A stretch of DNA of 36,398 bases from Chloroflexota bacterium (GCA_013816405.1 JACDEL010000024.1:1-36398); one strand, 5' to 3'; numbered from the stretch's first letter, positions 1 to 36,398 are shown. Made by a program: numbers and translations. Notes: generated by a model not told the origin, from the sequence alone.

Positions 1-266
1 AGCTCACGCTGCGCAGTCTCCTGCGGCGACTCGCCGGGCTCACGGGTGCCGGCCGGGATCTCGAGCAGCTCGGCCGCCGCCGCCTGCCGCCACTGGCGCA
101 CTGCCGCCAGCCGCTCGCCGTCCCACGCCAGGATCGCCACCGCTCCGGGATGCTCGACCACCTCCCGCGTGGCGCGCCTGCCCGATTCCAGCGCGACCTC
201 GTCGATGCGCAGCGACAGGAGGCGCCCGGTGAATGCGCGGCGGCTGCTCACGGTTCGCTCTGGCAT
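1..266 (-). CDS. Nudix hydrolase, ADP-ribose pyrophosphatase-like (partial, runs off left edge)
   Basis: Only the first 88 codons are in the window; the rest lies to the left. Reading from the ATG at 266, the product begins MPERTVSSRRAF, then has a beta-strand block (REVVEHPGAVAILAW), the RQWRQA segment typical of ADP-ribose pyrophosphatases, and the first part of a Nudix box (G-x5-E-x7-REL). Enzymes of this family hydrolyse ADP-ribose and related nucleoside diphosphates using Mg2+ bound by the Nudix-box glutamates; here the EE part of the box is cut off by the window edge. It is divergent from the ABC transporter at 354. The family call is firm. The substrate is inferred from the RQWR segment, which other Nudix enzymes do not usually have. 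Confidence 0.8.
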   Translation of the reverse strand, partial: MPERTVSSRRAFTGRLLSLRIDEVALESGRRATREVVEHPGAVAILAWDGERLAAVRQWRQAAAAELLEIPAGTREPGESPQETAQRE

Positions 267-353
267 GACCGCATCCTACCGGTTGGTCAGGGCGGGGAAC
301 TCTACCGTTGGTCCGGCGGTGGAGGGCGGCTCCAGCCGCTAGCATCAGCGCCG

Positions 354-1295
354 ATGATCGTCGTCGAGGGGCTTCGCAAGGATTTCCGCACGCTCACCGC
401 GGTGCACGACATGTCGTTCACCGTTGGCGACGGCGAGATCTTCGGCCTTCTCGGGCCAAACGGCGCGGGCAAGACGACCACGGTGCGCATGCTGGCAGGG
501 CTGATCTCACCGACCGCCGGCACGGCCACCGTCAACGGCCATCCGCTTGGGGAGAAGACCCAGCAGATCCGCGCCTTCACCGGCATCCTGACCGAGAGCC
601 CCGGTCTGCACGAGAAACTGACCGCTCGCCAGAACCTCGCCTACTACGGCCGCCTGTACGGAATGACCGGCGCCCGGCTGCGCGAGGCGGTGGAGCGCTA
701 CCTCGGGGTCGTCGAGATGAGCGAGCATGCTGACCGACGGGTCGGCGGCTTCAGCAAGGGGATGCGCCAGAAGGTGGCTATCGCCCGTGCGCTCCTGCAC
801 GAGCCGGAGGTGATCTACCTCGACGAGCCGACGAGCGGGCTCGACCCATCGGCGGCCAAGACCGTCCGCGACTTCATCGCAACGCTTCGTGCCCTGGGTC
901 GCTCGATCGTGGTGTGCACCCACAACCTGGACGAGGCGGAGCGCCTCTGCGATCGGATCGGGATCATGCGCGGCACCCTCCTCCAGGTTGACACCCCGGC
1001 CGGCCTTCGGCGCCATGGGCGCACGGCGACGGTCCGCGTCGAGCTGAACGGGGCGCGCGGACCGGAATCGTTCGTCGGCCGCCTGGCCGAGCTGCCGTAC
1101 GTGAATGGCGTGCAGGCTAGGGAGAACACGCTGGTGGTGGAGCTGACGGATCCGCCGCATGAGACGCCTGACCTGGTCGCCGAGCTGGTGAGCGCCGGTG
1201 CCCGCATCACCTCGGTCGTCGAGGACGCGCAGACCCTGGAGGAGGCCTACCTCTCCCTGGTCGGCGAGGTCGGCGAGCGGGACACGGACCGATGA
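354..1295 (+). CDS. ABC transporter ATP-binding protein (NatA/DrrA-like)
   Basis: A 313-aa nucleotide-binding subunit of an ABC-2-type exporter. Visible motifs in order are Walker A (GPNGAGKTT), the ABC signature region (GGFSKGMRQK), Walker B (EVIYLDEPTSGLDP) and the H-loop histidine (VCTHNLDEAE). The last 90 or so residues form the C-terminal extension common in NatA/DrrA/CcmA-type exporters. The ATG at 354 starts exactly at the MIVVEGLRK strand that opens the fold; a longer in-frame reading upstream has no family similarity. The stop overlaps the permease start at 1292 (ATGA), so the two subunits are translationally coupled. The substrate cannot be told from sequence. Confidence 0.93.
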   Translation: MIVVEGLRKDFRTLTAVHDMSFTVGDGEIFGLLGPNGAGKTTTVRMLAGLISPTAGTATVNGHPLGEKTQQIRAFTGILTESPGLHEKLTARQNLAYYGRLYGMTGARLREAVERYLGVVEMSEHADRRVGGFSKGMRQKVAIARALLHEPEVIYLDEPTSGLDPSAAKTVRDFIATLRALGRSIVVCTHNLDEAERLCDRIGIMRGTLLQVDTPAGLRRHGRTATVRVELNGARGPESFVGRLAELPYVNGVQARENTLVVELTDPPHETPDLVAELVSAGARITSVVEDAQTLEEAYLSLVGEVGERDTDR

Positions 1296-2083
1296 GGCTG
1301 GGCTACGTCTGGGCCGTCTTCGCCAAGGAGTGGCGCGACCTGCTGAGCAATCGTCTGCTGCTCGGCGCCGTGGCCTTCCCGGCCCTCGTCTTCGCCGCCA
1401 TCCCGACCGGGCTGGTCGCCTTCATCCAGGCTCGTGACCTGGACCCGAACCAGCTGGGCCAGATCCAGCAGTACATCGTCAACTTCCCGAACATCCCCGC
1501 CAAGCTGGCCGCCCAGGCCTTCATCGTCACCAACTTCATGGCCTACTTCCTGCTCATCCCTGCCATGGTGCCGATGGCGATCGCGACCCAGTCGGTGATC
1601 GGCGAGAAGGTGGCGCGCTCGCTCGAGCCGCAGCTGGCGACGCCGCTCGAGGTGTCGGAGCTGCTGGCCGGAAAGACGCTCGCCGCCGCGCTGCCCGCGG
1701 TGACCGCCACGTGGATGGTCTTCATCGGCTACGGGTTGGTCAACGGCCTGATCGCCGACCAGCGGCTGACACGATTCGTGTTCAGTGACGTGTGGATCAC
1801 CGCCATGCTCACGCTGGTGCCGCTGATCTGCCTCCTCAGCGTCCTGCTGGGGATCGTGATCAGCAGCCGCGTCAACGACCCGCGGACCGCCCAGCAGATT
1901 GGCGGTTTCGTGGTGATCCCGATCATCGGCATCGCGGTGGCCCAGTTCTTTGGCGGGAACGCCACCTTCAACATGCAGCAGGTGCTGATCGGCGACCTGA
2001 TGGTGGCGGGCCTGGTGGGGATCACCCTGCTGATCGGTTCATGGGCCTTCGACCGCGAATCCATCCTGACCCGCCTCACCTGA
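1292..2083 (+). CDS. ABC-2 type transporter permease
   Basis: A 263-aa membrane subunit paired with the ATPase just upstream through an ATGA overlap. It starts with a short cytoplasmic segment (YVWAVFAKEWRDLL) typical of ABC-2 permeases, followed by about six hydrophobic segments, with a cytoplasmic stretch EKVARSLEPQLATPLEVSELLAG between them. That stretch is the conserved coupling region seen in NatB-type permeases. It presumably forms a homodimeric or heteromeric exporter with the ATPase in the inner membrane. It looks intact. Confidence 0.88.
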   Translation: MRLGYVWAVFAKEWRDLLSNRLLLGAVAFPALVFAAIPTGLVAFIQARDLDPNQLGQIQQYIVNFPNIPAKLAAQAFIVTNFMAYFLLIPAMVPMAIATQSVIGEKVARSLEPQLATPLEVSELLAGKTLAAALPAVTATWMVFIGYGLVNGLIADQRLTRFVFSDVWITAMLTLVPLICLLSVLLGIVISSRVNDPRTAQQIGGFVVIPIIGIAVAQFFGGNATFNMQQVLIGDLMVAGLVGITLLIGSWAFDRESILTRLT

Positions 2084-2086
2084 CCG

Positions 2087-2578
2087 ATGGATCGCCGCGA
2101 TCCGCTGCCGGTGCGCCGTTCCATCGTGGCCGGGCTGCTGGCAGCCGCCGCCGTGGGCGGCCTGCTGCTGCTGGTGCGTCCCTTCATCTTCAGCTTCGCG
2201 CCGCCGCTGAGCGACGCGAACTACACGATCGCCTCGGCGGCAGCGGTCCGTAACGGGCCGGCGCTGATCGAGATCGTGCTGAACGAGTCGCACGACCTCC
2301 CCGGCGAGGTGCACCGGGACGAGGCCGTGGGCCTGACGGTCGTGGTATCGGCGGTTGGGACGGACGCGTTCGCTGTGGTGGATGCGTGGAGCCCGACCAA
2401 CCACTGCGCCCTGACCCTGGCGGCTGACCGGGTGGTCGACTGCGCCGGGGACACCTGGACCTTCGACGGCATCCCGATCGACCCCGCGGATCCGCCCCTG
2501 CTGGCCTTCCCGAGCACGGTCAACAATGGGGCCGTGGTCGCGGATTTCACGCGCCCGAGCTCGCCTCGAGCATCGTAG
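2087..2578 (+). CDS. Membrane-anchored extracytoplasmic protein, possibly a Rieske-like domain without cluster ligands
   Basis: The product is 163 aa and begins 3 nt after the permease stop, so it is probably in the same operon. Residues 13-35 form an N-terminal membrane anchor (SIVAGLLAAAAVGGLLLLV). The rest is a soluble domain exposed outside. Its C-terminal half (NHCALTL, then DRVVDCAGDTWTFDG, then PADPPLLAFP) follows the spacing of a Rieske [2Fe-2S] fold, but the C-x-H and C-x-x-H ligand pairs are not both present: I see T-N-H and C-A-G-D. If the resemblance is real, the cluster site has been lost. I do not recognise a specific family, and the resemblance may be coincidental. Its link to export is by position only. 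Confidence 0.6.
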   Translation: MDRRDPLPVRRSIVAGLLAAAAVGGLLLLVRPFIFSFAPPLSDANYTIASAAAVRNGPALIEIVLNESHDLPGEVHRDEAVGLTVVVSAVGTDAFAVVDAWSPTNHCALTLAADRVVDCAGDTWTFDGIPIDPADPPLLAFPSTVNNGAVVADFTRPSSPRAS

Positions 2579-2588
2579 GATTCGTGAG

Positions 2589-2810
2589 ATGCCCGCTGGA
2601 CTCGACCCGCTCGGATGGATCGTCATCGGCTTCATCGCCGGGGCGGTGGCCGGCTGGTTCGTCCCGGATCGCGAGCGGATGGGCTGCCTCACCACGACGT
2701 TGCCTCCTGGTCCGGGCAATGAGCCGCCGCCAGGTTTGACGCTCCTCTCGAGCGCGTGGGAGAATCCGGCCCGCCCCGCCGCTTTCCCGCGCGTTCCGTG
2801 GTGGCCTTAG
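2589..2810 (+). pseudogene. GlsB/YeaQ/YmgE-type small membrane protein, truncated at the island edge
   Basis: The ATG at 2589 begins a product whose first 38 codons match the transglycosylase-associated (GlsB/YeaQ/YmgE) family: GWIVIGFIAGAVAGWFVPDR followed by GCLTTTL. In intact members this is followed by a second glycine-rich membrane helix (LGIVGALVGG-like). Here the sequence changes after codon TTG at 2702 to PPGPGNEPPPG and runs to a stop at 2808-2810. So the family part ends abruptly about 100 nt before the broken tRNA-His. I read this as the breakpoint of the accessory region rather than a functional gene. The family call for the N-terminus is good. Confidence 0.7.
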
Positions 2811-2842
2811 CTCAACCGGCAGAGCATCGGATTGTGGATCCG
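2800..2842 (+). tRNA. tRNA-His(GUG), 5' half only
   Basis: The sequence shows the extra G at -1, a GTGGCC acceptor 5' strand, a D-arm (TAGCTCAACCGGCAGAGC), and a complete anticodon arm (CGGAT-TGTGGAT-CCG region) with anticodon GTG. After 2842 there is no variable loop, T-arm or matching GGCCAC acceptor strand; the following 80 nt do not fold as a T-arm. The gene is therefore cut just after the anticodon stem, the place where many tyrosine-recombinase elements cross over. No 3' half was found elsewhere in the window. Confidence 0.75.
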
Positions 2843-2922
2843 CGCGGCCTATAGCGCTGTGCTTCGAGCGTGCAGCCCGGACCGTTTTGGGCCGAATCCG
2901 GAGCTCTATCCGAGCTGACGCA

Positions 2923-3201
2923 CTAAGCGGTATCCGCCTTCCACTGGCGTCGCTTGCTCCGGCTGGCTCGCGCCTTCGCTGACGCCATCGCCAACCGGAG
3001 AAAATGCGCCTGGCGCGCTTGCTCAGCTCGCCGGAGCCGCTCGGCTTCGGGTAACCGTCGATATGGATCGACCTCGTTAATGAAGCGCTCCAAGAACTTG
3101 CGGCGGGCGGCCTGAGTTAGGTAGCGCGAGTCGTAGCGCGAGTGAAGGACCGCGGCGCCCAGCCGGCCACGCAGGGCGCGCTGCTCAGGTGTCACGTGCA
3201 T
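2923..3201 (-). CDS. 92-aa basic protein of unknown function, coupled to the AAA ATPase
   Basis: Starts at ATG 3201, inside the 3' end of the ATPase gene (17-nt overlap), which suggests translational coupling. The product is Arg/Ala-rich and highly charged: MHVTPEQRALRGRLGA at the start, a central region LHSRYDSRYLTQAARRKFLERF, then a long helical part rich in E, R, A and K (PEAERLRRAEQARQAHF). No membrane segment or cysteine is seen. I recognise it as a type of small conserved protein common in actinobacterial and related accessory regions, but I know no function. It is the last gene of the ubiquitin-like system 1 run. Confidence 0.7.
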   Translation of the reverse strand: MHVTPEQRALRGRLGAAVLHSRYDSRYLTQAARRKFLERFINEVDPYRRLPEAERLRRAEQARQAHFLRLAMASAKARASRSKRRQWKADTA

Positions 3202-4438
3202 TCTCAGCGTTCTGGCCGCTTCTTACAGTTCGTGTAAGTCTTGTAAGTTGGCGACGCCGCCGGATGAAGCTGCGGAAGAGGGGCAGCGCGAAGTCGTACG
3301 TAGCGCGTCCGGTGCGGTAGACGAGGCCTCGCTCGATCAGGCGCCGGACAAGCAGATCGACGCTCGCGACTCCGCTGAGCTGTGGGCGGAGACGGCGCAG
3401 CGTAACCGGGCCCGTGTCTCGCGCCATCGCCTCAAGCACCAGCTGTTCAGTCGGTGGAGCACCTTCGAAGCGATCCTCGAAGAACGCTAGGTCGAGCTCG
3501 TAGAGGAGCGCCGACTCGACGCGCTGGAAATCTGCAAGCTCGATATGCTCCAGACCGATCCGGCTGCACGCGAACGCACCGAAGAACTGCAGGAAATAGG
3601 GGTAGCCGGCGGTCTGCTCGCAGATCTCACCAATCAGTGACAGGCCGAAGCTGCGTCCGCTGCCGGCCAGCGGGATGGCCAGCGCCTCCTCGGCCGCATC
3701 CAGCTCGAGGTTGCCGATCGACACATGCCGGAACATGCGCTCGGAATAGGTCCGCGCCCGCTTGAGATTGAGGCTCAGGGTGGGGAGCCCGCACAGGATG
3801 ATCCGCACGCGCTGATGCTCGCGCTGAACGGCGCCGAGCGTCGCCAGGAGCGTCGATAGCGGGAACCGCTCGCGGCCGCGGTCGTCGGCAAGCAGATGGG
3901 CCTCGTCGTACAGCAGGATGGCGCCGGGTCGCTCGCTATGGCTGAGCACCGAGTCGAGCTGACCGAAGGCGTTGCCCATGACGTTGGCCGCTGCGGGCGC
4001 GTCGTCGGTGTATGACGGGTCAATGCTCACTTGGCCGACGCGGATCCGCTTCGGTCGCAGCCAGCGCGCTCCGCGTTCGACCGCCTGTCCGACCGCTGCC
4101 AGCGCATCGGCACGCCCGATCAGAGCTTTGCAGTCTTCAGCGATGGCCTCGGCCAAGCGAACGTCATCACGGTGGCGGTCGCCCAGCTCATGCTGCAGGG
4201 TCAGCCAGCCGGCACGCTCCGAGCGAGTGGCGAACTCGCCGAGGAGCACCGTCTTGCCGGTGCCGCGCAGGCCGGTCAGCGCCCAGTTCGCATGCAGCGG
4301 TGGTTGCTCGAGCAGCCAATCCTCGAAGGCCGCCAGCAGCCGGTCGCGCCCTGCCAGGTAGGGCGGCGCAACGCCGTTGCCGGGCCGGAACGGGTTAGGC
4401 AGTGGATTCGGTTGTCGTGCCAGCGCCGATGTGTTCAT
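3185..4438 (-). CDS. AAA/STAND-type ATP-binding protein with C-terminal winged helix
   Basis: A 417-aa P-loop ATPase. Starting from ATG 4438 (MNTSALARQ), Walker A is GLRGTGKT at residues 56-63, Walker B is AILLYDEAH, and GLPTLS follows as a sensor-like segment. The last 80 residues (QLVLEAMARDTGPVTLRRLR, then LLVRRLIERGLVYR) look like a winged helix as in ORC/Cdc6-like and AAA_16 proteins. An in-frame ATG 22 codons upstream is possible, but the upstream residues look non-native. The gene lies 91 nt downstream of the E1-like gene and overlaps the 92-aa gene. It may supply ATP-driven targeting or remodelling for the ubiquitin-like system; that is inference from position. A ~132-bp piece of a paralogue is found at 29517. 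Confidence 0.82.
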   Translation of the reverse strand: MNTSALARQPNPLPNPFRPGNGVAPPYLAGRDRLLAAFEDWLLEQPPLHANWALTGLRGTGKTVLLGEFATRSERAGWLTLQHELGDRHRDDVRLAEAIAEDCKALIGRADALAAVGQAVERGARWLRPKRIRVGQVSIDPSYTDDAPAAANVMGNAFGQLDSVLSHSERPGAILLYDEAHLLADDRGRERFPLSTLLATLGAVQREHQRVRIILCGLPTLSLNLKRARTYSERMFRHVSIGNLELDAAEEALAIPLAGSGRSFGLSLIGEICEQTAGYPYFLQFFGAFACSRIGLEHIELADFQRVESALLYELDLAFFEDRFEGAPPTEQLVLEAMARDTGPVTLRRLRPQLSGVASVDLLVRRLIERGLVYRTGRATYDFALPLFRSFIRRRRQLTRLTRTVRSGQNAENARDT

Positions 4439-4529
4439 CGCAACGTCTCTGCTATGTGTTGAGTGGATTGGCCGGGGAGCGCCGCATGACGCCTCCCCGG
4501 CCATGTCCTCACCTCGTGAGGTAACCGCC

Positions 4530-5228
4530 CTACGCCGCGGGCTGCACCCGGCGCAACCACGAGCGCGATGTCATCGCGTTCGCGACCACGTCGAGGTACA
4601 CCTCGGAGTAGGACACGCTGCCGCGCTCGAGCACCGCCCACAGGCAGTTGAGCATCGCCGAGGCGACCATCAAGTTGGTCACCACCAGCTGGGGTCGCTG
4701 CTCGGCCTGTCGCTCGCAACCGTTGCGGGCCGCGAACTCGGCCTCGGTGGCCCGGCCGATCTCGACGTGGATCTCGGCCAGGCTGCCGTCGACGAACTGA
4801 CCACCCCGGCGACGGACGAGCTGGACGTTGCCGTCCGTCTCGTCGTTGCCGCCGCTGATGATGGTCACCTCGGCCAGACCGGCGAGGTGCCGGTCGACCA
4901 GGAAGCGGCTCCAGTGGTTGTCGACCGCCAGCAGGACCACGTCGCCGTCACGGATCACCGTGGCGACGTTCGCTTCCGTCAGGTAGTCGGTCACCGCCTG
5001 GATCGTCAGCCCCCGATACACTTCGGCCAAGGCCTCGGCCTTGTTCGCACCGATGGCGGTCTCGGGGAAGACCTGCCGCGTCCGGTTGCCGGGCTCGTAG
5101 GCGTCGCCGTCGACGAGCACCAGCAGCGGGCGCGGCTCTGGCCGAAAGGCCAGGTAGCGGACCAGGCTTGGCAGCAGCTGAGAGCCGATGCCGCCCAGTC
5201 CGACCAGGACGATGCGCTCAGGCATCAT
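4530..5228 (-). CDS. ThiF/E1-like activating enzyme of ubiquitin-like system 1
   Basis: A 232-aa Rossmann-fold protein. The nucleotide-binding motif GLGGIG is at residues 10-15, followed by the acidic/Asn/Arg set LVDGDAYEPGNRTRQ expected for adenylating E1/ThiF/MoeB proteins. Cys171 in NGCERQ is a candidate thioester cysteine; this region up to the C-terminus resembles ThiF proteins of PRTRC-type cassettes. E1 enzymes adenylate the C-terminal glycine of a ubiquitin-like modifier. The ATG at 5228 is preceded by AAAGGAGG at good spacing and overlaps the JAMM stop (TGATG). A longer in-frame reading to 5465 is a shadow of the JAMM gene. Confidence 0.85.
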   Translation of the reverse strand: MMPERIVLVGLGGIGSQLLPSLVRYLAFRPEPRPLLVLVDGDAYEPGNRTRQVFPETAIGANKAEALAEVYRGLTIQAVTDYLTEANVATVIRDGDVVLLAVDNHWSRFLVDRHLAGLAEVTIISGGNDETDGNVQLVRRRGGQFVDGSLAEIHVEIGRATEAEFAARNGCERQAEQRPQLVVTNLMVASAMLNCLWAVLERGSVSYSEVYLDVVANAMTSRSWLRRVQPAA

Positions 5229-6064
5229 CACGTTCCTCCTTTCGCAGCCGACGTCGCGATCGGCGTCAGCTGATAGACCAGGCTCTCGCCCAGCTGGCTG
5301 GCCAGCTCGGTCGCCTCGCTCAGGAGCCGGTCGAGCGTGGTCCGGTCGCGCCAGGTCCAGGTAGGCACCGTCGGCGAGGACCGTGACTTCCCGTTCGACC
5401 TGGCATGACCGTTGGCCTTGGCCTTCTTCGGCTCGACCGCAATCGGCTTCACCCGCTCCAGCCATTCGGCCGGAGGTGAGCTGAAGCGTCGTGGCCGCTG
5501 CAGCACCAGCGCGGTGCGGCAGCCGAAGCGCCGGCCGTCGACCACGATCGCGGCCGAGTAGCTCGGCCTGCGTTCGTCGACGTCGCCGACCACGACGTGG
5601 ATGCCGTCGAAGTCGGCCTCGTCGGCCTCGTCGGTCGCGCTGGCGAAGGCGCTCAGCGCGCCGTGGCTGTGGATCGAGCCGATGAGACGCACCCCGGCGG
5701 GCACGTCCTCCAGCTTGAGCCGGTGCTTGACGGTGGCCATCCCGGCGCTCTGCTCCGGCACCACGAGTCCGAACGACTCGCCGTCCCAGGTCAGCAGCGC
5801 CAGCGCCTCCGACTTCTGCCGCGACCAGACGGCGCGGAAGAAGCCGACCGCCTGGGCCATCAGCGTCGCGGGCACCTTGGGTAACGCGTACTCGAGGTAC
5901 TCGCGCGCTGCTGGTAGGTGGGCCACTTCATCGACCCGCGTCTGCGAGAGTCCCAGAAGACTCCGCTTGCGCAGGTAGAGCCCGTCGCGGGCCACCAGGA
6001 AGGCCGGAAGTGAGACCTCCTCGACCGCGGACTCGTCCGCGGTGATGATCGGAAACAGGCTCAT
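5228..6064 (-). CDS. JAB/JAMM metallopeptidase (Mov34/MPN type) of ubiquitin-like system 1
   Basis: A 278-aa protein with a complete JAMM motif: Glu86 (SEAL), His132 and His134 (HSH), Ser142 and Asp145 (SATD). JAMM peptidases use Zn2+ to cut ubiquitin-like proteins, either to mature the C-terminus or to remove the modifier. The modifier at 7177 ends G-LAA, so trimming of three residues would expose its glycine; this is a testable inference. A Lys/Ser-rich linker at about residues 215-235 leads to a short helical tail. The start at ATG 6064 has AGGAGG 7 nt upstream and overlaps the preceding stop (ATGA); the 9 extra codons of the longer reading are unlikely. Confidence 0.88.
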   Translation of the reverse strand: MSLFPIITADESAVEEVSLPAFLVARDGLYLRKRSLLGLSQTRVDEVAHLPAAREYLEYALPKVPATLMAQAVGFFRAVWSRQKSEALALLTWDGESFGLVVPEQSAGMATVKHRLKLEDVPAGVRLIGSIHSHGALSAFASATDEADEADFDGIHVVVGDVDERRPSYSAAIVVDGRRFGCRTALVLQRPRRFSSPPAEWLERVKPIAVEPKKAKANGHARSNGKSRSSPTVPTWTWRDRTTLDRLLSEATELASQLGESLVYQLTPIATSAAKGGT

Positions 6065-6324
6065 GGCCCCACCTCCTGATCGGGCAGCCATAGGACGATG
6101 CGCTCCAGGTGAGCGAATCGCCGGTACTCGACCAGCCGCTCGTCGCGGAGGGGGAACCCCCCGTCGCGCAGCAGCTTGGCCGCCACGGCGAAGGCCGCGG
6201 AGGCCAGCTCGCCGGGGATCGAGCCATCGGTGGCGTACACCGCCCGGCGCTGGCCGAGCAATGCCGTCGTCCGCGTGGTCTCGAGGCTCCGGCAGCGGGT
6301 CATCGGCTCAAGCAGCCGCCGCAT
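6061..6324 (-). CDS. 87-aa protein of unknown function inside ubiquitin-like operon 1
   Basis: It begins at ATG 6324 with AAGGAGG at ideal distance, overlaps the end of the E2-like gene by 17 nt, and ends in an ATGA overlap with the JAMM gene, so it is clearly translated as part of the operon. The product starts MRRLLEPMTRCRS and has an alpha-helical middle (GELASAAFAVAAKLLRDG) and a C-terminal strand-like part (LERIVLWLPDQ). One Cys is near the N-terminus. I do not recognise a family. By position it could be a substrate adaptor or a small partner of the E2-like protein. Confidence 0.75.
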   Translation of the reverse strand: MRRLLEPMTRCRSLETTRTTALLGQRRAVYATDGSIPGELASAAFAVAAKLLRDGGFPLRDERLVEYRRFAHLERIVLWLPDQEVGP

Positions 6325-7087
6325 GGGAGTCGCCTCCTTCCGCGGGCGGCGTCTGCTCCGGCGCCGGTGTCTCCACCGACGCCTGGCCCTCGCCGCTGGT
6401 CGCCGCTCCCGGCAGGTCCTCGGGGGACATGCCGGCCGCTGCGGCCACCACTTGGCGCAGGCTGCGCCAGTAGCGGTCGTATGGGGCCGACAGACCGGCC
6501 ATCGGATCCCGTCGTGAGCGCGACGCCCACGCCCGGAACCCTCCACTGAACGGCAGCGGATGGCGCCGGATGTCAGCGTTGAAGCGCGATCCCCAGAACG
6601 CCCCGATGAGCGCCTCGATCCGTTCGGCGCTGCTGTCGCCGGCCACCTGTACCGATCCCAGGCAAACGATGCCGTCGTCGGAGGTGTTGGGCAGGCAGCT
6701 GTGCTCGAGCGGATCATCGAGGCTGCCCAGCGGGCTGGTGCGGAAGAAGTTCATGACGCTCTCGATGCGACCACCGACGCTCGGCACCACGAACACGACG
6801 TACGGGAAGCTGAGCCGGTGGGTCACCGGCTCGCTGCCGTACCGCCGTGAGGCGTGGTACACGATCTGGCGCCGCATCGGGAGCTGTTCGACCACGAACA
6901 CCTCCCGTCCCTCGGGCGAGCGAACCCAGAAGCGGCAGCCGGCGGGCAGCACGCCGCTGCACGCCGACCGCTGCTCGGCCAGCCGGCTCAGGAGGTCGTC
7001 GAGCGCGACTTCGCGTTCGGTCACCTCGGTCACCAGCGTGGCCAGGTCGCCCTCGATGCGCAGGTACTTGCGCGAATGCATGGACAT
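6308..7087 (-). CDS. E2-like protein (PRTRC-B / Prok-E2_D type) of ubiquitin-like system 1
   Basis: A 259-aa protein. Its core (SFPYVVFVVPSVGGRIESV, then LPNTSDDGIVCLGSV) has the layout of the prokaryotic E2 family D / PRTRC protein B proteins: a hydrophobic strand pair, an aromatic-rich segment, and a conserved cysteine in a D-x-x-V-C-x-G context. Cys142 is the candidate thioester residue; Cys131 is a second possibility. The C-terminal 40 residues are low-complexity (Ala, Glu, Pro, Gly). ATG 7087 has GGAG 8 nt upstream; a GTG one codon earlier is also possible. The gene follows the modifier by 89 nt and overlaps the 87-aa gene. E2 activity is a family inference; the similarity is judged by eye. 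Confidence 0.72.
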   Translation of the reverse strand: MSMHSRKYLRIEGDLATLVTEVTEREVALDDLLSRLAEQRSACSGVLPAGCRFWVRSPEGREVFVVEQLPMRRQIVYHASRRYGSEPVTHRLSFPYVVFVVPSVGGRIESVMNFFRTSPLGSLDDPLEHSCLPNTSDDGIVCLGSVQVAGDSSAERIEALIGAFWGSRFNADIRRHPLPFSGGFRAWASRSRRDPMAGLSAPYDRYWRSLRQVVAAAAGMSPEDLPGAATSGEGQASVETPAPEQTPPAEGGDSHAAAA

Positions 7088-7176
7088 CACTTGAGCTCCT
7101 CTCTGCTGGATTCGGGAGCCGGCCCGGGCGCACCGCGTGGTGCCACCCGGACCGCTCCCGGTCCGTTGGCCGGATC

Positions 7177-7413
7177 TCAGGCGGCGAGGCCCTTGACGCC
7201 GGCCGGCTTGAGGAACTCGATCTCGTCGCCGGCGCGCACGATGTGGTCGTCAGCGACCGTTTGGCCGTTGACGCTGACCGTCGTCTCGCGCGGCAAGTTG
7301 AGCACCTGCTCCAGCATCTTCCAGATGCCGCGGATGCTCTTCCCTCCCAGATCGAGACTGAGCTCGTTGACGCCGTATACGACCTTGCAGGTCGTGTCCT
7401 CGTAGGTCTGCAC
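7177..7413 (-). CDS. Beta-grasp ubiquitin-like modifier of system 1
   Basis: A 78-aa protein, first gene of the operon. GTG 7413 is chosen because AAGGAG lies 7 nt upstream; an in-frame ATG 12 codons earlier has no such site. It shows a ubiquitin/ThiS/MoaD-like pattern: strands CKVVYGVNELSLDL, a helix (SIRGIWKMLEQVLNL), then TTVSVNGQTVADDHIV and AGDEIEFLKPAGV. The tail reads GVKGLAA, so the likely reactive glycine is followed by three residues and would need trimming. With the E1, E2-like and JAMM genes downstream this makes a full conjugation set. The fold call is by pattern and context. Confidence 0.78.
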   Translation of the reverse strand: MQTYEDTTCKVVYGVNELSLDLGGKSIRGIWKMLEQVLNLPRETTVSVNGQTVADDHIVRAGDEIEFLKPAGVKGLAA

Positions 7414-8537
7414 GATGGATCTCCTTGGTGCTTCACAAAAAGCGAACACGAAGAAGGACCGGGCAGGCCACGAGGTGCGTTCGCACAGGTCACCTCGTTC
7501 GCCGATGCCGCACGCGATGCGGCCGAGCCCGGTCCGGAGCGCGTCCTTGAGGAACGATCAACCGGCGGGCGCTCACCGCCGAGGTCGATCGAGACAGCTG
7601 AGGGCATCCCTCCTTTCCTGGCGCGGAGACTTCCGCCGCCGAAGGTCAGAGCGAGCCCGCTGTCGCCGATCGCACCTGCGCTGAAGACATCCCGAATGTC
7701 CGAGACGGCCCGACGCACCCACCCTCATCGAGAGTGAGCGCAGTCGAGCCGAAGCGAGACATCCGAGGAGCGTTCCTCGCAGACATGCCGATCGGTCGAC
7801 CGAGCCCGTCCCCGTCGGGGCGGAGGCGCCGTGGTGGTGCGTGCGGATCGCGCGTTCGAGGCGAAGCGCGAGTAGCAGCGTGTATGCAGTTGTTAAGGTG
7901 AGCTATCGCCTGCCGAGCCTGTAGTTAGGCCCCGACGCCGACACTGGGGGATTCGCGGCGGTGAGCCGCGGGAGCCCGTGGCGGGAGGCTCCGCCAGCCT
8001 CGATCTGAGGCGTGGTGGCGGCCGGTCAACCCGCTGCTTTGAGAGAGCCAGCCTTGAGATCGGCCGCCGTGATCGACGTTAGCCCTCGTCAGCACCAGAA
8101 TCAAGACCTAGTGTGTGAGGAAGTGTGTAAGGAATGAGCCTTTCGACGGGGGAGCTCTCGTCAAGAAGTTTGGCGATTCCCTTCCGCACCTCGCTCGGCT
8201 CAGACGGCTGATACCTCCTCCACCGGCCCCGGTAGCGCTACGCGAAGATCTACAGCCCAGGGCGGGCTCACCCCCGCGGCCGACATCCGTGTCCGCCGGC
8301 CCGTCCAGCCTCTCTGTGACTGGCTTGCGCTCGTCGCTGGCTCCGGTTCGCTCAACCGTCTTGCCGAAGTCACTCGACTGGAGGAGCAGGGTGGCCGACG
8401 AGCAGACCCCATCCCAAATGGGGAGCTACCGTTAGACCGTCCGATTCGTGCTCACGGCGATCCTGCTCTGGTTTCATCAGAATGAGGTCTTTTCGGTTCG
8501 GACCCTGATCAATATCAGTGGGTCGTGGATAACGACC
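7414..8537. other. Long gap with no convincing gene
   Basis: About 1.1 kb upstream of the system 1 operon. A minus-strand ATG near 7610 has an AAAGGAGGG site, but its reading frame runs through the modifier gene in the wrong frame and looks like a shadow or a decayed leader. Between 7930 and 8020 there are short GC-rich inverted repeats. A plus-strand open frame ending at 8485 (with CDWLALVAGSGSLNRLAEV) may be a gene remnant of unknown origin; it has no clear start. The promoter of the minus-strand operon should lie at the left end of this gap, but I cannot point to one. Confidence 0.4.
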
Positions 8538-8567
8538 TTGACTGTACCTACCCAGGAGGCGTATGCC
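8505..8567 (+). promoter_or_regulatory. Candidate promoter and two small palindromes before the secreted protein gene
   Basis: Two adjacent inverted repeats (CTGAT-4-ATCAG at 8505-8518 and GGTCGT-5-ACGACC at 8521-8537) are followed directly by TTGACT (8538-8543), and an extended -10-like TATGCC occurs about 18 nt later. The nearest gene on this strand starts at 8631 with GGAGGG upstream. The palindromes could be operators. This is a pattern-based guess. Confidence 0.3.
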
Positions 8568-8630
8568 TTCTTCACACATTGGCCCCTGAGCCCGTAGGGC
8601 CTCATGGACCTCGACACAGGAGGGTGAGAG

Positions 8631-9221
8631 ATGGGTGGCAGTCGCCTTAAGCGCATTTCCGCGATCCTGACGCTCGGACTGGTTGTCTCGAGCGTCGCAG
8701 CTCCGTCAGCGGAAGCGGTCAAAACCCCATCGCCAAAGTACGCATCGTACGAGGACGCCGTCCCTGCACCTCTCCCACCGGGCGCTGACGCGACGGCGAT
8801 CGTCGTTGTCGACCAGTCGGGCCGAGTGATTCCAAGTAGAGCTACGCCTGACGTGGCCCCAGACGGTCTCTGGTGCACCCCAGGCAGCGGGAGGGACGAC
8901 CCCCACTTGTCCAGCACAGGCTGGCAGGTATCTGGTCACGGATGGTGGACCAGGGGCACCTGCACCGGCCAGTGGGCGTACGTGTGGAACTGCCTGGATG
9001 AGTTCTATTCGGACTATACGTACCATCGGAAGGCTTGTTCGGCGACGCGGTTGCTCCTTCCCGGCGGAGGCAGCAGCTGGCGCACTGCGACGCAAAGAGA
9101 CTGCGAGACTGGGGAGAGTACAGGATGGAGGAATGTGGTGGATGTCGACGTGGTCGACGAGTGGGACTCGTCCGAACAGCCATCTAACGCTGCAAACGTC
9201 TTATGCCGCGTCTACTCGTGA
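8631..9221 (+). CDS. Secreted protein of unknown function, aromatic- and Cys-containing
   Basis: A 196-aa protein with a signal peptide (MGGSRLKRISAILTLGLVV, cut likely after AEA near residue 29). The mature part has about six cysteines and many Trp/Tyr residues (GLWCTPGSG, GWWTRGTC, WNCLDEFYSDYTYH, DCETGE, VLCRVYS), as expected for a small disulfide-stabilised extracellular protein. GGAGGGTGAGAG lies just before ATG 8631. Its composition resembles the secreted protein at 32958, but no alignment could be made by eye. Function unknown. Confidence 0.75.
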   Translation: MGGSRLKRISAILTLGLVVSSVAAPSAEAVKTPSPKYASYEDAVPAPLPPGADATAIVVVDQSGRVIPSRATPDVAPDGLWCTPGSGRDDPHLSSTGWQVSGHGWWTRGTCTGQWAYVWNCLDEFYSDYTYHRKACSATRLLLPGGGSSWRTATQRDCETGESTGWRNVVDVDVVDEWDSSEQPSNAANVLCRVYS

Positions 9222-10106
9222 GTGTCGACCGCTGAAGGCGATCTACCAGCGTTGACAGCCCGGGATTCAATCCAGCCCGAGGTGGATCCGGGTTCACGCC
9301 AAACTGCTGGAACCATGTTCGCCGCCCTGTACGGCAAGCTGGTCCCGCACCCTTGGCGTGGCCCTGAGCCGGAAGGTGACGCCTATTCACTCTTCTACCA
9401 GCGTGCGCTGGCCATGGGCTGGCTCGCCGATCACCTCAGCGGCACGACGCCCGGAGGCAAGGACATCGGGGTTGGGGGGCTCTGGTCGATGAACGACGCT
9501 GGATGGGACCACCCGCTGGCGCCTGCAGAGGCACCACTGGTCGCCTGGTTCCAGGTCGAAGTGGAGGCCGTCGCCTACGATCGGTCGTTGCCGGTGCAGC
9601 CATTCCTCCAATGTGCCGGGGACGCGACGAGACGCGGTGGCGTACTCGACCTCGAGGCTGTGCAGCTCCTGCTCCCGGTTCAGGGTCTCCACGCCTCCAC
9701 GCTTCCGCCCGAACCCTTCCTGCCGCCGATGCAGACGATGTATTGGTTCCGTGAAGCCAATCCCCGCTCACGGACCGGGGTAGAGATCAATGTCAACAGC
9801 GGCCAGGATCCCCGGGCCGTCGCCGTCGTCCGCCAGTTCACCGATCACCTCGACCGCCTGGATCAGAGCGTCTTCGTCCGCATGTCGTCCAGCATCGGCA
9901 GCCCACAAGCTGTCTTCAAGCCTCCATTCGACGACAGATTCTGGAATGGACCACCCCTGCATGGGTTGACGCTGCGAGGGGAACTGTCCGAGTGGACACT
10001 GGACGCGATTGGTTGGCTGGGCGAAGTGATCGCTGACGTCAGTGCCCGACTCGGCCTCCGTTCGCCGCTCCTGCTCACGGTTACACGCTTCGGTCAACGA
10101 CGATGA
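9222..10106 (+). CDS. Hypothetical cytosolic protein, 294 aa
   Basis: An open frame that begins with GTG 9222 next to the stop of the secreted protein gene (TGAGTG overlap). The codon use is even, and the product has a globular composition: LFYQRALAMGWLADHL, APLVAWFQVEVEAVAYD, VEINVNSGQDPRAVAVV, ELSEWTLDAIGWLGEVI. There is no signal peptide, membrane segment or motif that I recognise. Internal ATG 9315 (MFAALYGKL) is an alternative start. It could be co-translated with 8631. Confidence 0.6.
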   Translation: MSTAEGDLPALTARDSIQPEVDPGSRQTAGTMFAALYGKLVPHPWRGPEPEGDAYSLFYQRALAMGWLADHLSGTTPGGKDIGVGGLWSMNDAGWDHPLAPAEAPLVAWFQVEVEAVAYDRSLPVQPFLQCAGDATRRGGVLDLEAVQLLLPVQGLHASTLPPEPFLPPMQTMYWFREANPRSRTGVEINVNSGQDPRAVAVVRQFTDHLDRLDQSVFVRMSSSIGSPQAVFKPPFDDRFWNGPPLHGLTLRGELSEWTLDAIGWLGEVIADVSARLGLRSPLLLTVTRFGQRR

Positions 10107-10553
10107 AGAGCTCGTGGAGTCGGCGCCGACAGAGCACATAAGTGAGCCGATTTGTGCTCAGCGTCCACGCTCGGGAGCATCGTGTTTGTCCCCGACGGCT
10201 TACACGGGCACCAAGCGCCGCGATCACGACGGCGATGCACGACGGCGATGATTGCAAGGCCAGCAGCCAGTTGGCGCCGAGACATCACTCACCCTTCTGG
10301 GCTCCCCCCGCGGATAGCCGCACGGGAAGGTGAGTATGGCCCCGGGGGCCAATAGCTCAGGAGAACGATGGCCACCGACGTCATCGGTAGTCTCTACCGC
10401 CTGGCAGATGCGTGTCTGGAGCCCGATCCGGAGCGGTGCGGTCGGGGTCGCTGATGAAGATCTCGTGATGCCAGCCGAGGGCAGCCCGGTAGCGAAGCGA
10501 ACCCAAGGGACCTCATTTCGGTAGCGCTTGGAAACGGGCTTGCGGAGAGCACG
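10107..10553. other. Gap with one possible 28-codon ORF (10368-10454)
   Basis: Mostly featureless. An ATG at 10368 preceded by AGGAGAACG opens a 28-codon frame (MATDVIGSLYRLADACLEPD) on the plus strand, ending at 10454. The good ribosome site suggests the start of a once longer gene. I would not assign a function. Confidence 0.3.
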
Positions 10554-10585
10554 AAAGGGAGGGCAGCTTGCCGCTCCCCTTTTTG
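10554..10585 (+). terminator. Rho-independent terminator-like hairpin
   Basis: AAAGGGAG-GGC / AGCTT loop / GCC-G-CTCCC pairs into an 11-bp stem with small bulges, followed on the plus strand by CTTTTT. It sits between a plus-strand gap and the 3' end of the minus-strand GNAT/OLD fusion at 10665, so it may serve convergent transcription. Confidence 0.55.
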
Positions 10586-10664
10586 GGCGTCGCAGGCTAC
10601 GAGATTGGCCGCGATGATCCGGACTGCCCGCCGCATGGCGATGCGGTCCTTTGGCATTGTTGGC

Positions 10665-11900
10665 CTAGGCGAGGGACTTGTTCACGCCCTCGAAGAGGGC
10701 TTCCCATCCGTCGACCTCGTCCGCAGTCATATCGGCCGCGGAATGACTACTCAGCCAGTGCAGGAAGGCCTTGGTCAACTTGTACTTGGAGAAAGCCTTC
10801 ACTTCGGCCTGGAAGATGTCAACGATTGGTCGGCTCGGCTGAGCGGTTGCTATCTTGGCGATGTCCCAGCCCAGCTCACTCTTCGCAACTGCGACGAGAG
10901 TGTCGCGCAAGAGATCTTCAGTTTCTGGCTTGGAGACGACTCCCTTGTAGTAGTCCTTGGTTCTGTGGATTCGCCTATTCGGCAGCAGCCGAACAAAGTC
11001 GTCCTGGGTCGCGGCCTGGTCGCCCGCCTGGTCGGAATCAAGTAGCGCAGCGACCTTCAGTGCTTGCGACTGAAGGATCGTGCCGTAATAGACGACCTTC
11101 CCAGCGTCCCCGGCTGGAACCACCGCGATCTTCGCATCGAGGCCTGTCTTTCCGACTGCCTGCAGCGCCTCAGAGGCTCCCTCCAGGAACCAGAGATCGG
11201 TAAGGCCTTCGCAGATGAGGTTCTTCTCCTGGGCGAATAGGTTCTGCGCGAGGTTGTAGCCGAGCGCTTCCTGCAGCGGGAAAAGGGAACGTGGATCGTC
11301 CGCCAAGATCCCGACATGTACTTTGGTGCCCATCTCACGGTCGCGCATTTCCACGACGCGAACCTTGTCCAGCTCTTCTGGTCCGACCATGAAGGGCGAG
11401 TGCGTTGTGTAAAGGGTCTGGTTGTCTTCGGCCAGCCGAGAAACCGTCTTCCGAAACTCCTGCTGCTTCAGGGCATGAAGACTAAGTCCAGGCTCGTCTA
11501 GCAGAAGAATGGCATTCGCGAGCTTATCCATGACTTCTGCTCGGAAAATCACGTAGAAACTGACGAGCCAAACAAACCCGTGGCTGCGCTGATCTAGCTC
11601 GACTTCGCGCACATCGACGCCTAGCCGCGCGAGCAGAATCGCGGGGATTGGATAGCGTCCCGTCCCTCGGGGTATTCGCTCAGGTGCATCAGACCTCTCT
11701 ACGGATGCCGCGGCAAGAGCGAAGTAGCCGACGACGCGCCGGCTCCTCCGAAAGCACACCACATAGACGACGGCTGTCTCTGCAGCTTGAGCCCGCAGGG
11801 CATATCTACGCAGCCACTCTGTCTGTGCATCCGAACCGCAGTCGAACTGCCCCGTATCGTGGTCCGGCCCGTGTCGTTCGACGGGACCGTATCCCGTCAC
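10665..11900 (-). pseudogene. In-frame chimera: GNAT (TacT-like) toxin N-terminus fused to OLD-family ATPase/TOPRIM C-terminus
   Basis: A single 411-codon frame from GTG 11900. Residues about 15-97 match GNAT acetyltransferase toxins of DUF1778 pairs (FDCGSDAQTEWLRRYALRAQ, RVVGYFALAAASVERSDAPE, YPIPAILLARLGVD). The frame then changes, near base 11605, to the C-terminal half of an OLD-type overcoming-lysogeny-defect nuclease: Walker B ILLLDEPGLSLHA, TTHSPFMV, then TOPRIM-type ICEGLTDLWFLEG and ALLDSDQAG. The GNAT part lacks its acetyl-CoA loop (R/QxxGxG) and the OLD part lacks Walker A. So it is most simply a deletion scar that happened to stay in frame, and neither activity is expected to survive. 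Confidence 0.75.
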
Positions 11901-11902
11901 TC

Positions 11903-11998
11903 CTAGTCGAGGACGCTAGGAGTAGCGAGCAAGTGTCGAAGCCGCGGCATGTCTCGCGGTGGTTGATCCAAGGCAGCAAGGAAGGCGCCCAACTGTGT
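11903..11998 (-). pseudogene. 3' fragment of a DUF1778-type antitoxin gene
   Basis: The last 31 codons before the stop at 11903 read TQLGAFLAALDQPPRDMPRL and end TPSVLD. These match the C-terminus of DUF1778 (TacA-like RHH) antitoxins, which normally precede GNAT toxins with overlap or short spacing, as here. Upstream of about 11998 the frame loses similarity, so the DNA-binding half is gone. The order antitoxin-toxin supports the GNAT call for the next gene. Confidence 0.6.
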
Positions 11999-12124
11999 TC
12001 GCCGATTACATCGGCGGCTCATCGAGCGGCATCGGTGTCGCACCCGGCGGCAAGTCGATTTCCCTGCTTCTTGACACGTCAGCACATAGTGGTCACACAA
12101 GGGAATACCAGAGGGAGAACGAAG

Positions 12125-12445
12125 GTGGCAGGTCCGCCCAATCCCGCGCCCGACCCAGCCCCTGCGCCTGACCCGGCGCCCAACCCGGCGCCAGCGCCCG
12201 CACCATCCATCGTCTTTTCGATACTTCTTCTGCTGGCGTTTCTCTTCGCCGCCTGGGGAACGGCGGTGACGCTACCGCACTTCATAGCGACCTGCCTCAC
12301 GGGTGGCGGAGCCGGCGATGCTTCGGCCTCAACAAGCCCGTCTTCGGTGCCGTCGGCAAGTCCGAGTAGTGGAGCAGCGGCGCTACTAACACAAGTGTAT
12401 GCATGTCCGGCGATTGGAAGCTCGCGCCTACGAGCATCGCCGTGA
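12125..12445 (+). CDS. Small membrane protein with Pro/Ala-rich N-terminus
   Basis: A 106-aa product from GTG 12125, with GGGAG 7 nt upstream. The first 28 residues are Pro/Ala repeats (NPAPDPAPAPDPAPNPAPAP), followed by one membrane helix (IVFSILLLLAFLFAAW) and a Ser/Gly-rich part. The longer upstream frame is not credible. It overlaps the next small membrane gene by 43 nt. No known family. Confidence 0.5.
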   Translation: MAGPPNPAPDPAPAPDPAPNPAPAPAPSIVFSILLLLAFLFAAWGTAVTLPHFIATCLTGGGAGDASASTSPSSVPSASPSSGAAALLTQVYACPAIGSSRLRASP

Positions 12446-12654
12446 ACGGAGCGCCCGGAGTCCTCGTCGTGGTTCTGCTGCCATGGGCGGTCGTCTTTGG
12501 AATCTTCTACCTGGTCTTCAAAGACAAGGTGAGAATCCTCGCGGACGGCTCGGAGGAGACGCACCCTGTGAGTGCGATTCGAGGTCCCGGGCTGGTGATT
12601 TCCGCGATCGGCCTGGTACTCGGGCTCGCATTTACGATCGCGACCCTTCTCTGA
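12403..12654 (+). CDS. Small two-helix membrane protein
   Basis: An 83-aa product from ATG 12403 with two hydrophobic segments (GVLVVVLLPWAVVFGIFYLV and LVISAIGLVLGLAFTIATLL) separated by a charged loop (KDKVRILADGSEETH). It ends 22 nt before the subtilisin-like gene. Pairs of small membrane proteins next to a peptidase suggest a joint function, but no family is recognised. Confidence 0.55.
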   Translation: MSGDWKLAPTSIAVNGAPGVLVVVLLPWAVVFGIFYLVFKDKVRILADGSEETHPVSAIRGPGLVISAIGLVLGLAFTIATLL

Positions 12655-12676
12655 CGGATATCCGGACCCTCGGCTC

Positions 12677-13399
12677 GTGACTGATTTCGGACCTCGCGTC
12701 GAAATCCTCGACGGCTACGTGGCAAGTTCCCACCCCCCACTGTACGACCCGGTGTCGCACGCCTACTTCGACCTCGTTCCGGAGAGCGAGCCAGACCCGA
12801 CCGTTGTCGTACTCCCCAATCCGGATAGCAGAGGCCGGGGCCAGCGGATCGCCATCATCGACACCGGCCTGATGGCCGGACATCCTCTCGTTGGTCAACG
12901 GGTTGTGCGCTACGTGGACTTCACGAGCGAGGGGCCGTACGACAACCACGGACATGGGACGGCCGTAGCTCTTGTTTTGATCAAGACCGCGCCCGAAGCG
13001 GATCTGATCAGCGTGAAGTGCATCGACTCATCGGGCGAGGGCTCCCCGCAGGCTCTCATTCAGGCACTCGATTGGGTTCGTAGCGAAGAGCCGGAATCGA
13101 CCCTCGTCAACATCTCAGCCGGCATCAACCGCAAACGCTGGCTTCTATTTCCCTGCGATGGTACGTGTGACGTTTGCCAGGCGACTCAGAGGCTATGCGA
13201 GCGAGGTAATGAAGTGATCGTGGCGGCCGGCAACCTACCAGAGGAGACCCTCTGCCCTGCCAAGCTCGGCAGCAAGTGGCTCATTTCAATAGGCGGCTGG
13301 GATGCACGACGCCGATACGGCAAGGGAACCATCAACCTCGACATCCCGCGGTATCGAGCTGTACCAATCGTCCCCAGAGTAGAGCCGGCACATCCTTGA
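12677..13399 (+). CDS. Subtilisin-like (S8) peptidase domain, catalytic Ser not found
   Basis: A 240-aa protein, starting at GTG 12677. It has the S8 aspartate block (RIAIIDTGL, Asp62), the histidine block (NHGHGTAVA, His93) and the oxyanion Asn region (VIVAAGN). The GTSxAxP serine block, normally about 60-80 residues later, is absent: the frame ends in GKGTINLDIPRYRAV...VEPAHP. I looked at the other frames after 13399 and saw no serine block. So this is either C-terminally truncated or a non-catalytic homologue. There is no signal peptide, which suggests a cytosolic location. Two small membrane genes lie directly upstream. Confidence 0.72.
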   Translation: MTDFGPRVEILDGYVASSHPPLYDPVSHAYFDLVPESEPDPTVVVLPNPDSRGRGQRIAIIDTGLMAGHPLVGQRVVRYVDFTSEGPYDNHGHGTAVALVLIKTAPEADLISVKCIDSSGEGSPQALIQALDWVRSEEPESTLVNISAGINRKRWLLFPCDGTCDVCQATQRLCERGNEVIVAAGNLPEETLCPAKLGSKWLISIGGWDARRRYGKGTINLDIPRYRAVPIVPRVEPAHP

Positions 13400-13502
13400 G
13401 CGGGGACCGAGGCGAGCGTCACCTTGGGGCCCGCGGTGCCCGAGTTGAACGAGGCGGCGACCCGATCCAAAAGTTGAGCAGGCATTCCCACAAGGCGGTG
13501 GG

Positions 13503-13554
13503 ACTGCCGCAGCAGCACCGCCGCACCTAAATAGGTGCTGCGGCAGTGCGGCGG
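13503..13554. repeat. Nested palindromes
   Basis: Several overlapping inverted repeats share this stretch: ACTGCCGCAGCA..ACC with GGTGCTGCGGCAGT (13503-13547), CACCTA-AA-TAGGTG at its centre, and CCGCCGCAC with GTGCGGCGG (13519-13554). The segment TGCGGCAGTGCGGCGGTC recurs with one change at about 13617. It may be a REP-like element or a gene-end structure. No function is assigned. Confidence 0.5.
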
Positions 13555-13600
13555 TCCTGCTAGTTGGCAGCCATGCTCACCGCCGCACGACTGCTGCACC

Positions 13601-13792
13601 GTGCTCATTCGGCGGTTTGCGGCAGTGCAGCGGTCAGACGTCGCCCAGCGACTCGGTACGCCACATTCGGTGGTGTCGAAGATCGAAAGCGGTGAGCGAA
13701 CTGCTGACGCGATTGATATTCACTAGATGTGCGCGGCACCGGGGATCAGCATGACGAAATTCGTCGAGCGGTTGGAGAGGCAACTCGCCTAG
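13601..13792 (+). pseudogene. XRE-type HTH regulator relic with an in-frame stop
   Basis: From GTG 13601 the frame reads VQRSDVAQRLGTPHSVVSKI then ESGERTADAIDIH, a clear XRE helix-turn-helix. A TAG at 13724 interrupts it, and the same frame continues for 22 codons (FVERLERQLA) in the way that intact family members end. The N-terminal helix is also poorly preserved. So this is a decayed regulator; readthrough is possible but unlikely. Confidence 0.6.
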
Positions 13793-13914
13793 CTGATCGT
13801 TCAGTCGTCTTCGTGACCGGCCGCGGCGAGGAAGGCGACCGACCCGACCTTGATTCGCACGCTCCGAGCCTAGCACCCGAGACCCAGGTCGAGGTGCTCG
13901 GCCACAATGACGCC

Positions 13915-14253
13915 ATGCGCACGCGGCAGGCAGTCGGTCGTCCGACCAAGTTCACCCCCCTTGTCGCCGAGCGACTCGAGTGGCTGGCCTCGCAGGGCAT
14001 CGAACGTAACGCTGCCGCGAGGATGGTGGGGATCGGGCGGACGACGCTGTATCGCTGGCTCAATGACCCCCGGCCGGCCTTTCGCTCATGGCGGGCACAC
14101 ATGCGGCAGGCCGAGGCAAGTGCGGAGGTCGCGGTCACAGCCAACATCGTCCGACGATCGAAAACCGACTGGAGAGCGGGATACGCATGGCTGAAGGCGA
14201 GGTACCCAGAACGATGGGATCCGCGATTTGTGGGACACAAATCGCGAAACTGA
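13915..14253 (+). CDS. Helix-turn-helix protein, terminase-small-subunit or transposase-like
   Basis: A 112-aa product from ATG 13915. Residues 8-45 (GRPTKFTPLVAERLEWLASQ, then AAARMVGIGRTTLYRWL) form a homeodomain-like HTH as in phage small terminases and IS-type helpers. The C-terminus (VVRRSKTDWRAGYAWLKARYPERW-like) is also typical of phage-associated HTH proteins. No neighbouring large terminase or transposase is seen, so it is an orphan of mobile origin. Confidence 0.6.
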   Translation: MRTRQAVGRPTKFTPLVAERLEWLASQGIERNAAARMVGIGRTTLYRWLNDPRPAFRSWRAHMRQAEASAEVAVTANIVRRSKTDWRAGYAWLKARYPERWDPRFVGHKSRN

Positions 14254-14314
14254 GCACGTGCGTGCATCCACCCATGCTGCGGAGCACGTCGAACCCGCCC
14301 TGGGCAGGTTGGAA

Positions 14315-14692
14315 CTATCGCGAAAGTCGGGACGAGGCGATCAGCCGCTGCAACAAGAGCATCGACCATCCAGCAGCAAGCACGATCTCGATGCCTCCAA
14401 TTAGGCGAGTCAAAGGTGGTTGTGAGGCATCAGCTACCAAACTGATGATCAACAGATGGCCTAGGGCTGCGACTAGGAGGACGACCGGCAGATCGAGCCA
14501 TAGGAACCTGCGCGATCGAGGCTTGGGAGGTGGACGCATCCATCGTGTTATCGCGAGTCGGTGTGGGGTGTAGGACGCTAGGAGCTCCGCAGTTAGGGCA
14601 ACGTACCCGACGATAACCGCGAGGGACACCCACACCGCCATCAAAGGAGCCATTGGCGATTCAAAGCGCTCACTTACCGGCGTTGTTGGCAT
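14315..14692 (-). CDS. Three-helix membrane protein next to RHS gene, candidate immunity protein
   Basis: A 125-aa product (ATG 14692; ATG 14653 would give 112 aa). It has three hydrophobic segments (APLMAVWVSLAVIVGYVALT, LDLPVVLLVAALGHLLIISL, IGGIEIVLAAGWSMLLL) separated by a basic loop. It begins inside the last codons of the RHS gene, on the same strand. In RHS polymorphic toxin loci this position is usual for the immunity gene. No sequence family is recognised, so the role is inferred from position alone. Confidence 0.55.
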   Translation of the reverse strand: MPTTPVSERFESPMAPLMAVWVSLAVIVGYVALTAELLASYTPHRLAITRWMRPPPKPRSRRFLWLDLPVVLLVAALGHLLIISLVADASQPPLTRLIGGIEIVLAAGWSMLLLQRLIASSRLSR

Positions 14693-17600
14693 TGGCGTTG
14701 GAGATCCGCTGCTCAAAATACGTCGCAAGTGCTTGCGCAATGCTTACCGACATGCCGAAGAGTGCACTCTTTAGTGCCGACGGAATTGGCACCGCCGCAG
14801 AGACCGCCCCACCGGCACACCCGATCCGAGTTTCATTCCTATCGCCCTGGCGACCGCCAAGCTCCTGCGACGCATAACTAGCGAGACAGCCAGCCGCCGC
14901 GCCCGCGAGCAGGCGCACGCTGAGGAGCCTTGCAGCCGATATTGGCCCAGAAACGACTCCAGCGGCACCGCCGATCACTGCATCGGCCGGATTGATCCCT
15001 CGCGACAGATCATCGGTGACCGGCCGATGGTGTACCAGATTGTCGATGCCATTCTGCGCGGTGTTCGCAGCGAGGTAGCCGAGTACGCCAACGGCTGCCG
15101 AGATACATTCTGGCAGGAGGAATATCAGCGGGCCGAAGCAACGTCCGCTGGGATCCGCGAAGAGGATCGGGTTGTTACCCGCGTAGGAGTAGTTGCTAGA
15201 GTACGGATCGGCCGCGCGCCCCGCCACCGGATCCGTCGTTAGGAAGCGGCCAATACTCGGATCGTATTGCCGCGCACGCAAGTGGTAGAGGCCGGTCACC
15301 GCATCAAGCTGTTCGCCAGCAAAGTTGAATGGCTGCCCAGTCGGCGCCCCGGCGCCTGACCCTGCCTGACGAACCAGTCCAAACGGGTAGTGCTCGCCCC
15401 ATGTAAGCGAGCTCCCGCTGCTACTCGTGATGTCGGTTACCGAGCCGAGCGCATCGGCGTGGTAGTAATAAGCGGTGGAGCCGGCGGTCTGGCGGAGGAG
15501 GTCGAGCCCGTAGCTGTACGAGCGCAGGAGTGCGTCGCTGCCATCGCGCTCAATCGCCAGCTGGGGCAGACCGAAGGTGCGATCCCAGAGGAACTTGGTT
15601 GTCTGGCTGGCTCCTCCACCGGTTGATCCTGACAGCCGTGTCCCGTCGCCGGCGTACGCATAAGTCTCCGTGACGGCGCCGACCGTGGCGGTCTTGAGCA
15701 GATCGGCCAGGTCGTAGGTGTAGGTCGTTGCGCCAGCTGAAGTCTGGTTGCCGTTGGCGTCGAATGCATAGCTGATCGCGCTCTGTCCGGGCGGCGTGAC
15801 ACTGGTGAGTCGGTCGGCGACGTCGTAGAGATACGTGGTGCTACCGGCGTTGCTGCCCTCTGTTAATCGGTTGCCCACGGGGTCGTAGGTGTAGGTCCGG
15901 TAGGTCTCGCCCGGGGGCGGGTTCACCGTCGCCGCCGGTCGGCTGAGCAATCCGCCAATGCAGGCAAGGCATGGCAACGGGCTGGCCGGCACGCCACCCG
16001 GGCAACTCGTGGACGACCAGCACGCCTCACTCAGCCGGTCGACAGCGTCGTAGCGATAGGTGACCGTCCCCTCGCGAGTGGTCATCGCAGTCCGGTTGCC
16101 GACCGGGTCGAGGCCGTAGCTGAAGCGCGACAGCGTATCGCTCACAGTGCTGTGGGCCACCTCCAGCAGCCGCCCGGCGCGGTCGTACGTGTAGCGCGCG
16201 GTCAACCCGTCGGGGGTAGCTGCGGTGAGCAAGTTGGCAGCCGGATCATAGGTGTAGGCCGCCCCGTTGGCGGTCATCAGGCGTCCGTCGTCGTCATAAA
16301 CCCACGTTTGAGCGCTCTGCCCGGGATAGGTGCGGCTGATGACGTTGCCGGCCAGGTCATAGCCGTCGCTGAAGGTGTCGCTGCCGCGGGTGACGGCGGT
16401 CGGTCGGTTGAGGGCATCGAAGGTATAGCTCTCGGTACCGGCCCCGTCGGTCATGGCGGTGCGGTTCGAGTTCGCGTCGTAAGCAAACGTAACCGTCGGG
16501 GTGGAGGTGGTGGCGTACGTAATCGAGGTGGGGCGGTTGAGGGCGTCGTAAGCATAGGTGGTGGTCTTGAGATTCGCGTCCCGGCGGGTGGCCAGGTTGC
16601 CGGCGGGGTCGTAGGTCAGCAGCCACACATGGCTGGCCGGGTCGGTGTTGCTGGTCAGCCGGTTGGCGAGGTCGTAGCCGTTCGTGGTGGTGTGCTGGTT
16701 AGCGTCGAGGCGAGTCTTCAGGTTGGCGACGTTGTCGTAGGTATAGGCGGTGGTCTTGCCCGCCGCATCGGTAACTGAGCTGAGATGGTTGGCCGCATCG
16801 TAGGCGTAGGTGATCGGATGGTTGTTGGCGTCGGTGACGGTCAGCAGGTTGCCGGCGTCGTCGTAGGTCCGGGTCGTAACGTCGCGTAGTGGGTCGGTGA
16901 CAGTCAACGGGTGGTCGGCCAGGTTGTAGGTGAAACTGGTGGTGTACTGTGCCGGATCGCCGCCGACCACATTGCCGCGCGGCTCGACCATCGTCAGAAG
17001 GCGCCCGGCCGCGTCGTAACTCATGGTCGTCTTGTTGCCGAGCGGGGTGGTGATCAGATTGAGATTGGCCTGGCTGTCGTAGGCGTAGGTGGTGGTCTTG
17101 CCGCGGGGGTCGGTGGTGGTGACCAGGAGGCCCGTGCCGGCAGGGTCGCGGCCGTACTGGGTGATGGCGCCGAGTGGCGCGCCGACTGTGATCAGGTTGC
17201 CGGCCGCGTCGTAGGTGTACGTGGTCTGGTTGGTGCGCCCATCGGTGTAAGTCGCTACGTCGTTGAGGGCGGTGTAGGTCCAGGTCTCGACGTAGGAGAG
17301 CGGGGAGGGGGCGGTTCGCGTCAACAGGTTCCCGGCTGTGTCGTAGGTGAGCTGGGTCGTGAGGTTGCGGGGGTTGGTGATGGTCGTCACACTCGCATTG
17401 GAGTCATACCCGTAGCGGGTGGTGTTGCCCAGTGGATCGACGCTACGCATCAACACGTTCCGCGAGTAGGCGTCGACCCACTTGCCGCCATTGGCGTCGG
17501 TGAAGGTGCTGGTCTGGGTCGTGGCGTCCCAAGCGAAGGTGGCGCGCTTGCCTCGGGCGTCGGTCTGCGCCGAGACCCGCCCGTTCGCTCCGTACTCGTT

Positions 17601-18923
17601 AGTAACGACGGTGTGCAGGTTGGGATCGACGATGGTCGCCAGCCGGCCTCCGGCGTCGTAGGTGTAGGTCCACACCTTGCTACGCACGTCGGTCACGCTA
17701 TTTAGACGCCCATTGGCGTCGTAGCCATACGTCACGCTGCGAGACGGAGGACCAGCCAGTCCCGTCAAGCGGCCATTGGCGTCGTAGGTCAGGGTCACGG
17801 CGCGACCCACTGTGTCGGTGACTTGGCTCAGCCGCCCGCTGCTATAGCCCATCGTCAACTGGTTGGCGTTTCGATCGAGGATTGCCGTCAACAAACCAGC
17901 CGCATCAAACCGATCGCGGACCTGGTCGCGCCCTGTCAGTTCGTAGCCCCCCGCGATGGGCGCCAAGCGGCTCAGCGCACCCGGCGGAGCGGTGAAGCCT
18001 CCCTGGCCGTTCGGCGTGAACAACAGCTGAGCTCCGTCCTCGGCGTACAAGCGGACGCTGCTATCGGGGTTGATGACCAGGCGCGCCTCGTACGCGTGGC
18101 GCCAGCCAGGCCCAAGGACGCCGCTTCCCGTGTCCAGTGAGTTATAGGTCCGCCGGAAGGCGAAGCCCAGCCCGCGACCCGGCAGGGCAACGTCAGTGAC
18201 TTCTGACAGGTAGTTGCCGAGGGCAGTGTTGACCGGTTCCGCTTCGTAGCGAGTGGTGCAACTGACGAGCCCCGTCGTGCAAAGCCCGTATAGCTGCGAA
18301 TCGGGCAGAGGTGGGATGTAGCCCTCGTCGATGACCTCATGTGAGACCTGCCAAATGTAGATCTGCATCGAGTATTCGACGGCAATGGCTCCGGCTGGCG
18401 CGACGGCGTAGGCGGTTCGCATCGCCGGGACGGTGTATGGGCTGCTAGAGGTCCAGGTGGCGATGATGCCGAGGTCAACCATGCCCGCTCCACGCCAGCG
18501 CAGCGTCATGGTGCGAGGGTTCAGGTCGGAGGAGAATTTCGAATTGAAGGTGTACGTATTGCCGGCGATGAAGTTCCATCGCCAGCGCTGTACCTTCGGC
18601 CCCCCCGTGTTTTCGGAGCGACATTGCCCGCCGTTTCCGGAGCCCCAGGAATCGCCCCACGTGTTGCTCGAGGTACCACCGATCACATTCGGGAATGAGG
18701 TCCACGCATTCGCACGCATCGACCCGACTCCCCCGCACGCGGGCACGAGGGTCGGGAACGACACATATCCGGTCTGGGTGGGCGAGGCTAGAGGCGGGCT
18801 AGTGCGTGCTACTCCAGGTGCGCGCACAACAGGCAACGCAGTGACTAGAGTGGGGCTTACTGCCTGCAGGACCAAAGTCAGGCAGGTTAGAGCCGCGAAC
18901 CCACGAAACCGCAACTGTCGCAT
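14670..18923 (-). CDS. Secreted RHS/YD-repeat protein, probable polymorphic toxin
   Basis: About 1417 aa. From ATG 18923 there is a signal peptide (MRQLRFRGFAALTCLTLVLQ). Residues ~240-330 form a DUF6531-like start (NTALGNYLSEVTDVALPGRG), then dozens of YD repeats (TYDANGRL, YDAAGNLLT patterns) run to the conserved RHS core end (LYHLRARQYDPSIGRFLTTD). After the core comes a variable ~130-residue tail rich in Gly/Ala (PADAVIGGAAGVVSGP, LLAGAAAGCLASYA), which holds the putative effector domain. The repeats form a shell that encloses the toxin tip in known RHS proteins. An earlier ATG at 18992 would put 23 residues before the signal peptide. A small remnant of another RHS core lies at 31797. Confidence 0.9.
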   Translation of the reverse strand: MRQLRFRGFAALTCLTLVLQAVSPTLVTALPVVRAPGVARTSPPLASPTQTGYVSFPTLVPACGGVGSMRANAWTSFPNVIGGTSSNTWGDSWGSGNGGQCRSENTGGPKVQRWRWNFIAGNTYTFNSKFSSDLNPRTMTLRWRGAGMVDLGIIATWTSSSPYTVPAMRTAYAVAPAGAIAVEYSMQIYIWQVSHEVIDEGYIPPLPDSQLYGLCTTGLVSCTTRYEAEPVNTALGNYLSEVTDVALPGRGLGFAFRRTYNSLDTGSGVLGPGWRHAYEARLVINPDSSVRLYAEDGAQLLFTPNGQGGFTAPPGALSRLAPIAGGYELTGRDQVRDRFDAAGLLTAILDRNANQLTMGYSSGRLSQVTDTVGRAVTLTYDANGRLTGLAGPPSRSVTYGYDANGRLNSVTDVRSKVWTYTYDAGGRLATIVDPNLHTVVTNEYGANGRVSAQTDARGKRATFAWDATTQTSTFTDANGGKWVDAYSRNVLMRSVDPLGNTTRYGYDSNASVTTITNPRNLTTQLTYDTAGNLLTRTAPSPLSYVETWTYTALNDVATYTDGRTNQTTYTYDAAGNLITVGAPLGAITQYGRDPAGTGLLVTTTDPRGKTTTYAYDSQANLNLITTPLGNKTTMSYDAAGRLLTMVEPRGNVVGGDPAQYTTSFTYNLADHPLTVTDPLRDVTTRTYDDAGNLLTVTDANNHPITYAYDAANHLSSVTDAAGKTTAYTYDNVANLKTRLDANQHTTTNGYDLANRLTSNTDPASHVWLLTYDPAGNLATRRDANLKTTTYAYDALNRPTSITYATTSTPTVTFAYDANSNRTAMTDGAGTESYTFDALNRPTAVTRGSDTFSDGYDLAGNVISRTYPGQSAQTWVYDDDGRLMTANGAAYTYDPAANLLTAATPDGLTARYTYDRAGRLLEVAHSTVSDTLSRFSYGLDPVGNRTAMTTREGTVTYRYDAVDRLSEACWSSTSCPGGVPASPLPCLACIGGLLSRPAATVNPPPGETYRTYTYDPVGNRLTEGSNAGSTTYLYDVADRLTSVTPPGQSAISYAFDANGNQTSAGATTYTYDLADLLKTATVGAVTETYAYAGDGTRLSGSTGGGASQTTKFLWDRTFGLPQLAIERDGSDALLRSYSYGLDLLRQTAGSTAYYYHADALGSVTDITSSSGSSLTWGEHYPFGLVRQAGSGAGAPTGQPFNFAGEQLDAVTGLYHLRARQYDPSIGRFLTTDPVAGRAADPYSSNYSYAGNNPILFADPSGRCFGPLIFLLPECISAAVGVLGYLAANTAQNGIDNLVHHRPVTDDLSRGINPADAVIGGAAGVVSGPISAARLLSVRLLAGAAAGCLASYASQELGGRQGDRNETRIGCAGGAVSAAVPIPSALKSALFGMSVSIAQALATYFEQRISNANANNAGK

Positions 18924-19002
18924 AATGCCCCCACCCAACAGTCGCCGAGGTTTCGACGGGGCTTTGGACCAGCCTCCGTCGCCCGGTGTCATAAGGACGC
19001 TA

Positions 19003-20572
19003 TCACCCCGGTGGACCTCCTGGTGGCCGGATTTGCGCAGCCACGAACGAATCCCACTTCCTGGGGTGCGGAATCCCTTCCCCTCGTTTGACCTTGGCGC
19101 AATAACCCACCGGAAACCCAGTCGCTCTAGCGATCGCTTGTGCCGACAGGCTGGCTAGTTTCGGGGTGACCTCTCTCGCAAACCACTCGCGATCGACCGG
19201 CTCTGGATGTTCGCGATCCCATGCCAACTCCTGCAACCGTTGAGCTTTTCGCTTCTCGCTCCGCTTTCGGTTTGCCTCCGGCGTGAGACCAGGATGATCC
19301 GGGCGACCCGCTAACCGACGCATCCGTTCCGAGCTGGTGGCCGCGAACTGCTTGTGGATCTGTCCCAGTACACGGTCGGCGCACTCCGAATTGCACGTGC
19401 TTCTGCCCATTGGAGTCGGATCGCCGCACCAGGAGCAAACCTTCCGATCGCGAGCGACGCGGTCCTTGGAGATGCGGTGCCGGACGGCCGACCTTCCGCT
19501 CGCCGCCGCCCACTGATCGGCGTCGGCACGGGACCTTGACTCGGCCGCAATAGCGCCGCCGCGAAGTCCTCGGCCACCTTGCCGACCAGCTCGCCCCAGT
19601 GCCGGCTCGTCAGCGCGAGCTCGTGGGTCATTGGCGCGGTCACCCGGCAAGCGCCGAGCGAAGTCTCGAAGAAGTCCCGCGCCGCGAATGACCTGGTGGA
19701 CATGAGTTCGAATGCGTACGCGTCGACCAGCGGTCGCACCGGTTCCATCAGGTCGGCTGCCAGCGAGTCCCGGTGCGCCTGGTCGGCGTGCATGACTCCC
19801 AACCCAGGATCCAGCCCGACGATCCGCGCAGCCAGCGTCGCCTCGCCTTCAAGCAGCGCGTACAGGTAGTTGAGCACCGCGTTCGCCGGATTCGCCGCCA
19901 AGCGGGGGCCATTGGCCAATGGGGATGACCGGCCGCCGAAAGTGCGCCAAGACTCGGCACCCGGTCGGCGTCTCGACGGGCGAACCGGACGGACAGCGGG
20001 GCGAGCGCTTGCCAGTACGCACCAGCAGCCCAGGCTTCGCATCCGCGCAAGTCGTCGATCGTTCGTGGTTCGCCGATCGCTTTCCGGTACGCTGCGATGA
20101 TGGCCACGGCCACGTCTACTGGGGTGGCCGGCGCAAAGTGCTGCAAGGTCGCCGTTTGGCCACATAGTTTGGCGTCCACCAGCCAGCGGGACAGGGTGAG
20201 AGCTTGATCGGTCTGTGTGGCGATCGCCTGCGCCCGCCGCAGGGATGGGCGGTCGGTGCTAGGCGGCCCGAAGGTGGCCAGCACCCGGCCGTCGGCGTCG
20301 ATCTGCAGGTAGGCGGCCCTGATGTCGGCCAGCCAACGCAGGGCCTCGAGGCTGACGTAGCCCGTGTGGCCCAGGACGACTAGGCGCTTCAGGCCACTGG
20401 TGGCTCGCTGGAACAGTCGGTTGCGCCTGTTGGCACCAATCCCGTCGTTAATCCGAAGCCGGCCGCGGAACACGCTGATACGAACCCCATACCCGCTGGC
20501 GACAACGACACCGCTCCGGGCGGTGGCCTCCTCGGCCCAGGAATCGGAGGACGCGGTAGGCTGAGCTTGCAT
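19003..20572 (-). pseudogene. cas1: Cas1-family endonuclease with C-terminal zinc finger and HTH, two frameshifts
   Basis: Starts at ATG 20572 after GGAGGG. Three frames must be joined. The first (20572 to ~19956) has the Cas1 N-domain (VVVASGYGVRISVFRGRLRI, HTGYVSLEALRWLAD). The second (~19956 to ~19445) has the catalytic half: ANPANAVLNYLYALLEGE with the metal-binding Glu, then VMHADQAHRDSLAADLM with His and Asp. The third (~19445 to 19003) has a CxxC..C..C zinc finger (CSWCGDPTP, CNSEC) and an HTH-like end. Each junction needs one inserted base. Cas1 integrates DNA; forms with such an extension and no cas2 or array belong to solo Cas1 groups. The frameshifts may be decay or sequence error. 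It is 60 nt after the 333-aa gene. Confidence 0.8.
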
Positions 20573-20595
20573 GCGGACTTCCCTCCGTGTGCCAC

Positions 20596-20626
20596 GCCCC
20601 CGGGCTGTTTCCGCAGCCGCGGGGGC
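20596..20626. other. Strong hairpin between the 333-aa gene and cas1
   Basis: GCCCCCG-GGCTG / TTTCCG / CAGCC-G-CGGGGGC pairs into an 11-bp GC stem with one bulge. It lacks a T-run, so it is not a typical intrinsic terminator; it may limit or regulate cas1 translation or mark an mRNA processing site. Position is between the stop at 20632 and the cas1 ribosome site. Confidence 0.45.
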
Positions 20627-20631
20627 CATGC

Positions 20632-21633
20632 TTAAGCCGGATCGATCTCGATCCGAACGTCGACGCTGATCCGCCCACCTCCTTCAATCCCAGGCGGCAG
20701 AACGAATGGGGATGCTTCGTACACCGCGGAGGAAGACAACCGGACGCGGCCGGATATCCAGAGCTCCGGGTCGAGGGCGAGTGGTGCACCGGGGGCTAAC
20801 GGCCCGATCAGGTAGAGCCCAAGGATCAGGCTCAGATTTCCGCATGCCTGCGTTACCGACTCGTCGAATGACGGCCGGTGGTCCAGCGACCCGAACCGAG
20901 GATCCAGCGATAGCGCAGGCTGTTCCTGCCCGTATTGGGCCTGCGTCCCCAGGAGGACCGCCCGAGCCCAGTTGAAGATCTGGTCCGGGATTTCGGGGAG
21001 GCGACCAAGCGCGGTGACCTGGGCAAGTAACGTTGCTGCGACACGCGGGGCATCCGTGAACTGCGACGGATCTTTGCCACCAACGATCGGTTCGAGTGCC
21101 GTGACCAGGTCGGTAACGTCGCCCCTACGTGTGCGGGCCAGGTCGGCCACGAGGTCGACCGCGACGTCGCGCTGCGGACGGGTCGAAGTCGGACCCGCGA
21201 TGGAGTCGACGACGCGCCGCGCCATCGCGTTCCAGTCGTGCCGAGCTCTCGGACGACCAAAATCGGCCCAGGTCTCCATGACGCGCCGCACCTGGCGCAG
21301 AGGGACGAACTCCTCGCCCCAATACGTCCACACCCCAACCGGCAGGTTCGCCAACACGCGCACTCGAGAGACCGTGGCTCGTTTGTCGAGTAGCGCGAGG
21401 AACAACTCGAGCTGATTGGGTGGCCACAGGAAGGTCGCCCCGCGACCCTTGCCCCTGCCGCGGCGGGTCCCCTGGTCAAGGAGTCCGAGGCCGACCCATT
21501 TCTCCACGATGCCCTGGCTCGGGCTGAAGCCGCGCTCACGAGCGACACCCAGCAACTCGCGTTGGGTGTACCAGCCGCCGCGTCTTACAACTCCTACGGT
21601 ATCCGCCTTCCAGCGGTGGTCGGATTGTTCCAT
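20632..21633 (-). CDS. Unknown 333-aa protein with N-terminal MerR-like winged HTH, upstream of cas1
   Basis: From ATG 21633 (MEQSDHRWK). Residues ~10-70 look like a MerR/TetR-type HTH (GGWYTQRELLGVARERGFSP, then VEKWVGLGLLDQGTRRGRGK). The rest is mostly helical with Trp-rich middle (VGVWTYWGEEFVPLRQVRRV) and a beta-rich C-terminus. No enzyme motif was seen. It is co-directional with cas1, with 60 nt between. The replication-relaxation frame from 22252 runs into the same bases in another frame (21536-21633). It may regulate or assist Cas1. Unknown family. Confidence 0.65.
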   Translation of the reverse strand: MEQSDHRWKADTVGVVRRGGWYTQRELLGVARERGFSPSQGIVEKWVGLGLLDQGTRRGRGKGRGATFLWPPNQLELFLALLDKRATVSRVRVLANLPVGVWTYWGEEFVPLRQVRRVMETWADFGRPRARHDWNAMARRVVDSIAGPTSTRPQRDVAVDLVADLARTRRGDVTDLVTALEPIVGGKDPSQFTDAPRVAATLLAQVTALGRLPEIPDQIFNWARAVLLGTQAQYGQEQPALSLDPRFGSLDHRPSFDESVTQACGNLSLILGLYLIGPLAPGAPLALDPELWISGRVRLSSSAVYEASPFVLPPGIEGGGRISVDVRIEIDPA

Positions 21634-22252
21634 GTTGATCTCGGTGCGATGCGCTGGTGCCAATACAAGCAAACCACAGCGCTAGGTCAGAAGGAAGATT
21701 GCAAATGGACAACATCAATCGCCGAAGCCGTGCATCTAGCGTGGTTGACGAAGTCTTGGAGGTGCCCATTCTGGTGGCTGTCGCCAGTTGCAGGACCAGG
21801 ATGCTGTCGGGCAGCGGCGCGGGTCCCAGCAGGCCGGCGGCCATCGACTCGGTCAGCCAGGCCTGCAGCGGGTAGCGGTCGGGTCCGCACGGACGCGCCA
21901 GGGCGCAGACGGCTTCGACCGTGTCGAGCCGGTGTTGCAGCTCGTTGATGCCGGCCACGCGGCGGTCGTGGTAGCCGAGCCGACGGCGGGCGGGCGCGGC
22001 GAGTCGGTACGCGTTCGGGCTACGGCCGCTGGCGGGTGGCGCGAGCGCCGTGCGTTCGAGATAGCCCGCTTGCCACAGCCCGCGGGTGCGCTGCTGGATC
22101 TTGCGCAGGTGGGCGCGGGTCAGTTCGCTGAGCTGCCCGCAGGTGGCGGCCTTGCTGCGATTGAGGATGCGCAGCAGGGCCCGATCGCGGGTGGTCAGGC
22201 TGCGTGGGCCGGGCGCTGACGGGCGCGGGTAGGTGCGGAAGCGGGTGCTCAT
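21536..22252 (-). pseudogene. Replication-relaxation family protein (Replic_Relax), C-terminus replaced
   Basis: ATG 22252 with GGGAGG 6 nt upstream. Residues ~15-100 form the winged-helix start (SLTTRDRALLRILNRSKAAT, GQLSELTRAHLRKIQ, GLWQAGYLERTALAPP, PNAYRLAAPARRRLGYHD) usual for Replic_Relax proteins of conjugative elements. Around codon 158 (base 21780) the match to the related gene at 35846 stops and the frame continues as unrelated sequence (TRMGTSKTSSTTLDARL) into the next gene. The family-conserved C-terminal half is missing. Tandem GAACGCCGAAAC-like short repeats lie just upstream (22318-22350). Confidence 0.75.
21780..21926. repeat. Direct repeat copy 1 (147 bp)
   Basis: Bases 21780-21926 equal 36252-36398 with only two differences (21788 and 21802) over the 147 bp that fit in the window. 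The copies lie within Replic_Relax genes of the same orientation. The repeat may extend further beyond the right window edge; on its left side, similarity ends sharply at 21780. Confidence 0.85.
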
Positions 22253-22376
22253 GGAGCACCTCCCGGCTGGCGACCAAGCGGATCACGCCCGCAGCCCGTT
22301 CGGATAATCGTTCGCTGCGGCGAACGCCGAAACGAACGCCGAAACGAACGGTTTGGCGAACGGCTGCGGGGCGCGC

Positions 22377-23039
22377 TCATTGGCCGTCCTGGCGGTCCTG
22401 CGCGCGAGCCTGCTGCGACGCCTTGGCCGGCAGTTGCTGGTCCGCCTTGGCTTGGAGTGGCGCGCTGCGGCCCGAGATTTCGGCGCGCACCGCATCCAGT
22501 GGCCGGGCATCGCGTCGGTCGCTGTCGGCGATCAGCGCTGCGGCCTGCTGCGGGTCACCCGCTGGTGGCAGGCAGACCCGGCCGCCGTACACGGCCGGAC
22601 GGCCGGCGGGGCCAGGCATGCGCAGCACCAGCTCGTGGCGCGGCAGGGCCAGCAGATCCTCCTCGCGCAGCGGCGCGAACAGCCGCGCCAGGCCGTGGAC
22701 ATCGTCGGCGACGATCCAAGAGGGGATGAGCTTAGAGTCGGGGTCAATCGCAATCCATGTCCAGACGTCGCCGTAGCCCTGTTCGCCCTGATGCTTCGCG
22801 GGGACGTTCTTGGCCTTGGCGTGGCAGAAGGCCCACACCTCATCGCACTCGATCCGCGTACTGCTGAGGTTGCGAAAGGCGCGATCCTGATATTCGGTGG
22901 CCGCGTCGCCAAGGTCTACCAGCAACTTCATGATCGTGTTCTGCGCAAAGCCGGTCACGCGGTTGATCGAGCGGATCGAGTTGCCTTCGACCAGCAGCCG
23001 AATGATCTGTGCGCGTTCCGCCGTGCTCAACTTGTTCAT
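22377..23039 (-). pseudogene. Fusion: IS1-family transposase N-terminus plus TraG-like coupling protein tail
   Basis: The frame from ATG 23039 begins as an IS1-type transposase: MNKLSTAERAQIIRLLVEGN with HTH, then RIECDEVWAFCHAKAKNVP and YGDVWTWIAIDPDSKLIPSW. After residue ~110 (base 22709) the transposase C-terminus, with its remaining catalytic residues, is missing. The frame instead reads DVHGLARLFAPLREEDLLAL, then VYGGRVCLPPAGDPQQAAAL, which resembles the C-terminus of VirD4/TraG-like coupling proteins in conjugative elements. That second call is weak. The next gene (Replic_Relax) is a usual neighbour of such proteins. The simplest explanation is an IS1 insertion followed by deletion. Confidence 0.65.
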
Positions 23040-23095
23040 ACTGCGATGATGCTTGAGGAGTGTGACAACAGTGTGTCGTGATGACACCCAGTGTC
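22709..23095 (-). mobile_element. Truncated IS1-family insertion sequence
   Basis: The transposase N-terminal coding part (23039 to 22709) with its upstream end. Between 23040 and 23095, alternating GTGTCATC/GATGACAC-like inverted motifs may belong to the IS end, but no clean terminal inverted repeat or target duplication could be defined. The other end is deleted. Confidence 0.45.
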
Positions 23096-23112
23096 CACAA
23101 GTGATTATGGAT

Positions 23113-23129
23113 GTACCATTGTGTGGTAC
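23113..23129. other. Short palindrome GTACCA-5-TGGTAC
   Basis: A perfect 6-bp inverted repeat with 5-nt spacer, located between the IS1 remnant and the tRNA. A similar GTACCACA string occurs in the promoter region of the gene at 23824. It may be an operator shared by the two sites. Confidence 0.3.
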
Positions 23130-23171
23130 TTGTCAGCACGTTTGTTAGCGTGTAGATTCAGAGGAACTGAG

Positions 23172-23255
23172 TGGGCCTGCCGGGGCTCGAACCCGGATGG
23201 TCGTAAGACCAGGGAGGTGGTAACTCCCCGCGTCAACCAATTGCGCCACAGGCCC
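23172..23255 (-). tRNA. Class II-type tRNA with anticodon ACC (atypical)
   Basis: 84 nt fold well as a long-variable-arm tRNA: acceptor GGGCCTG/CAGGCCC with A73, T8, D-arm GCG..CGC with GG in the loop, anticodon stem GGGAG/CTCCC, loop TTACCAC (U33, anticodon ACC), 15-nt variable arm with hairpin GGTC-TTAC-GACC, T-arm CCGGG-TTCGAGC-CCCGG. CCA is not encoded. ACC would read Gly GGU, but glycine tRNAs have short variable loops and bacteria rarely use A34 there; long arms are normal only for Leu, Ser and Tyr. So the identity is uncertain. It may be an element-borne tRNA charged with Ser or Leu, or an att-site relic. Confidence 0.7.
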
Positions 23256-23268
23256 ATGAAGTGCGAAG

Positions 23269-23309
23269 GAACGGGATGGCTCTGGAATTGCGCCGAGACC
23301 ATCCCGTTC
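23269..23309. terminator. Perfect 11-bp inverted repeat between tRNA and the 23321 gene
   Basis: GAACGGGATGG (23269-23279) and CCATCCCGTTC (23299-23309) are perfect complements with a 19-nt loop, followed on the plus strand by TTGTT. It lies just after the stop of the minus-strand gene at 23321 and before the minus-strand tRNA. It could terminate or insulate transcription; the T-run is weak. Confidence 0.5.
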
Positions 23310-23320
23310 TTGTTACCCGC

Positions 23321-23824
23321 TCATGAGCCCCCCTCCGTGAGTGCCCATCGGCCGCGGCCGATCTTTACGAATCGGTCAGGCTTGGTACGCATCTGCTTCA
23401 GCAGATAGCCGTAGCTGTTGTGGTCGGGCCTCAATCCCCCGCGATTGATGAGCAGTTCCCTCATCTTGCTCGAATCCGCTTCGCCGCCCAGGAAGCGCAG
23501 GACTCGCTCGGCGGCCTCAGCGACGGGTACGCCCTCCAGACGATCTAGGGTGCCGCTTGTCCCGTTGCCGGAGGGACGAGCGGTAACCTGTTGGTCAGGG
23601 CGGACCTGCGGCTCCTGGCGCGGGCGAGCAGTCGGGACGACCGTTTCAGAGAAGCGCCGGTAGACCCGCACGGCGATCTCCAGCTCGCTCAGCTCCCGCT
23701 CGATCTGGGCGATCTGATCATCAATCTGGGATCGCTCGGCAGTCAGCCGGGTGTGCTTGCGCTGAAGGTCCTCGGTCTGCCCTTCGACTAGGCGGGAGAT
23801 TGCGTCGGGCCACAAATTTGTCAT
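23321..23824 (-). CDS. Coiled-coil plus winged-helix protein of unknown function
   Basis: A 167-aa product from ATG 23824. Residues 15-60 form a coiled coil (LQRKHTRLTAERSQIDDQIA, QIERELSELEIAVRVYRRF). A Pro/Arg/Gln-rich linker follows. Residues 100-165 look like a winged helix of the HARE-HTH or similar type (VAEAAERVLRFLGGEADSSK, RPDHNSYGYLLKQM, KIGRGRWAL). Proteins with this build often sit in restriction or defence regions as DNA readers; here the context is mobile DNA. TACTAT lies 7 nt before the ATG, so the mRNA may be leaderless. Confidence 0.68.
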   Translation of the reverse strand: MTNLWPDAISRLVEGQTEDLQRKHTRLTAERSQIDDQIAQIERELSELEIAVRVYRRFSETVVPTARPRQEPQVRPDQQVTARPSGNGTSGTLDRLEGVPVAEAAERVLRFLGGEADSSKMRELLINRGGLRPDHNSYGYLLKQMRTKPDRFVKIGRGRWALTEGGS

Positions 23825-23831
23825 GCGGTGG

Positions 23832-23869
23832 ATAGTACCACACCACAAAGAGACCGCAGCGGTTGTGGT
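23832..23869 (-). promoter_or_regulatory. Candidate leaderless promoter with palindrome for the 23824 gene
   Basis: On the minus strand TACTAT (23837-23832) is a good -10 hexamer that would place the transcription start at or next to the ATG at 23824. Just upstream an inverted repeat ACCACAA (23842-23848) / TTGTGGT (23863-23869) covers the -35 area. No Shine-Dalgarno sequence is present. Pattern-based. Confidence 0.4.
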
Positions 23870-23879
23870 AGTGGCCTAC

Positions 23880-24044
23880 CTAGGGCCTGTTTAGGCCCCA
23901 TCGTTTCGCCGCCGCGTTGCGAGCGATCTCGCTCCTGCGCTCGGGCGTCAGCTTCGCGGCCCGCGCCTTCCCGCCGATCAGCCCACCACGCCGTCCTAGC
24001 TCGACTGCTGCCGGGTCCTTGACGGGCGGGGGTAACAGTGCCAC
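23880..24044 (-). CDS. Small basic protein with KGG/histone-like GGKARAAKL repeat
   Basis: About 54 aa if GTG 24044 is the start (ATG 24134 gives 84 aa). The C-terminal region GGLIGGKARAAKLTPERRSE followed by IARNAAAKRWG is a common short motif in small basic proteins and in the tails of some mobile-element proteins. No Shine-Dalgarno is visible for either start. Function unknown; the motif suggests nucleic-acid contact. Confidence 0.5.
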   Translation of the reverse strand: MALLPPPVKDPAAVELGRRGGLIGGKARAAKLTPERRSEIARNAAAKRWGLNRP

Positions 24045-24290
24045 CGGCACTGCGGGTCTCGTATAGCCGCGAGACGGGGGAGTGGCCCTTCGTCCCTCGC
24101 CACAAGTCGGTTGGCGACGAGTCTCCATTCGCAAGAGCCTTCAATGGAGAGATCGTCGACGAGACGGCGCGTCTCAGCGAACCGTTCGTTGCTCCCGTCG
24201 ACCAGGTTCGCGTCTCGGCGCGCCGATACGGATCCCGAGTCTTGGCACTCATTCGTGCGGCATGACGCCGCCACAATTTGGGAGGTCTGA

Positions 24291-24695
24291 ATGCCCGATG
24301 CGGTAGCGCAGATTCGGCGTTTCCGCAAGGAACGCAATTTGAACTTGAGTGAGTTGGCGGCGGAAGCGAGTGTAGCCAAGAGCTATCTATCGGCGCTCGA
24401 AAGCGACGAGGGCGACACCCAGCGCCGGCCATCGGCAGAAACGCTCTATCGCTTGGCAAACGCTCTGGGCGTAGCAGTCTCCGACCTTCTGGGCCGGTCA
24501 GTCGAGCAGACAGATGTGAGCCAGATTCCGCAGAGTCTCAGAGACTTCGCCGCCGCTTCGGGGATTCCACGTGCGGACGTCGACATGTTGGTGAGCATCA
24601 AGTTCAGAGGCGACCAGCCAGAGAGCATGGAGCGATGGGAATACATCTATCGCGCCATCAAACTCAGCAAGCCAATGGATAAGTCGCAACAGTAG
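24291..24695 (+). CDS. XRE-family transcriptional regulator
   Basis: A 134-aa protein with GGAGG before ATG 24291. Residues 1-65 are a clear XRE/HTH_3 domain (IRRFRKERNLNLSELAAEAS, VAKSYLSALESDEG, TLYRLANALGVAVSDLLGR). The C-terminal 60 residues (LRDFAAASGIPRADVDML, ESMERWEYIYRAI) are the usual tail of this subgroup, found with ImmA/IrrE-type or toxin partners in mobile elements. No partner gene is visible beside it. It is divergent from the 23880 gene by about 250 nt. Confidence 0.8.
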   Translation: MPDAVAQIRRFRKERNLNLSELAAEASVAKSYLSALESDEGDTQRRPSAETLYRLANALGVAVSDLLGRSVEQTDVSQIPQSLRDFAAASGIPRADVDMLVSIKFRGDQPESMERWEYIYRAIKLSKPMDKSQQ

Positions 24696-24968
24696 GAAGA
24701 TCTCTTCTCGAACTGGGCCGTCTAACACCGACTGATTTTTGATCAGATGGCTGACGCCCAGGCCGGGAACTGGCATCCCGGTACAATCCCCAATACGAGT
24801 CGCCTGAGCGTGGGCACCTGATTCTTTCGGTTTCTGCGTAGGGCACCTGACTCGCTTCCGGGGTGGGCACCTGACTCCCCGGAAAACCGAACAGGCGAGG
24901 ACGCGGCGCGGGCCGGGTCTGAGCACGAAACGTGGCTGAGGACGGCCGCTGCAGGCCTCCAGGCGGCG

Positions 24969-25018
24969 CCTGACTCTGGATCAGGAGATCGAAGGTTCGA
25001 ATCCTTCCTCGCCAGCCA
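24969..25018 (+). tRNA. tRNA-Gln(CUG), 3' half only
   Basis: Anticodon arm CCTGA-CTCTGGA-TCAGG (anticodon CTG), short variable loop, T-arm GAAGG-TTCGAAT-CCTTC, acceptor 3' strand CTCGCCA, discriminator G and encoded CCA. The matching TGGCGAG and D-arm are missing upstream; the 40 nt before it do not fold as a D-arm. Together with the integrase tail at 25172 this looks like the attachment end left by a tRNA-Gln-specific element. Confidence 0.75.
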
Positions 25019-25171
25019 AACCACAACATCTAGGGCACAGCGAACGCTCCCGGCCGTCCGTCGCCGCCGACGATCCACTCTTCTGCGGGCGCTGGGGCCG
25101 GCCCTGGCAGCACGCCGGATCGAGCTCGCGATCGCCGCCTCGGTCGTCGGGCCGCGGTCGGGACACGCTGC

Positions 25172-25366
25172 AGCCCGCACACGTTCCGTCATACGTTCGC
25201 GCGAGGCTACCTAGTCAATGGCGGCGGCGTGTTCAGCCTCCAGCAGATTGTGGGCCACGCGACGCTCGACATGGTCCGCCGCTACGTCAGCCTGTCGGAG
25301 GCCGATCTCGTGGCACGCCATCGGACGGCGTCGCCGGCTGATCGACTGGTTGGGGCGAGGGGGTAG
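25172..25366 (+). pseudogene. C-terminal remnant of a tyrosine recombinase (integrase)
   Basis: In the frame ending with TAG 25364-25366, the codons from 25172 read SPHTFRHTFARGYLVNGG, then LQQIVGHATLDMVRRYVSLS and a short tail. This carries the catalytic H-x-x-R (HTFR), the GHA histidine and the RRY tyrosine of phage-type integrases. Upstream the frame loses similarity, so only the last 65 codons survive. It lies 150 nt after the tRNA-Gln 3' half, the usual place for an integrase gene. Confidence 0.8.
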
Positions 25367-25429
25367 GCCTAGGTCGCTGGCAAGGCTCCGGTGTCAGCCA
25401 GGGTTCTAAGGTGCAGCGCGCGGCGCCGA

Positions 25430-26383
25430 TCAGGTCGCGGCACTGTCTATGACCAGGGACGCGTACTCGGACTCAAAGAGCTTCTGCCGATCGCCAACCG
25501 CGAGACGCTGGAGGCAGTAGAGCTGCCAGTAATTGCGCCAAGTCTCACTGTCCAGCTCCAGGTGCTCGACAACAAGACCAATCTTGGGGTCCTGTGCGTC
25601 CTGCCAGGAGATCATCTGACCATGTGACTGCCAGCGTTGTGTGTCCAACAGTTGGCTGGCGGCCTGAGACCAATTTCCCTCGTTCCGAAACATTCCGCGT
25701 CTCAGTTGGTTCTCGGCAAAGGCTAAGGCTCGGGCACGAACGGCCTCGAAGAGTTTCACGGTCGCAGGGTCAAGCTTGCCCAGCATGATGCGCGCCGTGA
25801 CGTCGTCGGGGTTCTTCGCGAGGGTCTCGCTGTGCGCCTTGTACGCGTCCAGATAGCTTTGAACTGAGTGCCGGATCCGGTTCCCGTTCCCGTCCGCCAG
25901 GATGATTTGCGGATCTATCGGACCAAGCTCCGATGTCTCGCTCATTACGATGAGATCGGCACCAAGTGCCATGAGCGTACCGGCACTCTTGGCGTAGTCC
26001 GGAACCACGACTCGCAACACCGCATTGGCGACCTTCGTTCGGACCATCGTGATCAGCTTCTCTGCCGCATCTATGTCGCCACCCCCGGTGTGGAGGAGGA
26101 GGTCGAGGTCCTGACCGGCGCGAATGTTGTGGAGGAGGTCAACGAGTCCGATCGTGTCGTCACGGTCAACCGGTGCTTGGTTTCCGGCGACATAGCAGAT
26201 CAGCTGGCGGCCGGTGTTCTCCTGAATCAGCTTGATCGTGGCCTGGCGTTGGTATCGGAGTGCGTTGTGTGCCTGGTAGAGCGGCGTCTTGGTCGGCGGT
26301 AAGACAGCCTGCTCAAGGACCTCCTGAGGTGCGTCGGCCGGGACCTCACGTTTCGCCGGTGGCGATCCGCCCTCAGCCCTCAT
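25430..26383 (-). CDS. SDH/ClpP-class serine protease of ubiquitin-like system 2
   Basis: A 317-aa cytosolic protein of the serine dehydrogenase proteinase (SDH_sah) group, with the crotonase/ClpP fold. HTGGGD (98-103) is the oxyanion-type turn; Ser133 in DYAKSAGTLMALGA is the nucleophile; the SELGPIDPQI block follows as in SppA/ClpP-like enzymes. No signal peptide or membrane anchor is present. ATG 26383 overlaps the DUF6527 stop (ATGA), so it is translated with the conjugation genes. By analogy with ClpP-type proteases, it may degrade or process modified proteins; this is inference. No ATPase partner is adjacent. Confidence 0.82.
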   Translation of the reverse strand: MRAEGGSPPAKREVPADAPQEVLEQAVLPPTKTPLYQAHNALRYQRQATIKLIQENTGRQLICYVAGNQAPVDRDDTIGLVDLLHNIRAGQDLDLLLHTGGGDIDAAEKLITMVRTKVANAVLRVVVPDYAKSAGTLMALGADLIVMSETSELGPIDPQIILADGNGNRIRHSVQSYLDAYKAHSETLAKNPDDVTARIMLGKLDPATVKLFEAVRARALAFAENQLRRGMFRNEGNWSQAASQLLDTQRWQSHGQMISWQDAQDPKIGLVVEHLELDSETWRNYWQLYCLQRLAVGDRQKLFESEYASLVIDSAAT

Positions 26384-26739
26384 GACTCGTCGACCGGTCC
26401 GTCGTCCCGCACCCATGTCACGACCCCTCGCCGAAGGACGAAGTGGCAGCGACGCACGGCGACTCGGTCGTCAACACTTGGCCACACCGTGAGCGGGTTT
26501 GACTGGTGGACCGTCCATCGAGGGTAGCGGAACGCATCAAGGTTCAGCATGATGCGGTGTCCGATCCCGCACGGACAGTCGAACGCGAGCCAGGTCGCAA
26601 TACCCCTCGGCGCGACCAATACAGCGCCTCTCGGGGGAAGGCGAACAGGAATCTCATCGCCCGCACCAACCCGGCCGACGATCCGCCATTTGCGCCACGG
26701 AAAGGGCAGCCAATGCCACCACCGCCTTACGCGGCCCAC
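26380..26739 (-). CDS. DUF6527 family protein of ubiquitin-like system 2
   Basis: A 119-aa protein. After a Trp-rich start (WWHWLPFPWRKWRIV) comes the DUF6527 pattern: LPPRGAVLVAPRGIATWLAF, then DCPCGIGHRIMLNLDAF, PRWTVHQSNPLTVWPSVDD and RRCHFVLRRGVVTWV. The CPCG-x-GH cysteines and the CH pair form a probable zinc site. This family is repeatedly found with bacterial E1/E2/ubiquitin-like genes, which supports the assignment. It overlaps the JAMM-E1 gene by 13 nt and the protease by 4 nt. Its role is unknown; a substrate or modifier reader is possible. Confidence 0.78.
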   Translation of the reverse strand: MGRVRRWWHWLPFPWRKWRIVGRVGAGDEIPVRLPPRGAVLVAPRGIATWLAFDCPCGIGHRIMLNLDAFRYPRWTVHQSNPLTVWPSVDDRVAVRRCHFVLRRGVVTWVRDDGPVDES

Positions 26740-28106
26740 GTCTGATCAAGGAATGGGGTGGTCATCCCGCGTCCCAGCTTTCCAGACGACGGATGGCAGT
26801 AGTGGTGTTCTCGAGGTTCCTGGTGGTTCGTCGAGACCTCGCGGTCGTGGATTCGAACGAGCACTTCGCTGGGAGCCGGGTTGGGACCATATCCAATGAG
26901 ACGCTCCAGTAACTCCCCGACTGCATAGGCGGCCACGAGCGTCGTATAAGCGACGACCGCGGGCTCAACTCCGGGAAGTGCCGGCGCGTAACCCTCGTCG
27001 ACGCGCCGAATGCGTTCCTCGGAAGCGAGCATCTCGCTGCCTGCGCGTGCAAGGTCGATGCGGTTTCGGCAGACGAGGCAAGCCGATCCAGGGGTAAGAA
27101 CGGTGATTCGGCCAAAGATTCCTTCTAGCCGACCGTCGACGTCAGTGAGCAGGACCCCGCAGTCAATGACCGGCAGCAGCATGTAGGTCGACAGGCGTGA
27201 GAGGACGAGCCGACCGGCGTTGTCGTCGGTGCACCCGAACACGATGTCGACACCTGTCAGGCGTCGGGCGACGTCTTCCACGTTGACCGTCGACGCAATG
27301 TCGTCAATGTCGGCATCAGGTGCGATTCGCCGAAGATGCCCTGCCAGGGCTTCGACTTTAAGGTTTCCAACATCCTCAGCCCGTGATCCGTAAACGCGCG
27401 TCAGATTACTGATCGAGAGTCGATCTGGGTCGATCAGGAGAAGATTCCGCACGCCAAGGCGAACGAGTTGCTCCCCGACCGAGGATCCTATTCCACCGCA
27501 TCCCACAATGCCGACTCGCAGGTCGCCAAGCGCGCGCTGGACGCCGCCGCCAAATGCACGAATGTTCCGGTCGAACAATGGCTCGAGCTTGGCATTGGGG
27601 GCGAGGTCGCTTCGGGACAGCGAGATCCGAGGCCCCACGATCAGGAGCCGATCGATCTCGATGCGCCCGGAACCCGAGTCGAGGTGTCCCGAGAACCGCA
27701 GACCACCACTCTCTTGCGACATGATCACGGACCCGTAGTAGACGCTGCCTGAACGCAGGCGAAACAAGCCGCTGAGCTCGTCATCCACCCGGCGATCCTT
27801 TCGACTCGGCCGAGGCGAAGACCCGTCCCCAGGGTGAGAGTGGAACCACAGGGCTGTCGCACCCTTGACTTCCGCCGTTCCCAGAGCGGGAACGTAGCCA
27901 GCCGACGTGATCAAGAGTTGTCTGTCGTCTCGTATGTTGTAGGCAGTGTCTGGCACGGGAATGAGGTCAGTTGCCAACAGGCGAATGTCTCCGTTCGGGA
28001 CGTTGACAAGCTGAGCGAGGATGACGGCTCCGGTCTCGACCTTGAGCTTGGCAATGTCGCGAAGCGCCGACGCCATCTGCTCTGAGAGTACCAATGTGGT
28101 GGTCAT
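26727..28106 (-). CDS. JAMM peptidase - E1 (ThiF) fusion of ubiquitin-like system 2
   Basis: A 459-aa two-domain protein. Residues 1-150 are a JAMM domain with Glu24, His89 and His91 (FHSHPGDG), Ser101 and Asp104, so metal binding is intact. From ~195 onwards is an E1/ThiF adenylation domain with GCGGIG at 202-207, the LIDPD/NLTRV segment, CTDDNAGR and a Cys pair at 343/346 (ACLVC) that probably binds zinc; Cys316 (IDCG) is a further cysteine in the core. Fusion of the maturing or deconjugating peptidase with the activating enzyme is known in bacterial ubiquitin-like systems. ATG 28106 overlaps the E2 stop. Confidence 0.88.
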   Translation of the reverse strand: MTTTLVLSEQMASALRDIAKLKVETGAVILAQLVNVPNGDIRLLATDLIPVPDTAYNIRDDRQLLITSAGYVPALGTAEVKGATALWFHSHPGDGSSPRPSRKDRRVDDELSGLFRLRSGSVYYGSVIMSQESGGLRFSGHLDSGSGRIEIDRLLIVGPRISLSRSDLAPNAKLEPLFDRNIRAFGGGVQRALGDLRVGIVGCGGIGSSVGEQLVRLGVRNLLLIDPDRLSISNLTRVYGSRAEDVGNLKVEALAGHLRRIAPDADIDDIASTVNVEDVARRLTGVDIVFGCTDDNAGRLVLSRLSTYMLLPVIDCGVLLTDVDGRLEGIFGRITVLTPGSACLVCRNRIDLARAGSEMLASEERIRRVDEGYAPALPGVEPAVVAYTTLVAAYAVGELLERLIGYGPNPAPSEVLVRIHDREVSTNHQEPREHHYCHPSSGKLGRGMTTPFLDQTWAA

Positions 28107-28492
28107 GATCCTGTGGCCGCGGTTCGATCAAGCTCATGCCGAATGAGTGCGAGGTAACTTTCAAGGCCGTCGCTCCCAGGCTGCCATTGGCTTGGATGCA
28201 GGTGTCGAGACCACCGTTGCCACGCGCGACCAAGGTGCATTTCGGTCGACTCTGTGGCGGGGATCGCTCGGCCGTCGGCAAGACGGATGCCAGGGTCAAA
28301 CCACCACATGTCTGGCGGTATGTCCGGATAACCGGCTTGGAGACGAAGCAGGAGGTCGGACGACGAACGATCGAACCCGACCGGCAGCGGCCACCCGGGG
28401 AACAGCACATTTGTTGCACCACCCTCGACGGTCAGCTCGTGTGCGATGCCGCGATCAACAAGGTAGGCCGTGTCGGCCTCGGGAAGAACCAT
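28103..28492 (-). CDS. E2-like protein (Prok-E2_E type) of ubiquitin-like system 2, no cysteine
   Basis: A 129-aa protein from ATG 28492 (AAAGGAG 13 nt upstream). The core has the UBC-like pattern of the Prok-E2_E group: NVLFPGWPLPVGFDR, LLLRLQAGYPDIPPDMWWFD, HLGRAWQRWSRHL and a C-terminal helix. I find no Cys in the predicted product, so the usual E2 thioester cannot form on it as read. A longer frame to 28654 adds one Cys far from the fold and overlaps the modifier gene, so it is not preferred. It lies between the modifier and the JAMM-E1 gene with an ATGA overlap. Confidence 0.8.
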   Translation of the reverse strand: MVLPEADTAYLVDRGIAHELTVEGGATNVLFPGWPLPVGFDRSSSDLLLRLQAGYPDIPPDMWWFDPGIRLADGRAIPATESTEMHLGRAWQRWSRHLHPSQWQPGSDGLESYLALIRHELDRTAATGS

Positions 28493-28514
28493 GCGTCTGG
28501 GAGAGCTCCTTTGG

Positions 28515-28784
28515 TCAGCCTCGGCGGCCGGGGTTGATATGCCCCGGCGCAGTAAAGAACCGCTTGCCGTTTCGAATCTCCACCACATCGGTATCGGCGA
28601 GCTTCTTATCCGGATTCCCGGGGACGACCTCAAACAGGTCGCGCTCTGGTCCAATCGGCGTTTCGGGGACTTGACGCAGCTCGGCGCCTGTCATCTGCGA
28701 CTTCGTGACGACGTAGTGGATCCGATCGATCTGGATCCGGAACTCGTCGTGGGTTGGCTTCTTGGCCTCGGGCGAATCGGTCAT
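28515..28784 (-). CDS. Ubiquitin-like modifier of system 2 (multiubiquitin-domain type)
   Basis: An 89-aa protein, first gene of the operon, from ATG 28784 with AGGAGG 5 nt upstream. After an N-terminal charged part it has one multiubiquitin-type domain: FRIQIDRIHYVVTKSQMTGA, then DLFEVVPGNPDKKLADTDVV, then NGKRFFTAPGHINPG. The C-terminus ends in Gly (GRRG), so it may need no trimming, unlike the system 1 modifier. The upstream region holds a palindrome and a divergent RHH gene. Confidence 0.85.
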   Translation of the reverse strand: MTDSPEAKKPTHDEFRIQIDRIHYVVTKSQMTGAELRQVPETPIGPERDLFEVVPGNPDKKLADTDVVEIRNGKRFFTAPGHINPGRRG

Positions 28785-28810
28785 CGTTGCCTCCTACTGG
28801 GGTTGCCACC

Positions 28811-28853
28811 ACGATACCACTCCACCACGCTACTTGACAACCAGGGTGTCAAG
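28811..28853. promoter_or_regulatory. Divergent control region of system 2: palindrome CTTGACA-7-TGTCAAG and promoters
   Basis: A perfect 7-bp inverted repeat (28833-28839 and 28847-28853) sits between the divergent modifier and RHH genes. It contains a TTGACA on each strand. For the minus-strand operon, TTGTCA with TATCGT (28816-28811) about 18 nt on is a candidate promoter. For the RHH gene, TTGACA at 28834 with CACGAT about 18 nt on would give a leaderless or near-leaderless start. The palindrome overlaps both, as an autoregulatory operator would. Confidence 0.5.
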
Positions 28854-28869
28854 GTCGCACGATTGCCAC

Positions 28870-29076
28870 ATGAAGCAACAGAAAGCAATGACGATCCGCC
28901 TGTCGGCAGACCAAGCACAGGAGCTTGAGACCGTCGCTACTGTCGATAACCAGCCAGTCTCAGAAGTAATTCGCGCGGCCATCGCCGAACACATTGAGAA
29001 CCGAAGGAAGGACGCCGGTTTTCAAGACGGGCTGAAGGACCGAATCGAGCGGGCCCAGAGACTATTAGGCGGCTGA
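28870..29076 (+). CDS. Ribbon-helix-helix (CopG/Arc) DNA-binding protein
   Basis: A 68-aa protein from ATG 28870. The strand-helix-helix pattern is clear: KAMTIRLSADQAQELETVAT, then QPVSEVIRAAIAEHIENRR. Such proteins bind short palindromes as dimers and often control their neighbours. It is divergent from ubiquitin-like system 2 with a palindrome between them, so it is the likely regulator of that operon. It has no good ribosome site. No toxin gene follows with a clear start. Confidence 0.75.
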   Translation: MKQQKAMTIRLSADQAQELETVATVDNQPVSEVIRAAIAEHIENRRKDAGFQDGLKDRIERAQRLLGG

Positions 29077-29516
29077 ACCTGACGGCGCTGGGCCCAGTCA
29101 CACGCGTCTACAAGCGGTCGACAGGCGAGACCCGACGATGGACCGACGCCGACCGTCTGCACGATCTGGCAAGCCGAGGCCATCTCGGTCGGGTACTCGA
29201 GCAGCACGGGTCTTACCGATGCCCGGGTCACCTCGTAGGACCAGCGCGCCGCTACGGCCACCTAGCCCGCCCGATCTTGGGCCATCTCCATCAGCCGTAG
29301 GCTAGCCGACGATCACGCCGCTCCCGGTGGAGGGAGCAGTGCCGCGGATGGTGGAAGTGCACACTATGTGCACACTATCGCAGCGCCAGCCGCCCGCACG
29401 AACGGCCGTTTTGTGCTCCTCGTGAAGTCACATGGGACTGCTGCTAAGACGCACGTCGAATCCGGTATGCGGTACCAAATCCACCCCCCTGAGCACGATA
29501 CGTCGCTCATAGGGGA
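29077..29516. other. Gap with a possible open frame and an 11-bp tandem repeat
   Basis: A plus-strand frame from about 29079 to 29300 (VTRVYKRSTGETRRWTDADR, HDLASRGHLGRVLEQHG) has protein-like composition but no ATG, GTG or TTG start. It may be the tail of a decayed gene. At 29357-29378 GTGCACACTAT is repeated twice in tandem; each unit holds the palindrome GTGCAC, so it could be an operator or a slip repeat. Nothing else is visible. Confidence 0.35.
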
Positions 29517-29648
29517 CCGGTGCGGTAGACGAGGCCGCGCTCGATCAGGCGGCGGACGAGCAGGTCAACGCTCGCGACGGCGCTGAGCTCTTGCCGGAGA
29601 CGGCGCAGCGTGACCGGGCCCGTGTCTCGCGCCATCGCCTCAAGCGCC
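29517..29648 (-). pseudogene. Fragment of a second copy of the system 1 AAA ATPase gene
   Basis: 132 bp align without gaps to 3309-3440 with about 12 differences by eye (roughly 90% identity). On the minus strand they read MARDTGPVTLRRLR and LLVRRLIERGLVYRTG, the winged-helix end of the ATPase. The remainder of the gene is absent. It lies between system 2 and an excisionase-like fragment. Confidence 0.8.
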
Positions 29649-29723
29649 GCACTCCTGCGGCTCTCTAAGTCGACGGTGTATCGCATGATTGAGGCTGGCG
29701 AGATGCCGGCGGTCCGATGGCAC
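29646..29723 (+). pseudogene. HTH_17/excisionase-like fragment
   Basis: The codons from 29646 read ALLRLSKSTVYRMIEAGEMP then AVRWH, the core of MerR-like excisionase (HTH_17) domains. It has no start of its own and continues into the frame before the serine protease gene. A relic of an element's excisionase or regulator; its 5' side abuts the ATPase fragment. Confidence 0.6.
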
Positions 29724-29968
29724 CGCTGCCTTCGCCCTTGCCGCGCCGTTTCATGCCACCCTGCCTCTTAGCTGTGCCTCAACCCACCATTTCGGCACCC
29801 AGTATCTCGAAGCGTGCCAGTGCTAAGCCTGGCTCGGCGTCACGCCGGAAGCTCCAGCCGTTTGGGCGCCTTGGACTCAGGGCAGAGGCCAGAGCTGAAG
29901 TGCCATTGACGGCCCGGTGGCCGGCGCGCAAGATGGACCCAAGTAGACATCCGCGGACCGAGGGTCAG

Positions 29969-31261
29969 GTGGGGAACGAAAAGCGCATCGGGCGGGCGGG
30001 TTTTCGAGCCGCAGTCCTTGTCGCTGTATTCGGGGCACTCCTTTACGCTGGCCTTGTAGTAGCCAGCGAGCGGCGCACGAGCGCGAAGGATGGCGCGGAG
30101 CGCAGCGGCCAGCTTGCCGACCCGTTCCAGGAAGTCGGTGACCATTTGGCGCCAAACACGCCAGCCCTGATATCGCAAGAGGACGCCCTTGTCGCTGACG
30201 CCCAGATCATCGCCGACACCAATGGATGGAGCCAGGCGGACACCCTGGTTCGGTTGAAGCATCAGGCAAAGTTCAGCCAGTTGGTCCCTCGGCTGACGCA
30301 GGACTATCCTGCGACGTTTGCCGGGTCGTGGACCAGCACGGACAAAGCGCTACCTGACTCCTTTGTTAGATTCAAGGGCCCGGTCCCGCCGGAGGCAAAG
30401 GCTCTGGCCGACTCCATCGGGGTGCGCGTAAACTTGAATTCGGACGCTAACTACTCATCGCTTGAGATGGGAGATCGCGCAGCCCGTCTGCAGACCGAGT
30501 TGACTGCTCTCGGCTCTCCAGAGGTGGCCACGGCGGTCCTTGTTGCCGAACAGCGCATCGTCGCCACAGCAGTGAAGCCAGCCGGCCTCGAGGGGCTAAG
30601 CGCCGAAGCCCTACTGGCGCGCCTCCCAAGCTGGACCGCGGCGGATGACATCTCGATCGACTTCATCGATGGCCCGCTAAATCGGCCAGCTCACACATAC
30701 GGCGGTGCTTGGATGCGCTACAACGGTTCGCGAACGTGCACCAGCGGGTTTACGGCAGTTCGCCAAGGCGTGACGGGTGTCACAACCGCTGGTCACTGCA
30801 CCGACAACCAATACGAGCAGCCCTCGGACGGATTGGTCTACAGCGCCCCCTTTGTAATCCAACACCAGGGTTCGTGGGGAGATGTCGAGTTCCATACCTC
30901 TACCCACTCTGAGTATGCCCGCTTCTATGCCAACGTGAATGACTTTCGTTCCGTTCACCTCATGTTCTTGGCGGAGGGGATCAGCGCCGGAGACTCGATG
31001 TGTGGATTCGGTCGGAAGACTCTCGGTGAGAGATGTGGAACGGTCTGGGCGACATACGTTACGTGCGGCTCATTGGGCCACATGGTCCTCATGGTCACCT
31101 CTTTCATGGCTTCGGGCGACAGCGGAGGACCGTTCTTCTTGGGCACTACTGCTGCTGGGGACTTCCAAGGCTGGTGCACCATAGGCGGTACCAGCCATAC
31201 TGAATTCTCGGTCGCCGATTATTTCGACGAGGCGATTGGGGCTACCCTTCTATTTGAATAG
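29969..31261 (+). CDS. Secreted trypsin/streptogrisin-like serine protease
   Basis: 430 aa from GTG 29969 (GAGGG upstream; ATG 29933 is an alternative). Residues 8-33 are an N-terminal membrane/signal segment (AVLVAVFGALLYAGLVVA). Residues ~40-240 form a propeptide-like helical region. The peptidase domain follows, with a complete triad: His276 (VTTAGHC), Asp305 (WGDVEFH) and Ser385 (ASGDSGGP). Cysteines near the His and at C345/C356/C366 fit disulfides of chymotrypsin-fold exported enzymes. It acts outside or on the cell surface. The stop overlaps the TTG start of the next gene. Confidence 0.85.
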   Translation: MGNEKRIGRAGFRAAVLVAVFGALLYAGLVVASERRTSAKDGAERSGQLADPFQEVGDHLAPNTPALISQEDALVADAQIIADTNGWSQADTLVRLKHQAKFSQLVPRLTQDYPATFAGSWTSTDKALPDSFVRFKGPVPPEAKALADSIGVRVNLNSDANYSSLEMGDRAARLQTELTALGSPEVATAVLVAEQRIVATAVKPAGLEGLSAEALLARLPSWTAADDISIDFIDGPLNRPAHTYGGAWMRYNGSRTCTSGFTAVRQGVTGVTTAGHCTDNQYEQPSDGLVYSAPFVIQHQGSWGDVEFHTSTHSEYARFYANVNDFRSVHLMFLAEGISAGDSMCGFGRKTLGERCGTVWATYVTCGSLGHMVLMVTSFMASGDSGGPFFLGTTAAGDFQGWCTIGGTSHTEFSVADYFDEAIGATLLFE

Positions 31262-31670
31262 GTCCGCGCGCGCACAAAGTCTCCTGCTTGCCGCCCTTGT
31301 CGTGCTGCCTGGCTGTTCGTCCCAGGCGTGGGGTCCACTGGCGGTCATCCATGAGGATTCGCAAGTCATCGCGGCTGCCCTCGGCGGCGCTGGCGAACTC
31401 CGCATCAACGAAGCCTGCGTGACGCTCCTGCGCAGTGATGTGGATCGGGAGATCACGCTCGTGTGGCGCGACAGTCAGACGTCTTGGGATGCGACAGACC
31501 GTCGTATAGGTTTCGACGATGTGCTCTCCGGCAAGTCGCTGGATCTCACTAGCGGCGATCAAATCGAGGTTGGTGGAGCAGGCGATTCCTCGTCGCCGTG
31601 GATAGTTGCGCCTAACGCGTCGTGTCCGTCGGAGTACTTCGTCGTTCATACGGTGACGCGACTCCAATGA
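31254..31670 (+). CDS. Lipoprotein of unknown function
   Basis: 138 aa if TTG 31254 is the start (ATG 31236 adds six residues); the start overlaps the protease stop. A lipobox is present: LLLAALVVLPGC. The mature part is beta-rich (VIAAALGGAGELRINEACVT, DREITLVWRDSQTSW, IEVGGAGDSS) with Cys residues. The overlap suggests it is expressed with the protease, perhaps as a surface partner or inhibitor; that is a guess. Confidence 0.65.
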   Translation: MNRSARAQSLLLAALVVLPGCSSQAWGPLAVIHEDSQVIAAALGGAGELRINEACVTLLRSDVDREITLVWRDSQTSWDATDRRIGFDDVLSGKSLDLTSGDQIEVGGAGDSSSPWIVAPNASCPSEYFVVHTVTRLQ

Positions 31671-31796
31671 AACGGAGTGGATGTCAGCACCATGTCGATC
31701 CCGTGTCTCAAGCTTGGTCGTCGCGTCGTCCTCGACCACATCAAGGTTGAGTTCGCCTTGGCCCCTTAACCCGGGCAGCGTTAGATTGCTGCTTCC

Positions 31797-31856
31797 GACG
31801 CAACCGGCCTCAGCTACCTTCGGGCCCGCTACTACGACCCGGGCTTGGGACGGTCT
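31797..31856 (+). pseudogene. RHS core-end fragment
   Basis: The codons read DATGLSYLRARYYDPGLGR, which is the invariant end of the RHS core. The surrounding frames do not continue as YD repeats. It is an orphan piece of another RHS gene, opposite in strand to the large RHS gene at 14670. Confidence 0.65.
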
Positions 31857-31945
31857 GTCATGTCGCCTCCACCATCGGGAGGCGGTCGAATAGCTCCATC
31901 CGGTCAGCTCCGGCCGAATCCAGGTCCGGCCGGCTCCAGGCATCC

Positions 31946-32557
31946 GTGCTCAGCCGGAGCCCGCCGGACGTTCCCCCGGGGTTTCTCAATGCCGACGCCA
32001 CCTCTGGACTCGCTCTGCGGGGCAATGGTGCCTTTCGCGGGGTCTTCTGGCCCTTCGGCTATCCGGCGCGCCGCGAGTCGGGAGGCATCGTTCTCATCGA
32101 CCGCTCGGACCGGATCGTGGCGCGAGAGGGCGATCAGGTTGTTATGGGTGGCGCCATCGGCGAAGACGGCGTCGGCTATCCGTGCGACCCGCTGGATCTC
32201 GAGATCGTACGGGTGAGCGGTGCAACCACGACACTCGTAGGCGCTGCTCGAGCTGCCCGGTGCCAGGCAACTATCTCGTCACCCCTCAGGCGACGAGGCC
32301 TGACTAAGCGACGAGCTGAGCAGGGGCTTCGATCGAGAGGCCTTAGGCCGAGCTGGCCATGCGAAGCGCCCTTAGGTCGTCGTCTCGCCCCACGATCCGC
32401 ACGCGGTATGTTGTGGCGCCCCCGCGTCCGGCTCCGCCTGCCGGGCGCGCCAAGTCCACATACTCCCGGGAGTGCGATGCTCGCCCGTGCCGGCGCGAAG
32501 AGTCGCCAGGCGCTCTTCGACGATCCCCTCCTCGGCGACAACTATTCGCTCGGCTAG
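31946..32557 (+). CDS. Possible partial hypothetical protein
   Basis: An open frame from GTG 31946. The first ~110 codons look like a real extracytoplasmic domain (GLALRGNGAFRGVFWPFGYP, GGIVLIDRSDRIVAREGDQV); the block resembles a type of small exported protein with a WP-G-[FY] motif. After about base 32290 the frame is Arg-rich and overlaps a relic on the other strand, so the true end is probably lost. No signal peptide is seen at this start. Confidence 0.35.
   Translation: MLSRSPPDVPPGFLNADATSGLALRGNGAFRGVFWPFGYPARRESGGIVLIDRSDRIVAREGDQVVMGGAIGEDGVGYPCDPLDLEIVRVSGATTTLVGAARAARCQATISSPLRRRGLTKRRAEQGLRSRGLRPSWPCEAPLGRRLAPRSARGMLWRPRVRLRLPGAPSPHTPGSAMLARAGAKSRQALFDDPLLGDNYSLG
32343..32470 (-). 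pseudogene. 3' relic of a small gene, paralogue of the one ending at 35483
   Basis: On the minus strand the codons read DLARPAGGAGRGG, then TYRVRIVGRDDDLRALRM. The gene at 35483 ends LARPTGAGRAGAIRYRIRIV. The similarity is clear over about 35 codons; the 5' part is missing. Function unknown. Confidence 0.55.
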
Positions 32558-32628
32558 GCCTCTAGCGCAAGCCTCTTAACCTGGAGCGATTCGATGGCGG
32601 GATTGTGGCAGCCCGGATCGCGAGGCGC

Positions 32629-33006
32629 TTAGGTTCGTCGAGATAACGCGACCATGCCGAGCATCAACCCGTAACCCAAGACCACCAGCGCGACAATGAA
32701 ACCGATGTACGTTAGCGCCTCCGTGTGGACCGCAGGGTCCGTCAGCGTGCTGACCACAACAGAGCCCAACACGAGCGCCGCCATGCTTCCGGCTCCGATA
32801 GCCAAAGCACTCGCGCTCGCCACGCGTCTCCCTCGCAGATAGTAGATGGTCAACAACGCCAGAAGCGGAATCATGGTGAGCCCGCCCACTTGGCCGAGCG
32901 ACAAGGTGAGATATCCAAGCGCGAGACCGATTCCGAGACTGACAATGAGTCCCATGGCTATTTGTAGGGATACGCGCCCGAGCCGCACCACGACTGGGTG
33001 TGCCAT
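32629..33006 (-). CDS. Four-helix membrane protein
   Basis: 125 aa from ATG 33006 (ATG 32955 is an alternative just after the preceding stop). Four hydrophobic segments: LQIAMGLIVSLGIGLALGYL, LTMIPLLALLTIYYL, ALAIGAGSMAALVLGSVVVS, YIGFIVALVVLGYGLMLGM. It follows the secreted protein gene with an overlap, on the same strand. No family is recognised. Confidence 0.6.
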   Translation of the reverse strand: MAHPVVVRLGRVSLQIAMGLIVSLGIGLALGYLTLSLGQVGGLTMIPLLALLTIYYLRGRRVASASALAIGAGSMAALVLGSVVVSTLTDPAVHTEALTYIGFIVALVVLGYGLMLGMVALSRRT

Positions 33007-33731
33007 CCTACGAACGAATTCCTCCAAGAATAGCTGTACGAGCACACCCAATTGCCGTTTGCCTGACCGGTGATGCTGTTCCAGTAAGAGTTGTAGTAAT
33101 TGCTCCCACCACAGTCAAAACGGCCCCTGTAGCTGTAGCCCTGATGCCCGCTCAACGTCACGCTCGTATATCCGACTCCACCGCTTGAGATGTACAAGTA
33201 GTGGTCCGATGAGACGCGCGACCAGCCGGGACCGCACGTGAGTAGCTCAGTTGCCCACTTGCCACCGTCCTGGCCTGAATAAGTTCGAATGTATGGGCTG
33301 CACAGGCCACCGCTGCAATTGCTCCAGCTGAATTGCGTCCAGTACTCGTTCATCTCGATGCCGCAGCAATCCCACGAGCGCTGGACAGCATAAGCTCCCC
33401 AACAACAACCAGAGGCGCTCGTCGAGGCATCGGTCGCCGCTGCCGAATCCGCCAGCGACCCGAATGTCGCCTTTGCGAGGTTGCTCGGCGATGGCGCAAG
33501 CTGAGTGGGTGCCACGAATCTCACAGGGCCGGCCTCCACTTGGCAATCCGCATTGACAATGAGGTCCTCCACGGCCACCAGTCCTGGCGGCGGCATCGGC
33601 ATTTCATATGTCCCCGAGGCCGGGCCGCATGAGTTCTGCTTGCTGGCGGCTATCGGCGTGGTCGAGGAGCCGACCAGGACCAGAATCAAGATGGTAGTTG
33701 TGGGGAAGACGCGGAAACGTCGCGACCGCAT
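32958..33731 (-). CDS. Secreted Cys- and aromatic-rich protein
   Basis: 257 aa from ATG 33731, with GGGAG 8 nt upstream. Signal peptide MRSRRFRVFPTTTILILVLV, cut near AAS. The second half is rich in Cys, Trp, Tyr, Ser and Gly (SGCCWGAYAVQRSWDCCGIE, NCSGGLCSPYIRTYSG, GRFDCGGSNYYNSYW, VCSYSYSWRNSF), typical of extracellular proteins with many disulfides. It could be an adhesin or antimicrobial-like protein; no family is known to me. Confidence 0.72.
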   Translation of the reverse strand: MRSRRFRVFPTTTILILVLVGSSTTPIAASKQNSCGPASGTYEMPMPPPGLVAVEDLIVNADCQVEAGPVRFVAPTQLAPSPSNLAKATFGSLADSAAATDASTSASGCCWGAYAVQRSWDCCGIEMNEYWTQFSWSNCSGGLCSPYIRTYSGQDGGKWATELLTCGPGWSRVSSDHYLYISSGGVGYTSVTLSGHQGYSYRGRFDCGGSNYYNSYWNSITGQANGNWVCSYSYSWRNSFVGWHTQSWCGSGAYPYK

Positions 33732-33953
33732 CGTATCTCTCCCAATTGGCGGCTTACGGCGAAGAACGCTGCTTGACCCGTTGCGCCGGCTTGCGCGCTC
33801 TCACATAATGCGCGCGGATGTACTCAGAATCAACTATTGCTTTTACGGTATTGCTAACGCGGAGTCAAAGAACCCTGAGCGCTTCCTTCGAACCGTCCAG
33901 AACGCCCAACGGCTGGCCGCCTCAAGCGACACGTCGGTCTTGTCACGGCGCTC

Positions 33954-34912
33954 TTGCTCAGCTTCTCAATGCTCGGCCAGACCGTGGCGGACACGCCCGG
34001 CGGCGATGTTGCCCACTCGATTGCCGTCGTCGATGCCAATGGCTTCGTCGCGGTTTCGGAAACGATTACGGCCGAGGGCGCTGTCATCGACACGTTCCAA
34101 TCCGGTGGTACGACGATCAAGGTACTCGGGAGCCCTGGCAGTTCTGCATCCTTCTATCCAACTGGGCCGACGAAAGACCAGAATGGCGGGCTTGGCATTG
34201 CGATGAGCTCGCCGGGGTCGAAGACCGACCCACTGGCGTACAGCAATTCGGGCCGCACGGTCGTTGGCGATCTGATGGCCATGGGGGTGTCGCGTGCTGA
34301 CGCAGAGCGTCTCATCGGTCTGGAAACCGCTGATGGGACGAACCCGGCTCAATCACCGCTGAGGCGGATCTTGCCCTGTCCCGCGCGCCATCCTCTCCGC
34401 GATCGTCGCTACTTGCCTCTCCTACAACCGTCTGGGATACGCAATGCACCACGGCTAGCGCCGAAAGCGGCAAGCTGTATGGATACGGCTGTTCGACGTT
34501 TTTCATCGCTCACCAGAGCGGCACCGACTGGTATCTGGCGACCAAATATCAATTCTCCGCTCATTCAACCGATACATCCTTGTTCCCCAAGCGACTGAAG
34601 CAGATTGGGTGGAGGGTCACGTGGGGATCCGGCAATCAGGTCATCGGATGGCAACCATCGAGCACCACCTACCCACCGACGTGCCAATGGTTGCCTTACA
34701 GCATCACGATCTGGGGAACCGGATACAGCACCAATCAGTGGGTCTGTCCGGATAGCCATGGCCTGTGGGAATTGACGAGCCTCAAGAGCAGCGCGCGCTG
34801 GATCGGGTCGGAAAACAGCACAGACTGGGAGGCTACTGAAGGTCTTCAAGATGTCCATAGCCCGCCGGGGGTCAGCGCGACACACGGTAGCTACGCGATG
34901 TGGGTCTATTGA
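33954..34912 (+). pseudogene. Exported protein gene with a frameshift and unclear start
   Basis: Two frames must be joined near base 34350. The first starts at TTG 33954 or ATG 33969, after a signal-like stretch (LVTALLLSFSMLGQTVA) that extends upstream without a start codon. It continues GGDVAHSIAVVDANGFVAVS to RADAERLIGLETADG. The second runs from SITAEADLALS to YGYGCSTFFIAHQSGTDWYL, KQIGWRVTWGSGNQVIGWQP and ends HGSYAMWVY. Together they make one ~320-aa exported protein, Trp/Tyr-rich at the C-terminus. One base is missing or added. Function unknown. Confidence 0.6.
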
Positions 34913-35053
34913 TGTCCTAGACTGCCGATGGTCGGTCGATGGGTGGTGGAACGCGAACCCTGCCTCCACCACCCGGACTGAGCCTAGGTGGAATCACATC
35001 CTCATGACTCGACTAGGAAAAGCCAAGACACGACAAGGCGGACGGTTGCGGCG

Positions 35054-35410
35054 ATGGCTGCCCTGGTGGCCCGCGCCCGTGATTTGCTGTCCTTTGCAGC
35101 AGGGTGGGCGCTCGCCGGGCTCTGGTCTACCGGCTTCGGTGCCTCGAACGTGATCGTCGGCGGGCAGTTCGCCGGCACGATCACGCAGGTGAGTTCGGAT
35201 GGTTCGGGAATCTGTCTCACAGAGGATGCCACTGGCCGGCAGCGCTGCTCCAGCCCACTGCGCGTTGTGGGTTCTGCGCCTCTCGCCATTGGAGAGCACG
35301 TGGAGGTAACGACAGCGAGAGTTCCCATCGATGGCGGGTTGTTGAACGAGGTGTATTTCGTGACGATCCCGCCGCCGGCGGGCCAGGAAGGCCAAACTTC
35401 GGCCCGCTAA
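35054..35410 (+). CDS. Small exported protein
   Basis: 118 aa from ATG 35054 (GTG 34988 would give 140 aa). A hydrophobic N-terminus (LLSFAAGWALAGLWSTGFG) is followed by a beta-rich domain (IVGGQFAGTITQVSSDGSGI, GEHVEVTTARVPIDGG) with two Cys in CLTEDATGRQRC. The pattern suggests a small OB-like or beta-barrel domain outside the membrane. No ribosome site is clear. Family unknown. Confidence 0.5.
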   Translation: MAALVARARDLLSFAAGWALAGLWSTGFGASNVIVGGQFAGTITQVSSDGSGICLTEDATGRQRCSSPLRVVGSAPLAIGEHVEVTTARVPIDGGLLNEVYFVTIPPPAGQEGQTSAR

Positions 35411-35482
35411 CAACTGTATTGCGAAGTCTCAGGGCATCTCCGTCGGCGCCTAATCCGACGAGTGCTCTCGTACCGACCAAGG

Positions 35483-35840
35483 TCAGGCACGGTTCAGCCG
35501 GCCTATAACCTCCAGCTCGTGCGTTCGTCCAACGATGCGGATGCGATAGCGTATCGCGCCCGCGCGTCCGGCTCCTGTCGGGCGCGCCAACGCAACCTCC
35601 TCTGGCAAGGCCAGCGCCAAGCCGTAAGCCTCGGCCTCGGGCGTCAGGTGAGACGCCGTCGACGAACCTGGCTCCATCGAGGACCAGGGTCATGATCGTG
35701 AGGCCGCCGTTCAGCGGGCGCCACGACGGCTCGAGGCGCTGGGCGATCTTGAAGACACGGTCGAGCGGCTTCTCACGGCGGCGCATGCGCCTGGCCATGG
35801 CTGAAGCGAGCCTGCGCCAGTCACTGCCCCTCCGCCGCAT
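35483..35840 (-). pseudogene. Small conserved gene after Replic_Relax, frame broken near 35655
   Basis: From ATG 35840, five nt after the Replic_Relax stop, the frame reads SDWRRLASAMARRMRRREKP, LDRVFKIAQRLEPSWRPLNG and GLTIMTLVLDGARFVDGVS. It then becomes Arg/Gly-rich nonsense. In another frame, overlapping by some 20 nt, the codons EAEAYGLALALPEEVALARP, AIRYRIRIVGRTHELEVIG continue to the stop at 35483 (ATG 35677 could start this separately). One frameshift explains both. A paralogous tail is at 32343. Unknown function, probably part of the conjugative module. Confidence 0.5.
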
Positions 35841-35845
35841 GGTCG

Positions 35846-36398
35846 TCAATCGAGCGCCCCTCCCAGCTCCTCGCCACCACCGGAGGCCAGCAGCTCGAGC
35901 CACTCGGGACTGCCGACCGGTGTCCCACACTGCCGGCGCCGCGGATCGCTGAGGATGGCCGATAGAGCGGTGACCGGCTTGTCGCCGGCGATGGGCTGGA
36001 CAGGTGCCATCTGGCCGAGTCGGCGCAGCACCGCGAGGTCGACCAGCCAGCCGCTCGTCCAGCCCCGCAGCTGCGGGATCCGGTTGGCCCGTCGCCGCAG
36101 CCAGCGGAGCCTGGCGAGCGACGGGACAACGAAGAGCACGTGCCACCCCGAGCGCTCGGCCAGTGCTCGTCGATAGGCGAGCAACTTCTGGCTCATGACG
36201 GGCAGATGCTGGGTGGCCTCGTCGGTCTCGATGCAGATCACGCCGGAGCCGGTCGCCAGCTGCAGGACCAGGACGCTGTCGGGCAGCGGCGCGGGTCCCA
36301 GCAGGCCGGCGGCCATCGACTCGGTCAGCCAGGCCTGCAGCGGGTAGCGGTCGGGTCCGCACGGACGCGCCAGGGCGCAGACGGCTTCGACCGTGTCG
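35846..36398 (-). CDS. Replication-relaxation family protein, C-terminal part (5' end beyond window)
   Basis: The frame enters from the right edge. Its first residues match the middle of the copy at 22252 (AVCALARPCGPDRYPLQAWL, GLLGPAPLPDSVLVLQLAT), and it continues ICIETDEATQHLPVMSQKLL, AYRRALAERSGWHVLFVVPS, LARLRWLRRRANRI, as intact Replic_Relax proteins do. These proteins are found in conjugative plasmids and integrative elements and are proposed to help relaxation or replication of the element. The C-terminus is complete, unlike the copy at 21536. Confidence 0.75.
   Translation of the reverse strand, partial: DTVEAVCALARPCGPDRYPLQAWLTESMAAGLLGPAPLPDSVLVLQLATGSGVICIETDEATQHLPVMSQKLLAYRRALAERSGWHVLFVVPSLARLRWLRRRANRIPQLRGWTSGWLVDLAVLRRLGQMAPVQPIAGDKPVTALSAILSDPRRRQCGTPVGSPEWLELLASGGGEELGGALD
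36252..36398. repeat. Direct repeat copy 2 (147 bp seen, continues past the edge)
   Basis: Matches 21780-21926 with two differences, in the same orientation, 14472 bp apart. It lies inside the second Replic_Relax gene. The true length cannot be known, because the window ends within the repeat. Confidence 0.85.

Follow-up and report, generated by a model that had tools for sequence, protein, structure and literature searches.

Organization of the Locus

The window, i.e., the whole stretch of 36,398 nucleotides from a Chloroflexota bacterium that was analysed, carries on its minus strand (28784-25430) five genes arranged head to tail in the order Ubl, E2, JAMM-E1, DUF6527 and SDH protease. The ubiquitin-like protein (Ubl; 28515..28784, minus strand, 89 aa) resembles BubA and holds a single Multi_ubiq domain (PF14452, E = 1e-8, 35.8 bits against a cut-off of 24.5). 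It is followed by a BubB-like E2 of the Prok-E2_E family (28103..28492, minus strand, 129 aa; PF14462, E = 4e-37), for which the nearest solved structure is Citrobacter BubB (9eav_D, E = 6e-13), and by a BubCD-like JAMM-E1 fusion (26727..28106, minus strand, 459 aa; ThiF, E = 6e-37), whose nearest solved structure is Citrobacter BubCD (9ea4_A, E = 1e-25, residues 35-407). The fourth gene encodes a DUF6527 protein of 119 aa with a GTG start (26380..26739, minus strand; PF20137, E = 3e-17), and the last one a soluble, ClpP-fold serine protease of the SDH type with 317 aa (25430..26383, minus strand; PF01972, E = 5e-15, 55.6 bits against a cut-off of 31.3). A divergent gene on the plus strand (28870..29076) encodes a ribbon-helix-helix (RHH) protein that is DUF6290/CopG-like (PF19807, E = 2e-7; RHH_1, E = 3e-4).

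A preliminary description of this DNA had listed five overlapping genes on one strand. The five genes, their strand and their place were confirmed, and the identities proposed for them (modifier, E2, JAMM-E1, DUF6527 and SDH protease) were supported. Not all of the genes overlap, however: a gap of 22 bases separates the Ubl gene from the E2 gene. The remaining junctions overlap by 4 bases (E2/E1), 13 bases (E1/DUF6527) and 4 bases (DUF6527/protease). The last of these is the ATGA overlap by which the protease had been said to join the operon; it was borne out, with the start of the protease at ATG 26383, and the same 4-base overlap was found in 17 of the 27 compared loci. The first in-frame ATG of the protease, at 26416, was set aside in favour of this start. 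The E2 was taken to start at ATG 28492, as a longer ORF with a TTG start is less likely given that the relatives have about 129 aa.

The locus thus combines the features expected of a Bub (bacterial ubiquitination-like) operon: a Ubl of the Multi_ubiq type, an E2 of the Prok-E2_E/BubB type that lacks a conserved cysteine, a JAMM-E1 fusion and a DUF6527 gene after the E1. Judged by their sequences, the first four genes are such an operon, which probably attaches a ubiquitin-like tag to proteins.

The Ubl, E2 and JAMM-E1 Proteins

The C-terminus of the Ubl reads ...FFTAPGHINPGRRG, and its INPG motif is constant within the clade to which the window belongs, with one exception (L041), where the called Ubl frame is without an INPG end. 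Gly86 of this motif (28527..28529, minus strand) is invariant in the Ubl alignment and is expected to be the reactive C-terminus after a presumed trimming. According to the alignment of the clade, INPG is followed by a variable tail of about 1-12 residues. Given this short variable tail behind INPG, a peptidase would have to trim the Ubl before it can be activated.

The E2 of the window contains no cysteine at all, and its relatives contain none to three. A thioester on an E2 cysteine is therefore impossible here. In the fusion protein, the JAMM metal-protease motif HSHPGDGSSPRPSRKD (H89, H91, S101 and D104; 27795..27842, minus strand) is invariant in the 12 aligned members and is present throughout the clade. 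The Pfam JAB model by itself scores 17.2 bits, under its cut-off of 25 bits; despite this, none of the motif is lost, and Citrobacter BubCD can be aligned with the protein as a whole.

The DUF6527 Protein

The protein had been described beforehand as a DUF6527 zinc protein. The family assignment stood, and the zinc reading became uncertain, as an invariant Ser-His pair was found. This pair, Ser88 and His99 in the window (PSV...CHF; 26443..26478, minus strand), follows the pattern PS[VI]...H[FYW], which was present in 44 of 44 DUF6527 copies taken from operons with and without the SDH gene. A cysteine close to the histidine differs in position between lineages, and a CPC motif is constant among the aligned copies. 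No relative was found among solved structures, and a fold comparison of the DUF6527 model (pLDDT 80) gave no significant match, the best having E = 2.5; the Ser-His reading therefore draws on conservation and on earlier work. Bub operons have reportedly been found to involve oxyester intermediates and to encode serine proteases of a new family with a Ser-His pair, a description that suits DUF6527 better than the SDH protein. DUF6527 may hold a metal site, may be a Ser-His protease, or may be both.

The SDH-Type Protease

Three residues of the protease never vary, either among 29 copies linked to the operon or among five relatives outside Bub operons. These are Ser133 in DYAKSAGT (25985..25987, minus strand), which is the predicted catalytic residue and had been named as the nucleophile beforehand, and the predicted triad members Asp157 in GPIDPQ (25913..25915, minus strand) and His254 in SHGQ (25622..25624, minus strand). 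Their order matches the Ser, Asp, His order of the PF01972 SDH proteases. Against the NCBIfam equivalog Clp_like_SDH (NF047768), the protein scored 66.9 bits, below the curated cut-off of 250.

The AlphaFold model of the protease has a mean pLDDT of 89.6, with low confidence for the first ~25 residues. The closest fold to this model was that of NfeD 1510-N (E = 1e-5), followed by ClpP and SppA (E of about 1e-4). ClpP has a Ser-His-Asp triad and forms a barrel that works with AAA+ partners, and both 1510-N and SppA are Ser-Lys proteases associated with membranes. The protease of the window differs from these best fold matches in that it is soluble, has its residues in the order Ser, Asp, His and has no unfoldase gene in its operon. 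No AAA+ unfoldase was found among the operon genes, and in the annotated plasmid loci no ATPase gene recurs downstream.

Linkage of the Protease to Bub Operons

A genome survey seeded with the protease, in which one genome per species was used, yielded 35 loci. Their gene order was read with profile HMMs that were built from the window and from plasmid loci. In 26 of the 35 (L015-L038, L040 and L041), the E1, DUF6527 and SDH genes are present in the order of the window, and the Ubl and E2 are present as well, save in L018, which lies at a contig end, and L040, where frames are broken and no Ubl match was obtained. The 26 loci come from six phyla: Pseudomonadota, Actinomycetota, Acidobacteriota, Planctomycetota, Gemmatimonadota and Chloroflexota. 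The remaining nine proteases are not beside Bub genes and have an identity of at most 38%, except for a short segment of 46% (L047). Among these nine, L039 and L042 have the same C-terminal region as the window's protease, so this SDH subfamily also exists without Bub, and the fold has other uses.

Since the protease was the seed of the genome survey, its loci are protease-bearing by construction and are no proof that every member of the clade has the gene. The independent check was provided by plasmid searches seeded with the E2 or the E1, which returned seven records of the window's clade representing five distinct loci; the plasmid records with close relatives of the protease are these same seven. 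All seven carry the protease, with identities to the window of 49-55% for the protease (coverage of at least 80%), 50-59% for the E2 and 53-58% for the E1, whereas the next E1 on plasmids reaches at most 34%. The gene content and gene order of the window are repeated in the five distinct annotated loci; one has a frame-broken copy, and another has two unannotated genes that were recovered by the profiles.

The five-gene arrangement recurs in 26 genome loci, which is far beyond chance. The protease is neither confined to this genome nor always absent from homologous operons, either of which would have made the coupling accidental. On this comparative evidence, the protease is a constant component of a widespread Bub branch, and the coupling is real and selected.

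Outside this branch, the picture is different. Among 98 plasmid records with a Prok-E2_E gene, an SDH protease adjoins in 11, of which seven are from the window's clade and four are rhizobial. Most Bub operons stop after DUF6527, and in ten other Bub plasmid loci that were inspected, a match to the SDH profile was found in none. The protease is thus conserved in the clade (26 loci and 7/7 plasmid records), but not in most other Bub operons. In the window's own phylum, 10 of 400 genomes have a Prok-E2_E match. Of the nine others, three (L064-L066) were left out after failing a screen for E1 and E2, and the remaining six loci (L058-L063) have a divergent E1 and no SDH match. Viral contigs gave relatives of neither the protease nor the E1, and phage records gave distant SDH proteins only and no E1.

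An E1 tree of 47 loci, which has a few very long branches and some joins flagged as unsure, places the 29 main-clade rows in one group (100/100) and the rhizobial protease-bearing group next to the Citrobacter type that lacks the protease (100/99). On this tree, the presence of the SDH gene requires two changes compared with 12.9 in shuffled data, and none of 500 shuffles was as low. The protease therefore probably joined Bub operons twice, which is the simplest reading of the tree. One ancient gain with several losses is a possible alternative that needs more steps. Across 27 loci, pairwise distances of the protease correlate with those of the E1 (r = 0.82), the E2 (r = 0.81) and DUF6527 (r = 0.87).

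The Divergent RHH Gene

Apart from L040 and L041, the main-clade loci have an RHH homologue at the same divergent position, with L018 breaking off at the edge of its contig. This RHH protein is a probable regulator of the operon. In a published description, Bub operons number in the hundreds, are putatively immune, and in many cases carry the regulators CapW, CapH+CapP or CapK+CapS (PMC13373217). The window and its clade have the RHH gene instead of CapH+CapP or CapK+CapS, save L041, where CapH+CapP stand in its place.

Comparison with Known Systems

An operon type, 6e, was defined by a polyUbl, an inactive E2/RWD-like protein, a JAB-E1 and a predicted metal-binding protein (Iyer et al. 2006, PMC1779556). 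This type and the Citrobacter BubB/BubCD-type Bub have a Ubl, an E2/RWD-like protein that lacks a conserved cysteine, a JAMM-E1 and a DUF6527-type protein in the same order as the window. Compared with Bub operons generally, the window adds the SDH protease as a fifth gene and has the divergent RHH gene where many have CapK+CapS, CapH+CapP or CapW. The rhizobial Bub operons (R. gallicum, R. leguminosarum and Rhizobium sp. T1473) are like the window in that the Bub core is followed by an SDH-type protease. Unlike the window, they have a fused Ubl-E2, an E1 of the Citrobacter type and a protease that is ~25% identical to that of the window. Several rhizobial copies are interrupted in frame. Bil (BilABCD) and the Cap2/Cap3 proteins of type II CBASS share the logic of bacterial E1/E2 proteins with a JAMM peptidase, but their families differ from those of the window.

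PADLOC assigned no named system to the locus; the best 25 matches of the JAMM-E1 were to generic E1-E2 models through its ThiF part, and the other four proteins had none. The earlier statement that no characterised system has this layout was too strong for the core, as the E1 and E2 of Bub have been solved (PDB 9ea4 and 9eav) and published. The core is therefore known, and the protease-bearing, RHH-associated branch is new as far as the literature was checked, although an earlier description is possible. According to a 2026 paper, no protection against phage has so far been demonstrated for Bub operons (PMC13373217).

Possible Roles of the Protease

Genetic linkage by itself is compatible with an effector, a deconjugase or a regulator. 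The reading favoured here, to which a probability of roughly 45% is given, is that of an extended Bub pathway for defence or stress, in which the SDH protease would be a dedicated proteolytic effector acting on Ubl conjugates. Once trimmed back to the glycine of INPG, the Ubl would be activated by the E1 portion of the JAMM-E1 fusion, and the E2-like protein, which has no cysteine, would assist its transfer to target proteins. The JAMM domain, DUF6527 or both may trim the Ubl and later remove it from its targets. The Ubl conjugates would recruit or activate the protease, which, through Ser133-Asp157-His254, would cleave the tagged proteins or complexes to a limited extent. Conjugation, trimming and deconjugation are presumed here from Bub relatives and from knowledge of the families; that the protease would act on conjugates, and not elsewhere in the pathway, is what we infer purely from the genetics. 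As JAMM and DUF6527 are already present in ordinary Bub operons that have no SDH gene, the extra protease is more likely to bring a further function.

The preliminary description had gone further and had suggested proteolysis as the read-out of modification, in the manner of ubiquitin and the proteasome. Such an analogy goes beyond what the analysis supports: the operon encodes no AAA+ unfoldase, so that bulk degradation of folded conjugates is unsupported, and deconjugation or limited cutting fits equally well. It is possible, yet doubtful, that a ClpP-fold protease was recruited at least two times as a dedicated effector of Ubl conjugation, which would make the operon-encoded cutting or destruction of marked proteins convergent with ubiquitin-directed proteolysis without a proteasome.

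The INPG tails of about 1-12 residues, which need trimming before activation, could also give work to a second maturing or deconjugating enzyme. The SDH protease would then trim the tail or cut the Ubl from its targets, complementing JAMM and DUF6527. Its strongest co-variation is with DUF6527 (r = 0.87), which may be a Ser-His protease as well. Bub operons without the SDH gene, however, process Ubl tails or Ubl-E2 fusions with JAMM and DUF6527, which would make a third enzyme redundant, and such a role is regarded as rather unlikely, though by no means far-fetched. A control function is improbable: the protease would cleave the upstream RHH repressor as CapP cleaves CapH. The RHH gene is nearly as constant in the main clade as the protease, and CapH+CapP are known as protease-controlled repressors of Bub operons (PMC13373217). 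The protease is nevertheless the last gene of the operon, away from the regulator, and it is kept both in L041, which has CapH+CapP, and in the rhizobial lineage, which has a CapH-like gene, so that it is unlikely to be a simple substitute for CapP.

Slightly more improbable still is a toxic effector that the pathway would activate on sensing infection and that would cut host proteins (abortive infection) instead of Ubl conjugates. As an additional gene at the end of a defence-type operon that is mobile, plasmid-borne and sporadic across six phyla, the protease would suit this role, but its sequence gives no pointer to host targets. That the protease is adjacent by accident, with no part in the pathway, might be read from its absence in most Bub operons (it is present in 11 of the 98 plasmid records). 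The fixed order in 26 genome loci, its presence in all seven independently found plasmid records, the two lineages, the translational overlap and the invariant triad stand against such hitchhiking; it is contradicted by the locus survey and can be given hardly any credence.

The effector reading is thus retained as the preferred one. A protease fixed in the operon offers a concrete and testable output for the Bub tag, with a single predicted catalytic serine. If the protease does act on tagged proteins, ubiquitin-like marking and proteolysis would have been coupled in bacteria independently of the proteasome. A fifth gene that travels with this Bub branch suggests that tagging and protein cutting cooperate.

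Surroundings of the protease-bearing Bub operons

In about half of the loci of the main clade, that is, the protease-bearing Bub loci related to the operon of the window, a Fic-family gene and a small partner ORF lie directly upstream of the divergent ribbon-helix-helix (RHH) gene. The pair was found in L004–L007, L020–L027 and L031, and more weakly in L034 and L036; the loci with the Fic-family gene in this position are for the most part alphaproteobacterial. The pair is absent from the window. At the Bub operon with the SDH protease in L041 (4090–5078), the RHH gene is replaced by CapH and CapP, a regulator pair known beside other Bub operons.

Four loci (L008, L040, L009 and L010) carry broken frames of the E1, the SDH protease or both, which reflect either decay or sequencing error. 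An SDH protease of the same subfamily was also found outside Bub, as a stand-alone gene adjoining a Type ISP restriction-modification protein on a Micrarchaeota contig (L042, 201–3068).

Other genes in the window

A second ubiquitin-type cluster, unrelated to the Bub operon, occupies 3185–7413 on the minus strand. Its members, all on that strand, are a MoaD/Ub-like small ORF, a PRTRC_B-like protein, a JAB protein (PRTRC_A, 6e-12), a ThiF protein (PRTRC_ThiF, 3e-13) and an AAA ATPase. The cluster looks like a remote PRTRC system; every profile score lies under its curated cut-off.

The minus strand also encodes an OLD/GajA-like ATPase-TOPRIM protein whose matches cover only part of those families (10665–11900) and an RHS-repeat protein of 1440 aa (14670–18992). 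Cas1 (19311–20629, minus strand) is divided between two overlapping frames, covering profile parts 7–179 and 182–271, and the gene is therefore probably frame-broken. A tRNA-Gly (anticodon acc) adjoining an HTH_38 transposase-like ORF (22377–23255, minus strand) perhaps marks a mobile-element boundary.
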